The notes under the pieces: model-generated | The model's input: the letters and a program-made list of their open reading frames with translations, nothing else | Databases searched by the model: none | What the model was told of the DNA's origin: nothing | Translations under genes and position numbers: made by a program | Shown: in pieces, positions 1 to 64,000 of the stretch | How the letters are laid out: the number at the start of each line of letters is the position of its first letter | Numbering within the stretch: the first letter of the stretch is position 1 | Assembly (NCBI RefSeq): GCF_011058255.1 | Contig: NZ_JAALFH010000062.1 | Location: 84,376 to 148,375, forward strand | From: Thioalkalivibrio sp. XN8 | GTDB lineage: Bacteria; Pseudomonadota; Gammaproteobacteria; Steroidobacterales; XN24 | Reading direction: 5' to 3' | DNA length: 64,000 nt

Positions 1-128
1 CCCAGCTTCCCCTCGATTAGGCATAGAAATTAAGCATTGAATACTAATGGCTTATGGATGAATCTTGAGTCATGCTCAGAGATCGACTAAATTTAGCTAA
101 TCATGTACCAGCCAGCGATCCAAACGCT

Positions 129-359
129 ATGAAAGTCAACATGCACGAGGCCAAGTCACAACTCTCAAGGCTCGCCGAACTCGTCGAGCAGGGCCAGACC
201 ATCGTCATCGCGCGCGCCGGCAAGCCATGCATGGACCTGGTGCCGCACCGCCCTGGCCGAGGACCACGCGAGCCGGGCCGACTGAAAGGCCGCATCACTA
301 TCGCGCCCGACTTCGACGCAACGCCTGCGGCCGTGCTCGAGGACTTCGAGCAGGATTGA
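129..359 (+). CDS. Phd/YefM-type antitoxin
   Basis: This small protein of 76 residues begins MKVNMHEAKSQLSRL, the opening of Phd/YefM antitoxins, in which a short DNA-binding N-terminus recognises its own promoter. The stretch GQTIVIARAGKPC followed by an LVP segment is also characteristic of the family. The acidic C-terminus (around EDFEQD) is the part expected to wrap the toxin. An in-frame ATG at 72 would add 19 residues that do not fit the family, so the ATG at 129 is preferred. The stop codon overlaps the toxin start by one base, indicating translational coupling. By family, the protein neutralises the toxin and represses the pair. Confidence in the family is high; the real start is less certain. 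Confidence 0.88.
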   Translation: MKVNMHEAKSQLSRLAELVEQGQTIVIARAGKPCMDLVPHRPGRGPREPGRLKGRITIAPDFDATPAAVLEDFEQD

Positions 360-745
360 TGGAACGCCTGCTTCTGGACACCCACGTCTTCCTGTGGTGG
401 CTAGTCGATGACCCGCGGCTAGGGCATGAAGCGCACCAACTGATTGCCGATTCCGACAACACGGTATTCGTCAGCGCGGCGACTGGCTGGGAGATCGGGA
501 TCAAACGCGCGCTCGGCAAGCTCGACGCGCCCCGCGACCTCGAGCGCGAAGTCGAGCGAAGCGGGTTCGCCCATCTTCCCGTTACCTTCTTTCACGGTGA
601 GCAGGCCGGCGCGCTGCCGCCACACCACCGCGATCCCTTCGACCGGATGCTGATCGCCCAGGCGCAGGCCGAAGGCCTGCTCTTGCTGACCGCAGACAAC
701 CATTTCAGCGCATACGGGATCCGGGTGCTCGCCGCCGGCACCTGA
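359..745 (+). CDS. PIN-domain toxin (VapC-like ribonuclease)
   Basis: The 128-residue product starts MERLLLDTHVFLWWL. The LDTH motif carries the first catalytic Asp of PIN ribonucleases. The rest of the acidic constellation is visible as the E in SAATGWEIGIK, the D in HHRDPFDRML, and the D in LLLTADNHF. The RDPFDRMLIAQA block is the hallmark of the toxin group paired with Phd-like antitoxins. PIN toxins cleave RNA with Mg2+, often tRNA or rRNA. The start ATG overlaps the antitoxin stop (TGATG), and the hairpin terminator at 796-818 closes the operon. The pair lies just outside the polysaccharide region and may act as a local stabilisation module, which is inference. Confidence 0.9.
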   Translation: MERLLLDTHVFLWWLVDDPRLGHEAHQLIADSDNTVFVSAATGWEIGIKRALGKLDAPRDLEREVERSGFAHLPVTFFHGEQAGALPPHHRDPFDRMLIAQAQAEGLLLLTADNHFSAYGIRVLAAGT

Positions 746-795
746 CCCGGCGCGTCCCCTTGCACGACACAAAACCCGCCCTTTTGTGTCACGCA

Positions 796-818
796 AGGCC
801 CCGCCAGGGGCCTTTTTC
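796..818 (+). terminator. Rho-independent terminator of the Phd/PIN operon
   Basis: A 7-bp stem (AGGCCCC at 796-802 with GGGGCCT at 807-813, loop GCCA) is followed directly by a T run. It lies about 50 bases after the toxin stop and separates the toxin-antitoxin unit from the riboswitch leader downstream. Confidence 0.85.
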
Positions 819-937
819 GATAACTCTTCGAAACAATTTCAATAACTTAAGTTGGTCCGACCCCAATAGTTCCCAAAACCGTGACCCGAGTCACGAAACT
901 TCGTTGCTTTTTCCCGCCCCCGCCGCTACCTTCAATC

Positions 938-1028
938 CCACTGACAAGGGCAAACCCGCCGAAAGGCGGGGACGCAAAGCCACCGGTCTAAAGGACGTCG
1001 TCCTACGACAGCGGGGTTGCCAGACAAA
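938..1028 (+). ncRNA. Cyclic-di-GMP-I (GEMM-I) riboswitch, first aptamer
   Basis: The conserved GEMM-I core is readable: AGGGCAAACC at 947-956, the P2 hairpin CCCGCC-GAAA-GGCGGG with a GNRA tetraloop at 961-964, the joining segment GACGCAAAGCC at 971-981, the CCGGTCTAAAGG receptor-side strand, and the closing GCGGGGTTGCC ending at 1021. By comparison with the Vibrio Vc2 aptamer, the ligand-contacting position 20 is G, which is the c-di-GMP form rather than the A seen in cGAMP-responsive relatives. It is the first of two aptamers in the leader of the lipoprotein gene at 1445. Exact ends are approximate. Confidence 0.93.
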
Positions 1029-1182
1029 CAGAGGTTCGCGCTACGACTCCCCCCCTCCTCCTGGGCGCACTCTCTTCCTCGGCAACCCCCAGTCTCGACG
1101 CCCCCGGCAGCCTCGCCTCGAGGCGGTTTGCCCTGGTCGGTACGACCCGGTAACGGGATCGACCATTCGAAGACGAAAGGGC

Positions 1183-1275
1183 CACTGAAAAAGGCAAACT
1201 CACCGAAAGGTGGGGACGCAAAGCCTCCGGTCTAAGGGACTCCAAATCCTAAGATAGCGGGGCCGCCAGGAAACA
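1183..1275 (+). ncRNA. Cyclic-di-GMP-I (GEMM-I) riboswitch, second aptamer
   Basis: This second copy repeats the core: AAGGCAAACTC at 1191-1201, P2 CACC-GAAA-GGTG with the tetraloop at 1205-1208, GGGACGCAAAGCC at 1213-1225, TCCGGTCTAAGG and GATAGCGGGGCCGCC. The G corresponding to Vc2 G20 is kept, so c-di-GMP is the expected ligand. It begins about 155 bases after the first copy. No other gene lies between the two, so both should be on one transcript. About 170 bases separate it from the GTG start at 1445. Confidence 0.93.
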
Positions 1276-1356
1276 TGGACAGAATCGGCATACAGCTCAG
1301 GCTTGCCCACCGACAACGGCTCAGCCACCGATTGCCCAGCCCGGCGCGTTCCCGCC

Positions 1357-1377
1357 GGCGCAGCGACCTGCTGCGCC
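1357..1377 (+). promoter_or_regulatory. GC-rich hairpin between riboswitch 2 and the start codon
   Basis: GGCGCAG (1357-1363) pairs with CTGCGCC (1371-1377) across a 7-base loop. It is preceded by another possible stem, CCGGCG with CGCCGG (1341-1358), whose last bases overlap it, so the two stems could be mutually exclusive. No T run follows directly, so it is not a classical terminator. It may be part of the expression platform or a Rho or ribosome-access element. A small hairpin GCGAA/TTCGC (1427-1443) also places the GAGG ribosome-binding site in its loop. Confidence 0.35.
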
Positions 1378-1444
1378 ACCCGCTCTGCACTGCATCCCGT
1401 GAGTTGAACTTTTCCGTGGCCATGTTGCGAAGCGAGGTTTCGCC

Positions 1445-3640
1445 GTGGCTATCCGGAACAACTATTTAACTTCAGCACTCGCCGCGCTGGCCGCCGTCTC
1501 CCTGCTGACGCTGGGCGGCTGCAAGCTCGAGGAAATGGTCGACGGGTCGCACGGCTCGGCCGCCGAACTGCCGCCCGCAATTACGACCCCGCCGCCCGCG
1601 ACGACGACGCCTCCGGACACGGACATCATCGAGAACCGCGTCATTGGCAGCGTGGGCGACGGCCCGATCGTCGGCGCGCGAATCCGCGTGCGCGCCAACA
1701 ACGGCTCGCTGCTGATGGAATCCGAGAGCAGCGCCAGCGCCGACTACGACATCGTCATCAAGACCCGCGGCAAGAACTACGCCCTGGGCATCGAGGCCGA
1801 CGAAGGCATCGACCTCGTCACCGGCATGGCGCCCGACTTCCGCCTCGTCACGGCGATCGCGAAGCCGAACGAGCGCACCATCAGCAACATCAACCCCTTC
1901 ACCACCCTGATCTTCGAGACCGCGCGGCGCAACGGCGGCATCGAGGACTCGACCGTGACCGCCGCCCACCATGCCGTCACCACCCGCTACGGCTTCGGGC
2001 TGGACCCGGCGATCATCCCCGACCCGGCCAACACGCCGATCGACGAAAGCAACGTCCATATCATCGTCAAGACCAGCGAGACCCTGGGCGAGATGATCCG
2101 CCGCACGCGCGACGCGCTGGTCATCACCGGCGCCAGCATCGACGGCAACGTCGTAGTCGAGCGCCTGACCGCCGACCTGGTGGACGGCTGGATCGACGGG
2201 CTCGGCGCCGACGGCGTCGATGCCCGCACCGCCGCCGTGGCCAACGTGGCCAGCGCCGCCGTGCTGCTGCAGGCGATCGCCAACCGCCTGCACGTCTATG
2301 GCTTCGACGCCACCAGCGCGATGGACAACGCGATCCGCCAGGTGCGCCCCGACACGCCCGCCGAGAACAACACGGCCAACATCGCTATCCCGGCCGAAGC
2401 CATCGACCAGGCCGTGCGCGCGCTGCAGGCGGCGCGGACCCTGGCCGCCGACTCGCGCCTCGACGACGCCATCGCGGCCCTGCAGGCCCTGGCGCCCGGC
2501 GCGCTGCCGGCCGACCTGGCCGCGGCGCTGCCCGCCGACATCGACATCCTGCTCGAGCAGGCCACCCTCGACACGGCCTTCGCCGCCGAGACGCAGCTCG
2601 ACGTAATCAACGCCGTCGGCCGCGGCGAAGCGCCGCCGGAGACCACGCCGGACCCCGAACCGACCCCGGACCCCGATCCCGCGCCGACCCCGGATCCCGA
2701 CCCGGACCCGGCCCCGACGCCCGACCCTGACCCCGATCCGACCCCGGATCCGGATCCCACGCCGACGCCTGACCCGGATCCCGATCCGACTCCGCCGCCG
2801 CCGCCGCCCAACGCCGCGCCGACCATCTCCGGCACGCCGACGACCAGCGTCGAGGCCGGCAATGCCTGGAGCTTCCAGCCCCAGGCGTACGACGCCGACG
2901 GCGACGCGCTGACCTTCTCGGTGGACAACAAGCCGGCCTGGCTGAGCTTCGACAGCGCGACCGGCCGCCTGTGGGGCACCCCCGGGACCAGCAACGTGGG
3001 CACGCACCTTTATATCGTCGTCAGCGTCAGCGACGGCGAGGCCAGCGCCAGCCTGCCGGCCTTCGACCTGACGGTGACCGCGCCGCCGCCGCCGCCCAAC
3101 CAGGCGCCGACGATCTCCGGCACGCCGCCCACGACCTCGATCCTGGTCGGCGAGTCCTGGAGCTTCACGCCCAGCGTCTCCGACCCCGACAGCGATACGT
3201 TGACTTTCTCTGTCAGCGGCGCGCCCGCCTGGCTGAGCATCGACAGCTCGACCGGCCGGCTGTCCGGCACGGCCCCGGCCGGCAGCGCCGGCGCCTACCA
3301 GGGCATCGTGATCAGCGTCAGCGACGGCGAGGCGACCGCCAGCCTGCCGGCCTTCACCCTGACGGTGACCGAGCCGGCGCCCGTGCTGGGCTCCGCCAAC
3401 CTGAGCTGGACGCCGCCGACCGAGCGCGTGGACGGCTCGGCCATCGGCACCATCACCAGCTACCGCATCTACTACGGCCGCGACGCCGCCAACCTCGAGC
3501 AGGTGGTGACCGTGAGCGGCGGCATCACGAGCTACTTCATCGACAACCTCGACGAAGGCACCTGGTACTTCGCCGTCAGCGCCGTGTGCGAGGACGGGCT
3601 CGAGAGCGCGAAATCACAGGTGGTCAGCAAGACGATCTGA
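1445..3640 (+). CDS. Large Ig-like/FN3 surface lipoprotein under c-di-GMP riboswitch control
   Basis: The 731-residue protein starts at a GTG with GAGG seven bases upstream. Its N-terminus, MAIRNNYLTSALAALA to LTLGGC, is a lipoprotein signal with the lipidated Cys near residue 27. Residues about 50-400 form a helical Ala-rich region of unknown fold. Residues about 400-460 are a PDPDP/PTP low-complexity spacer. Then come two cadherin/He_PIG-like Ig repeats (each with APTISGTP, a long strand segment with PAWLS and TGRL, and ISVSDGEA) and a C-terminal fibronectin type III domain ending VSKTI. The architecture suggests a cell-surface adhesin or matrix scaffold projected through the spacer. The leader carries two c-di-GMP-I aptamers, consistent with a biofilm role. 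A 218-residue paralogue of the last third lies at 4997. The molecular target is unknown. Confidence 0.85.
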   Translation: MAIRNNYLTSALAALAAVSLLTLGGCKLEEMVDGSHGSAAELPPAITTPPPATTTPPDTDIIENRVIGSVGDGPIVGARIRVRANNGSLLMESESSASADYDIVIKTRGKNYALGIEADEGIDLVTGMAPDFRLVTAIAKPNERTISNINPFTTLIFETARRNGGIEDSTVTAAHHAVTTRYGFGLDPAIIPDPANTPIDESNVHIIVKTSETLGEMIRRTRDALVITGASIDGNVVVERLTADLVDGWIDGLGADGVDARTAAVANVASAAVLLQAIANRLHVYGFDATSAMDNAIRQVRPDTPAENNTANIAIPAEAIDQAVRALQAARTLAADSRLDDAIAALQALAPGALPADLAAALPADIDILLEQATLDTAFAAETQLDVINAVGRGEAPPETTPDPEPTPDPDPAPTPDPDPDPAPTPDPDPDPTPDPDPTPTPDPDPDPTPPPPPPNAAPTISGTPTTSVEAGNAWSFQPQAYDADGDALTFSVDNKPAWLSFDSATGRLWGTPGTSNVGTHLYIVVSVSDGEASASLPAFDLTVTAPPPPPNQAPTISGTPPTTSILVGESWSFTPSVSDPDSDTLTFSVSGAPAWLSIDSSTGRLSGTAPAGSAGAYQGIVISVSDGEATASLPAFTLTVTEPAPVLGSANLSWTPPTERVDGSAIGTITSYRIYYGRDAANLEQVVTVSGGITSYFIDNLDEGTWYFAVSAVCEDGLESAKSQVVSKTI
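2641..2811 (+). repeat. Low-complexity Pro-Asp repeat spacer within the lipoprotein gene
   Basis: The DNA repeats short units such as CCGACCCC/GGATCC that encode alternating Pro-Asp with Thr, Ala and Glu, ending in a poly-Pro stretch. It separates the N-terminal region from the Ig repeats. Near-identical short direct repeats make it prone to slippage, so spacer length may vary between strains. Confidence 0.8.
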
Positions 3641-3692
3641 CCGACCACGATTCCGGGAGCAGTGCAACGGCCGCGAGGCCGCTTCCCTTGGT

Positions 3693-3721
3693 GCGGACCG
3701 CGATGCGGTCCGCTTTTTTTT
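3693..3721 (+). terminator. Rho-independent terminator after the large lipoprotein
   Basis: A perfect 9-bp stem (GCGGACCGC at 3693-3701 with GCGGTCCGC at 3705-3713, loop GAT) is followed by eight T residues. It lies about 50 bases after the lipoprotein stop codon. Confidence 0.93.
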
Positions 3722-3829
3722 GGTCGGGGAAAAGTGTGACGTAGTTCACGTCGGCACACTTTACGGTTCACGGTTACTCCGTCTTGGCTGGCCCTCTCAA
3801 GCCACTGTTTTATAGACCCTTATCCCGCT

Positions 3830-3845
3830 TGGCACGCGACATGCA
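3830..3845 (+). promoter_or_regulatory. Sigma-54 (-24/-12) promoter of the PEP-CTERM gene
   Basis: TGGCACG-CGAC-ATGCA matches the sigma-54 consensus TGGCACR-N4-TTGCW, with the GG and GC doublets separated by exactly 12 positions. One mismatch is in the -12 box (ATGC for TTGC). Transcription would start near 3856, giving a leader of about 36 bases that holds the AAAGGA ribosome-binding site at 3878-3883. Sigma-54 promoters ahead of PEP-CTERM genes are established for exosortase A systems with the PrsK/PrsR two-component pair. Those regulators are not in this window. Confidence 0.8.
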
Positions 3846-3891
3846 TATCTTGTGAGCAGACAAGTTACAGTGTTCACAAAGGATTCGCTGC

Positions 3892-4560
3892 ATGATTCGC
3901 AAGATTTCCAAGGCGCTCAAGGTTTCGGCCGTCGCACTGCCCCTGGCGTGCTTCTCGGGAACGGCCAGCGCCGACCTGATCCTGGACCAGTCGCAGTTTC
4001 CGGAGGCAGGGGATCCGACGTCCGCGACGCTCGGGGCGAAGTACGACTACAGCGAGTTCGAGAACGCTACGATCGACTTCGGCCAGCTGGAGGCGACTAA
4101 GGACGGCCAAGTCAAGTTCCAGTACCTTTACAAGGAAGCCGGCTACACGAACAGCCTGGTTCTGACATTCAATGGCCAGCCCACTGTTTTCACCACGGGA
4201 TCGCCGCCCGCTTCTGGCCAATGGTCAAGCCTGTTCAACGTCGTTGCCGGCGCGCTGCCATTCGGTATCTGCACGGATGGTGGCAACTCGATTGGAGACT
4301 CCATGAAGTGCGCCTATAACGACGATCCTGCGTCGCTGATTGAACAGTACGGCGACAACGGCTACCGGAGTATCGGCTTCCTCGAGGAGACTCCGACTTC
4401 CTGGGTTCTGTTCTGGGACGACTCGGGCGCCACTAACGACGACGACTATGACGACCTGGTCGCCCGTATCCACTTCGTCGCCGCCGTCCCCGAGCCCGGC
4501 ACCCTCGCCCTGCTCGGCCTCGGACTGCTCGGCGTCGGCCTGATGCGCCGCCGCGGCTGA
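3892..4560 (+). CDS. PEP-CTERM sorting-signal protein (exosortase substrate)
   Basis: This 222-residue protein has a Sec signal peptide (MIRKISKALK through GTASA, cleavage near residue 27). It ends with the tripartite PEP-CTERM signal: VPEPGTLALLGLGLLGVG at about residue 199, a hydrophobic helix and the basic tail MRRRG. The mature part is acidic, strand-rich and contains a few Cys. No enzymatic motif was recognised. By family, exosortase recognises the PEP motif, cleaves there and passes the protein toward the cell surface. The exosortase-EpsI fusion at 55221-56726 is the obvious processing enzyme. It is flanked by a sigma-54 promoter and a strong terminator, so it is monocistronic. It sits between two related Ig/FN3 lipoproteins, suggesting a shared extracellular-matrix role. 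Confidence 0.93.
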   Translation: MIRKISKALKVSAVALPLACFSGTASADLILDQSQFPEAGDPTSATLGAKYDYSEFENATIDFGQLEATKDGQVKFQYLYKEAGYTNSLVLTFNGQPTVFTTGSPPASGQWSSLFNVVAGALPFGICTDGGNSIGDSMKCAYNDDPASLIEQYGDNGYRSIGFLEETPTSWVLFWDDSGATNDDDYDDLVARIHFVAAVPEPGTLALLGLGLLGVGLMRRRG

Positions 4561-4600
4561 CAGACAGACACGTCTACGGCTCCTTCGAGCCGACCTTGCA

Positions 4601-4628
4601 AGGGCCCCTTTCGGGGCCCTTTCTTTTT
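4601..4628 (+). terminator. Rho-independent terminator of the PEP-CTERM gene
   Basis: An 8-bp stem (AGGGCCCC at 4601-4608 with GGGGCCCT at 4613-4620, loop TTTC) is followed by TTCTTTTT, about 40 bases after the stop codon. Confidence 0.93.
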
Positions 4629-4996
4629 GCGCGTGCTGCGCTGTCCTGCGCGCCACTTGCGCAACGCCTGATATGCCTGCCCGGCACTGACCGGCTCAAA
4701 CAAGCCTTCCTGAGCCGATTTTCCGCATTGCAACAACCAGCTGTACACGTTTCTTGAGAACGTTTCTAGGAACTGCGCCCAAGCACACCTAGAGGTCTGG
4801 TTAAAGAATCGCCACAAGCTGCCGATTTCTAAGCTTTAACGGGCCTGGACTTTTGCCCTCCCATGCGCAAGTTTCTGTTTATTAATTAAAATTTCGGCTT
4901 TTACCCCTTGTTTGACTTAATTCGACTTGCTAGAACAGCGCGAATTTCAACCCAGCCAGCGCCGGGCGGCGCACCTATCCGCCCGACGGAGTTCTG
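4629..4996. other. AT-richer intergenic region upstream of the short lipoprotein
   Basis: No coding signal was seen. The octamer ACGTTTCT occurs twice 13 bases apart (4747-4754 and 4760-4767). A weak sigma-70 pair, TTGTTT (4908-4913) and TAGAAC (4931-4936) with a 17-base spacer, could drive the gene at 4997. No sigma-54 site or third riboswitch was found here. Confidence 0.4.
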
Positions 4997-5653
4997 ATGA
5001 ATTTCAGGTACGCGAGAAGCCTCAGGTTCTTGCCCGTGGTCGCCAGCGTCTTCCTGGCAGCCTGTCTCGGTAACGATGACCGGTCAGCGGGCGGCACGCT
5101 GCCGCCGGGAAGCAACTCCCCGCCGTCGATCTCGGGCACCCCGCCGTCGTCGGTGACGGTTGGCCAGTCCTGGCGGTTCCAGCCGACCATTTCGGACCCG
5201 GACGGCGACCGGCTAACAGTTTCGGCCAACAGCCTGCCGAACTGGTTGTCTCTGAACTCGAGCACGGGGCTGGTGCAGGGGACGCCCAGCGCAGGCGACG
5301 TGCGCACCTGGAGCGGCATCTCTCTCACGGTGAGCGACGGCCAGGCCACTTCGAGCCTGGGCCCCTTCTCGGTCAACGTGATCGCGCAGGGCGCGGCCAC
5401 GGGCTCGGCCACGCTAAGCTGGATGCCGCCGACTGAGCGGGTGGACGGCTCGCCGATCGGCGAACTGGAGGGCTATGAAGTCCTCTGGGGACAGCGTTCG
5501 CGGGACTACGACAACGTCGTAGAACTGGGTGCCGGCACGACCCGTTACTTCATCGGCGGCCTCGGACCGGGCACCTGGTATTTCGCCATCCGCTCCAAGA
5601 CAGCCGACGGGCTCGAAAGCCAGCTGTCGCAGGAAGTGAGCAAGACGATCTAG
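4997..5653 (+). CDS. Short Ig-like/FN3 lipoprotein, paralogue of the gene at 1445
   Basis: The 218-residue product begins MNFRYARSLRF with lipobox LAAC (Cys near residue 23), so it is probably a lipoprotein. One He_PIG-like Ig repeat follows (SISGTPPSSVTVGQSWRF, LPNWLSLNSSTGLVQGTP, LTVSDGQAT). A fibronectin type III domain comes next, with SWMPPTERVDGSPIG and the same VSKTI terminus as the protein encoded at 1445. It lacks the long N-terminal region, the Pro-Asp spacer and the second Ig repeat of that paralogue. GACGGAG five bases before the ATG supports the start. The two proteins probably arose by duplication. This copy has no riboswitch and so may be expressed under different conditions. 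Function is inferred as cell-surface binding. Confidence 0.82.
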   Translation: MNFRYARSLRFLPVVASVFLAACLGNDDRSAGGTLPPGSNSPPSISGTPPSSVTVGQSWRFQPTISDPDGDRLTVSANSLPNWLSLNSSTGLVQGTPSAGDVRTWSGISLTVSDGQATSSLGPFSVNVIAQGAATGSATLSWMPPTERVDGSPIGELEGYEVLWGQRSRDYDNVVELGAGTTRYFIGGLGPGTWYFAIRSKTADGLESQLSQEVSKTI

Positions 5654-5704
5654 CGTTCTGGCCCAGTTGTGAGGCTGCCAGATCAGCTCAAGGCGCGGCC
5701 AGGG

Positions 5705-6592
5705 TCAGTCGGTGTGATAATCGGCGATTATCTGTGCGAGTTCTAAGGCGGCAGACTCCTGCCCATCTCGTGCAAAGTGGCAGGTGTCGTAACGCATCTC
5801 CATGGTCAGTAGTTCGTCCGTATTCACTCCGATTTCTACACCGTCAAGTTGCGCCAGCCGGGTTTGCGCCTCAGTAACCCTGTTCGGATATTTCAGGTCC
5901 TCTCCGCAAGTGCTCGCGATCGACAGGAAGATCGGAGCCTGGACACCTTCACCTCTCAAGGTGCTCAACATGCTCAAGAACATAGCCTCGTAGGTTTCCG
6001 TGAAAGTGTATCTATGGTCGGACTCGCCTTGATGCCAGACCACATCCGTAACCCGGTATATCGGTCGAACATTCGCGACCACGGACCTCAGCATTTCATT
6101 CAAATCGTTCCCGGCCGCCCATCTTGCTACCGGTGTACTCGTAATAGCACTTGATACGACAACAACTTCCTCGTATACGCCCCGAGATACCAGATGGCTT
6201 GCAACTCTGCTCAGCCACTCTCCGCCTCGTCCGGTCGAGCCCAGCAGCGGCGAGGATGCCTCATAACACTTGCCATCAAAATAGTTGTACACCCCTGCGA
6301 GCTCGCTTGACTGGTATTTGTACTCGGCGTGATTCGCCGCATTACTCTGGCCGATAACGAGCAGCACTCCCAACTTGTCCGTTTGAACCGGGCATTTGGC
6401 CTCAGTTTTGGATGCGTCAGCCACCAATCTTCCGATGGCATCGAATTCCAGGCCTGACGGCTCCTTTCCCGACCCTTTCAGAATCTTGATGGCTTCGTAG
6501 GGGAACCATTGATACTTACCGACCCCGACGCCGTAACCGAATACAGCCAGGCTATACGCACCAACAAGTAACAACGTCAACATTGTTCTCAT
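5705..6592 (-). CDS. Membrane-anchored SGNH hydrolase, sialate O-acetylesterase-like
   Basis: The 295-residue protein starts MRTMLTLLLVGAYSLAVFGYG, a signal anchor. Esterase motifs follow: GQSNA with the nucleophile Ser, WHQGESD (the block typical of the sialate O-acetylesterase/DUF303 group), and DTCHF near the C-terminus carrying the Asp/His of the triad. By family it removes O-acyl groups from sugars or peptidoglycan-like polymers in the periplasm. A start 20 codons upstream is possible, but AGGA (6601-6604) eight bases before this ATG decides for 6592. It stands alone, convergent with the short lipoprotein and divergent from the rfbF operon. It could trim acetyl groups on the polymer made by the neighbouring genes, which is inference. 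Confidence 0.75.
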   Translation of the reverse strand: MRTMLTLLLVGAYSLAVFGYGVGVGKYQWFPYEAIKILKGSGKEPSGLEFDAIGRLVADASKTEAKCPVQTDKLGVLLVIGQSNAANHAEYKYQSSELAGVYNYFDGKCYEASSPLLGSTGRGGEWLSRVASHLVSRGVYEEVVVVSSAITSTPVARWAAGNDLNEMLRSVVANVRPIYRVTDVVWHQGESDHRYTFTETYEAMFLSMLSTLRGEGVQAPIFLSIASTCGEDLKYPNRVTEAQTRLAQLDGVEIGVNTDELLTMEMRYDTCHFARDGQESAALELAQIIADYHTD

Positions 6593-6930
6593 TTGTTCTT
6601 TCCTGCGATTACCGGACGTGCCACGAATACCCGGATACCAGATAGCGCCCAAGGGGGTTCTGGTCTTGGAGAATTCGGAATTGGTTCACGTTCCAATCTG
6701 TCCAAATTGATGATTATATGCGGGAAACTATTGGTGGGACCTGCAGGATGCTCATCGCTGCAGTTCTTTCTAATGCCAACCGGCCACGCGTTATTCGAGC
6801 AGGCAACTGTGCTTGCGAACAACACTGGTGAATTAGCCTCGTGATTATGTTCTAACGAGGGTAATAAGAGTCAGAGCTTATGGGAAACTAAGCCCTGGGT
6901 TGCCGCATATGCGGCGCGAAAAGGACCGAA
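6593..6930. other. Divergent promoter region with palindrome upstream of rfbF
   Basis: No gene was recognised. Two inverted repeats precede the forward operon: CCTCGT (6837-6842) with ACGAGG (6855-6860), and a perfect 14-base palindrome GCCGCATATGCGGC at 6902-6915. The palindrome ends just before the AAAAGGA ribosome-binding site. It could be an operator or an RNA hairpin affecting initiation. No clear -35/-10 pair or sigma-54 box was identified. Confidence 0.4.
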
Positions 6931-7701
6931 ATGAAAGTTGCAATTCTCGCCGGCGGCGCCGGCACGCGCCTCGCTGAGGAAACCACGATTCGCCCGAAAC
7001 CGATGGTCGAGATCGGCGGCATGCCGATTCTCTGGCATATCATGCGCCATTACTCGCACTTTGGGTTCAACGAGTTCCTGGTCGCACTCGGTTACAAGGG
7101 CGAATACATCAAGCGCTGGTTCTACGACTACGCCACCCTGGGCTCCAGTGTCAGCGTCCGAACCGGCAACGGCGAGATTCGCCGCCACGAGAGCGACAGG
7201 CCGGACTGGCAAGTAGACTTGGTTGACACCGGCATGAGCACCTTGACCGGCGGGCGCGTGAAACGCCTGCAGCCGTGGATCGGCGACTCGCCATTCATGC
7301 TGACCTGGGGTGACGGCGTCTCGGACGTGGATATCGGGCGCTTGCTGGAATTTCACCGCTCACATGGCAGGCTCGCGACGGTAACTGCCGTACGCCCGCC
7401 CGCCCGCTACGGCTACATGGAATTCGCCGGCGAGCAGGTTTCGAAGTTCTCGGAGAAACCGCAGACCGCCGAGGGCTGGATCAACGGTGCGTTTTTCATC
7501 CTCGAGCCCGGGGTGTTCGATTACATAGACGGCGATGATGTCATGTTCGAGCATGCGCCGATGGAGCGGCTGGCAGCGGACGGCCAGCTGATGGCCTACA
7601 AACACGATTCGTTCTGGCAATGCATGGATACGCTGCGTGAGAAGCACCTGCTCGAGACGCTGTGGAACTCCGGCAACGCGCCCTGGAAAACCTGGAGTTA
7701 A
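6931..7701 (+). CDS. rfbF: Glucose-1-phosphate cytidylyltransferase
   Basis: The 256-residue protein opens MKVAILAGGAGTRLAEET with IRPKPMVEIGG, the nucleotidyltransferase signature, and continues through HYSHFGFNEFLVALGYKG and TWGDGVSDVDI. These match RfbF, which makes CDP-glucose from CTP and glucose-1-phosphate, the entry step to CDP-linked dideoxy and branched sugars. Length equals the family norm. It begins the forward operon and is followed after two bases by an SDR and two C-methyltransferase-like genes. The usual next enzymes, CDP-glucose 4,6-dehydratase (RfbG) and the RfbH dehydrase, are absent from the window, so the pathway is either completed elsewhere or runs differently. Confidence 0.93.
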   Translation: MKVAILAGGAGTRLAEETTIRPKPMVEIGGMPILWHIMRHYSHFGFNEFLVALGYKGEYIKRWFYDYATLGSSVSVRTGNGEIRRHESDRPDWQVDLVDTGMSTLTGGRVKRLQPWIGDSPFMLTWGDGVSDVDIGRLLEFHRSHGRLATVTAVRPPARYGYMEFAGEQVSKFSEKPQTAEGWINGAFFILEPGVFDYIDGDDVMFEHAPMERLAADGQLMAYKHDSFWQCMDTLREKHLLETLWNSGNAPWKTWS

Positions 7702-7703
7702 CG

Positions 7704-8753
7704 ATGCGAGTACTGGTGACTGGACACAAGGGATATATCGGCTCCTGCCTGGTGCCCATGCTGCTCGAGCAGGGCCTCGAGGTGACCGGGCTTGACAGCG
7801 ATCTTTTTAAGGAGTGCACCTTCGACGGGGAACTCGCGGAGGTCCCGGAGGTTATCAAGGACACGCGTGACGCCACCCTGGAGGACGTCGCAGACCACGA
7901 TGCGGTGATCCACCTCGCCGGCCTCTCGAACGACCCGCTGGGCGATTACGACCCCTCGCTGACCGACGAGATCAACCATCGCGCGTCGGTCCGGGTCGCG
8001 GAACTGGCCAAGAAGGCCGGCGTCGGCCGGTTCGTCTTCGCCTCCTCCTGCAGCAATTACGGTGCGGCGGGCGACAGGTTCCTCGACGAGTCGGCCAGCT
8101 TCAATCCGGTCACGCCTTATGGTATTTCCAAGGTGGACGTAGAGCGCGCCGTATCGCAGATGGCGACCGATGATTTCAGCCCGGTGTTCCTGCGCGCTTC
8201 GACGGCCTACGGCATGTCTCCCCGGATTCGGTTCGACCTGGTGGTTAACAACCTGACGGCGTGGGCCTTTACCACGGGACGCGTCTACCTCAAGAGCGAC
8301 GGCACGCCGTGGCGCCCGATCGTCCACGTCGAAGACATCTGCCGGGCCTACATCGCCGCCCTGACGGCGCCCACCGAGGCGGTACACAACGCAGCCTTCA
8401 ACGTCGGAACCACGACCGAGAACTACCAGATCCAGGAAATCGCCCGGCTGGTCGAGGAGATCGTGCCCGGTTCCAGAGTCGAGTTCGCGCCGGATGCCGG
8501 CCCCGACCTGCGGTGTTATCGGGTCGACTGCAACCACATCGCCCGCACCCTGCATGGCTTCAAGCCGCAGTGGACGGCGCGCCGGGGTATCGAGCAGCTG
8601 TATGCCAAGTTCCAGGAGGTGGGCCTGAAGCTCGAGGACTTCGAGGGCGAGCGCTTCAAACGCATTGCCCATATCAAGAAGCTCGTCGCTGACGGCGTGG
8701 TCGACAATCGGCTGCGCCGTATCGCGCCTGAATCTTTGTCCCGATCCGCCTGA
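7704..8753 (+). CDS. NAD-dependent nucleotide-sugar epimerase/dehydratase (extended SDR)
   Basis: The 349-residue protein has the Rossmann motif GHKGYIG at residues 7-13, the substrate-side SSCSNYG block and the catalytic YGISK motif. It is an extended SDR acting on nucleotide sugars. The start is the ATG at 7704, two bases after the rfbF stop. The frame is open 14 codons further upstream, but that would overlap rfbF. Position between a CDP-glucose synthase and C-methyltransferases suggests a CDP-sugar substrate. Epimerase, reductase and dehydratase roles cannot be separated by eye. The C-terminus (after about residue 310) is longer than in simple GalE-type enzymes. Confidence 0.82.
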   Translation: MRVLVTGHKGYIGSCLVPMLLEQGLEVTGLDSDLFKECTFDGELAEVPEVIKDTRDATLEDVADHDAVIHLAGLSNDPLGDYDPSLTDEINHRASVRVAELAKKAGVGRFVFASSCSNYGAAGDRFLDESASFNPVTPYGISKVDVERAVSQMATDDFSPVFLRASTAYGMSPRIRFDLVVNNLTAWAFTTGRVYLKSDGTPWRPIVHVEDICRAYIAALTAPTEAVHNAAFNVGTTTENYQIQEIARLVEEIVPGSRVEFAPDAGPDLRCYRVDCNHIARTLHGFKPQWTARRGIEQLYAKFQEVGLKLEDFEGERFKRIAHIKKLVADGVVDNRLRRIAPESLSRSA

Positions 8754-8773
8754 GTCCAAGCGAGACCCAGCCC

Positions 8774-10003
8774 ATGTATGGTCAAATCCAATCGTGTCGC
8801 AGTTGCGGATCGTCGAGGATCGACACCGTGCTCGACATGGGTATGAGCCCGCTGGCGGACGGCCTAATGCGGGATTTCGAGGCCGCGAAGAACGCGCCCC
8901 AGTATCCGCTGCAGCTTGTCTTCTGCCATGACTGCAGCCTGGTCCAGATCGACTACACGGTGCCGCCCGAAGAGCTGTTCTGCCGCGACTATCCCTATTT
9001 CTCCTCGGTTTCGGACGAGCTCCAGCGCCACACCCTGGCGAATGTCGAAGAGATCATCGCGCAGCGCCGGCTTGGTCCAGAGAACTTCGTGATCGAGCTG
9101 GCCAGCAACGACGGCTACCTGCTGAAGCATTACCTGGCCCGCGGCATCGGCGTGCTCGGGATCGACCCGGCGGAAGGCCCGGCCAAGGCGGCACAGGCCA
9201 TCGGCGTTGAAACCATCCAGGATTTCTTCACGATCGAACTCGCCGAGCGCCTGGCGGCCGAGGGCCGGCGCGCGAGCGTCCTGCACGCCAACAACGTGCT
9301 GGCCCATGTGGCCGACACCAACGGTTTCGTGGCGGGCATTTCCCGGATCCTGGCGCCGGATGGCGTCGCGGTCATCGAGTTCCCCTATGTGCGGGATCTC
9401 ATCGATCACTGTGAGTTCGACACCATCTACCACCAGCACCTGTGCTATTTTTCGGTCACCGCGGTGGACCGCCTGTTGCGCCGCCACGGTCTTTACCTCA
9501 ACGACATCCGCAGGATACCGATCCACGGCGGCTCGCTGCGGCTCTTCATCGAGCCCGTCGAGCGCGTCGGTGCCCGGGTGACCGCGTTGCTCGCCGAAGA
9601 GGAGCAGCTCGGACTGACGCGAATCGATTACTTCACTGATTTCGGCGACCGCGTCGCGGGTATTCGACGGCGCCTGCTGGAGATGATCGGGGGGTTGCGC
9701 GACCAGGGCCATCGCCTCGCCGGCTACGGCGCGCCCGCGAAGGGCTGCACGCTGCTCAACTACTTCGGTATCTCTTCCGACCTGGTCCCCTACGTAGTGG
9801 ACCGGGCGAAGGTGAAGCAGGGACGATTCATGCCCGGCACCGGCCAGGAGATCTTCGACCCGGCCCGGCTGCTGGAGGACCGCCCTGACTACGCTCTCCT
9901 GCTGCCTTGGAACTTCGCCGATGAGATTCTCGCCCAGCAGGCGGAGTTCCGTAGAGGCGGCGGGAAGTTCATCATCCCCATCCCGGAACCCGTAATCGTC
10001 TGA
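8774..10003 (+). CDS. Three-domain SAM-dependent sugar C-methyltransferase
   Basis: The 409-residue protein shows the architecture of TylC3/NovU-type C-methyltransferases. An N-terminal zinc-binding domain has CRSC and FCHDC. A Rossmann methyltransferase core has the SAM loop VIELASNDGYLLK at about residue 113. A C-terminal domain contains GYGAPAKGCTLLNYF and FMPGTGQ. Such enzymes add a methyl branch to a 4-keto nucleotide sugar. The active-site segment YHQHLCYFS contains the Tyr-His-x-His pattern of the family. Together with rfbF and the SDR this suggests synthesis of a branched sugar. Target carbon and nucleotide cannot be told from sequence. Confidence 0.87.
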   Translation: MYGQIQSCRSCGSSRIDTVLDMGMSPLADGLMRDFEAAKNAPQYPLQLVFCHDCSLVQIDYTVPPEELFCRDYPYFSSVSDELQRHTLANVEEIIAQRRLGPENFVIELASNDGYLLKHYLARGIGVLGIDPAEGPAKAAQAIGVETIQDFFTIELAERLAAEGRRASVLHANNVLAHVADTNGFVAGISRILAPDGVAVIEFPYVRDLIDHCEFDTIYHQHLCYFSVTAVDRLLRRHGLYLNDIRRIPIHGGSLRLFIEPVERVGARVTALLAEEEQLGLTRIDYFTDFGDRVAGIRRRLLEMIGGLRDQGHRLAGYGAPAKGCTLLNYFGISSDLVPYVVDRAKVKQGRFMPGTGQEIFDPARLLEDRPDYALLLPWNFADEILAQQAEFRRGGGKFIIPIPEPVIV

Positions 10004-10023
10004 ACGAGCGCCAGCAGGTAGCC

Positions 10024-11238
10024 ATGAGCAAGACCAACGCAATGCTGAACCAAGCCGCACCTTTACCGGAGCCGTCCTGTCCTGCCTGCAAGTCGGGAGC
10101 CATGGAGATCTTTCTCGAGATCAGCGGGGTGCCGACCAACAGCTGCATCCTCTTCGACACGCCCCAGGCGGCGAAGGCGTGGCCGCGCGGCGACATCCGC
10201 CTCGGCTTCTGCCCGGAGTGCGGCTTCGTCTCGAACACGGCCTTCGATCCCAGGCTGACCGAGTATTCCGGCCGCTACGAGGAAACGCAGGCTTTCTCAC
10301 CCACGTTTAACGAGTTTCACGAGCGGCTGGCGCGGGACATCGTGGAGCGGCACGAGCTGCGCGACAAGGACATCATCGAGATCGGCTGCGGGAAGGGCGA
10401 GTTCCTGAACCTGTTGTGCGAGCTCGGCCAGAATCGCGGCCTGGGCTACGACCCCGGATACTCCGAGTCGCGCGGCAAGGCGCTAGGCTCCGGCCGCTTC
10501 GAGGTCATTCGCGACTTTTTCTCGGAGAGCTATACGGACCGGAGCGCGGATTTCGTCTGCTGCAAGATGACCCTCGAGCACATCCCCACGCCGAACGATT
10601 TCCTCGGCACGGCCACCCGGGTCACCCGCCAGCCGGACGGGCTGGTCTTCATCCAGGTCCCCGAGTCGAAGCGCATCCTGGCCGACGTGGCCTTCGAGGA
10701 CATCTATTACGAGCACTGCTCCTATTTCACTGCGGGGTCTCTGTCCCGGCTGTTCTCCCAGTTGGGCTTTGCCGTCCGCAACATTGACATCACCTACGGC
10801 GACCAGTATCTGGCAGTCGAAGCCGCACCGACGGCGAACGAGGATTCCGCAGGTCTCGCGGCCGCGGACGACCTGGCGGAACTCGCCGGACTGGTCGCCA
10901 CCTTCCCGGCGCGGTTCGCGGCCCGGATCGAGGAGTGGCGCGACAAGTTCGCTGGCTGGCGGGCGGACGGCCAGAAAGTCGTGCTCTGGGGTTCCGGCTC
11001 CAAGGCCGTCGCCTTCCTCGCGGCTGTTCCCGGCTCCGATCATGTCGCCCACGCGGTGGATATCAACCCTTTCCGCCAGGGCTGCTTCATGCCGGGCACA
11101 GGGCAAAGAATCCTTTCACCGGAAGAGCTGCTTGGATTCCGTCCGGATGTCGTCATCGTGATGAACCGGGTTTACGTCCCCGAAATCCAGCGGGATCTCG
11201 AGCGGCTCGGCCTGCAACCGCAACTGCACGCCCTGTAG
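10024..11238 (+). CDS. Second three-domain SAM-dependent methyltransferase
   Basis: The 404-residue protein follows the same plan as its neighbour: N-terminal Cys pairs CPAC and CPEC for zinc, a SAM core with IIEIGCGKGEFL, the segment YYEHCSYF in place of YHQHLCYF, and a C-terminal domain with WGSGSKAVAFL and FMPGTGQ. The two are clearly homologous but diverged, so they probably act on different substrates or positions rather than being a recent copy. The replacement of His-x-His by Glu-His in the active segment is notable. It may methylate a different carbon or a different sugar acid, which is inference. Confidence 0.8.
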   Translation: MSKTNAMLNQAAPLPEPSCPACKSGAMEIFLEISGVPTNSCILFDTPQAAKAWPRGDIRLGFCPECGFVSNTAFDPRLTEYSGRYEETQAFSPTFNEFHERLARDIVERHELRDKDIIEIGCGKGEFLNLLCELGQNRGLGYDPGYSESRGKALGSGRFEVIRDFFSESYTDRSADFVCCKMTLEHIPTPNDFLGTATRVTRQPDGLVFIQVPESKRILADVAFEDIYYEHCSYFTAGSLSRLFSQLGFAVRNIDITYGDQYLAVEAAPTANEDSAGLAAADDLAELAGLVATFPARFAARIEEWRDKFAGWRADGQKVVLWGSGSKAVAFLAAVPGSDHVAHAVDINPFRQGCFMPGTGQRILSPEELLGFRPDVVIVMNRVYVPEIQRDLERLGLQPQLHAL

Positions 11239-11259
11239 CGGGGCGCCGAGCTCAGGTCT

Positions 11260-12360
11260 ATGGATACTGTGGACGCGATCGTCATCGGGGCCGGGGTCGT
11301 CGGCCTGGCGGTCGCAAGGGAACTCGCGCTGGCCGGTCGCGAAGTCATCGTCGCGGAAGCCGAATCGACCTTCGGCACAGGCATTAGTGCCCGCCATTCC
11401 GAGGTCATCCACGCCGGAATCTACTACCCGCCCGGCTCCCTCAAGGCCAAGCTGTGCGTCGAGGGCAAGGCGCTGCTGTACGACTACTGCGAGAGGCGCA
11501 GGATTCCCCACAAGCGGCTCGGCAAGCTGATCGTCGCGGTGGAGCGAACCGAACGCAGCCGGCTGGAAGAACTGGCCGAGCGGGCCGCCGCAAATGGCGT
11601 CGCAGACCTGCAATGGCTGACCGGGGCCGAAGCCCGGGCGCTTGAGCCGGAGCTGGTCTGCGACTCTGCCCTGCTCTCCCCCTCAACCGGCATTCTCGAC
11701 AGTCACGCGCTGATGCAATCCCTGGTCGCGGACCTCGAGGCTGCAGGCGGAGCTGTCGCTTATGACAATCGGGTCACCTCGATTTCCCGCGGGCCGGGTG
11801 TTTTCGAGGTGGCCATCAACGGTGCACCGGAGCCCTGCCTGGCAACCCCCCTCGTGATCAATGCCGCCGGGCTGGAGGCGGCTGACGTTCTTGCCTCCAT
11901 CGAGGGTTTTCCAAGAAGTGACGTCCCGAAAATGTATTTTTGCAAGGGCAATTACTTCACCCTGAGCGGCAAGAGCCCGTTCTCTCGCCTGATTTACCCC
12001 ATGCCGGCGGCCGGTGGCCTGGGCACGCACGTCACGCTCGACCTGGCCGGCCGGGCCCGACTTGGGCCCGATACGGAGTGGCTCGACGCCCCCTGCTATG
12101 ACGTCAGCGAAGACCGAGCGGAGGCATTCCGCACTGCTGTCGCCCGGTACTTTCCGAAGGTGCGAGACCGCAACCTGGTGCCGGCCTATGCGGGCGTGCG
12201 GCCCAAGCTCGCGGCTCCCGGGGAAACGGACCGTGATTTCGTAATCAGCCGCCAAGATGAAAACGGCGGCGCCCGGTTGATCTCTCTCCTGGGGATCGAG
12301 TCGCCGGGCCTGACGGCATCATTGGCGATAGGCACAAAGGTCGCCCTACTTGATGACTGA
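11260..12360 (+). CDS. FAD-dependent oxidoreductase, L-2-hydroxyglutarate-oxidase-like
   Basis: The 366-residue protein has the FAD dinucleotide motif GAGVVGLAVA at residues 10-19. The segment HSEVIHAGIYYPPGSLKAKL is the diagnostic block of the LhgO/L2HGDH branch of the DAO family. Near the C-terminus, GIESPGLTASLAIG closes the FAD site. LhgO enzymes oxidise 2-hydroxy acids, so a 2-hydroxyacid or sugar-acid substrate is likely. Its place in a sugar operon, and a LarA-type hydroxyacid racemase homologue 20 kb away, hint at hydroxy-acid chemistry in this locus. A true housekeeping LhgO role is possible but the neighbours argue against it. Confidence 0.78.
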   Translation: MDTVDAIVIGAGVVGLAVARELALAGREVIVAEAESTFGTGISARHSEVIHAGIYYPPGSLKAKLCVEGKALLYDYCERRRIPHKRLGKLIVAVERTERSRLEELAERAAANGVADLQWLTGAEARALEPELVCDSALLSPSTGILDSHALMQSLVADLEAAGGAVAYDNRVTSISRGPGVFEVAINGAPEPCLATPLVINAAGLEAADVLASIEGFPRSDVPKMYFCKGNYFTLSGKSPFSRLIYPMPAAGGLGTHVTLDLAGRARLGPDTEWLDAPCYDVSEDRAEAFRTAVARYFPKVRDRNLVPAYAGVRPKLAAPGETDRDFVISRQDENGGARLISLLGIESPGLTASLAIGTKVALLDD

Positions 12361-12407
12361 CCTGCACCAGCGCGACCATGCCGCGTTCTCTCAAGGGGAA
12401 TAAAGCA

Positions 12408-13361
12408 ATGCCCGACACGCACCGCGATTCTGATCCACCGCCGCGTATCAGCTTCGGCCTGTTTGTTCGCAACGAAGTCGAGACCATAGAGACATGCATC
12501 GACAGTATCCTCGGCCAGACGCTGGCGGATATTGAGCTGGTGATCTCGGATAATGCATCCGACGATGGCACGCGAGAGATTCTGCAGAAGTACGCAGAGA
12601 GAGATGGCCGGGTCCGGCTTTATTGCCAAGAGCAAAACCTTGGCCTAATCGACAATGTCAATTTCGTAATTCGCGCGTGCCAGGGCGAGTTTGTCCGCCT
12701 GATCGGTGGTCATGACTGGCTGGAACCGAATTACGCGCAAGGATGTGTCGCGGCGGCGGAAGACAATCCGGGAGCCATCGTGGTGACAACCGATTTCGAT
12801 ATCCGCGATGAGTACGGTCACGTGCGCATTGGCCAGTATCAAGGTCAGCGACTCGAAAGCGAAAGTCCTTTAGAGCGTCTCCGGATGATGCTGTTCTTCT
12901 TCAAAGCCGGTGATGCGGAATACGACCCCGTCTACAGCGCGATTCGCCGCGATGTATTGATGAAAACGGGCCTGATCCGGATGATGGAGCATGCGGATCT
13001 CGTGCTATCCGTGGAACTCAGCCTTATCGGCCACTTCGCGCATGTGAATCATGTTTTGGCGCATCGCTTAAAGCGAGTAGCCCACTACAAGAATCGTCAA
13101 GCAGTATTCAAAAGTTACCGACCAGAGCAACACCTGGAACTCAAGACATCGGCCACCAGGCTATTGCGGGAGTTTTCCACAGTAGCATGGCGGTCGAATA
13201 TGTCACTATCGGAAAAGCTCAGCGCTCAAGCTTCATTTCTATTTTTTTACGTCAGACGGGTTTGGAGAAAAAGGCACTTGCCGTTCCTTAGGAGAACCGT
13301 CAAGCATGGCCTCAGGAAGTTAGGACTTCGCCGACACAATCAAGCTATTAAAGAGAAATGA
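12408..13361 (+). CDS. Family 2 glycosyltransferase
   Basis: The 317-residue protein has an N-terminal GT-A fold with SFGLFVRNEVETIETCIDSIL, ISDNASDDGTREIL and a GGHDW acceptor-loop motif. It should transfer a sugar from a nucleotide donor to a lipid-linked glycan at the cytoplasmic face. The ATG at 12408 follows AGGGGA at a suitable distance. An in-frame ATG at 12378 would add ten residues without family support. The C-terminal half is basic. Base composition here and in the next gene is visibly less GC-rich than the flanking genes, which may reflect separate acquisition. Confidence 0.8.
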   Translation: MPDTHRDSDPPPRISFGLFVRNEVETIETCIDSILGQTLADIELVISDNASDDGTREILQKYAERDGRVRLYCQEQNLGLIDNVNFVIRACQGEFVRLIGGHDWLEPNYAQGCVAAAEDNPGAIVVTTDFDIRDEYGHVRIGQYQGQRLESESPLERLRMMLFFFKAGDAEYDPVYSAIRRDVLMKTGLIRMMEHADLVLSVELSLIGHFAHVNHVLAHRLKRVAHYKNRQAVFKSYRPEQHLELKTSATRLLREFSTVAWRSNMSLSEKLSAQASFLFFYVRRVWRKRHLPFLRRTVKHGLRKLGLRRHNQAIKEK

Positions 13362-13377
13362 CAGGGCTGGTAAGATT

Positions 13378-14118
13378 ATGAGATTGCCGTATGGCGACGA
13401 ACCGGTGGTTCTCTTTGACACGCCAGTTGATGCGTCTCCGTGGATTTCTGGTACGGTCGGTTTCCTCAGGGATTGCATGCGTGCTACACCACTCGTCCGC
13501 CACTTGGGTGCCATAGACCGTTTGTCACAAGGCCCGCTCGCAGATTGTGTCGTTCTGGGACTACAGAAATTCGGCGCGGATCTCGGCCGTTGGAGTATCA
13601 AGCCCGCTTCGCCCGGCGACCTTTTCGACCAGATCACCCTCTTGCCTACCGTCGTAGCCACACTGTTCTATCGGATCAATCACGAGCTCTACCTAGCCGG
13701 AGCGGAGAAACTGCAGGATATTCTCGCTGCAACAGCGAGAATCCAGTCGGGAGTGGAGATCTACTACTCTGCTGAGATCGGGCCTGGACTGAAGGTCATA
13801 CACGGCGTCGGCACAGTAATTGGGGCCCGCTCGAAAATCGGTAAGAATTTCTCAACTTTCCAGGGGGTTACGATCGGCGACAAGCTGGGCACCAAGACCG
13901 GGCCTCGACCGGAGATTGGCGACAACGTGATCATGTCGGCTGGCTCGAAAGTACTCGGTCCAATTAGCATCGGAGACATAGTTGTTGTCGGAACGAATAC
14001 CGTCGTGATCGAATCGGTAGGCTCGAACACCATCGTTGCAGGCGTTCCAGCGCGAGTGATTAACCCGGATCTTACGGCAGAGTATTTCAGCCAGTTCGTC
14101 TTGGCGATCAAAGGCTGA
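13378..14118 (+). CDS. Hexapeptide-repeat acetyltransferase, CysE/serine acetyltransferase-like
   Basis: The 246-residue protein has a helical N-terminal part and, from about residue 120, a left-handed beta-helix built of hexapeptides (IQSGVEIYYSAEIGPGLKVIHG, IGARSKIG, VIMSAGSKVLGPISIGD). IVAGVPARVI closes the coil. This resembles serine acetyltransferases but lacks a cysteine-operon context. The IHGVGTVIG segment supplies the catalytic His of the family. Acetyl-CoA-dependent O-acetylation of a sugar or small metabolite is the likely role. Both this gene and the preceding GT2 have lower GC than their neighbours. Substrate unknown. Confidence 0.75.
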   Translation: MRLPYGDEPVVLFDTPVDASPWISGTVGFLRDCMRATPLVRHLGAIDRLSQGPLADCVVLGLQKFGADLGRWSIKPASPGDLFDQITLLPTVVATLFYRINHELYLAGAEKLQDILAATARIQSGVEIYYSAEIGPGLKVIHGVGTVIGARSKIGKNFSTFQGVTIGDKLGTKTGPRPEIGDNVIMSAGSKVLGPISIGDIVVVGTNTVVIESVGSNTIVAGVPARVINPDLTAEYFSQFVLAIKG

Positions 14119-14144
14119 CGGCAGCGGCTGGGGTCGGTCAACTG

Positions 14145-16085
14145 ATGTGCGGCCTCGCGGGCATCCTCCATCTCGAAGGCGACGGCATCGTAACACGCCG
14201 CGAACTCGAGCCCATGGTGGCGGCTTTGGCGCCGCGCGGGCCCGACGGCACCGGTTACTACACGGAGCCGGGCATCGGCCTCGGGCACGCCCGCCTGAGC
14301 ATCATCGACCTCGCCGGCGGCGACCAGCCGATCCACAACGAGGACCAGACCGTCTGGACGGTGTTCAACGGCGAGATCTTCAACTACGTCGAGCTGCGCG
14401 CGGAGCTTGAGACGCGCGGCCATTGTTTCTACACTCAGACCGACACCGAGGTCATCGTCCACGCCTACGAGGAATACGGCGACGATTTCCCGAGCCACCT
14501 GAACGGCCAGTTCGCCATCGCCCTTTGGGACGCGCCGCGCCGCCGGCTGCTGCTGGTGCGCGACCGGCCCGGCATCCTGCCGCTGTACTTCACCCACGAC
14601 CCGGGCCGGCTCTTGTTCGCCTCGGAAGTGAAGGCGCTGCTGCCCGCCATGCGGCGTCGGCCGGCACTGGACCCGGCCGCGCTGAACCAGCTGATGACCT
14701 TCTGGGCACCGGTCAGCCCGGCGTCCCTGTTCCAGGGCGTCGAGGAGGTTTCACCGGGCGAGATGGTCGTGGTCGAGAACGGCCGCCTGCGCCGACAGCG
14801 CTACTGGGAATGGACCTTCCCGGGGGACGGCGAATACCTCCGCGGCAGCGCCGAAGAGTTGGCCGAGGAGTTGCACGAGCTGCTGCTCGACGCGACGCGG
14901 CTGCGGCTGCGCGCCGACGTGCCGGTGGGCGCGTACTTGTCGGGCGGGCTCGACTCCTCCGGCATCGCGGGCCTGGTGAAGCACTCCGGCCATCCTCATC
15001 TCCGGACTTTCTCGATCCGCTTCGAGGACCCGGGCGTGGACGAGACCGAGCACCAGGAGCGGATGATCCGGCACCTCGGCACCGACCACACCTCGATCCT
15101 GTGCCGCAACGCCGACATCGCCGACATCTTCCCGCGCGTGATCGCGCGCACCGAGGCGCCCGTGCTGCGCACCGCCCCGGCGCCGATGTCGATCCTCTCG
15201 GGCCTGGTGCGGCAGCAAGGCTACAAGGTGGTGCTGACCGGCGAAGGCGCCGACGAGGTGCTGGGTGGCTATGACCTGTTCAAGGAGGCCAAGATCCGCC
15301 AGTTCTGGGCCCGCCAGCCGGACTCGAAGTGGCGCCCCGCCCTGCTGAAGAAGCTCTATCCGTACCTCGACCTGAACCAGCGCAGCGGCAGCGCGTACCT
15401 GAAGCAGTTCTTCGGCCAGGGCCTGGACGACCCGGAGGCGATGGGGTTCTCCCACTTGCCACGATGGTCCACGACCGGCAAGACCCGCGACTTCTTCAGC
15501 CCGGAATTCCGCGCCACCATCACCGATGATCCCGAGGCGACACTGGCCGCGCGCCTGCCCGCCGGGTTCTCGCGCTGGCATTCCTTCAACCGGGCCCAGT
15601 TCCTCGAGGCCCGGACGCTGATGGCCGGGTATCTCCTGAACAGCCAGGGCGACCGGATGCTGATGGCCAACTCGGTGGAGGGTCGCTTCCCCTTCCTCGA
15701 CCACCGCATCATCGAGTTCGCCAATCGTCTGCACCCGACCATGAAGATGCGCGGGCTGAACGAGAAATACCTGCTGAAGAAGGCACTGACACGGCACCTG
15801 CCACGGGAGACCGTGGCGCGCTACAAGCAGCCCTACAGGGCTCCGGACATCGCCGCCTTCTTCGGCGCAGGCGGCCCGCCGGACTACGTGCGGGAGTGCC
15901 TGAGCCCCGAGTCATTGCAGGCTACCGGCTATTTCGACGCCCAGCGCGTGCAGCACCTGTTGAAGAAGATCGAGCATGGGCGTGTGATCGGGTTCAAAGA
16001 TAACATGGCGTTTCTTGGCGTATTGTCGACCCAGTTGTGGCACCGGACGTTCGTCGAAGAGCGGCCGGCGCAGGTCACGTCATAG
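14145..16085 (+). CDS. Glutamine-dependent amidotransferase, asparagine synthetase (AsnB)-like
   Basis: The 646-residue protein starts MCGLAGILH, with the N-terminal Cys2 nucleophile of the class II glutaminase domain exposed after Met removal. The synthetase domain carries the ATP-pyrophosphatase loop LSGGLDSSG near residues 266-274 and the later LTGEGADEVLGGYDL block. AsnB-like enzymes of this size are known in exosortase A/PEP-CTERM loci, where they are thought to form an amide on an exopolysaccharide component. The following genes are a carrier protein and an acyl-AMP ligase, so the substrate may be carrier-bound. A plain asparagine synthetase role is possible but less likely in this context. 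Confidence 0.85.
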   Translation: MCGLAGILHLEGDGIVTRRELEPMVAALAPRGPDGTGYYTEPGIGLGHARLSIIDLAGGDQPIHNEDQTVWTVFNGEIFNYVELRAELETRGHCFYTQTDTEVIVHAYEEYGDDFPSHLNGQFAIALWDAPRRRLLLVRDRPGILPLYFTHDPGRLLFASEVKALLPAMRRRPALDPAALNQLMTFWAPVSPASLFQGVEEVSPGEMVVVENGRLRRQRYWEWTFPGDGEYLRGSAEELAEELHELLLDATRLRLRADVPVGAYLSGGLDSSGIAGLVKHSGHPHLRTFSIRFEDPGVDETEHQERMIRHLGTDHTSILCRNADIADIFPRVIARTEAPVLRTAPAPMSILSGLVRQQGYKVVLTGEGADEVLGGYDLFKEAKIRQFWARQPDSKWRPALLKKLYPYLDLNQRSGSAYLKQFFGQGLDDPEAMGFSHLPRWSTTGKTRDFFSPEFRATITDDPEATLAARLPAGFSRWHSFNRAQFLEARTLMAGYLLNSQGDRMLMANSVEGRFPFLDHRIIEFANRLHPTMKMRGLNEKYLLKKALTRHLPRETVARYKQPYRAPDIAAFFGAGGPPDYVRECLSPESLQATGYFDAQRVQHLLKKIEHGRVIGFKDNMAFLGVLSTQLWHRTFVEERPAQVTS

Positions 16086-16124
16086 ATAACAAGCAGACAG
16101 CATCGGGTTTGGGGGAGCGCACTC

Positions 16125-16382
16125 ATGTCGACCGAGGTCAAGGACCAGATCAAGCAGTACATCCTTGAGACGTACCTGTTTACGAGCGACACCAGTGCGC
16201 TCGGCGACGACGAGTCCTTCCTGGACCGCGGCATCATCGACTCCACCGGCGTCCTCGAGCTGATCTTCTTCCTGGAGGAACAGTTCGGAGTGAAGATCGC
16301 CGACGAGGAGCTGCTGCCCGAGAACCTGGATTCCGTCAGCCGGCTCACCGCCTTCGTCGAGCGCAAGCGCGCCGCCGCCTGA
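16125..16382 (+). CDS. Acyl carrier protein 1
   Basis: The 85-residue acidic protein contains GIIDSTGVLELI, in which the Ser of the DS motif is the predicted 4'-phosphopantetheine attachment site. Helical acidic flanks such as FFLEEQFGVKI complete the fold. It is a stand-alone carrier that would hold an acyl or aminoacyl thioester. It lies between the AsnB-like gene and an acyl-AMP ligase, 17 bases before the latter, so the ligase is its probable loading enzyme. A second, diverged carrier is encoded at 20591-20845 on the other strand. Confidence 0.87.
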   Translation: MSTEVKDQIKQYILETYLFTSDTSALGDDESFLDRGIIDSTGVLELIFFLEEQFGVKIADEELLPENLDSVSRLTAFVERKRAAA

Positions 16383-16399
16383 GCGGCGCCCGGCCACCC

Positions 16400-17965
16400 A
16401 TGGGACGCCCCGCATACCGCGCCCTGCTGCACGACGCGCTGGCGGACGGGGCCGAGGCGACGCCCGACAAGGTCGCGGTGCATGTCGGCGACGAGCAGCT
16501 GACCTACGCCGAACTCGCCAGTCAGTCCGATCGGCTCGCCGCAGCCCTTCAGCAGCGGGGCGTCCGCCGCGGCGACCGGGTCGCCATCTTCATGGACAAC
16601 ACCCTGGCCTGCGCACCGGCGATCTATGCCGTGCTCAAGGTGGGCGGGGTGTTCGTCATGGTCAACCCCCAGACCAAGCACGACAAGCTGCGCTTCATCT
16701 GCAACGACTGCTCGGTCCGGGCGCTGATCACCGATAGCCACCTGGCGCCCGTAGCCGGCGGCCTGCCCGACGACGTGCCGAGCGTAAAGAGCGTGCTGTT
16801 CTCGGGCGACCCGGCGGCGGCCGGCGCGCTGAGCGGCCGCCAGGTCGAGGCCGAGCCGCTGGCCGGCGTGCTCGATGCCGCGCCCGCTGCGCCCCAGCCG
16901 CCGGGCACCATCCCGAGCGACCTGGCGGCATTGATCTACACCTCCGGCAGCACCGGCAACCCGAAGGGCGTGATGCACTCCCACCAATCCATGACCTTCG
17001 CGTCGGGGAGCCTGGTCGAATACCAGCGCCTCGCGCCGGACGACGTCATGCTGAATGTGCTGCCGATGGCCTTCGACTATGGGCTGTACCAGCTGTTGAT
17101 GGCGGTGCGCATCGGCGCGACCCTGGTGCTGGAGCGCTCCTTCACCTACCCCGCCGAGGTATTCGCGCGCATGCGCGAGCACGACGTCACCCATTTTCCG
17201 GGCGTCCCCACCGTCTACGCCATCATGATCGCCGCGCACCGGCGCAGCCCGCTCAGCTTTCCCTCGGTCCGGCGTGTCACCAACACGGCTGCCGCGCTGC
17301 CGCCTGCCTACCTGGAGACACTGCGGGAGATCTTCCCCAATGCGCTGATCTTCTCCATGTACGGCCTGACCGAGTGCAAGCGGGTCAGTTACCTGCCGCC
17401 GGAGTGGCTGGAGCGCAAGCCCGGCTCGGTCGGCATCGCCATCCCGGGCACCGAGGTCTACCTGCGCTCCCCAGAGGGCGAAGCGGTGCCGGTCGGCGAG
17501 CCTGGGATTCTCCACGTGCGCGGCCCGCACCTCATGCGCGGCTACTGGAACAACCCGGAGCGCACGGCCAAGATACTGCATCCGGGGGAGCTCGAGGGTG
17601 AGCGCGTGCTGTGCACGGGCGACTGGTTCCGGATGGACGAGGATGGCTGCCTGTATTTCCTCAGCCGCAGCGACGACATCATCAAGACCCGAGGCGAGAA
17701 AGTCAGCCCGGCCGAGGTCGAGGCGGCGCTGTGCAGCATCCCCGGGGTCCGCGAGGCGGTGGTGGTGGGCGTCCCCGACCCGACGCTGGGCCAGGCCGTG
17801 AAGGCCTTCGTCGTCCCGGCCGAGGGAGCCGCGCTCGACCCGCGGCGGTTGCGCTTCGAGCTGACCCAACGGCTGGAGAACTTCATGGTGCCGCAGGAAG
17901 TCGTGGTGCTCGAAGAGTTCCCCAAGACGCCGAACGGTAAGATCGATCGGAAGGCACTGCAATGA
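16400..17965 (+). CDS. Acyl-AMP ligase, exosortase-A-associated acyl-CoA ligase type
   Basis: The 521-residue protein has the ANL superfamily motifs in order: P-loop IYTSGSTGNPKGV, LPMAFDYGLYQLL, MYGLTECKRVSYLPPEW, CTGDWF, the hinge GEKVSPAEVE and a C-terminal PNGKIDRKAL with the catalytic Lys. FDYGLYQ and the TECKRVSYL block resemble the acyl-CoA ligase described from exosortase A loci. The absence of the amino-acid A4 Asp (FDxS) suggests a carboxylic acid rather than an amino acid. It should adenylate an acid and load the carrier encoded just upstream. Its stop overlaps the start of the next gene by four bases (ATGA). Confidence 0.85.
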   Translation: MGRPAYRALLHDALADGAEATPDKVAVHVGDEQLTYAELASQSDRLAAALQQRGVRRGDRVAIFMDNTLACAPAIYAVLKVGGVFVMVNPQTKHDKLRFICNDCSVRALITDSHLAPVAGGLPDDVPSVKSVLFSGDPAAAGALSGRQVEAEPLAGVLDAAPAAPQPPGTIPSDLAALIYTSGSTGNPKGVMHSHQSMTFASGSLVEYQRLAPDDVMLNVLPMAFDYGLYQLLMAVRIGATLVLERSFTYPAEVFARMREHDVTHFPGVPTVYAIMIAAHRRSPLSFPSVRRVTNTAAALPPAYLETLREIFPNALIFSMYGLTECKRVSYLPPEWLERKPGSVGIAIPGTEVYLRSPEGEAVPVGEPGILHVRGPHLMRGYWNNPERTAKILHPGELEGERVLCTGDWFRMDEDGCLYFLSRSDDIIKTRGEKVSPAEVEAALCSIPGVREAVVVGVPDPTLGQAVKAFVVPAEGAALDPRRLRFELTQRLENFMVPQEVVVLEEFPKTPNGKIDRKALQ

Positions 17966-18888
17966 GCGACACGGCCGAGCTCCAGCCGCAGTTCGACGCA
18001 TTGCTGGCAAGGCTCGAGGCCGAGCTGGAGATCTTGCCCGACAAGCCGGACGAAACCCCGCGCTCGACCCTGCTGTGCCTCTGGGCGCTGGCCGAGGGCC
18101 GCCGGCTGGCGCTGAGCGAACTGCCGAGCTACGCTCCGGGAGCGCTGTCCACAGACCAGTCAGCCCGGCTTGAGACACTCGTCTCGCAGCGCCTCGAAGG
18201 CACGCCACTGGCCCACCTGACCGGGCGCCAGGATTTCCTGGGCGAAGTGCTGCTGGCCTCACCCGCAGCCCTTGTGCCACGCCGCGAGACCGAGCAGCTG
18301 GCACGCACCACCATCGACCGGCTGAGGTCGATCGGCGAAGCATCGCCGCTGGTGATCGACGTCTGCACCGGCGCCGGCAACATCGCCCTGGCAATGGCCG
18401 GCGCGCTGCCGGAGGCCCGCGTCTTCGGCGCCGACCTGTCGGAAGACGCGGTCGACCTGGCGCGGGAAAACGCCCGCTTCCTCGACCGCGAGCGCGTGGA
18501 GTTCCGCTGCGGCGACCTGCTGGCCCCGTTCGAGACCGGGGAGTTCCTCGGCCGAGTGGACATGATCACCTGCAACCCGCCCTACATCTCCAGCGGCCGG
18601 GTCGAGCAGATGCCGGGCGAGATCAGCCGGCACGAGCCGAGGCTCGCCTTCGACGGCGGACCCTTCGGCGTCGGCATCATTCGGAAGCTTTTTTCCTCGG
18701 CGCCCGCCCTGCTCCGCCCCGGCGGCTGGCTGGTACTAGAGGTCGGCCTGGGCCAGGGTCCCGGGCTCGCCCGCAGCCTGGCTGGGCAGCCGGCCTGGAG
18801 CGAGGTGTTGCAACATGCCGACAAGCGGGGCGAGATTCGCGTGATCGAGGCGCGCTTCGAGCCGCCCCACGGAGGAACCGACTCATGA
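17962..18888 (+). CDS. PrmC/HemK-like N5-glutamine-type methyltransferase paralogue
   Basis: The 308-residue protein has the PrmC pattern: GTPLAHLTGRQDFLG, VPRRETEQLA, SAM loop VIDVCTGAGNIAL and the amide-binding NPPYI motif. PrmC methylates the Gln of the GGQ loop in release factors, but here the gene sits between an acyl ligase and a NadE-like gene and overlaps both by four bases. It is therefore probably a specialised copy. An attractive inference is N-methylation of an amide made by the AsnB-like or NadE-like enzyme. A second, housekeeping PrmC would be expected elsewhere in the genome. Confidence 0.78.
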   Translation: MSDTAELQPQFDALLARLEAELEILPDKPDETPRSTLLCLWALAEGRRLALSELPSYAPGALSTDQSARLETLVSQRLEGTPLAHLTGRQDFLGEVLLASPAALVPRRETEQLARTTIDRLRSIGEASPLVIDVCTGAGNIALAMAGALPEARVFGADLSEDAVDLARENARFLDRERVEFRCGDLLAPFETGEFLGRVDMITCNPPYISSGRVEQMPGEISRHEPRLAFDGGPFGVGIIRKLFSSAPALLRPGGWLVLEVGLGQGPGLARSLAGQPAWSEVLQHADKRGEIRVIEARFEPPHGGTDS

Positions 18889-19865
18889 GCCGACTGCATC
18901 CGGGCGTCCTCGAACTCGACGCTGAGGCCGAGATCGAACGCATCTGCCAGGCGATCCGGACGCAGCTCTCGACGAAGCTGCACCGGCGCGGCCTGGTGCT
19001 GGGCATCTCCGGTGGCATCGACAGCGCCGTCTGCGCCGCGCTCAGCGCGCGTGCCGTCGGCGCCGAGCGGGTCCAGGGATTGCTGATGCCCGAGACCGAC
19101 TCGTCTTCGGCGACGACGCCGCGCGGCCAGCTGGTGGCCGACACCCTCGGCATCCGCACCCTGACGGAGGACATCTCCGGGACGCTCGAGGCCATCGGCT
19201 GCTACCGCTGGCGCGACGAGGCGATCCGGGCCGAATTCCCGGACTACGACGGCAGCTGGCCGCACAAGCTGGCGATCCGCGGCGGCCAGGAGGGCCGCGT
19301 GAATCATTTCGTGCTGGTGGTGCAGCGGCCGGACGGGGAACAGGAAGAACGCCGCCTCGGCCTGAACAGCTACCTGCAGATCGTCGCCGCGACCAACTTC
19401 AAGCAGCGTATCCGCAAGACTCTCGAGTACTTCCACGCCGACCGGCTCAACTACGCCGTAGTCGGCACGCCCAACCGGCTGGAGTACGACCAGGGCTTCT
19501 TCGTCAAGAACGGCGACGGCGCCGCCGACCTCAAGCCGATCGCCCACCTGTACAAGACCCAGGTGTATGCGCTGGCCGAGAAGTTGGGCATTCCCGAAGA
19601 AGTACGACGCGCCGCACCGACCACCGACACCTACAGCCTGGTGCAGGGCCAGGATGAGTTCTACTTCGCCCTGCCCTACCACCAGATGGACTTGGCGCTG
19701 TGGGGCGTGAACCACGGCCTCGGGGCCGACGAGATCGCCGCGGGACTCGGCATCACCGACGACCAGGCAGCATTCGTCTGCAAGGATATCGCCGCCAAGC
19801 GCCGCTCGACCCGCTATCTCCAGCTCCCGCCGCTGCTGGTCGAGGACGTGCCGGAGATCCGGTAG
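18885..19865 (+). CDS. NAD synthetase (NadE)-like ATP-pyrophosphatase amide ligase
   Basis: The 326-residue protein carries the PP-loop GISGGIDSAV at residues 40-49. The NadE-type core follows, with ATNFKQRIRKTLEY, VVGTPNRLEYDQGFFVKNGDGAADLKPIAHLYKTQV and an AAPTTDTYS segment. The canonical family has VGTGNKSE and PSAGL at the corresponding sites, so the substrate pocket appears altered. An extra segment near residues 105-160 (YRWRDEAIRAEF to VNHFVLVVQ) is not typical. Genomic context is an amide/carrier block, so amidation of a polysaccharide acid or carrier-bound acid is more likely than NAD synthesis. Start and stop overlap the neighbours. Confidence 0.78.
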   Translation: MSRLHPGVLELDAEAEIERICQAIRTQLSTKLHRRGLVLGISGGIDSAVCAALSARAVGAERVQGLLMPETDSSSATTPRGQLVADTLGIRTLTEDISGTLEAIGCYRWRDEAIRAEFPDYDGSWPHKLAIRGGQEGRVNHFVLVVQRPDGEQEERRLGLNSYLQIVAATNFKQRIRKTLEYFHADRLNYAVVGTPNRLEYDQGFFVKNGDGAADLKPIAHLYKTQVYALAEKLGIPEEVRRAAPTTDTYSLVQGQDEFYFALPYHQMDLALWGVNHGLGADEIAAGLGITDDQAAFVCKDIAAKRRSTRYLQLPPLLVEDVPEIR

Positions 19866-20557
19866 TGAGCCGCTGGTTCACGCGCCGCCTGGTGATGCTG
19901 CCGACGTGGCGGAGCTGGCTGGTCATCATTGGCGTGCTCGCGCTTGGGGTCCTCGCTGCCGCTCGCCACGTGCACGGGTTCCTGGCAGTGGAGCGCCCTG
20001 CCGAAGATGCGACCATCCTGGTCGTGGAGGGCTGGCTCTCGCAAGGCGCGCTGGACCGGGCCGTCGCGCTGTATCGAGACGGAGCCTATCGGCTCGTCGT
20101 GACCACCGGGGGGCCGATCGAGTCCTGGTCCGATTCAGACGACTTCCCCTCGTATGCCGACCGCGCCTCGGATTACCTGGTCCGCAGCGGCGTGCCTGCT
20201 GATCAGATCCACTCCGTCCCAGCGCCCGCCTCGGCGCAGAACCGGACGTTCCTGTCTGCGGTGATGCTGCGTTACTGGCTAGATGAGCAGGAACTCGCCC
20301 CCGCAGCACTCGACATCCTGTCCGGCGGCGTCCATGCACGACGTTCGCATCGGCTTTTCCGGCTGGCGCTCGGCCCCCGTGTTCGCGTCGGCATCCTCGC
20401 GGCGGAGGCGGACGGTTACGACCCGACGGCCTGGTGGCGCAGCAGCGCGGGTGCGAAAGCCGTCATGGGAGAACTGATCAGCCTCGGTTGGACGGTTTGC
20501 TGTTTTCGCGCGCCGGAGCCTGGCAGCCATCAAGAGCACTGGGGCGAGACGCGCTAG
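19865..20557 (+). CDS. YdcF/DUF218 (SanA-like) membrane protein
   Basis: The 230-residue protein starts at a GTG overlapping the preceding stop by one base (TAGTG). An N-terminal transmembrane anchor (residues about 18-36) is followed by the DUF218 core: ATILVVEGWLSQGALDRAVALYRDGAYRLVVTTGG, a conserved ADRASDYLVRSGVP helix, and SGGVHARRSHRLFRLAL. Members are linked to envelope or peptidoglycan homeostasis, but no reaction is firmly established. It closes the forward operon that begins with rfbF and converges on the reverse-strand carrier-protein block, with 33 bases between stops and no evident terminator. Confidence 0.72.
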   Translation: MSRWFTRRLVMLPTWRSWLVIIGVLALGVLAAARHVHGFLAVERPAEDATILVVEGWLSQGALDRAVALYRDGAYRLVVTTGGPIESWSDSDDFPSYADRASDYLVRSGVPADQIHSVPAPASAQNRTFLSAVMLRYWLDEQELAPAALDILSGGVHARRSHRLFRLALGPRVRVGILAAEADGYDPTAWWRSSAGAKAVMGELISLGWTVCCFRAPEPGSHQEHWGETR

Positions 20558-20590
20558 GCAGCGATAGGACCGGATCAATCGCTGGCCTGG

Positions 20591-20845
20591 CTATTGCGCC
20601 TCGACCTGCCGCTCCACGAAATTCGCGATCCGGCGCAGGGACTGCAGTTCCTCGAAGTCCAGTTCGAGCACGTCGATCTTAATGCCGTACTGCTGCTCGA
20701 GCTCGTAGATCAACCCGACCAGAGACAGCGAGTCCACCAGGCCCGACTCGAACAGGTCCTCGTCCGGCGAGTCGACGATGAGGTTAAGCCGCTCGCGGAA
20801 GAGTCGGGTGAGGTCCTCGATAGTGACAGGCGTCGGGGTATTCAT
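20591..20845 (-). CDS. Acyl/peptidyl carrier protein 2
   Basis: The 84-residue protein has GLVDSLSLVGLIYELEQQYG; the Ser after Asp is the phosphopantetheine site. It is the last gene of the reverse operon and its ATG overlaps the GNAT stop by four bases, so the two are translationally coupled. With a stand-alone adenylation enzyme two genes upstream, it is the likely acceptor of an activated amino acid. It shares only the generic carrier fold with the protein encoded at 16125, so the two carriers probably serve separate pathways. Confidence 0.87.
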   Translation of the reverse strand: MNTPTPVTIEDLTRLFRERLNLIVDSPDEDLFESGLVDSLSLVGLIYELEQQYGIKIDVLELDFEELQSLRRIANFVERQVEAQ

Positions 20846-21351
20846 TGGCTAGCGAACTCTTCCTGGAGCAGGTCGAACAGCGTCCGGTCGACCGTGCGGT
20901 CGCCGAGACGGTGGCAGCGGCGCTGGATGCCGATGCGACGGAACCCGTGCCGCTCAAGCACGCGTTCCGAGGCAGGATTGCCCGTGGCCACCCACGCCCA
21001 GGCGCTTTCCAGTCCGAGCTCGCCGAAGCCATGCGCCAGCAGCGCGCCGACGGCACGACTGGTCAGGCCCTGGCGCGCGAAACGCTTGTCGCCGAGGACG
21101 TACCAGACCATGGCGGTGCGTGACTCAGGAGCGATATTGCTAAACGCCACCAGGCCGGCCGGCGTCTCCGTCTCATCGCCCGCCGTAAATATCCGGAGAC
21201 AGTGCACGGGTCGCAAGCACATCGCGCGCAGCGTCAACGGAGTGAGGCTGTGGACATCTTCACCGAAATCCAACCACGGTGAATGGGCCGGGTCGGCGGT
21301 CCACCCGGCTGCAAGCTCGATCAGTTCGTTATCCAATTCCAGTAAGCGCAC
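20842..21351 (-). CDS. GNAT N-acetyltransferase (RimJ-like) in the adenylation operon
   Basis: The 169-residue protein begins at a GTG (21351) one base after the adenylation-enzyme stop, giving VRLLELDNELIEL. The reading frame stays open much further upstream, inside the adenylation gene, but that part has no homology pattern. GNAT features are the VWYVLGDKRFARQGLTSRAV segment, corresponding to motif A, and NPASERVLERHGFRRIGIQRR at the C-terminus, typical of RimJ/RimL proteins. It would transfer an acyl group from acyl-CoA, or possibly from the carrier, to an amine. Placement between adenylation enzyme and carrier suggests action on the carrier-bound amino acid or on the sugar that receives it. 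Confidence 0.75.
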   Translation of the reverse strand: MRLLELDNELIELAAGWTADPAHSPWLDFGEDVHSLTPLTLRAMCLRPVHCLRIFTAGDETETPAGLVAFSNIAPESRTAMVWYVLGDKRFARQGLTSRAVGALLAHGFGELGLESAWAWVATGNPASERVLERHGFRRIGIQRRCHRLGDRTVDRTLFDLLQEEFASQ

Positions 21352-21352
21352 C

Positions 21353-22939
21353 TCAGGCCCCGAACAATCCTCGTAAAGCGACACGATCGACCTTGCCGTT
21401 CTGATTGCGCGGCAGCGCTTCCAGCCGCTCCCAACGGCTCGGCAACATGTAGGAAGGGAGCAACGCCGACAAGGCGCGGCGCAGAACCGCCGCTTCCGCC
21501 ATCTCGTCGCCGTCAGGAACGAAAGCGCAGCAGATGGTCTTACCGTTGAAGTCCGCGGCATCCACGGCGACGATCGCGGACTCGCGCAGTCCGGCCAGCG
21601 TATGCATTGCGGCCTCGATCTCGCCCAGTTCGATGCGGTAGCCGCGGCTCTTGACCTGGGTGTCGGCGCGGCCGTGGAAGTAATAGAGGCCATCGCTTCC
21701 TCGACGCGCAAGGTCGCCGGTCCGGTAGATCCGCAGGGCGCCACCCCCGGGCGCCGGCCAGTCAAGGAATGCGGCGGCCGTCTTCTCCGCGTCCTGCCAG
21801 TAGCCGGGGCTGAGGCCGACGCCCGCGATATAGAGGTCGCCGACCACCTCCGGCGGGCATTCCTTCATCTCGCCATCCAGCACCAGCAGTCGCTCTCCCT
21901 CGCAGGGCTGCCCGATGGGAATCTCGGCCCGCGGGTCTGCGGGCCTCTCGGTCGGCGAGTACCAGCTCGAGGCGATGGTTGCTTCGGTCGGGCCGTAGAG
22001 GTTGGTGAACTGGACGTGCGGCAAGCGTTCCATCAGGTAAATTAGGGTCGGAGTCGGCAGCGCCTCGCCGCACCAGATCATCCGCTTCAGCCCAGGAAAG
22101 TCCCCTGGCCGCACGACATCGAAACGTGCCAACAAGTTGAGCGCCCCGGGCACCGAAAACCACTGGGTGAGCTCGCGATCGGCGATGAACTCGCGCAGTT
22201 TCGGCGCGAGGATGTTGGCGCTCTTCGGGACGAAATGCAGCTCCGCGCCGGCGGCCAGGGCACCATAGAGATCGAAGGTGCTGAGATCGAAAGCCAGCGG
22301 CGAATGGGCCGAGATCCGCTCACCGGGTCTGATGCCGAAATGCTTAACGCCCCAATCCACGAAAGAGATCACGTTGGCATGGGTGATGACCACGCCCTTC
22401 GGTACGCCGGTGGAGCCAGAAGTAAAAAGGAGGTGCGCCGGGGAATATGAGGAGCGCCCCTTGCGCCGCAGCGGCGCATCGCTCTCGAGGCCCCCGAGGT
22501 CGAGCGAGCTCTGGAATCGATCGCCGGCGAGCGGCTGCTCCTGCAGCGCCATGACCTGGGCGGACAACGTATCGAGCTCGGCCAACACACCATCGAGGAG
22601 CTTGGCGGCAGCCGCCGAAACCATGACCACTCGCGGCGCTGCTGCCCGCAGCACATGGGCCACGCGGGGCGCCGGGCTGTCGGCATCGACCGGGACGTAG
22701 ACCCCGCCGACCTCGAGCACCCCGAGGATGCCGGCAATCGTATCGATCGAGCGGGGCGCGATGACCGCCACCCGATCCCCGGGCGCCAGTCCCGCCGCCG
22801 CCAGGCGGGCGCCGATCACCCCGGCCCGTCGGGCCAGGCCCACGAACGAGATCGTGTCGTCGCCGTCGCGCAGCGCCACGCCGTCCGGCCAGCGCTCGGC
22901 GGCGCGGTGCAGGTAGTCCTGCAGTTCGCGGACGGCCAT
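21353..22939 (-). CDS. Stand-alone amino-acid adenylation enzyme (NRPS A-domain)
   Basis: The 528-residue protein contains the NRPS adenylation core motifs: A3 LLFTSGSTGVPKGV (about 170-183), A4 FDLSTFD (217-223) whose Asp binds the alpha-amino group, A5 NLYGPTEATI (313-322), A7 YRTGDLARR, A8 GRADTQVKSRGYRIELGEIE, and A10 NQNGKVDR with the catalytic Lys. It has no condensation, thiolation or thioesterase domain, so it is a free-standing aminoacyl activator. The nearby carrier (20591) would be its partner. Such A/PCP pairs make aminoacyl thioesters for tailoring in natural-product and surface-glycan pathways. Amino-acid preference was not predicted. Confidence 0.9.
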   Translation of the reverse strand: MAVRELQDYLHRAAERWPDGVALRDGDDTISFVGLARRAGVIGARLAAAGLAPGDRVAVIAPRSIDTIAGILGVLEVGGVYVPVDADSPAPRVAHVLRAAAPRVVMVSAAAAKLLDGVLAELDTLSAQVMALQEQPLAGDRFQSSLDLGGLESDAPLRRKGRSSYSPAHLLFTSGSTGVPKGVVITHANVISFVDWGVKHFGIRPGERISAHSPLAFDLSTFDLYGALAAGAELHFVPKSANILAPKLREFIADRELTQWFSVPGALNLLARFDVVRPGDFPGLKRMIWCGEALPTPTLIYLMERLPHVQFTNLYGPTEATIASSWYSPTERPADPRAEIPIGQPCEGERLLVLDGEMKECPPEVVGDLYIAGVGLSPGYWQDAEKTAAAFLDWPAPGGGALRIYRTGDLARRGSDGLYYFHGRADTQVKSRGYRIELGEIEAAMHTLAGLRESAIVAVDAADFNGKTICCAFVPDGDEMAEAAVLRRALSALLPSYMLPSRWERLEALPRNQNGKVDRVALRGLFGA

Positions 22940-22944
22940 CCAGT

Positions 22945-23979
22945 TCAGTCCTGGCCCGCTATCGCGAGGCGGAAGACCTGGCCAGTGTGCTCGAGCTCCT
23001 CCTGGTCCGGCGGGATGTCCAGGATGAAGGTGCGGAAGCCCTGCGCGATATAACCGGCGATGAGCTTCGCCACCTGTGCATGGCTGCCGACCAGGTAGGG
23101 GCAGAAGGTTTTGCCGGACTTAAAGGGGTGCAGCCAGTAGACGTCGCGCGCCGGGCCTTCGTCGCTGGCCGACAGCTGCTTGTGCCAGTGCGAGTCCGAG
23201 ACCTTCATCGCCATCTGGTGCTCCAGCTCGCCGCGCCGGTCCTCGGGGAACCGCTCTTCCGCGACGGCCCAGGCCGCTTCAGGGGTGTCGCGCGCGATGA
23301 TCCCGACCCGGACCCCGAAATCGATCCCGGCGTCCGGCGGCAGCCCGGGCTCTTTGCCCGGCGGCTGGGGGTAGCGGATCGCAGTGGCGCCGACCTGCTG
23401 GGCGCAGGCCAGCCCGGCCGGCGAAGAGCCGGACAGCAGAATGCCCGGCTGCAGCTCGTCCGGGACCGGGGGCGACATCTTGAGGCCCTGGACCTTGTAG
23501 TAGCGCCCCTCAAAGCTGTAGCCGCGCGGGTTCTCCAGCACGCCGCGGATGACCTGGGTGAACTCGCCGGTGCGCAGGTAACGGTCGTCGTGCGGGGTCT
23601 CGTCCCCGAGTGCCTGGAGGTCGTTGACAAAGCCGCCCGCCAGCATGTTGAGGTAAAGCCGGCGTCCGTGCATGAAGGCCATCGAGGCCACCATCTTGGC
23701 CACGGAGTAGGGATGCATGTAAATGGGCTGGACGGCGACGAGGGGCGCCAGCGACTCCGTCGCATGCAAGATCTCCTGGCTGACGAGCCATGGATCGACC
23801 AGCGAGTTGTCGGTGTAGACGAGGATGCCGCGGCAGCCCGCCTCCTCGCTCCAGCGCGCCACATCGGCCACGCGCGCAAGATAATCGGGACTCGCGCTGT
23901 CCTTGGATTGCGGGCACGTCGAGAAGACGTCGATATCGCGGAACGTCGGCGTTGTACTGCGGTTAACTTCACTGGACAT
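22945..23979 (-). CDS. Luciferase-like (LLM class) flavin-dependent monooxygenase
   Basis: The 344-residue protein has the bacterial luciferase/alkanesulfonate-monooxygenase TIM-barrel pattern: an early IDVFSTCPQSK strand, YTDNSLVDPWLVSQEIL, AGGFVNDLQALGDETPHDDRYLRTGEF (loop residues typical of FMN binding), and SGSSPAGLACAQQVG. Members use reduced flavin and O2. It starts the tight cluster with the adenylation enzyme (five bases) and carrier, and such enzymes occur in several natural-product loci as hydroxylases acting on carrier-bound amino acids. Sulfonate use is possible, but no sulfur-assimilation genes are adjacent. Confidence 0.83.
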   Translation of the reverse strand: MSSEVNRSTTPTFRDIDVFSTCPQSKDSASPDYLARVADVARWSEEAGCRGILVYTDNSLVDPWLVSQEILHATESLAPLVAVQPIYMHPYSVAKMVASMAFMHGRRLYLNMLAGGFVNDLQALGDETPHDDRYLRTGEFTQVIRGVLENPRGYSFEGRYYKVQGLKMSPPVPDELQPGILLSGSSPAGLACAQQVGATAIRYPQPPGKEPGLPPDAGIDFGVRVGIIARDTPEAAWAVAEERFPEDRRGELEHQMAMKVSDSHWHKQLSASDEGPARDVYWLHPFKSGKTFCPYLVGSHAQVAKLIAGYIAQGFRTFILDIPPDQEELEHTGQVFRLAIAGQD

Positions 23980-24035
23980 AACTTGCGCGACGACTCCTGA
24001 GATTGCGTGGGGTTTTCGTCAAATCGTGCTGGTGG

Positions 24036-25151
24036 TCAGTTGTTCCCGGGCGCCTCTTCAAAGGGTTCGAAGCGAATGCCCATCAACCACTCGCCCTCGA
24101 TGCGAGAAATGTTGTTGTCGAGGGTCAGCACCGCGTCCAGGATTTCCTTGTTGCCGGAATGGACCAGTACCCGGTGGCCGAACGATATGCGCGAGCGATA
24201 CGAGGCCAGGACATCGGCGACCCGGCCATCGATCCGACCGCTAACCGCGTGTACGTCCCTGCGCGCCGCCTCTGCCATCAGGGCCGCGAAAACACGGGGC
24301 AAGCTGCGGGGGACAGCTTGCAGGTCCAGCACCTGGAACACCCCGTCGGGCCGGGCCTGGCCGATGAACCAGCCGATCACGCCGCGCGAATCCTTTACCT
24401 CGCAGGCCACCGCTTCGCCGAAATAGGAGTACGCCGTCAGCTGGCGAAAGATCCAATCCACGAGCTCCGGGGAATACACCATCCGGAGCCGGACCCCGGT
24501 ATCCACGGTTGCCGCAAGCTCTGCGAATCTTCCGGCGGACAGCGGCGTTGCCTCCGGCAACGGAACAGGGGGCCTGTGCAAAGCCTTGTTCCAGCGCCCG
24601 TCGGCCAATCGATCGACCACCACAGCCAGTGGGTGCAGGGCGCGCGCAAGGAAACGGAAGGCCCTGCGCCGGCGTCTGGCCAAAGACTTTGTTGCCGCTC
24701 TTGCCGGGCGGAGCGAAATGGTCCATTCGATGCTCTGCGGGACCGCCACCTTGCCCCCGAGCAGCTCCCAAAGCTTGCTGACGCCGGCGCCCGCACCATC
24801 GGAAAGGGTCAGCTCCTGTCCCGCCTGTACGGCTGCCTTGATGAGCTGGGCGCCCGCAGCCTTGGTGCGGAGCTCGGGAACCACGAACACGGGCCCAACC
24901 GACGCAAGCCTGCGGCGCACGCCATCAAACTCGAACTCCCGGACCTGTACGCCCTGGAATCCTGCAACCTCACCGCCGGCCTCCAGGACCAGCGAGGGAA
25001 GATCCGCTGCGCAAACCGGCGCCTCGATGAAGAGCTTCCGGAACTCGCTCTCGAGGCCCGCCGGCGCCGGCCCCGTGCCCCGGCGGATGATTCTCTGATA
25101 AAGAGCCGCCACTTCGGGAATGTCTTTGCCTTCCAAGGGACGGATGATCAT
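24036..25151 (-). CDS. Two-domain GNAT-type acyltransferase
   Basis: The 371-residue protein starts MIIRPLEGKDIPEVAALYQRII, a typical GNAT N-terminus, with PVFVVPELRTKAAGAQLIKAAV as the acyl-CoA-binding segment. A long C-terminal region (about 190-371) has a second, weaker acyltransferase-like fold around MVYSPELVDWIFRQLT. The start at 25151 is chosen because upstream in-frame residues overlap the GT2 gene and lack the pattern. It is one of four GNAT-like proteins spread over the locus. It may acylate an amino sugar of the repeat unit; substrate unknown. Confidence 0.68.
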   Translation of the reverse strand: MIIRPLEGKDIPEVAALYQRIIRRGTGPAPAGLESEFRKLFIEAPVCAADLPSLVLEAGGEVAGFQGVQVREFEFDGVRRRLASVGPVFVVPELRTKAAGAQLIKAAVQAGQELTLSDGAGAGVSKLWELLGGKVAVPQSIEWTISLRPARAATKSLARRRRRAFRFLARALHPLAVVVDRLADGRWNKALHRPPVPLPEATPLSAGRFAELAATVDTGVRLRMVYSPELVDWIFRQLTAYSYFGEAVACEVKDSRGVIGWFIGQARPDGVFQVLDLQAVPRSLPRVFAALMAEAARRDVHAVSGRIDGRVADVLASYRSRISFGHRVLVHSGNKEILDAVLTLDNNISRIEGEWLMGIRFEPFEEAPGNN

Positions 25152-25173
25152 GAGCGAAGACCTCGACGGCAGC

Positions 25174-26088
25174 CTACCGGGACCCTGGGGAGACCGCGAG
25201 CTGAGCCACGGCACGACGCTTGCCCCTGGTCAGGACATGCCAATGATATTCCCTGAGAAACTTGCGGAACTCCGGGTTCTCGTAGCGAGGAAGCCGCCTC
25301 AAGGCGCTACGAATCCAGCCCCAGAGCACTGCCATGCTGCCGATAACGTAGGGCCGCTCATTGAGCCGAAACGCCGCGCTGGCCATCATGTAAAGCAATC
25401 CTGTGCCCATGAAATACTGCCCGTAGCCGTGCCGCATCCGGCCGGTCAGGATGCCCTGCTGACTGGAGCCCATCGGCCGGAGATGGACGAACCGGAGCTC
25501 CGGCTCGTCCCAGCTGCAAGCCACCCAGCCTCGCATTCGACACATGTGACAATCAATGCCGTCCCACATGACCTCGCGCACGAACCCGCCGATCGCCTCG
25601 AAGCACGAGACCCGGTAGAACTTCGTCATGCCGAGCGACGTGTCATCCCCGTGACGTTCGAACACCAATTCCCCGTCCCGCTCGATGTAGGCTTTGCCGC
25701 TGCAGGTCGCGATGCGGGGATCTGCCTCCATGCGTCTCATCAGCAACTCAAAGTATCGCGGCGGCAGCTCCAGGTCGAGGTCGAGCTTGCAAAGATAATC
25801 GAAGTCCTCTGGATCAAATGTCCGGTAACCGGCATAGAACGCGTCGATGACCCCGGGACCGACGGCCCTGTGCCCCCGGTCTTCCCGGGTAACCACTTCT
25901 ATCCAGGGATGTGCTTCCGCATACTCCCGCAGAATCGCCGGCGTCTCGTCGGTTGACCCATCGTCCACGATCACCCACCTGGCCGGTTGCTCGGACTGGG
26001 CGATGACACTGTCGAGAGTCCGGCGCATGTACCTGGCCTCGTTCCTGCATGGCGAGACGAGAACGTAGCGCCTTTCGCGTGTAGCCAT
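25174..26088 (-). CDS. Family 2 glycosyltransferase
   Basis: The 304-residue protein starts MATRERRYVLVSPCRNEARYMRRTL with GGAG five bases before the ATG. The GT-A signature WVIVDDGSTDETPAIL and the KLDLDLELPPRYFE metal-binding region are clear. The C-terminal half has hydrophobic segments (YGQYFMGTGLLYMMASAAF) suggesting membrane association. Start 13 codons upstream is possible but lacks a ribosome site. It is the promoter-proximal gene of the reverse operon and probably adds one residue to the lipid-linked repeat. Confidence 0.83.
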   Translation of the reverse strand: MATRERRYVLVSPCRNEARYMRRTLDSVIAQSEQPARWVIVDDGSTDETPAILREYAEAHPWIEVVTREDRGHRAVGPGVIDAFYAGYRTFDPEDFDYLCKLDLDLELPPRYFELLMRRMEADPRIATCSGKAYIERDGELVFERHGDDTSLGMTKFYRVSCFEAIGGFVREVMWDGIDCHMCRMRGWVACSWDEPELRFVHLRPMGSSQQGILTGRMRHGYGQYFMGTGLLYMMASAAFRLNERPYVIGSMAVLWGWIRSALRRLPRYENPEFRKFLREYHWHVLTRGKRRAVAQLAVSPGSR

Positions 26089-26227
26089 CGGTACTCCAAA
26101 ATCTCCTTTCGAAACACAGTATTTCAAACCATCCGGCCATAATGTTAACTGGCTCTAAGTTCAGATCTCAGTCGCCCGGATAATAGCAAGACCGCTTGGT
26201 TGCCAAGACAGACAGGGACACATCAAA

Positions 26228-27193
26228 TTGACCGATCTGAACCCCAGAGAGCCCCAGGTATCGGTGGTCCTCGTGTCCTACCAGTCGAGGGAAACGATCG
26301 GCCGCACGCTCGACGCCCTGCAACGGGCCCGGGAATCGATGGGCATCAGGACCATCGTTGTAGACAACGCCAGCTCGGATGGGACCGCCGACTTCGTGGC
26401 CGAGTACCATCCCTGGGTCAGCCTGGTTCGAGGCCACGAAAACGTGGGCTTCGGCAAGGGATGCAACATCGCGTTACGCGACGTCGCATCGCCCTATGTG
26501 CTCTTTCTGAATCCGGACGCGGTCTGCGGCCTGCCTGCGCTTCAGGCCATGTTGGCGTTGATGGAGTCCCGGCCGTCCATCGGCATCCTGGGTCCCGCGG
26601 TGGTCGAGGCATCGGGGCAGCTGCAGCCCTCCGGGGCCCTGCCGACGCCATGGACCGTGATGTGGAAACCTGCCTTCCCCGGATGGGCGAGCCGCGGGAT
26701 GCGCCATGTGCAGCCGGGGGAGTTGCCGCGCCGGACGAGCTGGATCTGCGGCTCTGTCATGCTGGTCCGGATGTCGATGGTCAAGGAGATCGGGGGATTC
26801 GACCCGCGATTCTTCCTCTATTTCGAGGAATCCGACCTCTGCGCCCGGGCGCACAGAGCCGGGTGGGAGGTCTGGACTTCGGGCCAAGCGGTCTGCGAGC
26901 ACGTGAACGCTGCATCGGCAAAGAAGACCGGCGACGCGATGATGTGGGGCACGATTTCCGATCACTACTTCCGGAGCCGGATGTACTACATGGTTAAGCA
27001 TCACGGCTGGCCGGCGGCTTTGGTAATGGAAGCCGGAGAGCTCGTGCTGATGTGCGCTCGCGCCGTCATCGAGAGGACCAGGGGCCGACCCTATCCGACC
27101 CTTGCAGGTCGGCTTCGAGCGCCCAAATTTCGATTGCCCGCGCCGGCGCAGGTCGCTGTCGCCGCCACATCGGCAAGGAACGGGACTCGATGA
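26228..27193 (+). CDS. Family 2 glycosyltransferase, rhamnosyltransferase-like (WbbL type)
   Basis: The 321-residue protein begins at a TTG with AGGGA about eleven bases upstream. The first readable block is QVSVVLVSYQSRETIGRTL. VDNASSDGTADFV, ENVGFGKGCNIALR and SPYVLFLNPDAV are the WbbL-type rhamnosyltransferase signature. A rhamnosyl transfer is plausible since rmlBACD is in the window. There is no better ATG upstream. It starts a forward run with four-base overlaps (ATGA) to the DegT and FemAB genes. The divergent gap from the GT2 at 26088 is about 140 bases and should hold both promoters. Confidence 0.83.
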   Translation: MTDLNPREPQVSVVLVSYQSRETIGRTLDALQRARESMGIRTIVVDNASSDGTADFVAEYHPWVSLVRGHENVGFGKGCNIALRDVASPYVLFLNPDAVCGLPALQAMLALMESRPSIGILGPAVVEASGQLQPSGALPTPWTVMWKPAFPGWASRGMRHVQPGELPRRTSWICGSVMLVRMSMVKEIGGFDPRFFLYFEESDLCARAHRAGWEVWTSGQAVCEHVNAASAKKTGDAMMWGTISDHYFRSRMYYMVKHHGWPAALVMEAGELVLMCARAVIERTRGRPYPTLAGRLRAPKFRLPAPAQVAVAATSARNGTR

Positions 27194-28284
27194 TGTCAGT
27201 CAGCGACTTCAGACGGTTCGACCGTCATCCGGGCAAACCGGGTCCGGACCACTCGACTCGCCAAGTGGTTCGGTCGACGGAGTCGCCTTACGCCTTCGCC
27301 TACGCTCGGACTGCGTTCAAGTATGGGCTGCTGGCGGTGGGCCTGCAGCGGGGCGACGAGCTGCTGGTACCCGCATTCATTTGTGAATCGCTGATGCATC
27401 CCTTGCAGGAGCTCGGGATCGAGACGAGTTACTATGCGGTTGACTCCTCATTGCGGCCGATATGGTCGGATGTCGAGGCCAATGTGTCAGAGCGATCACG
27501 CGGACTGGTGCTGGTCCATTATTTTGGCCAGCCCAACGACCTGGCCCCCGGAAACGCGTTCTGCAAAAGCCATCGCCTGTTACTGATCGAAGACAACGCG
27601 CACGGATTCGGGGCCACCTGGAACGGGCGACTATTGGGCACGTTCGGAGCAATGGGAATTACCGCGCCGCGAAAATCGTTTCCGGTCAGGAATGGCGCAT
27701 ACCTGCATCTCGGGAACGAATGGCAGATGGATCTTCCCGAGTTGGCACCCCAGCCAGACCCAAGGAACCGGCTCAGGGCGTGGTTGGCAAGTCATGCCCG
27801 GCAGTCCCCTCGCTGGCTGGCCAGCCGGCGCGAACTCCGGCGACGCCGCGGACCCGCTCCACCCTATCATTCCCAGTACGCGTATCGGGACCCGCCCCTC
27901 GCGGAAGATTACGGGATGGACTCAAATGCCGCGGCGATGCTCGAGACGCAGGACCTGGCCTCAATCCGGCAGCAGCGCCAGGCGATCTTCGAGGTCTGGT
28001 CTGAATGGGCCGAGACCCGGGGCCTCGAGCCAGTGTTCGAATGCGCGGACCCGGGATCCATGCCGCTGGTATTCCCGGCGCTGGTCTCGGACCCAAGCGA
28101 GGCGCGGCAATGGTTTCAAAAAGGCCACGCGGCAGGCATCGACATCCACTCCTGGCCAACGCTCCCGCTGGACATCGTCGCCGAGGACGCCGCCGCGATG
28201 CGCCTTTGGGGAAGGTTGGTGTGTTTCCCGATCCACCAGTATATGGATCCGAACGCGCTCGCAACGCGATTGAAGCAGCTATGA
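27190..28284 (+). CDS. DegT/DnrJ/EryC1/StrS-family PLP enzyme
   Basis: The 364-residue protein has a type I PLP fold: FAYARTAFKYGLLAVGL, the cofactor Asp in EDNAHGFGATW and a PRKSFPVRNGAY segment whose Lys fits the Schiff-base position. The family includes nucleotide-sugar aminotransferases. The sequence from about residue 190 to 235 is unusually basic. Compared with classical sugar aminotransferases it is diverged, so a non-sugar or sugar-dehydrase role is possible. It overlaps both neighbouring genes by four bases. Together with the FemAB-like protein it may supply and attach an amino function. Confidence 0.72.
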   Translation: MMSVSDFRRFDRHPGKPGPDHSTRQVVRSTESPYAFAYARTAFKYGLLAVGLQRGDELLVPAFICESLMHPLQELGIETSYYAVDSSLRPIWSDVEANVSERSRGLVLVHYFGQPNDLAPGNAFCKSHRLLLIEDNAHGFGATWNGRLLGTFGAMGITAPRKSFPVRNGAYLHLGNEWQMDLPELAPQPDPRNRLRAWLASHARQSPRWLASRRELRRRRGPAPPYHSQYAYRDPPLAEDYGMDSNAAAMLETQDLASIRQQRQAIFEVWSEWAETRGLEPVFECADPGSMPLVFPALVSDPSEARQWFQKGHAAGIDIHSWPTLPLDIVAEDAAAMRLWGRLVCFPIHQYMDPNALATRLKQL

Positions 28285-29351
28285 CCACTGAAACCAACTC
28301 AAGCGTCCTGACGTCCGAGGAGCTGGAATGGGACGCCTTCGTGAGCCGAAACCCGCTCGGGCATCACGAACAGACGAGCATGTATGCGCGCATGCGCCTA
28401 GCCTACGGGTTCTCATGCGAGCGGGTGGTAATCCACTCATCCGGGCAGATTGTGGGCGGAGCCCAGGTCCTGTTTCGGCGCACGCCGATCGGGACGTTCG
28501 GCGTGCTGCAACGCGGGCCGCTGGCCCGGGAAGATGATCCCGACGTCCTCGCTGCGGTCGTCGAGCGGCTCGACGAGGTGGCACAAGAGGCCAGAGCGGT
28601 TTCGCTGCGTGTCCAGACGTTCTGCCTCCAGGCGAATGCGAGGGCCGCCCTCGAAATGGACGGATTCATCGAGGACGAGTCCTGGGTGGGGCGGCAGACC
28701 ACGACGGTTGCGCGCCTCGGCTTTTCGGACGAGGACTTGCTTGCTCGCATGGCCAAGCAGGGCCGCTACAAGACGCGTCTCGCAAAGCGCTCCGGCGTTG
28801 TAGTGTCAGTCGGTGGCGCTGACACACTCGAAGAATTCTTCGCCCTACACCAGATGACCGCCGAGCATCACGGCTTTCCTATCTTCCCCCGCAGTTACTA
28901 CAACTACATCTGGTCACTGTTCGCCGATGGTGGGCGGGTGCAGCAGTTCATCGCTGTTCACGACGGCAAGCCAGTAGCAGCGATCCTGAATGCGATCGTC
29001 GGCGATCACATGCTCTATGGCTGGGGAGGCACCGACCGAAGCGACGCGGCAAGCAAGCTCGCGGCGAATTACCTGTTGCACTACGAGGCTATGAAATGGG
29101 CCCGGGACCACGGCTGTTCGCTATACGACATGCTCGGAATCTCGTTGCAGCAGCAAGACGGGCTGACACGATTCAAGACGCGGGTTGCCCCGGAATTAAA
29201 AACCTGGCCGGCCCCGATCCGAAAATGGTACGGACCCCTTCCCGGTTTACGGGCCAACGCATCAACCTTCGCCTGGTCGAGACCGATCGCACGAAAGGTT
29301 GTCAAGCGTATTGCACGGCAGGTCGGTCTGGCCCCAAAAATGCCATGGTAA
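28281..29351 (+). CDS. FemAB-like/GNAT aminoacyl- or acyltransferase
   Basis: The 356-residue protein resembles the FemAB-type peptidyltransferase branch of GNAT folds: an N-terminal EEWDAFV-like strand (LEWDAFVSRNPLGHH), RVQTFCLQANARAAL, YKTRLAKRSGVVV, and MTAEHHGFPIFPRSYY with AAILNAIVGDHMLYGWGGT near the centre. Members attach amino acids from aminoacyl-tRNA or acyl groups to envelope precursors. FemAB-like proteins are recurrent in exosortase loci. It follows the DegT gene with a four-base overlap. Whether it uses tRNA, CoA or a carrier protein is not visible. Confidence 0.75.
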   Translation: MTTETNSSVLTSEELEWDAFVSRNPLGHHEQTSMYARMRLAYGFSCERVVIHSSGQIVGGAQVLFRRTPIGTFGVLQRGPLAREDDPDVLAAVVERLDEVAQEARAVSLRVQTFCLQANARAALEMDGFIEDESWVGRQTTTVARLGFSDEDLLARMAKQGRYKTRLAKRSGVVVSVGGADTLEEFFALHQMTAEHHGFPIFPRSYYNYIWSLFADGGRVQQFIAVHDGKPVAAILNAIVGDHMLYGWGGTDRSDAASKLAANYLLHYEAMKWARDHGCSLYDMLGISLQQQDGLTRFKTRVAPELKTWPAPIRKWYGPLPGLRANASTFAWSRPIARKVVKRIARQVGLAPKMPW

Positions 29352-29546
29352 AAAAGTAGACGGTACCGGCCGCTGCCGCGTCATGGTCCAGCCTGAACCC
29401 AATGAGCGGAAGACATACAGTGGACTTCTTGGCTCCGGCCACGGCCATCGGCGGATTGCTCCGAATCCACCTATACTTCGGAGCCTCCCTGGTCGGGGCT
29501 GATCGGGACATAAAAACATGAAACGGCGTTATTGGTCGGAGTTGTC

Positions 29547-30152
29547 GTGAGCTTAGCCAGCCTCTCTTCATATTTCGTTGCCCTGGCAAGAAGCCCAGCC
29601 CGGAAACTCCGCATCTGGTACCGTCGGCGGTTTCGGGGGAACCACATTGTTTTCATGAGAGAGGGCCCCTATGGACCCGAAAAACACCCGACCGCCGAAT
29701 TTATGGCTTATCGCGAGATCGAGGTAATCCCTCCTCCCGTCGCCGCCGCCATCGTGGAGAGGGAGAGTGAAGCGCATTTCGCACAAGACTTGGCCGAGGT
29801 CCAGGATGGATCCGTGCTCTGGGTGGCAACGGTCAATGGCGCGGTGGCGGGAGTCAGGCACTCGCGGCGTGGCAAACAGTTTCGGCACTGGTTCGTGCCA
29901 ATCAGAGAAAACGACATGGTGATTTTCCGCGGCCGAACCTACCCCGAGTTTCGCGGCCAGGGCATCAGCCCCTCAATGCACAGGCACATCATGCATTCGG
30001 AGTTGGCCCCGGAGGACCGGGTTTATGCCGATTGCGCGTTGTACAACAAGCCCTCAAGACGCAGCCTGCAGAAGGCCGGATACCACCCGATCGCCACCAT
30101 GAAACCGATCACTCGCGAATGGGCGCTCTATGATCAAACTGGCCCGATCTAA
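29547..30152 (+). CDS. GNAT-family N-acetyltransferase
   Basis: The 201-residue protein is read from GTG 29547, five bases after GGAG. A TTG at 29532 in the same frame has no ribosome site. A short basic N-terminus (RKLRIWYRRRFRGN) precedes the GNAT core, with VLWVATVNGAVAGVRHS, the acetyl-CoA loop region RTYPEFRGQGISPSMH and the C-terminal CALYNKPSRRSLQKAGY block. An R-x-x-G-x-G-like core is recognisable. It is 195 bases after the FemAB-like gene and converges on the reverse operon with 18 bases between stops. Substrate unknown. Confidence 0.75.
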   Translation: MSLASLSSYFVALARSPARKLRIWYRRRFRGNHIVFMREGPYGPEKHPTAEFMAYREIEVIPPPVAAAIVERESEAHFAQDLAEVQDGSVLWVATVNGAVAGVRHSRRGKQFRHWFVPIRENDMVIFRGRTYPEFRGQGISPSMHRHIMHSELAPEDRVYADCALYNKPSRRSLQKAGYHPIATMKPITREWALYDQTGPI

Positions 30153-30170
30153 CGACAAAGAACCGACCAA

Positions 30171-31142
30171 TTACCGACGTCGTTCTTCGAGAAAGCCAAG
30201 CGAGTACGGCAGTTTCCTGAGCACCGCCAGCATTGAATAATTGAATGCCTCGCCCCACCCGTCGCCCCGCCTGACCTGCCCGGCCATGATTCTCGCGGCG
30301 AGCACCGCGTATGCGGCCAGCGCCATCGCCACCACCAAAAGGAAACGGGCATCGCACAGCGACAGTATGGCACCCGCCAAAACGACCGAGGGCACCACCA
30401 AAACCCACGTCACCACACTGCGGACCTCCCGACGCAGGCGTGCGCATGATGCCTCGCCGAGAACATCCAGCTGTAACGCATCTCCCCGACCTCCCCAGAC
30501 AGCCCTCGACCACCATTCGCTGAAGTGAAGCAGTTGCGAATCGTGGTCCGCCATGGGAACCGGGATTCGCGCAATGCGGTAGCCCGCCTCACGTACCCGG
30601 TTACAGAAATCCAGTTCCTCGCCGGTGAGCAGCTCGGACCGGAAACCGCCTGCGCTCTCGTAAGCCTCTCTCCGTGCAAGAAAGATTCCGCCACTTCCGG
30701 CGATGTCGCCGAGAGGGAGTGAGCGCCATCTCGACGCGTTAAAGCGGTTGTAAATGGAAGCCTCCGGATAACGCTCCCTCAGCATCCCACACACTACTCC
30801 CACGGAGGGGTTATCGCCCAGGAAGTCGGCTGCAGCCTGAATCCAGCCGGGCTCAAGCACACAATCCCCATCGAGAAACTGGATCATTTGCAACTCGGGA
30901 TGTCGCTCCAGCAATTTCTCGACACCCTCCTTCCTTGCCCTTGCGGCAGAGAACGGCTCACTCGGGTCGAGCTCATGCACCATAACAGCGGTGCTCGTGG
31001 CAATTTCTATGCTGTCGTCGGTGGAGCCGGAGTCCACGTAGACGACGGCTTCCACATCCGCCGGCAGCGACTTAAGAGCGTCAACGAGGTTGGGTCCCTC
31101 GTTGCGCCCGATAACCACGAAGCCAAGCTGCTCCGTCGCCAC
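30171..31142 (-). CDS. Family 2 glycosyltransferase with C-terminal membrane helices
   Basis: The 323-residue protein starts at a GTG directly after the LarA homologue stop. LGFVVIGRNEGPNL, VVYVDSGSTDDSIEIA, MIQFLDGDCVLEPGW and the acceptor segment LTGEELDFCNRVREAGY show a complete GT-A fold. Two transmembrane helices (about 240-285) follow, suggesting catalysis at the inner membrane. It is the last gene of the operon that carries the NPN-cofactor genes, so it may act with the LarA/ATP-grasp pair on the same structure. Confidence 0.85.
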   Translation of the reverse strand: MATEQLGFVVIGRNEGPNLVDALKSLPADVEAVVYVDSGSTDDSIEIATSTAVMVHELDPSEPFSAARARKEGVEKLLERHPELQMIQFLDGDCVLEPGWIQAAADFLGDNPSVGVVCGMLRERYPEASIYNRFNASRWRSLPLGDIAGSGGIFLARREAYESAGGFRSELLTGEELDFCNRVREAGYRIARIPVPMADHDSQLLHFSEWWSRAVWGGRGDALQLDVLGEASCARLRREVRSVVTWVLVVPSVVLAGAILSLCDARFLLVVAMALAAYAVLAARIMAGQVRRGDGWGEAFNYSMLAVLRKLPYSLGFLEERRR

Positions 31143-32489
31143 TCAAAACTCCCCTCGATCAACAGATGATTGGACAGGGAACAGCATCGGAGCGCAGCGG
31201 TAGATTGACACCCTGGCACGCCTGCCTGGACCGATGCGCTCGCCAATATCCCGGACGAGCGCGCTCCAGTCGTAGAAGACCGGCGCTCCATCGACCAGGT
31301 CCGGTCGAAGCCGCACTGAGTCCTCCACAAACGGGACGAAAATGACATGGCCCGAATCCCATCTCCGGCCCGGATCGCGCCTGAGCTCCCACCGCCGGTG
31401 TTGCTCCTTCAGCCACCGCTTCAGAGCGGAGGCACCCGAGCGACGTTTGAGCGCCTGGACCATCCGCTCCCTGGCGCTCGACGCCAGGGGGACCCGGCCC
31501 AGCGGACAGTCGCACAGCGCAGTGACCAGAATGCGGCAAGCATCCTTTTTTGCGTAGCGGAAACACCACCTGCTCTTCCCTAGGACGCAAAGCGCGGTGT
31601 CCATGGGATAGGCGCTGGCGATAATGACGTCCGCTTCAGTATCAGGCACTGTGGCGAAACTGGCCCTCGCATCCACCACGGCGGCGCGGAAAGCCTGCCG
31701 GAAATCCCCACAATGCAACGATGCGACCTGCTTGTCCTGGTTGACGACACAATTGACGCTGTATCCCAGCCCAACCAGGTCGGCGAGATCCTCCAGGTCC
31801 TGCCGGAAAGCGGTGTCTACTTCGCCGCCCCGCTGCAGCAGCCCATGCCGGCGATGGATACCGGAAATCGTCTCCAGCGCAAGTATTCCGATCAGGATCT
31901 TGGCCCCGCCGCTGAACGACACCTCGTCATGGGGATACACGCCGCTGATCGCGATCCTGGCGTCGGCCGCCACGAAGTCCTTGTGAATCCGGACAGGCAC
32001 GCCCGCCGGCAGTTTCCCACAGTCGGCAAACTGGGATGCATCCCGACAGTCCGGAACGATTACTTCAACGCCTGCGGGAATGCCCCCCAGCTTACGATCA
32101 AGAATCCGGCGGTCGTCGAACTCGTGCGTTCCTACTGCAACCAACACCTTGACATTGCCAGGGCTGATGCCGCTCGCAAACATCTCGTCAAGCAAAGGAC
32201 CCAAGATCGCGCTCACGGGTGTCGGTCGCGAATGATCGTCAACGACAATCGAGACCTTGCGTTGCCCCGGCCCGACGTCCCGCTTTCCAAGGAACTCCCG
32301 CACACCGGCAAGCTTGGCCCTGATGTCTTCCGGGCCCAATGGCACACGGTGACTCATGTCGTGGATCGTAATGTCCCAATGCGTGGGCAAGTTCAAGGTA
32401 ACCTCAGAATCCGAACACCACGAGCCGGTCTGAAGTACAACTTCTTGGGCAACTAGGTTCGATTTCGGGTCGTGGCTTCCTGCAACCAT
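31143..32489 (-). CDS. larA: LarA-family nickel-pincer racemase/epimerase
   Basis: The 448-residue protein starts at ATG 32489, two bases after the ATP-grasp stop; the open frame extends 51 codons further but only into that gene. LarA hallmarks are in order: VVDDHSRPTP (DDxxRP at 84-89), VGTHEF with His122, and YPHDEVSFSGGAK with His187 and Lys197. The ten-residue His-Lys spacing matches the nickel-binding His and the Lys that anchors the pyridinium cofactor in Lactobacillus LarA. LarA enzymes racemise or epimerise alpha-hydroxy acids. The C-terminal 150 residues (from about KDACRILVTALC) are basic and diverged. Given the sugar context, an alpha-hydroxyacid or sugar acid is a likelier substrate than lactate. 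Gene symbol reflects family, not proven substrate. Confidence 0.85.
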   Translation of the reverse strand: MVAGSHDPKSNLVAQEVVLQTGSWCSDSEVTLNLPTHWDITIHDMSHRVPLGPEDIRAKLAGVREFLGKRDVGPGQRKVSIVVDDHSRPTPVSAILGPLLDEMFASGISPGNVKVLVAVGTHEFDDRRILDRKLGGIPAGVEVIVPDCRDASQFADCGKLPAGVPVRIHKDFVAADARIAISGVYPHDEVSFSGGAKILIGILALETISGIHRRHGLLQRGGEVDTAFRQDLEDLADLVGLGYSVNCVVNQDKQVASLHCGDFRQAFRAAVVDARASFATVPDTEADVIIASAYPMDTALCVLGKSRWCFRYAKKDACRILVTALCDCPLGRVPLASSARERMVQALKRRSGASALKRWLKEQHRRWELRRDPGRRWDSGHVIFVPFVEDSVRLRPDLVDGAPVFYDWSALVRDIGERIGPGRRARVSIYRCAPMLFPVQSSVDRGEF

Positions 32490-32491
32490 GT

Positions 32492-33697
32492 TTACGCTCT
32501 CTTCGATCTTGCCCCGGCGCCGAAGTATTCCCGAAAGTAATTGCCGTATCCAACAAAAAAGGGCCTTAAATCCCCAAGTGAGAACAGGCCGAAGGCCCGC
32601 GCCCTTCGAATACTGACCAGACCGCGGAAAGCATGAGACCATTGGCCTCGCTTCTTGCGCTCCCAGGCGCCACGTAACTCGTTTCTAAGATGCAGCCAAT
32701 AGACGCTGTCTCGTTGACGAATAGGGCCGATCTCAGCGCCTTGGCCCGTCACGTCCTGGAAATAAATCAGAGGAAAATTAATTCCGCATGCCGTGAATAG
32801 GCTGTTGTACCAGGGAAGCCTGGGATTGATCTCCACAAGATAATATCGACCGTCATGCGGATTCTTCTTGTACTCCACCGAGGCGAATCCGGTGTACTGC
32901 ACGGAGTTGAGCAATCGCAGGGTGTCCGTGACCAAGTCTGGCATCCATCGCGTCCGGCCGAACGACATCGTGCCGAAATCAACGGGTTGCTGGCGAATCT
33001 TCTGCACCGTGCACACCTGCGTCGAAACATGGCGGCCGATGTAAACGTTGCACTGAAAAATGCCGTCCTCCGGTCCAGCAATGATCTCCTGCAACAGGGC
33101 GTGTGGGACGAGTTGCGGGGACCCTCGGAAAAGCCGCGCTAGCTCCTCCGGACCAGCCACAACCTTGTTCTTCCACGGGAACTCGACCGTGTAGGAATCG
33201 CGCGGCTTGACGAGAGCGGGAAAAGAGAAGCTGCTTGCCAGAGACGGATTCTCTGCGAAGCGGGGCAAGGGAACCAAGCGTGGCACTTTCAGCCCGCAAC
33301 GTTGGGCGAGATCGTGACTGCCCACCTTATCCGTGATTTCCTGGAGCGTGGCATCATCAACTACATTAAAGGCGCAAACTTCAGCCAGGTCTCGACGGTT
33401 CCTGGCGATGAACTCGACGTAGGCGTCGCTGCTTGCGAACAACGGCGGTAGCGCCGGCGACCCCGCAGCAATCGACCGCAGCGCATCCACCAGGCGCGAG
33501 TCGTAGTCCTCCCCTTTCGCCACCGTCACCGCGGTGGCGTAACGTGAATGGGCAGCTGGCTCAGCCAGGTCCGTGCAGACCACCACGACAGGTATGCCGG
33601 CACGGCCCAATGCACGAACCTGTCCCAGGCCGTTGACGTCACCTCCCAGCACAATGGCAATGGGCAACTCGCCTTTGGCGGGTCGCGTGGATGACAC
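32492..33697 (-). CDS. ATP-grasp carboxylate ligase
   Basis: The 401-residue protein starts at a GTG that overlaps the LarC stop by one base. The ATP-grasp pattern is visible: N-terminal pre-ATP Rossmann segment with IAIVLGGDVNGLGQVRAL, ATP-binding FPALVKPRDSYTVEFPWKNKVV, and Mg-binding VEINPRLPWYN. ATP-grasp enzymes join a carboxylate to an amine, thiol or hydroxyl through an acylphosphate. It lies directly between LarC and the LarA homologue, which suggests that a hydroxy acid formed by LarA is its carboxylate substrate. It could instead be a cofactor-related enzyme, but no known NPN pathway needs one. Confidence 0.85.
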   Translation of the reverse strand: MSSTRPAKGELPIAIVLGGDVNGLGQVRALGRAGIPVVVVCTDLAEPAAHSRYATAVTVAKGEDYDSRLVDALRSIAAGSPALPPLFASSDAYVEFIARNRRDLAEVCAFNVVDDATLQEITDKVGSHDLAQRCGLKVPRLVPLPRFAENPSLASSFSFPALVKPRDSYTVEFPWKNKVVAGPEELARLFRGSPQLVPHALLQEIIAGPEDGIFQCNVYIGRHVSTQVCTVQKIRQQPVDFGTMSFGRTRWMPDLVTDTLRLLNSVQYTGFASVEYKKNPHDGRYYLVEINPRLPWYNSLFTACGINFPLIYFQDVTGQGAEIGPIRQRDSVYWLHLRNELRGAWERKKRGQWSHAFRGLVSIRRARAFGLFSLGDLRPFFVGYGNYFREYFGAGARSKRA

Positions 33698-34902
33698 TAG
33701 TCGGAACCTCCGAGATTTTCGGGCCGCTCAGCGCGCAGCGCGGCTGCGTAAACCTCTTGTATAGGAACGCCCGCCACGCGCGCCCGCTCACGGCATGATT
33801 CGTACTCGGGGTTCACGCGTTCGCTGCCAGACGGCAGCATCGAGACCTTGACTTCGACCTTGCCGAATGGCGTATGGACCTTGCAGCGCCGGCGACGGAG
33901 CATCAACCTGGGGACCTGTCTCAGGCGAATCCCGATGGTGCTGGTGTGCTCGAGCACATAGCTGGCTAGATTTTCGGCACCTTCGTTGCCTGCCAAGACC
34001 TCAAGCACATATCCCGGCCGGCCTTTTTTCATCGTCACGGGGAAAATCACCACGTCGAGCGCGCCACGCTCGAGGAGGTCGGAGACGAAGCCGCCGCCAA
34101 GCATTTCTGCGGTACAGTCGTCGATGTTACAACGGAGCTCAAACACTTCGTCTCGCAGAAGAATGGAACCAGGACCATCATGCGCCTGCGCCAGTCGGAG
34201 GCGCAGGACGTTCGCTCGGCTGGCAGGATCCAGAGATCCTCCTCCGTAAGAAGACGCCGTGACCGTGTGCACCGGCCAGTCGAAGCTGACGCCAAGTTCG
34301 CGCAGGATCGCGGCCCCGGTCGGTGTCGTCCACTCCCCCGGCAGGTCACCCGGGGTCACCAGCATGCCGTGCAAGAGCTGCTCAGTAGCCGGCGCGGGTA
34401 CCGGGAGTTGTCCATGCGCCGTGTGAACCAACCCGGATCCTACACAAATCGGCGTTGAAAAAGCCGCGTCCACCTCGAGGCGCTCGATGCATACTGCAGC
34501 TGCAACAATATCGATGATCGAGTCCACGGCGCCGATCTCGTGAAACTGGACATCCGCTATCGGCATCCCGTGGAGCTGTGATTCAGCCATGGCGAGGCTC
34601 GTGAACATTTTCGACGCCCGGACCCGAATGCCTTCTTCAAGGGCTGCGCGCTCGATCATGTCGAGAATCAGCGCAAGCGGACGATGATGGCTGTCTCGTC
34701 GTGGCTTGTGGTCATCTACGTCGAATTTCCGACATGCCAACGATCCTCGAATCACTTCAGAGAACCGGCAGTGGACATGCTCCAGCCCGAGCAACCCGGG
34801 CAGGGCGACGACCTCTGCCTCACAGTCAGCGAGTGCCGCCGCCGCTGCGACGAACATGTCGCCACTGATGCCGGCGTGGGCCTCAACCAGCAACGACCGC
34901 AT
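33697..34902 (-). CDS. larC: LarC, nickel insertion protein for the NPN cofactor
   Basis: The 401-residue protein opens MRSLLVEAHAGISGDMFVAAAAAL, the LarC signature, and keeps FHEIGAVDSIIDIVAAAVC, the later LRCNIDDCTAEMLGG and KKGRPGYVLEVLA. LarC is a CTP-dependent nickel cyclometallase that completes the pincer cofactor. In Lactobacillus the protein is encoded as two parts joined by a programmed frameshift; here it is a single continuous frame. Its 5' end overlaps larB by 20 bases. Neighbours complete the LarBCE set, so the organism can probably make the cofactor from this operon alone. Confidence 0.93.
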   Translation of the reverse strand: MRSLLVEAHAGISGDMFVAAAAALADCEAEVVALPGLLGLEHVHCRFSEVIRGSLACRKFDVDDHKPRRDSHHRPLALILDMIERAALEEGIRVRASKMFTSLAMAESQLHGMPIADVQFHEIGAVDSIIDIVAAAVCIERLEVDAAFSTPICVGSGLVHTAHGQLPVPAPATEQLLHGMLVTPGDLPGEWTTPTGAAILRELGVSFDWPVHTVTASSYGGGSLDPASRANVLRLRLAQAHDGPGSILLRDEVFELRCNIDDCTAEMLGGGFVSDLLERGALDVVIFPVTMKKGRPGYVLEVLAGNEGAENLASYVLEHTSTIGIRLRQVPRLMLRRRRCKVHTPFGKVEVKVSMLPSGSERVNPEYESCRERARVAGVPIQEVYAAALRAERPENLGGSD

Positions 34903-35551
34903 GGCTCGTGCCGTTGAGCTGGCGCAGGATTCGGGCCGCAGCCGCAGCGGCCCCGCAGCCGTTGTCGATGTTCATGACCGTGACCCCGCTCGCGCAGCTC
35001 GACAGCGCGGCATGCAGGGCGGCCCTGCCTCCTTCGGAAACTCCATAGCCGACGCTCGTAGGCACTGCGATTACCGGCTGGGGGAAAAGTCCTCCTACGA
35101 CCGACGGCAAAGCACACTCGAAGCCGGCGAAACAAATGACCACCTGGCAACCATCGAGGGTCTTTCGATGTGCCAGCAACCGATGCAGGCCGGCGACTCC
35201 GCAATCCCCGCACTCGGTGGCGGTCCCGCCGAGAAACTCCAGGGTGATTAGGCTCTCGCGGACGACGGGCAGGTCAGAACTGCCACCGTATACAAAGGCG
35301 ACACGTCCGGGCAGCGGGTCCGGAAGTGTTCGGATCATGCGAAAGGTTCGGGAGACCGGTTCGTAGATGCCGTCAAGGCCCGCGACTTGCTCGGGCAGGC
35401 ACCGCGTTACCAACAGGTTCAGACCCCGCTCTTCGTGCAGACGCGCTATCTCAACAAGCTGCTCCGGCAACTTGCCGGCGCCATAAATGATCTCGGGCAG
35501 GCCGATGCGTTCCTGGCGTTGGAAATCGAGGTCAATATCAAGATGAGACAT
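34883..35551 (-). CDS. larB: LarB, nicotinic acid adenine dinucleotide carboxylase/hydrolase
   Basis: The 222-residue protein has the AIR-carboxylase-like LarB core: RIGLPEIIYGAGKLPEQLV, VYGGSSDLPVVRESLITLEFLG, CGVAGLHRLL and GGLFPQPVIAVPTSVGYG. LarB carboxylates NaAD at C5 and cleaves the phosphoanhydride to start NPN synthesis. The Cys in GDCGVAGLH and later in CGAAAAAAR are of interest because LarB uses a catalytic Cys that reacts with the pyridinium. It follows larE after nine bases and overlaps larC. Confidence 0.92.
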   Translation of the reverse strand: MSHLDIDLDFQRQERIGLPEIIYGAGKLPEQLVEIARLHEERGLNLLVTRCLPEQVAGLDGIYEPVSRTFRMIRTLPDPLPGRVAFVYGGSSDLPVVRESLITLEFLGGTATECGDCGVAGLHRLLAHRKTLDGCQVVICFAGFECALPSVVGGLFPQPVIAVPTSVGYGVSEGGRAALHAALSSCASGVTVMNIDNGCGAAAAAARILRQLNGTSHAVVAG

Positions 35552-35560
35552 GGTGCGGTG

Positions 35561-36385
35561 TCACACTATTCCTAAAGCTCGATTGAGCTTGCCCGAGACA
35601 AGACCCTCGCCATCAAGCTCAACGTGACGGAAGCCGACCCGAGCGAACGCCTGGCGGACGTCGCCCCAGAGCTTCTCCAGCTCGGGAATGCGCTCGCCTG
35701 GGATCTCGATCCGGGCGAACTGGCCGTAATGACGGACTCGGCAGACGCCAAACCCGCGCGCCTGCAGCCACACCTCGGCAGCCTCGATCTGCGCCAACTT
35801 GCCCCGGTCCACCGGCTGCCCGTACGGAATCCTGGAACTGAGACAGGGGCTGGCGGGCTTGTCCCACATGCTCAGGCCGTACGCTCGCGCAAGTTCCCGA
35901 ACAAGGGACTTGCCGATACCGCACTCGAGCAAGGGATGGCGAACATGCCGCTCCCTCGCCGCCTGAAGCCCCGGCCGATAGTCGCCCAGGTCATCCAGAT
36001 TGGCCCCACTACAGATCCACCACTCGCCGGTCTCCCGGTCGAGATGGGACCGGATCGCGGAATATAGGGAGTTCTTGCAGTGATAGCACCGGTTAGGCGG
36101 ATTCGACGCGTAGTCCGGGTTATCCAGTTCCCGGGGATTCACCATCTGTAGCGTAATGTCGTGGGTCGCGGCAAACTTCTCGGCGATCTCGAGATCTTTG
36201 CGCTTCAGGCTGGGCGAGTCGCCAGTCCAGGCCGTTGCTCGGCGTTTGCCAAGGGCCCTGCGGGCCCAAAAGGCCACCAGTGCAGAGTCCACGCCGCCAG
36301 AGAATGCGACGGCGACGCGCGGGGCCGCCGTGAACCAGTGGTTCAACCGCATCTCAGCCGCTGCCAAATCTTCTACGTTCCACAT
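35561..36385 (-). CDS. larE: LarE, ATP-dependent sulfur transferase, three-Cys type
   Basis: The 274-residue protein carries the PP-loop FSGGVDSALV at about residues 28-37 and the LarE block KPASPCLSSRIPYG, in which Cys181 corresponds to the sacrificial Cys of the Lactobacillus enzyme. Cys100 and Cys103 in NRCYHCKNSLY are additional. Known LarE proteins with three such Cys hold a [4Fe-4S] cluster and use it instead of sacrificing a side chain, so this enzyme is predicted to be the cluster-dependent type. It thiolates the pyridinium dicarboxylate to make the pincer. It is the first cofactor gene of the operon, four bases after the polymerase-like gene. Confidence 0.9.
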   Translation of the reverse strand: MWNVEDLAAAEMRLNHWFTAAPRVAVAFSGGVDSALVAFWARRALGKRRATAWTGDSPSLKRKDLEIAEKFAATHDITLQMVNPRELDNPDYASNPPNRCYHCKNSLYSAIRSHLDRETGEWWICSGANLDDLGDYRPGLQAARERHVRHPLLECGIGKSLVRELARAYGLSMWDKPASPCLSSRIPYGQPVDRGKLAQIEAAEVWLQARGFGVCRVRHYGQFARIEIPGERIPELEKLWGDVRQAFARVGFRHVELDGEGLVSGKLNRALGIV

Positions 36386-36389
36386 ACGC

Positions 36390-37898
36390 TCAGGTTGGCC
36401 GGGGTTGACGCGTTGGCAGCCGAGATGGCCTTGCTGAGTTACGTCGCGTTGGGAGGACTCTCTTTTCAGTCAAGGCAATCTGGCAACGCCCCGCTAGAGC
36501 GCCTGCGACCAACCAGAAAATCGGGTTCCGGAAATCGTTGGGAATCATGTAGAGCAATGACAACGCAATGATCATCGCCAGTGCTGCGGTCGCGGGATCG
36601 AAAGGGTCTTGCTGTCGGCGTTGTTGCCGCCAAAGCAGTATGAGTGGCAACGCCACCAGGCCGAATTGCGCGATGTAACCGATCCAACCATACGTCCCGA
36701 TCACGATAATCCATGCGCCATCCGTTACGCTTAGATCGCGCCCGGACACCTCATCGTAGAGTCGGTTACGGCCCCATCCTCCCCAACCGGATAGCGGCTT
36801 CTCGAGGGCACGCTCGAGCAGGGCATCCTCATGGTAGAGCCTGAAACGTAACGATGCAGCACGACGCTCATCCACTATTTCCGCGGCACTGATGATCGTC
36901 TCAATCGGCACAAGGCCGACACCCCGAAGAAGCGGAAAACTGAGGAAAGTCACAGCTACAAACGCAGCCAGCAGCAGCTGATTGCGTACCGACAATAGCA
37001 GAACCGCCGGCACGAATACCATGACTAACACAACCGCTGCGAGATTGCGGGAGAGCAATAAGGCCAACGCGATCCAGATACCCCCGACTACCCAGGGGCC
37101 CTTCGCCAAGCCGGCCGTCGCCCTCACACGGAATTGACCTGACGAAGCCAGTAGCGCGGTAGCAAGGAAAAGACCGACCGCCAACCCATGCTCAAGAAAG
37201 ACGATCGGACGAAAACCTCCGCCGCGTATATGCTGCACCCAGTCGTGCTGGAAGAAACCGTAGATCCAGATATGCAGTCGCGGGCTCATTCGGAACTCAA
37301 AGAGAACAAAGAACGAATAGACCACGCCAGCCACCGCAAGAGCTGTGACGAGGTAACGATGCTCATCCCTGGTGGCCACGAATCGCAATCCGAGGATGAA
37401 TGGAATCACCGCGATAAAAAGATTGATGGACATCGAGAGCCCATCATATAGACTCAATCCTGAGATGATCCGCGGGCCGGCCGTCACACCGTCGCCATTA
37501 CGAAAAACCGTCAAGAAGGGAGACAAAACTACTGCAAGCAAGAATACGAAAAAAAGCCTCGTTCCCGGCCTGCCAAGCGGCACCCCGTTAAAGCTTGCGC
37601 CTTCCGCTTGTAAACCAGCCTTCATAGACTGAGAACGCAGAGAACGAATGGAAGATCGTCTTGCATCTCTATGGGCAAGCGACATCCTTTGTGTCAAAAG
37701 TAAAGCCACAAGACTAATCACCGACGCCTTGTCAAGGGGCGGCACCAACGGCAAATCGACAACGGTTCTGGATGGAAGAAGCAAGTACCCGCTAAGCACG
37801 GATAGAATCAAGGCCTTCGGAACTGGCAACATCCGAAACAAAGCGAACATAACCAACGGCCAGCTGAAAAGCGCTATGTAGGCAAAACTATTAGGCAT
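36390..37898 (-). CDS. O-antigen ligase/polymerase-like (Wzy/WaaL family) membrane protein
   Basis: The 502-residue protein is highly hydrophobic with about ten to twelve predicted helices. A central periplasmic loop (about 330-390) holds RFRLYHEDALLERALEKPLSGWGGWGRNRLYDE. Charged periplasmic loops of this type are common in O-antigen ligase and Wzy polymerase proteins, which assemble repeat units on the outer face of the inner membrane. It starts the reverse operon whose other genes are LarE, LarB, LarC, ATP-grasp, LarA and a GT2. Ligase and polymerase cannot be distinguished here. Confidence 0.78.
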   Translation of the reverse strand: MPNSFAYIALFSWPLVMFALFRMLPVPKALILSVLSGYLLLPSRTVVDLPLVPPLDKASVISLVALLLTQRMSLAHRDARRSSIRSLRSQSMKAGLQAEGASFNGVPLGRPGTRLFFVFLLAVVLSPFLTVFRNGDGVTAGPRIISGLSLYDGLSMSINLFIAVIPFILGLRFVATRDEHRYLVTALAVAGVVYSFFVLFEFRMSPRLHIWIYGFFQHDWVQHIRGGGFRPIVFLEHGLAVGLFLATALLASSGQFRVRATAGLAKGPWVVGGIWIALALLLSRNLAAVVLVMVFVPAVLLLSVRNQLLLAAFVAVTFLSFPLLRGVGLVPIETIISAAEIVDERRAASLRFRLYHEDALLERALEKPLSGWGGWGRNRLYDEVSGRDLSVTDGAWIIVIGTYGWIGYIAQFGLVALPLILLWRQQRRQQDPFDPATAALAMIIALSLLYMIPNDFRNPIFWLVAGALAGRCQIALTEKRVLPTRRNSARPSRLPTRQPRPT

Positions 37899-38263
37899 AT
37901 GGCAATAGTCAGTTGGACTGGCGCAACCCTGAGAGATTGAGCTTAAGATTACCGAATAACGCGCAAAAAAAAAGCGGAAAACGTCGTTGGGGTCGAGCTT
38001 CTACTAAGTGCAGACTGAAAGTCGAGAACAACCCAGCTTGCTCCCGTGGGTCCCGCCCTCCGAACACCATCGGAAACGCAGAAAATTGGAAGGGCGGAGT
38101 CCGGAATGACCGTCAACTCAAGTCATCAATCATCGGGGGCATAGCATTAGCAGGCTCGACTCTTGGTTATCAGAGAATCACATGATGCGCCCTGCCCGAA
38201 TCGGGCCATTGTTTGAGTGAGTTTTCCGGCAAACTGACCCTTGGGACAGGAGGGGGGGTTGCC
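37899..38263. other. Intergenic region between the polymerase-like operon and an IS3 remnant
   Basis: No gene was recognised. It should contain the promoter of the reverse Lar operon near 37899-38000 and the left end of the IS3-type element close to 38180-38230. No sigma-54 box or strong -35/-10 pair was clear. AT content rises here compared with the rest of the locus. Confidence 0.35.
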
Positions 38264-38656
38264 GTGAAGAGGAAGCGATTTTCGGTCGAGCAGATCGCGG
38301 CCGAGCTGAAGCAGGCGGAGCTCAGGATGCCAGTGGGAGAACTGACGCGACAGGCGGGCATCTCGGAGCAGACATTTTATCGGTGGAAGAAGCAGCACGC
38401 GGGACTGCAGTCGGACCAGGCCCGGGAACTGAAGCAGTTGCAGGAGGAGAACACGCGACTGAAGAGGCTGGTCGCCGAGCTGAGTCTGGACAAGGCGATG
38501 CTGCAGGATATCAATTCAAAAAATAGCCCGGCCCGCGCTGAAGCGACAAGCAATGGACTATATTATAAACCACTCTGGGATCGCGCGGCGGCGGGGCTGC
38601 CGGATAGTCCAACAGCACCGTACTGTGCAGTACTACCGCACGCGCAAGGATCCTGA
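38264..38656 (+). pseudogene. IS3-type OrfA (helix-turn-helix), reading past its usual end
   Basis: From GTG 38264 the frame encodes KRKRFSVEQIAAELKQAE, then ISEQTFYRWKKQHAGL and LDKAMLQDI, the standard OrfA helix-turn-helix and leucine-zipper parts. After the A-run at 38516-38522 it continues into about 40 residues of unrelated sequence. In relatives the frame normally stops right after the SKK codons, so a one-base loss in the A-run is likely and OrfA is probably damaged. Confidence 0.65.
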
Positions 38657-39380
38657 GGTTGCATTGCGGATGGGGGAATTGGCTGTCGTCCGAGTGCGTT
38701 ACGATTACCCTCGGCTGCATATCCTGCTGCGACGGGAGGGCTGGCAACTCGGCAAGGACAAAGCGTATCGTCTCTATAGCGCAGAACATCTGCAGTTGCG
38801 CAGCAAGCGGCCGCGGCGGCGCAAGATGGCCACCCATCGTCGCGAGACTTACCGGCCGAGGCGGCCCAACCAGGCTTGGTGCATGGACTTTTCAGCAGAC
38901 CAACTGGCCGACGGGACACGGTTCAGGTTGCTAACAAACCTCGATGTGTTCACGCGTGAGTCGATCGTGATCCGCCTTGGGCGACGACTTCGTGGCGAAA
39001 ATGTGGTCGACGAATGCAATCGCCTAGCGGCGCGCCGCGGCCCGCCGGTTCGAGCATTCATGGACAATGGCAGTGAGTTTTCCCGGCGCCTGATGGATTT
39101 GTAGGCGTACCATAACCATGTACGACTCGACTTCGGTAGGCAGGGGCAATCTACGGACAACGCCTTCATCGAGAGTTTCAATGGGACGCGCCGCAAGGAG
39201 TGCCTGAACCTGAATTGGTTCCGGTCGGTTGACGAGCCCGCAGCGACTGTTGAAGCTTGGGGACGGGACTACAATGAGGGTCGGCCTCACATGGCTCTCG
39301 GGGGCCTGACGCCAACAGAATTTTCGCTGCGAAACGGGACGTTAATACAAACAAAAATTGAAATAGCCGCCGGAAAGTAA
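38523..39380 (+). pseudogene. IS3-type OrfB DDE transposase with an in-frame TAG
   Basis: The frame encodes RVRYDYPRLHILLRREGW, QAWCMDFSADQLADGTRF with the first catalytic Asp, FMDNGSEFSR with the second, and after a TAG at 39102-39104 resumes with AYHNHVRLDFGRQGQSTDNA, FIESFNGTRRKECLN with the catalytic Glu, and RPHMALGGLTP. Relatives have Trp (TGG) just before AYH, so the TAG is a single-base nonsense change. The full protein cannot be made without suppression. Confidence 0.85.
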
Positions 39381-39510
39381 CTTTCGAGGTGGTCCGGGAA
39401 GGGCCAACGCTTCAGATGAGCCATTTTCCAGAAACGAATGGCCCGAAGAATCCCGGCAGGTCAAGGTCAGTGCGGCACGAGAGTTAGCATCCTGAATTAG
39501 GTGCGCCGAA

Positions 39511-40497
39511 ATGCAGGAAACCAATTCGAACATCAATGCGATATTTGGACCGGGCCGATCTGGAACAACATGGCTCGGATCGATGATCAATGCACATCCA
39601 GATATCGCGTACCGGTTTGAGCCATTCACGCGCCAGAAACGTGACGCCACAATTCAGAAATGCAAGGCGGAGTTAAGGGAAGGCCACTTAACAACTGAAG
39701 CCCGAAAGACGCTATACGATCTCCTGCTTCTCGCGCATCCCCTGACGGACAAGCCGCCTTTTTTCAAAAAGTCTTACGCTAAGGGGAAGCGTCTAAAAAC
39801 TTGGTTATGGAGAGCAGCACGGGGCTTCCCTCCACTGAGGGTCATATACTCAGCGGCTCACAGCGCTCCCAGCGGCACCCCTGTAGTGTTCAAAGATGTC
39901 GGAAGCATGACCGCGCGAGGTTTCGCCCAGGCAACCGATATTCCTCTAATTTATCTTGCGCGCCATCCTTGCGCTACAGTGGTTTCGCATGTTGTAGGCC
40001 AAGAGAGCGGAAGAATGCCGACCGGCCGTGTTCAGGCGTTCGCGTCCTTGCTACTCGCGCACGATCCCAAGCTGTACGAAAGCCTGGCACCGCATTTTGC
40101 TCATATGAACGAGTACCAAAAAAATGCCCTGGTTTGGCGGATCAATGTGGAGACCGTAATGGAATCCCTGGAGCTGCGACCAAACACTATGCTGATGACT
40201 TACGAACAACTTTGCGATGAACCTTTCGCGCACGTATCCCGGATACTTAGCCATTTCGGTCTGGACTTCGCGCCTGAGGTTGAACGGTTCATCCTTTCAC
40301 TGCTGAATGACGGAGGTACGAATGCCGCGAAGCCAAGAGGCCGGAAACGAAACTATTTTTCAGTATTCAGAAATCCTAAGACTCAACGTGACAAATGGAA
40401 GTCCCGAGTACCTACAGATATTAGTGACCAAATAATTGATCTCGTGGCTGATAGCGAATCGGTTCAGACGCTGGCGAGCGCTGGGGGTTGGTGGTAA
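39511..40497 (+). CDS. Sulfotransferase family protein 1
   Basis: The 328-residue protein has the 5'-phosphosulfate-binding motif GRSGTTWLGSMINAHP at residues 14-29. The likely 3'-phosphate region follows with PLIYLARHPCATVVSHVV. It should transfer sulfate from PAPS to a hydroxyl or amine. It lies between IS3 remnants and has lower GC and a different codon flavour from the flanking operons, so horizontal gain is plausible. A second sulfotransferase of the same general family is at 41912. The target is probably the polysaccharide, which is inference. Confidence 0.82.
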   Translation: MQETNSNINAIFGPGRSGTTWLGSMINAHPDIAYRFEPFTRQKRDATIQKCKAELREGHLTTEARKTLYDLLLLAHPLTDKPPFFKKSYAKGKRLKTWLWRAARGFPPLRVIYSAAHSAPSGTPVVFKDVGSMTARGFAQATDIPLIYLARHPCATVVSHVVGQESGRMPTGRVQAFASLLLAHDPKLYESLAPHFAHMNEYQKNALVWRINVETVMESLELRPNTMLMTYEQLCDEPFAHVSRILSHFGLDFAPEVERFILSLLNDGGTNAAKPRGRKRNYFSVFRNPKTQRDKWKSRVPTDISDQIIDLVADSESVQTLASAGGWW

Positions 40498-40814
40498 GTT
40501 GCGATCCAAATACCACACGATTCAAAGATAAGCCCGATACACGGATGGGGCGACGGTCCCGCCGACGCGTTTCAAATAATTAAACTTGCCGAACGTTTTT
40601 GCGCATGCTTCCAGCATGAATCGAACAAGAAAAAGGGGCAAACCAGTTCACCCATTGGGATGACTCCAAATTGACCGGACACAGCACCGTTGGCAGTGGA
40701 TTGCCCTCGGGCATCCCGGACACCTTCGAGATTCACGATGAGCCCTTCTCAAAGGCCTCCGGGCCAACACGCGCAAGATGGCCCTAACGAAGCTGTCAAT
40801 TGTTGATCGCCTCG

Positions 40815-40950
40815 TGTTAGTCGACGATATCGGCGCGGGCCAGATCACTCGTCTAGCAGATACGCTCCTTGACACGTTCTTTCTTCAAACTGCCAACGAA
40901 TGACTCCGGCACGGCATTGTCTCTGCGGTTCTCGCGACGACTCATGCTCC
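40815..40950 (-). mobile_element. Fragment of an IS3-family transposase OrfB
   Basis: On the reverse strand this reads MSRRENRRDNAVPESFVGSL, then KKERVKERIC, a stop and TSDLARADIVD. That is the C-terminal DDE region of IS3-type OrfB, with the catalytic Glu in PESF. Stops at two places and loss of everything else show it is a remnant. It has the opposite orientation to the element at 38264. Confidence 0.75.
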
Positions 40951-41041
40951 TATCGAGTTTGCGATATCTTCCCGCTTTTCGATGACAGTTTATAACTGGA
41001 CTACACTTGCTTTTTAGGTCCTCCATCGGGGAGATGAGTAC

Positions 41042-41340
41042 ATGAAGAAATCGCGATTTATGGAAGAGCAGATCACATATGCCCCTGCATCAGGCGGAGG
41101 ACGGGACGCCGGTTGCGGACGTGTGGCGGCCGCTGGGCGTGAGCGAGGCGGGCTTCTATATCTAACACAAGAAGCACGCCAAGCTTGATCTGACCGAGTT
41201 GCAGGAGTCGCCCCAGCCGCGCGACGATAACACTCGATTGAAGCGCGTGGTGGCGAATCTCACTTTCGACAAGGACATCGCCAGCGAGGCGTTGCAAAAA
41301 GCTCCGGAGCCGCCCAGGCGCCGTGCGCTGGTCGGCTAGA
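41042..41340 (+). pseudogene. IS3-type OrfA pseudogene
   Basis: Starts MKKSRFMEEQIT, then a frame change is needed to continue with QAEDGTPVADVWRPLGVSEAGFY, a stop where a Trp is expected (TAA before HKKHAK), and NTRLKRVVANLTFDKDI. This is an IS3-family OrfA helix-turn-helix protein disrupted by at least one frameshift and one stop. Confidence 0.75.
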
Positions 41341-41344
41341 TCAG

Positions 41345-41850
41345 GGAGTGATACTAGGAGAGCACGCGTAAGGCCTACCAATTGGCGCAGTCTTCGTGTT
41401 CGATGTACACCGCAAAATCCAAGCTAAACACCAACCGGCCTTGCCGCGTCGGGCCCCGGAGATCGCTGACTTGCGGCCTCGGTTCGGCTTCTAGCGCATC
41501 ATCTGATGCATCGGCGGAAGGTCTGGCATTTTTGACCAAGAAGCGCAATCGCCGCCTGTAGCGGCTCAAGATTCTATAGCTCCGGATGCGGGTCCGGCGG
41601 CGCACGCACATGTACCTGGATAAAGGTCCGATGCCCCAGCCCGCAGCCCTAGGAGAGCGCTGGAGCATTGCTTTCGTACATGGTCAGTTGTTCGACGGTC
41701 CGACGTTTCGTATGCTCACCGTAGTCGATCTGTTGAGTCGAGAGAGTCCGTTGATTGAGGTGGATTTCTCGCTCACCGGACGGAGGGTCACTGTGGCCCT
41801 CGACGGGGTGCCCGGCATGGGTCCAACACCCCTGTCGCTGAAGGCGGACA
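41345..41850 (+). pseudogene. IS3-type OrfB pseudogene (5' half)
   Basis: The recognisable part, from about 41586, reads RVRRRTHMYLD, ERWSIAFVHGQLFDGPTFRM, LTVVDLLSRESPLIEVDFSL and TGRRVTVALDGV, the region around the first catalytic Asp in IS3 OrfB; here the Asp of the usual SMDFV is replaced by Ala (SIAFV). Upstream sequence has several stops. It ends abruptly near 41850, about 60 bases before the sulfotransferase start, so an ancient insertion or deletion probably brought the two together. Confidence 0.72.
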
Positions 41851-41911
41851 ATGCATGGTACGGACTCCACATTCCTCGCCTGCCTTATGTCGTATCGTTT
41901 TCGGAACCAAT

Positions 41912-42919
41912 ATGGGTCCGTATAAATTCACACCGTTGGAGCGCGATTTGGAAAGTCAGATCCTTCAATCCCTCGCTGAAAGCCCAGTCTTCTTGATTGG
42001 CGCCGAAAGGTCGGGCACCACGCTCTTGCGACTCATGTTGAGCAGTCACCCATCGATAGCGTTCCACTCAGAGTCTGGTTTCATAACTCATCCGCTTGCG
42101 GATTCCGCCTCCCCACCAGTCGGGGCTAGACTTCGGGAATATCACGACTTTCTTAACCGCTCCCCCGCGTTCAGAGCTAGCGGATTCACGGTTGATGGGA
42201 CATTACCTTATGAAGAATTGTTAAGGAGCTTCATGCGCCAGAAGGCTCTGAACACAGGCAAGACCACCGTGGGAATGACTATCCATAAAGGGTTCCAATC
42301 GCTTCCCCGAATATGGCCGGAAGCACGGTACATTCACCTCATAAGGGACGGACGCGACGTCGCTAGCTCGTGTGTCGGAATGGGCTGGTACGGCAACCCT
42401 TGGGCCGCAACAACATTATGGAAAACGGCAATCGAAGCTTACGATACGCTCCTTTCATCGACCGAAAGCAGCCAAGTCTTGGAACTCCGGTTCGAGAACC
42501 TAGTGGCGGATTCGGATAGTGAGTTGGCACGGATAAGCCGGTTTTTGAACGTCCCGCACACTGACGACTACTATAATTTCAGCCGCACAAGTACCTATGC
42601 GCTACCAAATAAAGAAAGAGCAAAAAGCTGGCAGAGCCAAATGACCGAATTCGAAATTCGGACGACGGAAGCCGAAATCGCCCCCCTTCTCGAACGTTTC
42701 GATTACCCATTATCTGGCCTTAATCCACTCAAATTAACAGACAGCCTTCGCTCCCGATTAATTAAAGAAAATAAATTCAAAAGGCGAAGATGGGCGATAC
42801 GCCGATATGGTTTTTCCCTTTTGGCCTTGGACAAATTCGGCAGATTCGTTGACTCCACCTACCTAAGACGGTACACAACCGCGAAAATGCAGCAAATTCG
42901 CCGCAATCATTTGAAATAG
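41912..42919 (+). CDS. Sulfotransferase family protein 2
   Basis: The 335-residue protein starts MGPYKFTPLERDLESQIL; upstream in-frame codons belong to the IS remnant. The PAPS motif GAERSGTTLLRLMLSSHP is near residues 30-47 and the 3'-phosphate motif YIHLIRDGRDVASSCV near 146-161. It is therefore a typical bacterial sulfotransferase. The basic C-terminus (FKRRRWAIRRYG) could support membrane or polymer contact. It is clearly distinct in sequence from the copy at 39511. Lower GC marks it as part of the accessory patch. Confidence 0.85.
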   Translation: MGPYKFTPLERDLESQILQSLAESPVFLIGAERSGTTLLRLMLSSHPSIAFHSESGFITHPLADSASPPVGARLREYHDFLNRSPAFRASGFTVDGTLPYEELLRSFMRQKALNTGKTTVGMTIHKGFQSLPRIWPEARYIHLIRDGRDVASSCVGMGWYGNPWAATTLWKTAIEAYDTLLSSTESSQVLELRFENLVADSDSELARISRFLNVPHTDDYYNFSRTSTYALPNKERAKSWQSQMTEFEIRTTEAEIAPLLERFDYPLSGLNPLKLTDSLRSRLIKENKFKRRRWAIRRYGFSLLALDKFGRFVDSTYLRRYTTAKMQQIRRNHLK

Positions 42920-43043
42920 ATCTCGTTAACTCGACTCAATAATAGAGCGAAAACGGCAGCCGCCTCGACGATAGTGTCGAGCATGACTAAGGGATCTCTC
43001 CCGAAACACGCTTGGCAATCTACGTAATGGTTGTTCCGCCTCA

Positions 43044-44825
43044 TTATCTTCCAAAACCAGCACGAATATAATCATTTACAGCGCCGGCCGTAAAAGACGG
43101 ATTCCAATTACTTCTCGACATCGACAATGCTTGCGCCGCAAACTCCTCAGCACCCCCGCTGAGGCCTAGACCACTCAAGTAAGAATCGATGGTTCGCTGC
43201 GGATCTGGGTAACTGATACGCGTAAACTCTGCTTCGGTTTCACCACTCGCACTCTGCCATCCCGCAAAATTATCACCCGGCATGAAGATATCAGATGTAT
43301 CGCCACTGTAGTATTTATTTCCCCGATAACTGAATCCAGAAAAACGATCTCCGGCTCCACCGGTCCAATCTCGATGCATGATGATCTCGGCAGAACCCGT
43401 GCCAAACTGAAACTCATTATCTTGTATAGAAACGTTTCTGACTTCGGTGAAATCATTACTGAGACTTACAGCGCGAGCGACGCCACCAGGAGACTCAACA
43501 TAATTGTAAACGACGTTTTCTAATATACTGGTATTACGAAGAATATAGGTATTAGATACACCCGTAATGGTAATTACGTTCGCAGCGCTAATTCCTCGCG
43601 GATCAGTCCAGATATTCCCTTTGACAATGGTCCCATCCATGTTGATTAGATGAAGAATGTTTGATGAATTTATGTTAGGGGGCCCTTGCATAAATACATT
43701 ATTAATGATTGTGGCTGATTGCACGGAATCGATGCTTCCTCCGCGGCCACCAACCATGGTGATGTCATTTTGAAGAAATAAATTGTCCTCGATAAGCCCG
43801 CCAGCACGAAAATCAGCGGCCTCTCGCTCACCTCTGAAAAACACGTTCCTCCGCAAAATAAGATTCTTCAATCCGTCCTGCGCGCCACCAACCTCGACGG
43901 TTGGAGACAAGTAGAGATGGCGGCCAAATCTCGAGCCGTCTGGATAGTTCTTTTGATAGGGCTCGTAGAATACATTTTCCTCGAACAGCATGCCGTTAGT
44001 CTTGGAAACAAATACGAAACCATCATGAGCTTGATAGTGGGAATAGAAACATCGGCGGATCGCCACGTTTCTAATGTCTCCTCCTTGAATCAAGTCCTTA
44101 CTGTTCCGGTCAAAACGTATGTCCTCATACAACTGATGTTCAGGAAATCCGTTCACATCAAGGGCCCGGCCTGCGGTGGTCCAATCGGCATTGTAGATAT
44201 GCAAACCAGTGACTATAAGATAAGATTTGCTATAAGCATCGATAGAGCCTTGGAAGAGACGCGGACGATCTCCGGCGCCATAAGATGCAATAATCTGTCG
44301 CTCGGATGCTGACCTGCCGGATTTAGGTCTTCCAGCACTAGAACTCGTAAACGATTCCGACCACTCGTCTCCTCGGCGCAACAGTAAAATGTCTGGGTAT
44401 CCCTCGCGCATCTGCGCATTGGCGGCGGCGATCGTTGCGAAGGCGCTGACTTGTACCCTTGGCTGAAACATCCCTTTGTCGTCAAATGTTAGATCACCGA
44501 TCCCATAGACCTTCCCTAGATTGTCGCTGCCTTCATTTGAGACGAAAACAACACGCGCATCGTCGTACCCCGAAGCCGTCAACGCACCAAAATCGGTCCA
44601 CCCAAACTGATCGATCGGGAGCCCTGTAAAATCATGTATTGCTTCGAATTCGCTGTCGTCGATAGCAATTAGCGTTGGGGGGTTCGGCGGCGCTTGCGCA
44701 AACGATCCTGCGCTGAAAAACAATGCCAAGCTGGCAAAGAACGCGGCTAAGGCGCGTCTTACGGTGCCGTAGGGGAAAATCGGTGCAAAACTTGACAGTG
44801 ACTGGTAAACAACACTTGGAAACAT
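43044..44825 (-). CDS. Secreted right-handed beta-helix (pectate-lyase-like) protein
   Basis: The 593-residue protein starts at ATG 44825 with GGGAG eight bases upstream; the frame is open to a TTG at 44891 but this lacks a ribosome site. A signal peptide (VRRALAAFFASLALFF to AQA) is followed by a short N-terminal region and a long array of beta-helix coils with repeated N-x-F/V-F and RN segments (LILRRNVFFRGE, LIEDNLFLQND, TIINNVFMQG, SILENVVYN, SIQDNEFQF). The C-terminus carries SRSNWNPSFTAGAVNDYIRAG, a tail seen in secreted polysaccharide-associated beta-helix proteins. It may be a lyase, epimerase or glycan-binding protein. No catalytic residues were assigned. It is the largest gene in the AT-richer patch. 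Confidence 0.75.
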   Translation of the reverse strand: MFPSVVYQSLSSFAPIFPYGTVRRALAAFFASLALFFSAGSFAQAPPNPPTLIAIDDSEFEAIHDFTGLPIDQFGWTDFGALTASGYDDARVVFVSNEGSDNLGKVYGIGDLTFDDKGMFQPRVQVSAFATIAAANAQMREGYPDILLLRRGDEWSESFTSSSAGRPKSGRSASERQIIASYGAGDRPRLFQGSIDAYSKSYLIVTGLHIYNADWTTAGRALDVNGFPEHQLYEDIRFDRNSKDLIQGGDIRNVAIRRCFYSHYQAHDGFVFVSKTNGMLFEENVFYEPYQKNYPDGSRFGRHLYLSPTVEVGGAQDGLKNLILRRNVFFRGEREAADFRAGGLIEDNLFLQNDITMVGGRGGSIDSVQSATIINNVFMQGPPNINSSNILHLINMDGTIVKGNIWTDPRGISAANVITITGVSNTYILRNTSILENVVYNYVESPGGVARAVSLSNDFTEVRNVSIQDNEFQFGTGSAEIIMHRDWTGGAGDRFSGFSYRGNKYYSGDTSDIFMPGDNFAGWQSASGETEAEFTRISYPDPQRTIDSYLSGLGLSGGAEEFAAQALSMSRSNWNPSFTAGAVNDYIRAGFGR

Positions 44826-45537
44826 GGCTATAGCTCCCGCACAAAGGCGTTTGGGCCAGCTTTTCGATGAAGAATCACACGAACCTATCAAGAGTAAAGA
44901 GCCTGCGACAGTATCGGCTTACGGAATGAGGACAGCGTCACAGAATGCGAATCAACCCTCTCTGTTGGTCAACCTACCATCCTCGGTCGGTCAGGTATCA
45001 GTGTATTAGTCGCTGCTATGGAGCCGCTAGATTTCTTCGAGCCGTCAGTTCCTGAAGAGCCTAGCACAAGTCCTGGAACTGAAGGCTCAAATTGGACTCG
45101 ATTGCGGTTATGGGACTCCTAAACTCCATGGGTGGCGGACAACCGAGACGGGAACAGCATCGTCCGGCGCTATGCGACGATCGACAGGCTTGGATACTGT
45201 CCTAGGCCTAGAGCCGGTTTGGAAACTACTCGGTCGTTCGAGCGACTCTACCAACGCTTATCAGACCAGATCTAGCCGATCCAGATACCGCCAAAAAACA
45301 CAGCAAGAGGCGGGAGCTTCACTCTTGACGATGGCGGCAACTTAGATTAAGTCTAGGCCCAAACCCGCGGATGCATATGGCCATCACTGTAATGACCAGG
45401 GCGAACGGAATACCAACGGCATCATCGATGCTCGACATTTTACTCAACCTGCTATCTCCGAATAGTGTCCGAATAGGCATCGTCTAGCTTCCCAAGATGT
45501 CCGCACACCCACTATTAATATTTCACTGAAGTAGCCA
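44826..45537. other. Long noncoding stretch between the beta-helix gene and the SDR gene
   Basis: No convincing gene, riboswitch or terminator was seen. Six-frame reading gives only short interrupted peptides. The region is less GC-rich than the operons around it and borders transposon debris, so it may be decayed sequence. It also contains the promoter of the reverse beta-helix gene. Confidence 0.4.
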
Positions 45538-46542
45538 TCAAGACGTCGACGATGTTCCGTCCGCTTTTCTGCCCACTACTTCCCACCCACAGCTCATTCT
45601 GAACGCGATCACGTGTCTTACATATTTGGTAGGATATCGCATCGGTTTGCATCGAGCATGAACTCTCGCGGGAACCAATAACCCGGGTAGCTTGCCGCTA
45701 TTCCGTAATGCCAGGCGATTCACGAAAGACGCCGTCCCGGCGAGGACCCTCAATACTATCCAAGGCAATGGTATTACCCCCGGCCTTACAGGCTGCAACG
45801 ATGCGAACCGCCTCAAGTAAATCCAGTGATTCGGAAGATCGTCGTCCACAACGTTGACGACTTGGGCCACATTGTCAGCCGTGCGCTCCGCCGCTTTCAC
45901 GATGGCGTCCGCGCAGTTCTCGACGTAGGTCAATGGCACCGTGCTGAATGGCGCAGTGCAAACCCACCAGCGGGAGTTGATGGGAAACCCCACCCGGCCG
46001 TTCCACAGGTTGTCACGTCCATAGATCACGCCCGGCCGGAGAATCATGTGTGACCAGCCCCATTCCTCTGCTGCCTTCCTGACAAGCTGTTCCTGAAGCA
46101 GCTTGGTTCGGCAGTACTCGTCTCGGGCCTCTGGATCAACCGCGAGCGGGGACTCCTCGGAGATCTCGCTCCTGGCGGGACGCCTCAGGTATTCATACAC
46201 CGCGAACGAACTTGTCAAGACGATTTGCCCCACCTCGGCCTCGACCATCTCGCCGAGCAGGTTCTCGGTCGCGATGACCGTGCCGGCGAACTGGTCATAA
46301 AAGTCTCCGCTCTTTGCGGCGGCCAGGTGCACGACGCAGTCGATGCCGTCGCAGATTCCCCCGAGGCCCGCACGCGTCCGCAGATCGGCGCGAAAAACCT
46401 CGATCGCGGGATCTTCGGCCCAGGCAGCCGAAGCCGGGGACTTTGGCCTGACCACCGCGCGGACCTCGTGTCCGGCCTTCGTTGCCGCCGCTACGACGTG
46501 GCGGCCCAGGAATCCTCCGGCGCCCGTTACAAGGAGTTTCAT
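45538..46542 (-). CDS. NAD-dependent epimerase/dehydratase (extended SDR)
   Basis: The 334-residue protein opens MKLLVTGAGGFLGRHVV with the GxxGxxG cofactor loop, continues with VVHLAAAKSGDFYDQF and has the active-site YCRTK motif. TSSFAVYEYL places the catalytic Ser/Thr. It resembles UDP-sugar epimerase/dehydratases. Its ATG overlaps the preceding dehydrogenase gene stop by four bases. It is the last gene of a reverse operon with a Gfo/Idh/MocA protein, a CelD-like GNAT and a deacetylase, a set suited to making and modifying an amino or keto sugar. Confidence 0.8.
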   Translation of the reverse strand: MKLLVTGAGGFLGRHVVAAATKAGHEVRAVVRPKSPASAAWAEDPAIEVFRADLRTRAGLGGICDGIDCVVHLAAAKSGDFYDQFAGTVIATENLLGEMVEAEVGQIVLTSSFAVYEYLRRPARSEISEESPLAVDPEARDEYCRTKLLQEQLVRKAAEEWGWSHMILRPGVIYGRDNLWNGRVGFPINSRWWVCTAPFSTVPLTYVENCADAIVKAAERTADNVAQVVNVVDDDLPNHWIYLRRFASLQPVRPGVIPLPWIVLRVLAGTASFVNRLALRNSGKLPGLLVPARVHARCKPMRYPTKYVRHVIAFRMSCGWEVVGRKADGTSSTS

Positions 46543-47642
46543 AGCCTGTTCTCCTCGGCAAGCAGGTCATCAATCAGACGCAACGTTCGTTCCATGTCCC
46601 CGTACGTGACGGGCGGCTCGGACCCAGTCCGAATCGCCTCGTAAGTCCCGGCCACGAAGGCCTGCAGCCCTTCGTAGGCAGTGCGGTTGCGAATCTTCCG
46701 CCAGATGCTGCCGAACCCCGAGCGCACCAGCGTACCGGCTTCAGCAAGACCGTTCATCAGCGGGCTGAGGTGTTGCCCGCCGGGGCGCACCTTCACAACG
46801 CGCACGGAGGGGTGGAACAGCTCGGCGCTCGCCAGGCCCCGGGAGCCGCGCACCGTCACGCTGAAACTGTCGGGCCACTGGTGGCACGAGAACCTCAGGT
46901 GGCCATGCGCGTTGGCGGTAATGATCTGTGCATCCAGCGAATCGTATTTGAACAGGTCGCCGCCACCCTGGTTGAGCCATGCGGCTGAGATCTTCCGTTC
47001 TCGCGTATCGCCGTCCGACATGAAAGCCAGCAGGAGGTACGCGAGATGGGAGATGAACTCGTGCAACACTCCGGCCGGGAGCCGATGGCTGGCATGGGGC
47101 AGGTTCTCGTCGGCATAGCGCCCCCCGCCGCGGATTCCAAGCACCATTCGCACTTCGACCTCCTCGACCTCGCCGATATCCCCGCGGGCGACAATCGCCC
47201 GGAGGCGCTGGATCGGATCATTGAAACGGTAGTTCTGGTTCTCCACCAGCCTCAGCCCCCGGCTCCGCGCCAGGGCCCACAGGTCCTCGAAGGCCTGTAG
47301 CGACAGCGCAACCGGCTTTTCGACGAGTACGTGCAGGCCCCGTTCCAGGCACTCGCGGGCAAACGGCTCGTGCGTCGCCGGCGGCGTCAGGATATGAACT
47401 ACGTCGGGCCGGCATGCATCCAGCATGGCGTGGTAGTCGGTGAACCAAGCCTCGACGCCATGCGATCGCGCCGTGTATTCCGCCAGCGCCGGGGACAGGT
47501 CGCATACCCCTGCGAGTTCCACGCCCTCAACCTTTTTCAGCGCCAGCAGGTGCTGCTCGGCGATCTTGCCGGCGCCGACCAGCGCCACTCGGGGCCGGGT
47601 GACGGGATGGAATCCTGCAGCTTCGTCTTGAGTTTCTGTCAC
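46539..47642 (-). CDS. Gfo/Idh/MocA-family oxidoreductase
   Basis: The 367-residue protein is read from GTG 47642 (VTETQDEAAGF). The NAD-binding motif VALVGAGKIAEQHLLAL and the catalytic EKPVAL motif of the Gfo/Idh/MocA family are clear, followed by the substrate-domain segment HRLPAGVLHEFISHLAYLLL. The frame stays open upstream, but the extra part overlaps the GNAT gene and has no homology pattern. Members oxidise or epimerise sugars and cyclitols, often as nucleotide derivatives. It sits between the GNAT and the SDR, with ATGA overlap to the SDR. Confidence 0.82.
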   Translation of the reverse strand: MTETQDEAAGFHPVTRPRVALVGAGKIAEQHLLALKKVEGVELAGVCDLSPALAEYTARSHGVEAWFTDYHAMLDACRPDVVHILTPPATHEPFARECLERGLHVLVEKPVALSLQAFEDLWALARSRGLRLVENQNYRFNDPIQRLRAIVARGDIGEVEEVEVRMVLGIRGGGRYADENLPHASHRLPAGVLHEFISHLAYLLLAFMSDGDTRERKISAAWLNQGGGDLFKYDSLDAQIITANAHGHLRFSCHQWPDSFSVTVRGSRGLASAELFHPSVRVVKVRPGGQHLSPLMNGLAEAGTLVRSGFGSIWRKIRNRTAYEGLQAFVAGTYEAIRTGSEPPVTYGDMERTLRLIDDLLAEENRL

Positions 47643-47655
47643 GTCCTTGTTCTCT

Positions 47656-48750
47656 CTAATCGTAGCGCCACTTGCGCTCGAGCCGCTTGATCCAGCGACC
47701 CGGCGCCCGGAGCAGTGGCCGCAGCGACGACTGCCGGCCCCAGCGCTCGGCGCGGGCGCGCAGCTCGTAGGCCCGGTTGACCAGCGACGGTCGCACGGCG
47801 CAGCCCTCGGCCACCATGACCGCATCCGTGCTGAACGCCTCCTTGTAAGGCGCCATACCCTTGCCCAGGTCGATGTACAAAAACTTTTCGTTGCATGCGT
47901 GGCGGATCATCTCGACCAGCAGCACCAGGCCCGGTGCGTAATTCCGGTAGTGGTCCTCGTAACCCGGAAACCAGGAATGCCAGACATCGCGCGATCGCAT
48001 GGCGAAATGCGCGGCGATCAACTCGTCGCCGAGATGGAGCGCGGACAAAGTCCCGCCGAAGTCCGGACTGTCGTGCTCGTGAATGCGCTGGATCAGTTCG
48101 ACCGTCCAACCGAGGCCGAAATAGTCCACGACCCCCGAACGCCGGCACTGCTCCCGTTTCCACCCGACCAGGGTGTCGAGAACGGATTCGTCTCGAGTAT
48201 TGACGACGAAGCGGAACTCACCTTGCTCTCGCTCCAGCTTGCGGGCCCGGCGATAGGTGTCCTGGAGGTGCTTGCGCTGGCTCTTGCTGCGCGTGGCCTC
48301 GTATTGCTCGAACCCTTCCCGCGCGCCGATGACCGGCGAGCGCTCGACGCCGGCGTGCCACGTTTCCCAGGCCTGCTGGCTCGCCAACAGGTGATCGAAC
48401 TCCCAGCGCACGATGCCGGCGCCCCGCAGGAGGTCCGCGGCATGCCACTCTGCGGCCGGTTCCACGATTACACCGTGGTGGTCCGACAACCCCAGGCCGG
48501 CCGGTCGGGCCACCCCGCCTCGGCTGCGGTGAAACGGGAAAAAGCCGACGACCTGGTTGCCGTCCTCCAGCAAGCAAATCCTGAGGTCGTTCCGGGTGGC
48601 CGCAACGGCCTGGGCATACTCCGGGCGAAAATAGGGGCTGGCGAACTGGGGATCGGATCGCTGGAGGCTGCCCCAACGGTCGGCAAGTCCGGCATCGAGC
48701 TCTCGCCCGTGAATGACCCTGTATCTCACGCCTCGCCAATCCTCGAGCAT
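47656..48750 (-). CDS. CelD/BcsL-like GNAT-family acetyltransferase
   Basis: The 364-residue protein resembles the Acetyltransf_6 (CelD) group: SPYFRPEYAQAVAATR, RICLLEDGNQVVGFFPFH, YRRARKLEREQGEFRF and HLGDELIAAHFAMRSRDVWHSWFPGYEDHYRNYAPG. CelD-type proteins are frequent in exopolysaccharide and cellulose loci and in exosortase regions. It lies four bases after the deacetylase gene. A pair of deacetylase plus acyltransferase suggests replacement of acetyl groups on an amino sugar by another acyl group, which is inference. Confidence 0.8.
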   Translation of the reverse strand: MLEDWRGVRYRVIHGRELDAGLADRWGSLQRSDPQFASPYFRPEYAQAVAATRNDLRICLLEDGNQVVGFFPFHRSRGGVARPAGLGLSDHHGVIVEPAAEWHAADLLRGAGIVRWEFDHLLASQQAWETWHAGVERSPVIGAREGFEQYEATRSKSQRKHLQDTYRRARKLEREQGEFRFVVNTRDESVLDTLVGWKREQCRRSGVVDYFGLGWTVELIQRIHEHDSPDFGGTLSALHLGDELIAAHFAMRSRDVWHSWFPGYEDHYRNYAPGLVLLVEMIRHACNEKFLYIDLGKGMAPYKEAFSTDAVMVAEGCAVRPSLVNRAYELRARAERWGRQSSLRPLLRAPGRWIKRLERKWRYD

Positions 48751-48754
48751 TGGT

Positions 48755-49783
48755 TCATCGCCCCAATCTCCGCCACAGGCCTCGATTTGCCGTGCTGACG
48801 GCCACTTCGAAACGCCTTAGGTCCGGGGGCGCCGCAATCCGGGGCAGGTACAGGGAATCACTACTCCCCGTAACGACGCGTTCGCCCGCACGCGCAGCAC
48901 ACGCAGCGTCTATGCCGAGCCCGGGCAGTGCCTGCCGCAACTCCTCCGAGCTGCGGCCATAACAGAAGGAGAAATGCCGCGGCTCGGACCCGATCATGTC
49001 CCTGATCCTCTCTCTGCAGCGCCCGATCTCATGAATCGCCGCAGCAACACTGATTGTCGTGAGGTCGGTATGCTCCACCGTGTGGCCGCCTAGCTCCATG
49101 GCGCCGCTATCCACCAGCGTCCGCACTTCGTCCCACGTCAGCGTCAGCCGCGGCGGCGCGACAGCGGGCGCCAGCGACCCGAGTAGCCGGTCCATGAGAG
49201 CCCGCCGCTCTTCCGACCCGGCCATCAGCAGCGCTTGGCAGACCAGCCGGTAGGCGTCACGATATTCCCTCGGGTCGTCAAGGTCGAATCGGCGCTCGTT
49301 CTCGCCCCAGGCCAGCAGGCGATTGGTCGCATGCTTGAACGCCGTGTAGGCCTGGTCGATCCACTGGGTTTCGCCCCGGTCTATATAACCGGTCGGCAGG
49401 AACAGGGTCGCGGTCATTCCCAGTCTCTCGAGGATTGGCGCCGCCACGGTGAGGTTGTCACGGTAACCATCGTCGAAAGTGATGACGACCGTGCCATCCT
49501 CGACCGATTTGCCGTCGCGTATCTCCTGGACCAGCTGTTCCATCCGGACGACTCGCCGATGTTCGGCGAGGAACTCCATCTGGCGCTCGAAGATTTCGGC
49601 AGGCACGTGATTCAGGGGATCGATCCAGCGCGCGTCCTCCTCGTCCGCCACGCTGTGGTACATCAGCACGAGCGCACCGCCGCGACCGGACAACCAGCTG
49701 GTCGCGGCCATCAAGCCGCTCCGATAACCCAGCCACTGGATGGAGGGCCCGAACCTCTGGCGCAGACTGGCCTTCATGGACAT
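48755..49783 (-). CDS. Polysaccharide deacetylase 1 (NodB homology)
   Basis: The 342-residue protein has VLMYHSVADEEDARWID, VVITFDDGYRDNL with the metal-binding Asp pair, ELGGHTVEHTDLTT with the His pair, and a FCYGRSSEELRQAL segment. It belongs to the carbohydrate esterase 4 family, removing N- or O-acetyl groups from polymers. No obvious signal peptide, so it probably acts on cytoplasmic lipid-linked intermediates. An in-frame ATG two codons in (MKASLRQRF) is an alternative start. It is the first gene of a reverse operon and diverges from the GT4 at 49966 across 180 bases. Confidence 0.87.
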   Translation of the reverse strand: MSMKASLRQRFGPSIQWLGYRSGLMAATSWLSGRGGALVLMYHSVADEEDARWIDPLNHVPAEIFERQMEFLAEHRRVVRMEQLVQEIRDGKSVEDGTVVITFDDGYRDNLTVAAPILERLGMTATLFLPTGYIDRGETQWIDQAYTAFKHATNRLLAWGENERRFDLDDPREYRDAYRLVCQALLMAGSEERRALMDRLLGSLAPAVAPPRLTLTWDEVRTLVDSGAMELGGHTVEHTDLTTISVAAAIHEIGRCRERIRDMIGSEPRHFSFCYGRSSEELRQALPGLGIDAACAARAGERVVTGSSDSLYLPRIAAPPDLRRFEVAVSTANRGLWRRLGR

Positions 49784-49965
49784 CAGCGGGTCACCCCGGC
49801 TGCTCGGTAAGTTGTGTAGCGCGAGAACCTCAAGACTCGTAGTGCCATTCTATGCGAGAAAGTGCAGGATGATCCGGAAAAATTCTCAGCTACACCGTTA
49901 CTTATGTCACAATCCTGCCCGCGCGCCGCAAGGCGCGCCTCGCTTGGACGCTCCGGAGGCCTTAC

Positions 49966-51252
49966 GTGAACTCGACCTCTCCCGCCCCAGCCGCCGGATC
50001 AGACTTACCGCCGGAGCGGATTGCCTACCTGTGCGGAGAATATCCGCGCGCTACCGACGTGTTTATCCAGCGCGAGGTGAGAGCACTGCGGGAGGCGGGC
50101 CTGCACGTCCGCACGATCTCTGTGCGGCGCCCGCAAACCGGCGAAAAGCCGCTGGATCCCGACAACGAAGAAGCGCATCGCACGACCTACCTGCTGCCGA
50201 CGGGCCCGTTGCGACTGCTTGCCGCCCATGGTCGCACCTTGTTGGCGGGTCCCGGCCGATACTTTCGTGCCATTTGGCTGGCTTCGAAGGTGCGCGCGCC
50301 GGGCCTGCGGGCCCTGCTATACCAGTTGTTCTATTTTTCTGAAGCGGGGCTCGTGGCCGACATTATGCGCCGCGAGCACCTGGTCCATCTGCATAATCAT
50401 GCGCCCGACTCCAGTGGATTCGTCGCCATGATCGCCGCGGAAATGGGCGGCTTCACTTTCAGCATGACCCTCCACGGCCACGGCATCCTCTCGGAGCCAA
50501 GCCGCTGGCGGCTGCGCGAAAAGCTCCAGCGCGCCCTGTTCACGATTTGTGTCAGCTGGCACGCGCGGAGCCAGGCCATGCTGTGGTCGCCGCGGGAGAC
50601 GTGGCAAAAGTTCCACGTCGTACATTGCGGCGTGGACCTCGCTGAACCCCGACCGCCGCGAACTAACCCAGCTGGATCCCGACTCGCTTTCGTCGGCCGG
50701 CTGGACCATGTCAAGGGACTGCCGATCCTGCTCGACGCGGTCGCCGTACTGGCGGAGAGCCGCCCCGACATTCAACTCGACATTGTCGGCGACGGGCCGG
50801 AGCGAGCCGACCTCCAGACACTCGCCGTCGAATCCGGGATTGCGGAGAAAGTGATATTTCACGGCTATCTTCGCCAGCCGGAGATTCGCCAGCTGCTAGC
50901 GCAGGCCGACGTATTCGTGATGACCAGCCTGGCCGAGGGCATACCGGTCGTGCTGATGGAAGCGATGGCTGCCGCCGTGCCTGTGGTAGCACCGCGTATA
51001 ACCGGCATTCCCGAGCTCGTGGAACATGGGCGCTCCGGACTGCTTTACGCGCCGGCAAGCACAGCCGAATTGGTAGCTTCGCTCGCAACGCTTCTGGATG
51101 ACCGGACGTTGGCGCGGAGCCTAGCGGATAGCGGCCTGGGCGTAGTCAACCGCGAGTTCGACCTCGACGCTGAGACCCGTCGACTCGTGACCGTGATGCG
51201 GATGCGCCTGGCAGGAAAGACCGCAGATGCCAGGCCGAGCCTGGCGCATTGA
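49966..51252 (+). CDS. Family 4 glycosyltransferase (WcaL-like)
   Basis: The 428-residue protein starts at a GTG seven bases after GGAGG. The GT-B fold shows PERIAYLCGEYPRATDVFIQREV at the N-terminus, and the C-terminal donor domain has RLAFVGRLDHVKGLPILLDA, DIVGDGPERADLQTLA, and FVMTSLAEGIPVVLMEAMAAAVPVVAP, with the EGIP-x7-E motif of retaining GT4 enzymes. The N-terminal pattern resembles colanic acid WcaL-type transferases. It stands alone on the forward strand between two reverse operons. Confidence 0.87.
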   Translation: MNSTSPAPAAGSDLPPERIAYLCGEYPRATDVFIQREVRALREAGLHVRTISVRRPQTGEKPLDPDNEEAHRTTYLLPTGPLRLLAAHGRTLLAGPGRYFRAIWLASKVRAPGLRALLYQLFYFSEAGLVADIMRREHLVHLHNHAPDSSGFVAMIAAEMGGFTFSMTLHGHGILSEPSRWRLREKLQRALFTICVSWHARSQAMLWSPRETWQKFHVVHCGVDLAEPRPPRTNPAGSRLAFVGRLDHVKGLPILLDAVAVLAESRPDIQLDIVGDGPERADLQTLAVESGIAEKVIFHGYLRQPEIRQLLAQADVFVMTSLAEGIPVVLMEAMAAAVPVVAPRITGIPELVEHGRSGLLYAPASTAELVASLATLLDDRTLARSLADSGLGVVNREFDLDAETRRLVTVMRMRLAGKTADARPSLAH

Positions 51253-51296
51253 CTCGCTTCGAATCAGGATCATCCCAAATAGCGCCGACCGTTCGC

Positions 51297-52097
51297 CTAC
51301 CAGGGTAAGGACAGCTGCGAATCGATGCCGCTGGCATCTTTCTGCCGCTGCAACACATCCTCGATCTCGCCCCGTGCCCGAGTGAGTACCCTTGCAGGAG
51401 GATCAAGCCGTTTCCTAAGCGCCAAGGCAAACAATTCGGTCCGGCCCAGTGAAGGCTGGCACGCAAACGCGTGACTACTGACTAGCCGCCCGATCATTGC
51501 TCCGTAAAGGTCGTGCGGCAGACTGCTGCGTCGCCAGCGGCGCGCACACTCGATATCCAGTCTGAACACGCGCCCGTCACTCGTAACCCCAAAATTGTTC
51601 AGCTTGTTGTCAATGTCGAGAACACCGTTTCGCACGAGGCTGGCGGTCGTATCAATAACATCCCGCTCGAACTGGCTCGCCGCAACCTCGTCTCCGTCGC
51701 GGAGGCACTGCTTCAGGTAGATCAGGCCGTTGATCAGTGCACCGAGGTCCTCAACCACCACCATTTCGAAGCCGACTTTTCCCGCCGTCGACGCGCAATA
51801 GCCGAATGGCTCGGGGAGCCGGGCGCCGGCAGCATGGAGGTGACAGTGAGTGTGCCACTCCCGCTGTGCATTACTGATGCCAAGAAAGCGCTTGAGGCGG
51901 TCGCGGAGACGTCGCTGCAGCCAGACCTTGACGATCACGGTCGACGCGTCGCCATAGGGCATACGGAGCAGAGGGCCGCGCCCGCCGCTTCGCTCGTGAA
52001 CGATACTGCCGCCTATTGGCAGCTCACCGGTTCGAAGGTGATCCGCGACGGGCGACACCAGGCTGTCCAGGGCCGGTCTGGTCGAGACGGAATTCAA
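51297..52097 (-). CDS. Lipopolysaccharide kinase InaA/WaaP-like protein
   Basis: The 266-residue protein has a kinase-like core: VIVKVWLQRRLRDRLKRFLG with the ATP-binding Lys, REWHTHCHLH, MVVVEDLGALING (hinge), NGVLDIDNKLNNFGV in place of the HRDLKxxN loop, and RLDIECARR in place of DFG. This is the InaA/WaaP-type sugar-kinase group. The frame continues far upstream inside the deacetylase gene; the TTG at 52097 follows GGGAA at six bases and gives a normal length, but GTG 52058 is also possible. It may phosphorylate a sugar or lipid in the surface glycan. Confidence 0.72.
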   Translation of the reverse strand: MNSVSTRPALDSLVSPVADHLRTGELPIGGSIVHERSGGRGPLLRMPYGDASTVIVKVWLQRRLRDRLKRFLGISNAQREWHTHCHLHAAGARLPEPFGYCASTAGKVGFEMVVVEDLGALINGLIYLKQCLRDGDEVAASQFERDVIDTTASLVRNGVLDIDNKLNNFGVTSDGRVFRLDIECARRWRRSSLPHDLYGAMIGRLVSSHAFACQPSLGRTELFALALRKRLDPPARVLTRARGEIEDVLQRQKDASGIDSQLSLPW

Positions 52098-52131
52098 GAC
52101 GCTTCCCGGCTCCTGGGCTGGAGCATGAATA

Positions 52132-53172
52132 TCACCGCCAGCGCTCCCGCTGTCCAGTGACTTCCGCCCGGAACCCAAGGATCGAGTGGCGGCCGGTTGG
52201 ACCGAAGACACGCTGCATCGAGACAGGACGGCGGCGCAGGCGGAATGGATCGCCCGAAGGCTCGTTAATTCCTTCCTCGGTAGAACAGCCGTAGGCATAA
52301 CCCGCCCCGGCCGTGGCAGCCGCCACGCGCGGATCGGAATCGCCATTGGGAAAGCAAAAGCCGGTGATTTCTCTCCCGGTCCACTTTGCAAGCCTGGCCC
52401 GGGACTCGGTGAGTTCCCGCTTGAGTTCGTCGTCGTCCACCAGAGGCAGGATGGGATGGTCGATGCCATGGGAAGCGATCTCGTGCCCGCGACCCGCCAG
52501 TTCGGCGACCTGGGCCGGCGTCATTGGAGCGTATTGCTCGTTCGGGAACGCTCCTGGCGCCCGCTCCATGGCCGCCGCGACTCCTCTGTCCCGCTCTGCG
52601 ACGGGGAGCCGCTTCAGCGCCGACATCCATGATGCCAACCCCGGCGTCAATTCGGCGCCGGGTGCCACTTCCTCGAAAAGACCGGCTCGGTCCTGCTCGG
52701 TGAGCCGAGACCAGGCATCAGCAGCCCGATCGAACCAGAACGGGGCCCCAGTCTCGACGAAGCCGGTGGCGACGAAAAACGTAGCACGCAGTCCTGCAGC
52801 TTCCAGTATCGGGGCGGCATGCTCGAAGTTGTCGGCGTAACCGTCATCAAAGGTGATGGCGACCAGCGGCCGAGGGTCTCCCGCCGGGCAGTGCAACTCG
52901 ACCAGCGCCTCGGCGACCGGCCGGACCCGGCAACGCCGGGCCAGCCACGCGACCTGCTGGGCAAAGGCATCCACCGGCATGACGAGCGACGCCAACGGGT
53001 AATCCGTGCAAGCTTCGGCGGGCAGCACACGGTGGTACATGAGGATAGTGAGGCCCGACCGCGCCCGGCGTTCATGCCACTGCAGCAGCCCGGTCGCGGC
53101 AGCCCCAAGGTCGAGCAGTCCGCGGATCCCGTGCTTGATCGATTGTCGTGACTCAGCCAGTACGCTTGCCAT
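52132..53172 (-). CDS. Polysaccharide deacetylase 2 (NodB homology)
   Basis: The 346-residue protein shares the CE4 plan: LTILMYHRVLPAEA, LVAITFDDGYADNFEHA, HEIASHGIDHPIL and GFCFPNGDSDPRVAAA. The metal-binding DD and HxxxxH are kept. It has no clear signal peptide. It is homologous to the protein encoded at 48755, but the two are diverged, so they may act on different sugars or polymer stages. It precedes the InaA-like kinase gene on the reverse strand and diverges from the ABC transporter across 226 bases. Confidence 0.87.
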   Translation of the reverse strand: MASVLAESRQSIKHGIRGLLDLGAAATGLLQWHERRARSGLTILMYHRVLPAEACTDYPLASLVMPVDAFAQQVAWLARRCRVRPVAEALVELHCPAGDPRPLVAITFDDGYADNFEHAAPILEAAGLRATFFVATGFVETGAPFWFDRAADAWSRLTEQDRAGLFEEVAPGAELTPGLASWMSALKRLPVAERDRGVAAAMERAPGAFPNEQYAPMTPAQVAELAGRGHEIASHGIDHPILPLVDDDELKRELTESRARLAKWTGREITGFCFPNGDSDPRVAAATAGAGYAYGCSTEEGINEPSGDPFRLRRRPVSMQRVFGPTGRHSILGFRAEVTGQRERWR

Positions 53173-53398
53173 GCTCGATCATTGTCCCTGGTTAAACCTG
53201 TTATCCGCGTTTCGGCCTGCCGGGTCCCGAACGGCGTTATCATCGCCGCTGGCCCGCCGGGCTGGCAACGGGAGACCCGCGTCGAAGCAACTCCCTTACT
53301 ATCGCGTCGGGCGATGCCACAATCGTTGCGCCAGCTCACAGTTCGGGCGGCATGAGATGGGATAACTTGGCCATTGCTTCATCGAGGCCGACCGCTTA

Positions 53399-55216
53399 AT
53401 GCTGGATATCTACCGCAAGATTTACCAGGTACTCGACCGCCACGAGCGGCGGCAAGGCTTCCTGCTGCTGGGGCTGTTCCTGGTCCGCGGCTTCACCGAG
53501 ATGGTCGGCGTGGCGTCGATCATGCCCTTCATGGCTGTGGCCGCGAACCCCGGGATGATCGAGACCAACCAGTACCTGGCGATGGCCTACACGAGGCTCG
53601 GTTTTACCAGCTCGAGTGATTTCCTGGTGTTTCTCGGCGTCGTGGTTTTTGTGCTGCTCGTCGGCAGCCAGCTCTTCGGCGCCTTCACCGAGTGGTTCCT
53701 GCACCGCTTCAACCAGATGTGCGATTACCGCCTGAGCGTCCGGCTGCTGTCCAGCTATTACGGCCGCCCCTACAGCTGGTTCCTCAACCAGCACAGCGCC
53801 GACCTCGGCCGCACGGTCGTCTCCGAGATCCAGCACATGGTCGCCCACGCCATCCTGCCGGCCAGCCGGATCGTTTCCCGCGCGATCGTCGTGCTGTTTC
53901 TTGTCAGCCTGGTTGTCGCCGCCAACCCGGTCATCGCGGTTGCGGCGGTGATGACGCTGGGCGGCATGTATGCGCTGATTTATCTCCTCGTCCGTCGCCG
54001 ACTGGTGCGACTGGGCCGCGCAACCTGGCAGACTAACGAGGAACGCTACCGCGCTTCCCAGGAAGGCCTCGCCGGAATCAAAGACGTCAAGGTCTCCGGC
54101 CTCGAATCTGCTTACCTGGACCGCTACCGCATTCCTGCGCTCCAACATGCCCGCAATCACGCCACTCAGCGCATCATCGGCATGGTTCCGAAGTTTCTGC
54201 TCGAGGCCGTCGCCTTCGGTGGCATCCTCGCGATCGTGGTGGTGATGCTCACCGTTCAGGCGGAAGGACTCGGGACCGCGTTGCCGCTGATTGCGGTTTA
54301 CGCCTTCGCCGGATATCGGATGATGCCGTCGCTGCAAATGATCTACAACGACCTCACCAAGATGAAATTCGGTACCCGGAGCCTGGAGCGCATCCACGAG
54401 GAGCTGCTGGCCAGCAAGGACCAGCAGCTCGACTGGGACGCGAAGCGCCGGGATACCGACGGCACGCGACTGACGCTGCAGGCACGGCTCGAGCTGGCGG
54501 ACCTGTGCTTCACCTATCCCGGGGCGGATCGTCCCGCGCTGGACCAGGTCAGCCTCGTAATCAGAGCCAACACCACCGTCGGCTTCGTCGGCTCGACGGG
54601 CGCCGGAAAGACGACCATCGTGGACATCCTGCTGGGATTGCTCCAGCCCGACAGCGGCCAGCTGCTGGTGGACGATCGGCTCGTAGAAGGCGAGCAGCGC
54701 CGCGCCTGGCAGCGGTCCATAGGCTATGTGCCGCAGGCGATCTTCCTGGTGGACGACTCGGTCGCCGCGAACATCGCTTTCGGCGTGTCGCCGGACGAGA
54801 TCGACATGGAGGCTGTGCAGCGAGCCGCACGGGCGGCCGAGCTGCACGAGTTCGTCACCACGCAGATGCCGGACGGCTATCTGACGCGCGTCGGCGAGCG
54901 CGGGGTGCGGCTGTCGGGCGGCCAGCGCCAGCGCATCGGCATCGCGCGAGCCCTGTACCGCAACCCTAGCGTACTGGTTCTTGACGAGGCCACCAGCGCG
55001 CTCGATAACATCACCGAGCATGCCGTCATGCAGGCAGTGCACAACCTTGGCGCCACCAAGACGGTCATAATGATCGCCCATCGTCTCAGCACGGTCCGCA
55101 ACTGCGACCAGATCTTCGTGCTCGATCGTGGACAGCTGGTCGGGTCCGGCACCTATGACGAACTCATCGCCAGCCATGCCGGCTTCCGGGAAATGGCCGA
55201 GGCGGCGGCCGGTTAG
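53399..55216 (+). CDS. ABC transporter, fused permease and ATPase (flippase type)
   Basis: The 605-residue protein has a six-helix permease domain (about 20-330) and a C-terminal nucleotide-binding domain with Walker A GSTGAGKTT (near 399), Q-loop region GYVPQAIFLVDDSV, signature RLSGGQRQRIGIARAL and Walker B VLVLDEATSAL. It belongs to the MsbA/PglK-like half-transporters that work as dimers. In a glycan locus it probably flips lipid-linked oligosaccharide across the inner membrane. Its stop is five bases from the convergent exosortase gene. Confidence 0.9.
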   Translation: MLDIYRKIYQVLDRHERRQGFLLLGLFLVRGFTEMVGVASIMPFMAVAANPGMIETNQYLAMAYTRLGFTSSSDFLVFLGVVVFVLLVGSQLFGAFTEWFLHRFNQMCDYRLSVRLLSSYYGRPYSWFLNQHSADLGRTVVSEIQHMVAHAILPASRIVSRAIVVLFLVSLVVAANPVIAVAAVMTLGGMYALIYLLVRRRLVRLGRATWQTNEERYRASQEGLAGIKDVKVSGLESAYLDRYRIPALQHARNHATQRIIGMVPKFLLEAVAFGGILAIVVVMLTVQAEGLGTALPLIAVYAFAGYRMMPSLQMIYNDLTKMKFGTRSLERIHEELLASKDQQLDWDAKRRDTDGTRLTLQARLELADLCFTYPGADRPALDQVSLVIRANTTVGFVGSTGAGKTTIVDILLGLLQPDSGQLLVDDRLVEGEQRRAWQRSIGYVPQAIFLVDDSVAANIAFGVSPDEIDMEAVQRAARAAELHEFVTTQMPDGYLTRVGERGVRLSGGQRQRIGIARALYRNPSVLVLDEATSALDNITEHAVMQAVHNLGATKTVIMIAHRLSTVRNCDQIFVLDRGQLVGSGTYDELIASHAGFREMAEAAAG

Positions 55217-55220
55217 AAGA

Positions 55221-56726
55221 TTAGGGGCCTGGCTGCCAGCGCAGGCTGGCGCCAGAGTTCTCCAGGAACCGCTCAAGAACCGCTCGGGCCTCGTCGCAGC
55301 CCGGCTCGCACTCCTTCGACACCGCAACGAGCACGCCGTCGGTTCGCCCGCTGCCGAGAGCTCGCGCCTCGGCCAACTTGGCGGCCAGGCGGCTCGTGAC
55401 CGGCTGCCCGGCAACTTCGTACCAGGCCAGGGTTATCCGCTCGCGGCCGGACAGGCGCCCGACAAACTCGTTGACCGTGATTCGCTCTACGCCGACCTGC
55501 ACCTCGCGCTGGCGGTGCTCGAGCTCCCACCAGTCGCGACCATGGAGGCTCCGTCGGTCCTGGAACAGGTGATGTTCGCGATCCTGCTGGGGATATGCCG
55601 CGCGGTAGGCCTCGACCCGGCCGCCGTCGGCCTGGTACACAGCGGACCCGACACGCGCGTTGCGAAAGCGCGGCTGCCAGCTCGACAGGTCGCCGACGCG
55701 AACCGCATTCCCCATAGTAACCTCGGGTAGCGGAAGGGGCTCGACCTCGTAAGTCACCCGGCCATCGGTCGCGAAAAGCCGCGGCGCGGCGAGCAGCAAC
55801 GCCCCGGCGAGTGCCGCGGCGAGCATCGGTCCCGTGCGGGCGCGAACCCTCGGGGCGGGCATGGTGCGACCGGAAGACGGTTCTTCGTCTTCCTCCTGTT
55901 CCCGGTCCTCCAGTCGTGCGGCGAGTAGCCCCACCGGCACCAGGAAGATCAGGAACAAGACCATGCCATATGCGTAGTGATCGCCAATCAGCCAGTAATC
56001 GAGTCCGAGGTACTGGCCGATCAACACCAGCGTCCAGATACGGACCCAGTTTGACACCAGCGCCGCCGCTATCGCCGCCCCGAGCAGGATCAGGCGATGC
56101 CTCCAGCGCCGGAGGTACATGGCATCGTAGAACAGTGCCAGGGTCAACGCGGAGAGCAGGGTACTCAGGCCGCTGCACGAAGACACCACCTCGAAGGTTC
56201 CGGCGGGAATGTGGATGAAGAATTCCTCGATATGAACCGGGACGTTGCCGAAGCTCATCAGCAAATTGACCATCCGGGTCGCCAGCGCCTGCAGCGCCGG
56301 CTGCAGGACCCAGAACGGCAGCAGTCCGAGATACACGAACCCTGCCGGCATGACGACCCGCTTCGCGGCAGGCCAACCGAACACCAGTGCCGTTGCGGCC
56401 ACGAACATGGGCGGCAGCAGGAGGGCCCGAGATGAATTGATGTAGATGAGCTCCATCGCGACCATCGCCACGACGAGCAGCGCCAGCGGCACGAGGGCCG
56501 ACCAGGCGGGCCCGATCCGCTCCGGCGGGTCGCGACGCCAGTGGGTCCAGCCGATCCAGGCGGCCAGCCCAAGCACCAGGTAGCCGTGGGAGTATGCACT
56601 GACCCCAAAAAACGAGTACCAGCTTCCTGCCACCCACGACAGGATCGAAGGCATGCCGATGATAGCCCCGGCGGCCAGCAGCGCCGTGGCGATCAGCATG
56701 GTCGGGTCGAGCGTCCTGGCCCACAT
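55221..56726 (-). CDS. xrtA: Exosortase fused to EpsI (XrtA type)
   Basis: The 501-residue protein has eight or more transmembrane helices in the N-terminal 300 residues, with the exosortase triad in place: Cys184 in VVSSCSGLSTL, Arg229 in SNWVRIWTL and His250 in IGDHYAYG. The C-terminal 200 residues (after about 300) form the EpsI domain, with an EpsI-like segment WWELEHRQREVQVGVERITV and ITLAWYEVAG. Exosortase recognises PEP-CTERM signals and cleaves them during surface export; EpsI is often fused or adjacent. ATG 56726 is used; the frame is open 53 codons further upstream, and no strong ribosome site decides. The substrate gene at 3892 is in the same window. Confidence 0.92.
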   Translation of the reverse strand: MWARTLDPTMLIATALLAAGAIIGMPSILSWVAGSWYSFFGVSAYSHGYLVLGLAAWIGWTHWRRDPPERIGPAWSALVPLALLVVAMVAMELIYINSSRALLLPPMFVAATALVFGWPAAKRVVMPAGFVYLGLLPFWVLQPALQALATRMVNLLMSFGNVPVHIEEFFIHIPAGTFEVVSSCSGLSTLLSALTLALFYDAMYLRRWRHRLILLGAAIAAALVSNWVRIWTLVLIGQYLGLDYWLIGDHYAYGMVLFLIFLVPVGLLAARLEDREQEEDEEPSSGRTMPAPRVRARTGPMLAAALAGALLLAAPRLFATDGRVTYEVEPLPLPEVTMGNAVRVGDLSSWQPRFRNARVGSAVYQADGGRVEAYRAAYPQQDREHHLFQDRRSLHGRDWWELEHRQREVQVGVERITVNEFVGRLSGRERITLAWYEVAGQPVTSRLAAKLAEARALGSGRTDGVLVAVSKECEPGCDEARAVLERFLENSGASLRWQPGP

Positions 56727-56871
56727 AGTTGCGGGAATGCTACCAGCCTCGGCGCGTTCGTTGCGGGCACAGTTCGCATTTCTCGACCCCGCGCACGGTT
56801 TCGTGAACTGCCTCCTTGACGCCGGCCAGGCCGGCGGCTGGAATGCCCGCAAATCTACTGGAGCACGCCTC

Positions 56872-57978
56872 TTGACCCGCCCCACGCCGCCGCCGGTCTA
56901 CTGGCTTCTCGGCCTGCCTTTCGACGCCGTGGACCTGGACGGCGCCGCGCGGCTGATCCGTGACCATGCCCGGACCGGCAGCCGACTGGTCTTCGCCACG
57001 CCGAACCTGAACTTCCTGCGCAGCAGCCGCGAGCGGCCGGCCTTCCGCGACGACGTGCTACGGACGGACCTGTCCCTGGTCGACGGCATGCCGCTGGTCT
57101 GGCTCGGCCGGCTGGCCGGCATCCGGTTCACCGAGCGGGTCGCCGGCAGCAGCCTGGTCGAACGGCTGGTCGAGCCGACCGAACCCGCCGAACGCATCCC
57201 GACCTTTTTCTTCGGCGCGGAAGACGACGCTGCCGAGCGCGCGCTGGCGCGGGTCAACGACCCGCCCTCGGGCCTCCGCGGCGTCGGCGCGCTCAATCCG
57301 GGGCACGGCAGCGTCGAGACCCTCAGCGCGCCCGGCGTGATCGAGGCGATCAATCGAAGCGGCGCCGTGTTCCTCGTGGTTTCCCTTGGCGCGGTCAAGG
57401 GGCATGCCTGGATCGAGCACAACCGGGACCGGCTCAGGCCTGCTGTCATCAGTCACCTGGGCGCGGTCGTCAACTTTCTCGCCGGCACTGTCAGGAGGGC
57501 GCCGGCGTTGCTGCAGAAGCTCGGGCTGGAGTGGGCCTGGCGGATGGCCCAGGAACCCCGGCTCTTCAGCCGCTATTTTGGGGATGGCCTGTTCCTGCTG
57601 CGGCTGCTGGTGAGCGCGGCCGTCCCGATCTGGCTGCAGGAAAGGCGCCTGGCAGCGCCAGGCCTCGAGATCCCGCCTTCCACAAGCTGCGGAAAATACT
57701 GGGTTTTCAGGCCACGAGGCTCGATCACGGCGAACAATCTCGACCTGCTCGCGTCAGTCTTGGAGAAGGCCCAGGGCGACGAAACGACCGGGGTGGAACT
57801 CGACATGCGCGGTGTTGACTACCTGGATGCCCGGGCGCTGGGCTACCTCTACGCGCTCCGCCACCGGCCGGGGGCGCCCTGCCGACCGCGAGTCACGGGG
57901 ATCAACCCGCGCCTCGCGCGCCTCGTGCGGCGCCAGCACGCCGAGTGTCTATGGGACGACCCGACCCAGCTGTCATAA
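56872..57978 (+). CDS. WecG/TagA/CpsF glycosyltransferase fused to a STAS-like domain
   Basis: The 368-residue protein starts at a TTG (56872) with GGAG eight bases upstream. The N-terminal 250 residues are a GT26 (WecG/TagA/CpsF) enzyme with RLVFATPNLNFLRSSRE, LVDGMPLVWLGRLAG and RVAGSSLVERL, used to transfer a UDP-sugar to a lipid-linked acceptor. After about residue 265 comes a separate domain, GKYWVFRPRGSITANNLDLL, GVELDMRGVDYLDARALGYLYALR, ARLVRRQHAECLW, that looks like a STAS/anti-anti-sigma fold. In that fold the conserved Ser/Thr is at the DxxxL position. A GT-STAS fusion is unusual and may connect chain synthesis to a kinase or anti-sigma partner. STAS assignment is by pattern only. 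Confidence 0.78.
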   Translation: MTRPTPPPVYWLLGLPFDAVDLDGAARLIRDHARTGSRLVFATPNLNFLRSSRERPAFRDDVLRTDLSLVDGMPLVWLGRLAGIRFTERVAGSSLVERLVEPTEPAERIPTFFFGAEDDAAERALARVNDPPSGLRGVGALNPGHGSVETLSAPGVIEAINRSGAVFLVVSLGAVKGHAWIEHNRDRLRPAVISHLGAVVNFLAGTVRRAPALLQKLGLEWAWRMAQEPRLFSRYFGDGLFLLRLLVSAAVPIWLQERRLAAPGLEIPPSTSCGKYWVFRPRGSITANNLDLLASVLEKAQGDETTGVELDMRGVDYLDARALGYLYALRHRPGAPCRPRVTGINPRLARLVRRQHAECLWDDPTQLS

Positions 57979-58108
57979 GCCGGTCGAAAATGCGAACACC
58001 GTCTCAGCAAGATCACCGTAACCCGTTCAAACTTCAATAACTATCGGATTACGAGTAAGCTTGCCGGCCCGGTCATGGAAGGTCGGCTTGCGGCCATCAG
58101 GGGAAGAA

Positions 58109-59185
58109 ATGCTTACGGTTCTTGTTACCGGCGGCGCCGGCTTCATCGGCGCCAACACCGTGCGTCACCTCCTCGACGCCACCGATGCCCGCGTGGTCAA
58201 CCTCGACAAGCTGACCTATGCCGGCAACCTGGAGAGCCTGGCGGACGCCGCCGACTCCCCCCGCTACGCCTTCGAGCAGGTCGATATCTGCGAGGCCGCC
58301 GCCCTGGGGGAGGTCTTTCGCCGCCACGACCCCGATGCCGTCATGCACCTGGCCGCCGAGAGCCACGTGGACCGTTCCATCGACGGCCCCGGCGCCTTCC
58401 TCGACACGAACGTGGTCGGCACCGGCACGCTGCTTGGCGCAGCGCTCGATCATTGGCGGGGCCTCACCGGTCCCCGGCGCGAGGCCTTTCGCTTCCTGCA
58501 CGTATCCACTGACGAGGTCTACGGCGACCTTGGCCCGGACGGCCCGCTGTTCACCGAGACCACGCGCTATGCGCCCAGCTCGCCCTATGCCGCAACCAAG
58601 GCCGCCTCCGATCACCTGGTGCGCGCGTGGCATCGCACCTACGGGCTCCCGGTGCTGATCACCAACTGCTCCAACAACTACGGCCCCTGCCAGTTCCCGG
58701 AGAAACTGATCCCTCACATGATCCTCAACGCGCTGGCGGGCAAGCCCCTGCCGGTCTACGGCGACGGCCGCCAGGTCCGCGACTGGCTGTACGTCGAGGA
58801 TCATGCCCGGGCGCTGTGGACCGTGCTGGAACGCGGCCGGGTCGGCGAGACCTACAACGTCGGCGGCTGCAACGAGGTCATGAACATCGACGTGGTGCGC
58901 CGGATCTGCGCGCTGGTCGCCGAGCATGCGCCCGAGACCGCCGCGGCCCGCCCGCTGGAGGACCTCATCACCTTCGTCAAGGACCGCCCCGGCCACGACA
59001 CCCGCTACGCCATCGACGCCTCGAAGATCCAGCGTGAACTCGGCTGGGAGCCGCAGGAGACCTTCGAGACCGGCCTCGCCCGCACGGTGCGCTGGTACCT
59101 GGACAACCGGGACTGGTGGCAGCGGGTGCTGGACGGCAGCTACCGGCTGGAGCGCATCGGCGCCGGCACGGGAGACGCCGCATGA
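58109..59185 (+). CDS. rmlB: dTDP-glucose 4,6-dehydratase
   Basis: The 358-residue protein has [20 protein letters not shown], a Rossmann motif typical of RmlB, then [46 protein letters not shown] with the YxxxK pair, and [17 protein letters not shown]. It converts dTDP-glucose to the 4-keto-6-deoxy intermediate, the first committed step to dTDP-rhamnose after RmlA. AGGGGAAGAA precedes the ATG at 58109; the frame is open 16 codons upstream without a ribosome site. It starts the rml operon. Confidence 0.96.
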
Positions 59186-60060
59186 GCCGCAAGGGCATTA
59201 TCCTCGCCGGCGGCTCCGGTACCCGGCTCCATCCCGTCACCCTCGGGGTCTGCAAGCAGCTGCTGCCGATCTACGACAAGCCCATGATTTATTACCCGCT
59301 TAGCACCCTGATGCTGGCGGGCATCCGCGAGGTCCTGGTGATCTCCACGCCCCAGGACAGCCCCCGCTTCGCCCAGATTCTCGGTGACGGGTCCCAATGG
59401 GGCATGCGCATCGAGCACGCGGTGCAGCCGAGCCCGGACGGGCTGGCCCAGGCCTTCATCATCGGGGCTGACTTCATCGGACCCGATCCGAGCGCGCTGA
59501 TCCTCGGCGACAACCTGTTTTTTGGCACCGGCCTGACCGGCCAGCTGAAGGCCGCCGCAGCCCGGACCGAGGGCGCCACGGTGTTCGCCTACGGCGTCGC
59601 CAACCCGAGCGCCTTCGGCGTGGTGGCCTTCGACGAGGAAGGCCGCGCCACCTCGATCGAGGAGAAGCCGGCGAAACCGAAGAGCCGCTTTGCCGTCACG
59701 GGCCTGTATTTCTACGACAACGAGGTGGTGGGAATCGCCCGCGACCTGAAGCCCTCGCCCCGCGGCGAGCTCGAAATCACCGACGTCAACAGCGCGTACC
59801 TGGCCCGCGGCCGGCTGGACGTGCAGCGCATGCAGCGCGGCATGGCCTGGCTCGACACCGGCACCCACGACTCCCTGATCGAGGCTGCGCACTTCATCCA
59901 GACGTTGGAAAAGCGACAGGGACTGAAGGTCGGCTGCCCGGAGGAGATCGCCTGGCGGCAGCGCTGGATCAATGATGAAGAATTGCTGGCACTGGCGAAG
60001 CCTCTGGCCAAGAGCGGCTACGGCGACTACCTGCGCGAACTGGTGGAGCTGGGCGCGTGA
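59182..60060 (+). CDS. rmlA: Glucose-1-phosphate thymidylyltransferase
   Basis: The 292-residue protein reads [20 protein letters not shown] then [20 protein letters not shown], the RmlA signature, and later [15 protein letters not shown] and [20 protein letters not shown]. It makes dTDP-glucose from dTTP and glucose-1-phosphate. Its ATG overlaps the rmlB stop by four bases. Length matches the family. Product feeds rmlB, rmlC and rmlD. Confidence 0.97.
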
Positions 60061-60599
60061 ACGTCACCCCCACCCGGCTGCCCGGCGTCGTCGTCATCGA
60101 ACCGAAGGTCCACGGCGACGAGCGCGGGTTCTTCCTGGAGACCTTCTCGGTGGAGCGCTACCGGGAGGCGGCGGGGATCGACCTCACGTTCGTGCAGGAC
60201 AACCATTCCCGCTCGCGTCGCGGCGTCCTGCGCGGATTACACGCCCAGAAGCAGCACCCCCAGGGCAAGCTGGTGCGCTGCGCGCGCGGCGAGGTTTTCG
60301 ACGTGGCGGTGGACATCGACCCGGCGTCGCCCACCTTCGGCCAGTGGGCCGGCGTCACGCTGTCCGATACGAATCACCGGCAGTTCTGGGTCCCGCCGGG
60401 CTATGCCCACGGCTTCGTCGTGCTCTCCGAGGTGGCCGACTTCGAGTACAAGTGCACCGATTACTACCACCCCGAGGACGAGATCGGGGTGCGCTGGGAC
60501 GATCCGGACGTCGGTATCGAATGGCCTCTGGCCGTGCCGCGGCTGTCTGCCAAGGACGCAGCCCTGCCGACGCTCAAGGAACTGGCGGCCTCGCTATGA
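60057..60599 (+). CDS. rmlC: dTDP-4-dehydrorhamnose 3,5-epimerase
   Basis: The 180-residue protein has the RmlC cupin pattern: [40 protein letters not shown] with the catalytic His, [17 protein letters not shown] and [20 protein letters not shown]. It epimerises C3 and C5 of the 4-keto sugar. GTG start at 60057 overlaps the rmlA stop by four bases. Position third in the operon fits rmlBACD. Confidence 0.97.
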
Positions 60600-61483
60600 G
60601 CATCATCGTCCTCGGCGCCAACGGCCAGCTCGCCCGCCACCTCCTGGGGACAGTCCCCAGCGCGGAGTTCTGGGGACGGGAGACCCTGGACGTAGCCGAT
60701 GCCGAGGCGCTGGAGGCGCGCCTGGTCGAGGCGGCGCCCCGCGCCATCATCAATGCCGCCGCCTACACCGCCGTGGACCGGGCCGAGTCCGAGCCCGTCG
60801 AAGCCTGGCGGGTCAACGTCGAAGCGCCGGCGGCGGCCGCCCGGGCCGCCCGTCGGCTCGACGCCGCGCTGGTGCACGTTTCGACGGACTATGTGTTCGA
60901 CGGGAGCGCGAACACACCCTATGCCGAGGACGCGCCGACGTGCCCGCTCGGCGTCTACGGCGCCAGCAAGCTCGCCGGCGAACTCGCCGTCCGCACGATC
61001 TGCCCGCGCCACTGGATCCTGCGCACCAGCTGGGTGTTCAGCGAGTACGGCCACAATTTCATGAAGACGGTCCTGCGGCTGGCCGAAAGCGGTAACCCGC
61101 TGCGGATCGTGGCCGACCAGCTCGGCCGGCCGACCTATGCCGGCCATCTCGCCGAGCTGATCGCGGCGCTAGACCCGGCCGGGGACAGTCCCCAACTGCC
61201 GTATGGGACCTGGCACGCGACCGGCGGAGAGATCGCCAGCTGGCACGGCTTCGCGCAGCGGATCGTGGCGCGCGCCGCCGCCCTGGGCCTCCTCGCCGAG
61301 GCGCCCGAGGTGATCCCCATCTCGACGGCCGACTACCCCGCGCCCGCCCGCCGCCCGGCTTACTCGGTGCTCGCGCCGAGTGCCGCGATCGCCGCGCTGG
61401 ACGGGACGACATTCGACTGGAACACGGGACTGGAACGGGCGCTGGCCGCCCTGGCCGGGGCCGCGGAGGCAGTGACGCCATGA
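60596..61483 (+). CDS. rmlD: dTDP-4-dehydrorhamnose reductase
   Basis: The 295-residue protein starts [17 protein letters not shown], an SDR loop, and has VDRAESEPVEAWRVNVEAP, HVSTDYVFDGSANTPYAED, YGASKLAGELAV with the YxxxK pair, and RTSWVFSEYGHNF. It reduces the 4-keto group to dTDP-L-rhamnose using NAD(P)H. The ATG at 60596 overlaps the rmlC stop. The frame is open far upstream across rmlC, but only the segment from 60596 shows homology. Confidence 0.96.
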   Translation: MSIIVLGANGQLARHLLGTVPSAEFWGRETLDVADAEALEARLVEAAPRAIINAAAYTAVDRAESEPVEAWRVNVEAPAAAARAARRLDAALVHVSTDYVFDGSANTPYAEDAPTCPLGVYGASKLAGELAVRTICPRHWILRTSWVFSEYGHNFMKTVLRLAESGNPLRIVADQLGRPTYAGHLAELIAALDPAGDSPQLPYGTWHATGGEIASWHGFAQRIVARAAALGLLAEAPEVIPISTADYPAPARRPAYSVLAPSAAIAALDGTTFDWNTGLERALAALAGAAEAVTP

Positions 61484-62886
61484 CGGAACCCGTCAACCTG
61501 AACAACGACCTGCGGCTGGCCGTGATCGCGGCACTGCAGCGACTGTTGCCGGCGGTCCTGGTCGTCCTGCTGCTGTACCTGGTCGCCGCCCTGCAGGGCG
61601 AAGCGTTCACGCCGCCCTACCGCGCGCTCGCGGTGGTCGCAGGCGGGTTGAGCCTTCTGCTGCTGAGAGTCCGTCGCAACGGCCGGCCGCTGATGCTGAC
61701 CCCGCTCGCCGAAATCTCCGTAAAACTGGTCGGGCGTTGGCTCGGCATCGTGGCGCTGCTGCTGCTCGGCGCGTGGCTGGCCGGCGTCACGGGCTTCTAC
61801 AGCCCGGGAACGGTCTTCACCTGGCTGACCTGCGCGCCGCTGGTTTTCGTTCCTGCTGCCCTCGGGCTCCACGAGATCAAGCGCCGCCTGATCACCGCGG
61901 ACAATAATGTCCGTACCGCCATTTGCGCGGGCGTGACGCCGCATAGCGTACACCTTGCCCGCCAGCTCGAAACCCATCCGGAACTGGGCGCGCGCTTCGT
62001 CGGCTTCTTCGACGACCGCAGCGCGGATCGCCTCGAGGCCACCGAGCCCTTCGACATCCTCGGCGGCCTGGCCAGCCTTGGCGACTACGTGCGCGCCAAC
62101 CACGTGGACGTCATCTTCATCGCCCTGCCCATCCGGCACCTCGAGCGGGTGATGAACCTGATCGACGACCTGCAGAACACCACGGCATCGATCTATTACG
62201 TGCCGGACGTCTTTGTCTTCGACCTGATCCAGTCGCGCCCGGGGGAGATCCTCGGCACGCCGGTCATCTCGATGTGCGAGACGCCGTTCCAGGGCTCGAA
62301 GGGCGTGGCCAAGCGGCTCACCGACATCGTGCTGACTGTCTTTGCCATGATTCCGGCACTGCCGGTCATGGCCGTCGTGGCGCTGATGGTCGCGCTGACG
62401 TCGCGCGGCCCGGTGATTTTCAAGCAGCGCCGCTACGGCCTCGACGGCCACGAGATCGTGGTTTACAAGTTCCGCACCATGCGGGTCCTGGAAGACGGCG
62501 ACGAGGTCGTGCAGGTCTCGCGCGTCGACCCCAGGGTGACGCCGGTCGGGCGCATCCTGCGCACCTTCTCGCTGGACGAGCTGCCACAGCTCTTCAACGT
62601 GCTGCAGGGGCGCATGAGTTTGGTAGGCCCCCGGCCCCACGCCGTGAGCCACAATGAGCAGTACCGCAAGCTGATCAAGGGGTACATGCTGCGCCACAAG
62701 GTGCTGCCCGGCATCACCGGCCTGGCGCAGGTCAATGGCTGTCGCGGCGAGATCGAGAAACTCGAGGACATGGAGCGGCGCGTAACCTACGACCTCGAGT
62801 ACCTGCGCCGCTGGTCGCCGCTGCTGGATCTTCGAATCCTGCTCCTGACCGTCGTCCGGGTGTTCAAGGACACCAAGGCCTACTGA
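61480..62886 (+). CDS. Undecaprenyl-phosphate sugar phosphotransferase (WcaJ type)
   Basis: The 468-residue protein has four or five N-terminal helices, a central CoA-binding-like domain (ICAGVTPHSVHLARQLE) and the C-terminal bacterial sugar transferase domain with RRYGLDGHEIVVYKFRTMR, SLDELPQLFNVLQGRMSLVG then PRPHAV, and a final helix with DLEYLRRWSPLLDLRILLLT. This initiates chain synthesis by moving a sugar-1-phosphate to undecaprenyl phosphate. Overlap with rmlD by four bases places it in the rml operon. WcaJ-type substrate (usually glucose) is inferred. Confidence 0.93.
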   Translation: MTEPVNLNNDLRLAVIAALQRLLPAVLVVLLLYLVAALQGEAFTPPYRALAVVAGGLSLLLLRVRRNGRPLMLTPLAEISVKLVGRWLGIVALLLLGAWLAGVTGFYSPGTVFTWLTCAPLVFVPAALGLHEIKRRLITADNNVRTAICAGVTPHSVHLARQLETHPELGARFVGFFDDRSADRLEATEPFDILGGLASLGDYVRANHVDVIFIALPIRHLERVMNLIDDLQNTTASIYYVPDVFVFDLIQSRPGEILGTPVISMCETPFQGSKGVAKRLTDIVLTVFAMIPALPVMAVVALMVALTSRGPVIFKQRRYGLDGHEIVVYKFRTMRVLEDGDEVVQVSRVDPRVTPVGRILRTFSLDELPQLFNVLQGRMSLVGPRPHAVSHNEQYRKLIKGYMLRHKVLPGITGLAQVNGCRGEIEKLEDMERRVTYDLEYLRRWSPLLDLRILLLTVVRVFKDTKAY

Positions 62887-62898
62887 CCTGGGTGCCGC

Positions 62899-64000
62899 TT
62901 AGAACCGGGCCTCGACGAACAGCGACACGCGGTTAACGTCGTAGTCGAACTCGACGTCCGAGTCGCGGCTGAAGCGCGACACCGAAAGCACGCCCGACAC
63001 GGTGCGCGTCAGGGCACGCGTCAGGCTCAGCGTCAGCTCCGCCAGGTCGTCCTCGCGCTGGACGCCGCCAAAGGACCGCCGCTCCCACTCCGCCACGCCG
63101 CCCAGGACCATGCGCGGCCCCAGCTGCCAGTCGTAGGTGACGCCCAGGCCCTGGTTGCGCTCGACGTCGCCCGAGCCGTCCTGGTAAACACGCTCGTCGT
63201 AGAACAGCCGCAGTCCCAGGGTGGAGCGCGCCAGCTCGTAGCTCGCCAGCCCCGCCAGCCGCTTCAGCAGGAACACCCGGGTATCGAGGCTCGGCAGGCC
63301 GCCGGGCCGGAACCCGGGCTGGAACACGCCCTCGTCCCCCAGCACGCCGCTCGAGGTGGTCGGTTCCTCGGTGTAGTCCACCGCGAGCTCGCCACGGGAG
63401 CCGCGCCGGCTCCAGTGCAGCTCGTAGGCGGTGCCGTAGAAACGGTCACCCACGCGGGCCGCCAGCGACTGGAGCTCGCTCGGCTGCCACTCGACGCCGA
63501 CATACCAGAACGACTCGTCCAGGCCGCCGGCGCTGCGGTCGGTGACGAAGTCGGACTCCTGGCCGGCGGTCGCGGTCAGGCGGGTCCGCAGCCCGACCGG
63601 CACGCCGAGGTCCAGGGCCACCCGGTCGTAGGCGAAATCCTCGGCCGTGTCGAAAGAGGTGGTCTGGGTGCTGCCGGCCACGCGCCAGCTGAAGCCCCGG
63701 CGATCGGAGGGCGAGCCCAGCGCAGCTGAGAAGGCGTTGATGCTCGAGTCCTCGAGGTCGAAGGTTGCGTCATCAAAGTTGCTGTAGCGCACGCCCTGGT
63801 AGCTGTACTGCACCAGGCTTTCGCCCCAGCCGCCCCAGCGGCCGATGTGATAGGGGCTGAGGGCGTAGACGAAGGTGTCCGCGCGATTGCCGGTATCGAA
63901 CAGGTTGCTGTCGGCCAGGCTGCGGGCCGGGTCGATGTTCTCCTGGTCGAAGCGCAGGTAGCCGTCGACGAACAGGCTGCGCTCGGCGAGCTCGTAGGTC
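62899..64000 (-). CDS. PEP-CTERM system-associated outer-membrane beta-barrel (3' part)
   Basis: The gene runs off the right edge, so only the last 367 codons are visible; the frame is open from 64000 with no in-window start required. Sequence is strand-rich with alternating aromatic and polar residues (WRVAGSTQTTSFDTAEDFAY, WYVGVEWQPSELQSLAARVG, LGLRLFYDERVYQDGSGD) and ends NRVSLFVEARF, with the terminal Phe typical of outer-membrane barrels. This matches the TIGR03016-like PEP-CTERM-associated outer-membrane protein seen in exosortase loci. It probably forms the outer-membrane part of the export or assembly path. Confidence 0.83.
   Translation of the reverse strand, partial: TYELAERSLFVDGYLRFDQENIDPARSLADSNLFDTGNRADTFVYALSPYHIGRWGGWGESLVQYSYQGVRYSNFDDATFDLEDSSINAFSAALGSPSDRRGFSWRVAGSTQTTSFDTAEDFAYDRVALDLGVPVGLRTRLTATAGQESDFVTDRSAGGLDESFWYVGVEWQPSELQSLAARVGDRFYGTAYELHWSRRGSRGELAVDYTEEPTTSSGVLGDEGVFQPGFRPGGLPSLDTRVFLLKRLAGLASYELARSTLGLRLFYDERVYQDGSGDVERNQGLGVTYDWQLGPRMVLGGVAEWERRSFGGVQREDDLAELTLSLTRALTRTVSGVLSVSRFSRDSDVEFDYDVNRVSLFVEARF

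Follow-up and report, generated by a model that had tools for sequence, protein, structure and literature searches.

We examined a biosynthetic gene cassette in the window, the whole 64,000-nucleotide stretch of Thioalkalivibrio sp. XN8 DNA analysed here. Four open reading frames (ORFs), all on the minus strand, follow one another in the order luciferase-like FMN monooxygenase (LLM), stand-alone amino-acid adenylation enzyme (A-domain), GNAT acyltransferase and carrier protein (Table 1). The genes are as closely packed as the initial annotation had described, with a gap of 5 bp separating the LLM stop from the A-domain start, a gap of 1 bp from the A-domain stop to the GNAT start, and a 4 bp overlap between the GNAT and carrier genes. 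A longer ORF in the GNAT frame, beginning at 21765, merely overlaps the A-domain gene, and the GTG at 21351 is the GNAT start. The cassette exceeds the interval 20591–23979, since a tandem-GNAT gene just upstream of the LLM gene belongs to it; the likely start of this gene, judged by eye, is the ATG at 25151. The cassette sits among surface-polysaccharide biosynthesis genes, and the probable family 2 glycosyltransferase gene listed upstream of it is perhaps carried on the same transcript.

Table 1. Features of the cassette and its neighbours in the window.
Feature	Coordinates	Strand	Evidence
Second carrier operon: AsnB-type amidotransferase, ACP, AMP ligase, PrmC-like methyltransferase, NadE-like synthase	14145..19865	+	Profile matches
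Carrier protein (PCP/ACP), 84 aa	20591..20845	-	PF00550 44.6 bits
GNAT acyltransferase, 169 aa, GTG start at 21351	20842..21351	-	PF13302 50.6 bits, PF00583
Stand-alone amino-acid adenylation enzyme (A-domain), 528 aa	21353..22939	-	TIGR01733, PF00501, PF13193
LLM, luciferase-like FMN monooxygenase, 344 aa	22945..23979	-	PF00296 107.4 bits
Tandem-GNAT acyltransferase, 392 aa as longest ORF	24036..25214	-	Homologues in loci, AF2 fold
Probable family 2 glycosyltransferase, upstream of cassette	25174..26127	-	ORF and position; family by eye
Exosortase (EpsH type)	55221..56885	-	TIGR02602 128.7 bits against a cut-off of 105.55

The A-domain scores 364.5 bits against TIGR01733 (AA-adenyl-dom), over the curated cut-off of 317.4, and contains all six core motif patterns (A3–A10), the alpha-amino-binding Asp at 235 and the A10 Lys at 517. 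The FDxS motif first noticed by reading the sequence is present as FDLS, and the enzyme is, as had been supposed, of the amino-acid type without a condensation (C) or release (TE) domain. The DSL site ascribed to the carrier is also there, with the phosphopantetheine site lying within VDSLSL and its serine invariant in the window protein and in all 73 carrier ORFs that score 60 bits or more.

The substrate pocket of the A-domain (DLFFICLIAK in the window, DLFFLCLIAK in the family) is nearly constant across phyla within the main A family. Beside the same LLM family there is also a second, distant A family, whose pocket is much like it. Aligned with the pocket of DltA (DLMTLCTVA), the family sequence DLFFLCLIA is identical at five of nine positions (D235, L236, L299, C301 and A331) and the window protein at four of nine; the cysteine at position 301, presumably equivalent to C269 in the D-alanine pocket of DltA, is kept in the window A-domain. 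Because this near-constant pocket resembles that of DltA, the sequence suggests a small amino acid as substrate, most likely glycine or alanine. The nearest structure, the top PDB match LgrA, was set aside as evidence for glycine, as the match sums the scores of several LgrA stretches. Like DltA/DltC, the cassette combines a stand-alone A-domain with a carrier that would hold a small amino acid; it differs in its partners, an LLM and acyltransferases. Membership in the Dlt system is ruled out by the scores despite the similar pocket: the A-domain reaches 278.6 against a DltA cut-off of 476, and the carrier, whose best NCBIfam match is DltC, reaches 43.1 bits against a cut-off of 68.

The monooxygenase named in the initial annotation is confirmed as a member of the LLM family (PF00296). 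Its predicted structure (AF2, mean pLDDT 90.9) is a luciferase-type TIM barrel that superposes on MsuD with Z 33.7 and rmsd 2.4 over 323 residues at 28% identity (VIA-align), the same fold as in SsuD/MsuD. It is nevertheless not an SsuD-type sulfonatase, because it scores 116.9 bits against the sulfonatase (SsuD/MsuD) cut-off of 518.2 and five catalytic positions are replaced. At C54, W196, H228, R297 and Y331 of SsuD, which together with R226 we take to be active-site positions, the window LLM has L, Y, G, G and P, although the alignment has gaps around 297, and R226 is the sole residue kept. The same five positions are replaced in nearly all of 80 relatives (the best 80 of 204). Dependence on F420 is unlikely since no F420 ligase was found in the genome, which has four matches to the FMN-reductase family PF03358; no flavin reductase was found in the operon, and PF01613 had no match in the genome.

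To describe the cassette beyond the window, loci were retrieved with the LLM as the sole query. The best 80 of the 204 confirmed relatives were kept, and all counts refer to these nearest relatives; many of the loci are short contigs, and genes were called as ORFs. An A-domain lies directly behind the LLM in 68 of the 74 loci, from many phyla, that extend at least 1.2 kb past it, a pairing beyond chance in a set fetched by the LLM alone. Pairwise LLM and A-domain distances are correlated (r = 0.75, 53 rows, with none of 2000 permutations as high), a correlation to which shared host ancestry may contribute, and the LLM tree is a quick version. The proposal that the four genes are conserved together thus holds in part: LLM, A-domain and carrier form a unit, whereas the GNAT is optional and all four families, this GNAT included, occur together in 12 of the best 80 loci. 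The cassette appears to be portable and spread over bacteria of many phyla. Among 369 genomes of the class, with the best four candidates scored per genome, the LLM (E ≤ 1e-30) and the A-domain orthologue (E ≤ 1e-130) were both found solely in the genome of origin. A description of the cassette was not found in the open-access full-text literature with narrow sets of search terms, which is weak evidence of absence.

Homologues of the window GNAT, which have WLDFG and CH-x(3)-DR-like blocks in common, occur in 12 of these 80 loci; at E ≤ 1e-15 the GNAT was found in its own genome alone among 59 searched in the order. The slot between A-domain and carrier is optional, and a formyltransferase can occupy the same place; for this reason the likelier role of the GNAT is to cap the tethered amino acid, not to transfer it, which departs from the earlier idea of an acyltransferase that receives the oxidised amino acid. 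A better candidate, and the probable transferase of the cassette judging from its modelled fold, is the tandem-GNAT protein. Its homologues are present in 33 of the best 80 loci at 150 bits or above; a lenient threshold raises this to 36 of 80, counted within 6.5 kb. The predicted structure (AF2, mean pLDDT 88.3) has two GNAT domains in tandem and an N-myristoyltransferase/Eis-like fold (Z 20.1, rmsd 5.4, 300 residues), with sequence identities of about 9–16% to the matched structures.

The cassette lies near polysaccharide genes more often than control stretches do. With AsnB and the four loci that donated queries (L023, L025, L045 and L056) left out, polysaccharide genes are present in 20 of the 39 remaining long loci and in none of 20 control stretches, all from one genome, in a scan with phmmer queries that misses distant families. 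Keeping the query donors gives 24 of 43 long loci; an earlier count that included both AsnB and the donors gave 25 of 43 long loci and 39 of 80 of any length, again with 0 of 20 controls. Since about half of the long loci (19 of 43) have no polysaccharide match, a glycan target is not general.

Our preferred explanation, which we hold with about even confidence, is a portable amino-acid tailoring cassette that loads an amino acid, oxidises it on the carrier, caps it and transfers it. As its motifs and pocket suggest, the A-domain would adenylate glycine or alanine and load the carrier phosphopantetheine. The LLM, with FMNH2 from a separate reductase, would then oxidise the aminoacyl thioester on the carrier, with the alpha carbon as the most likely site; it is plausible that an amino acid is oxidised in this carrier-bound state, the substrate, chemistry and product being inferred from the genes. 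The GNAT, or elsewhere the formyltransferase, may cap the tethered group, probably on nitrogen, and the tandem-GNAT protein would pass the finished acyl group on to an acceptor, which here is most likely a polysaccharide sugar; an amino sugar, the target first suggested, would be a hypothetical acceptor. What speaks for this reading is the co-conservation of LLM, A-domain and carrier, the nearly constant pocket, the invariant carrier serine, the lost sulfonatase active site, the predicted folds, the four FMN-reductase matches in a genome with no F420 ligase, and the polysaccharide enrichment. What speaks against it is that the tandem GNAT is present in just 33 of the 80 loci, that 19 of 43 long loci show no polysaccharide match, that neither a flavin reductase in the operon nor a PF01613 match was found, that the exosortase link is confined to the window, and that the same LLM clade occurs in NRPS/halogenase clusters on plasmids. 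A precedent is the butirosin side-chain pathway (BtrJ ligase, BtrI carrier, BtrO LLM and BtrH transferase), in which an amino acid is held on a stand-alone ACP, oxidised there by an LLM and then transferred to an amino sugar; BtrO acts on the carrier-bound acyl chain. The likeness, at the level of gene roles, is an LLM beside a stand-alone carrier. The butirosin loader is an ATP-grasp ligase and that of the cassette an NRPS-type A-domain; further differences are that no decarboxylase was seen among the named gene clusters and that the cassette occurs in bacteria of many phyla. More tentatively, and with considerable doubt, the cassette may be a cross-phylum module in which glycine or alanine is oxidised on the carrier and given interchangeable formyl, acetyl or carbamoyl caps, yielding a family of decorations on surface polysaccharides that are possibly alpha-hydroxylated or hydroxamate-like. 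If the proposal is right, a widespread gene set makes a surface decoration by NRPS-like chemistry and on-carrier oxidation, the cassette could serve as a marker to predict new sugar modifications from genomes, and A-domain, carrier and LLM would constitute a compact three-protein system in which the action of a flavin enzyme on a tethered amino acid is directly accessible in vitro.

The long loci lacking a polysaccharide match would also fit a cassette that makes a small, diffusible metabolite derived from an amino acid, perhaps for metal binding or signalling, with the polysaccharide context secondary. So would the company kept by the same LLM clade on plasmids (36–50% identity in seven records from Rhizobium, Tritonibacter, Gemmobacter and Streptomyces), where it adjoins A-domain genes in all five records viewed, in NRPS-like clusters with halogenase, P450, acyl-CoA dehydrogenase or PPTase genes nearby whose product is probably no glycan. 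The pockets of these plasmid A-domains (DVFVLCTVAK, DMFAVGGCCK, DALLLGAVCK and others) and their neighbouring genes differ from those of the cassette. The polysaccharide enrichment over controls and the want of a release domain in the window cassette argue against a diffusible product, which we consider rather unlikely. A more distant plasmid LLM (Priestia, 28% identity) has no A-domain annotated beside it.

Less probable still is a Dlt-like aminoacylation of the glycan, with unmodified glycine or alanine transferred by the tandem GNAT and the LLM acting on a sugar or free metabolite. The DltA-like pocket and the DltC match of the carrier are in its favour, but an LLM acting elsewhere is hard to reconcile with a gene that directly precedes the A-domain and diverges with it. 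We regard as very improbable a route in which the LLM oxidises the amino nitrogen and formyl, acetyl or carbamoyl capping gives hydroxamates that could bind metals at the surface. Among 66 loci the formyltransferase never co-occurs with the GNAT (17 and 11 alone, p = 0.053) or with a carbamoyltransferase (17 and 28 alone, Fisher p = 2e-5), as if these were alternative caps. However, neither exclusion is significant once relatedness is corrected for (seven independent pairs, median p 0.5 and 1), so the pattern is a hint at most; GNAT and carbamoyltransferase co-occur in 5 of the 66 loci, and N-hydroxylation is unusual for the luciferase-like flavin family.

Two further features of the window were followed into the fetched loci. 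The exosortase, which is over the cut-off of its EpsH-type model and below that of the XrtA model (153.2 against 208), had neither homologues nor accompanying PEP-CTERM-like tails in these loci (flanks of up to 10 kb); its link to the cassette was therefore rejected as a general feature and belongs to the window alone. One of the 80 loci, from Azospirillum halopraeferens (L064), has homologues of the second carrier operon next to the LLM cassette, the methyltransferase being the one gene without a counterpart there.

All four ORFs that the initial annotation had described as a mini-NRPS operon lie on the minus strand at the positions it gave, and the family names assigned to the four proteins match our profile-library results. 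The genes run in the order luciferase-like monooxygenase (LLM), stand-alone adenylation enzyme (A-domain), GNAT acyltransferase and carrier, with a single spacer base between the A-domain stop and the GNAT start, and a 4-base overlap between the GNAT and carrier genes. The proposed unit is real and interesting.

Features of the window discussed in the text
Feature	Coordinates	Strand	Remark
LLM	22945-23979	minus	
A-domain	21353-22939	minus	
GNAT	20842-21351	minus	GTG start at 21351
Carrier	20591-20845	minus	
Two-domain (tandem) GNAT	24036-25214	minus	upstream of LLM; likely start 25151
Putative glycosyltransferase	25174-26127	minus	probable; upstream, same strand as cassette
Exosortase	55221-56885		profile match
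Protein with PEP-CTERM-like tail	3892-4560	plus	tail seen by eye; consistent with the exosortase
Second carrier operon	14145-19865	plus	AsnB-type, ligase_PEP_1-like, PrmC-like and NadE-like genes
Lar genes	31143-36385	minus	
Gene within the Lar stretch	32492-33697		
Two ORFs	38213-39104	plus	resemble IS3-type transposase parts (by eye)

Neither the LLM (E <= 1e-30) nor the A-domain (E <= 1e-130) was found outside the window's own genome among 369 genomes of the class. Among 296 genomes of the order the LLM was likewise confined to that genome at E <= 1e-20, and two congeneric genomes are without it. Scanning a species-genome collection with an alignment of the LLM clade yielded 204 confirmed relatives; the best 80 of these have identities of 54-74% and span eleven phylum-level groups, including Pseudomonadota, Acidobacteriota, Actinomycetota, Planctomycetota, Gemmatimonadota, Nitrospirota, Myxococcota and Deinococcota. 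Phyla are intermixed on the LLM tree (19 changes where 10 would be the minimum, on a quick tree), which suggests, short of proof, lateral transfer.

Among the 74 of these 80 loci that extend 1.2 kb or more beyond the LLM, 68 have a same-strand A-domain within 150 bp behind it; in four others the A-domain is upstream (L066, L071, L077 and L082), and it is absent from the available stretch of L075 and L076. With a lenient HMM threshold and a limit of 6.5 kb from the LLM, the carrier was detected in 61 of 80 loci (plus eight with a second carrier type) and the A-domain in 57 (plus 19 with a second A type), with the tandem GNAT in 36, a carbamoyltransferase in 29, a formyltransferase in 23 and the GNAT in 12. 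Both A-domain and carrier accompany the GNAT in all 12 loci, the A-domain of L049 being on the opposite strand. At 150 bits or more, the tandem GNAT occurs anywhere in 33 and the formyltransferase in 20 of the 80 loci. For the 66 loci that extend 3.5 kb downstream, the same threshold gave GNAT in 11, formyltransferase in 17, carbamoyltransferase in 28 and tandem GNAT in 31, while 15 lacked GNAT, formyltransferase and carbamoyltransferase alike. The LLM tree (67 rows) requires at least 6, 13, 11 and 11 changes for GNAT, formyltransferase, carbamoyltransferase and tandem GNAT, respectively. From these locus counts and repeated changes, LLM, A-domain and carrier form the core, the remaining genes being exchangeable modules. 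Distances between LLMs correlate with those between A-domains (r = 0.75, 53 rows; highest of 2000 permutations, 0.16), a correlation to which shared host ancestry may contribute. Four Gemmatimonadota loci (L054, L073, L079 and L085) have a pair of carrier ORFs, of which one is located at or behind the A-domain and the other behind the GNAT.

Together with its homologues in the 12 loci, the window GNAT forms a recognisable family distributed over several phyla; elsewhere a formyltransferase homologue lies between A-domain and carrier or immediately alongside. In the 66 loci the formyltransferase never co-occurs with the GNAT (p = 0.053) or with the carbamoyltransferase (p = 2e-5), but neither pattern is significant once relatedness is corrected for. 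The predicted model of the tandem GNAT (pLDDT 88.3) resembles N-myristoyltransferase and Eis (Z about 20, r.m.s.d. about 5.4 over 300 residues, 11% identity), which supports an acyltransferase but no particular substrate. In Methylocaldum and Methyloversatilis, an ORF (7626-9707 of L022, and its match in L020) sits between carbamoyltransferase and LLM; a scan of the L022 copy placed the iron-containing redox domain PF14518 at its C-terminus.

The window A-domain has all six core motif patterns, each detected in 56 to 76 of 79 relatives, some of whose ORFs are cut by contig ends. Aligned to GrsA PheA, its pocket is DLFFICLIAK, with column 278 read as F or S by eye (a one-residue uncertainty) and as F by MAFFT in both alignments. 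The 51 orthologues above 480 bits carry DLFFLCLIAK (37), DLFFMCLIAK (5), DLFFICLIAK (2) or one to three differences (7). In another, more remote A family (about 220-280 bits) adjoining the same LLM, the pocket is mostly DLHFLCLIAK or DLSFLC[LIV]IAK, with DLFFLCLIAK in L071 and L077. Among the pockets compared, DltA is closest, identical at five of nine positions to the family consensus and at four of nine to the window protein; on this similarity we read the pocket as one for glycine or alanine, the choice and the stereochemistry not being fixed by it.

The predicted LLM model (pLDDT 90.9) superimposes on MsuD (Z 33.7, r.m.s.d. 2.4 over 323 residues, 28% identity), SfnG (Z 32.1) and SsuD (Z 29.8). 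The SsuD residues C54, W196, H228, R297 and Y331, which we take to be catalytic, are replaced in the window protein by L, Y, G, G and P, and in the 80 relatives by L or I (77), Y (79), G (80), Y (79) and P (79); as the alignment has gaps near 297, the window's G at this position, where the relatives have Y, could be artefactual. SsuD R226 is retained in all 80. By these comparisons the LLM is no sulfonatase but a distinct family. The LLM is the sole PF00296 protein of its genome, which has no match to the flavin reductase family PF01613, no F420 ligase and four PF03358 matches, making FMNH2 from a separate reductase the likely cosubstrate.

The proposed oxidation of an amino acid on the carrier fits these data and the butirosin precedent, in which the LLM BtrO acts on a carrier-bound acyl chain. 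The suggested amino sugar target is consistent with the window locus and with roughly half of the remaining loci. The window contains an AsnB-type amidotransferase, a family 2 glycosyltransferase, a DegT-type aminotransferase and genes resembling sugar-nucleotide enzymes (by eye); in Azospirillum halopraeferens (L064), homologues of the window AsnB, ACP, ligase and NadE adjoin the cassette. No homologue of the window exosortase was detected in any of the related loci. Among cassette loci 18 kb or longer, with AsnB and query-donor loci excluded, at least one polysaccharide match occurred in 20 of 39, at least two in 13 and at least three in 8, against 0 of 20 control stretches from the window's own genome. 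Nineteen of 43 long loci have no such match, among them those of Bradyrhizobium, Methylocaldum and Methyloversatilis; in these the acceptor may be of another kind. The component genes are of known kinds, and narrow literature searches found no description of their combination, spread and exchangeable caps.

A plasmid search placed a related LLM clade in seven records (36-50% identity) among 26 matches, with A-domain or AMP-binding genes close by in all five viewed; a more distant plasmid relative (28% identity) has no A-domain annotated alongside. Near the plasmid LLMs are genes for tryptophan halogenase (L012, L013, L014), P450 (L010, L011, L013, L014), acyl-CoA dehydrogenase (L011, L012) and PPTase (L010, L011, L012). 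These LLMs perhaps represent an unstudied natural-product role for the same enzyme family.

The window polysaccharide locus also holds a nickel-pincer racemase set, with LarB, LarC and LarE over cut-offs and a LarA-like racemase below those of the named LarA families. The tabulated gene within this stretch matches no Pfam family at 1e-4; it has homologues in six of 80 cassette loci, and one relative gives weak matches to ATP-grasp models.
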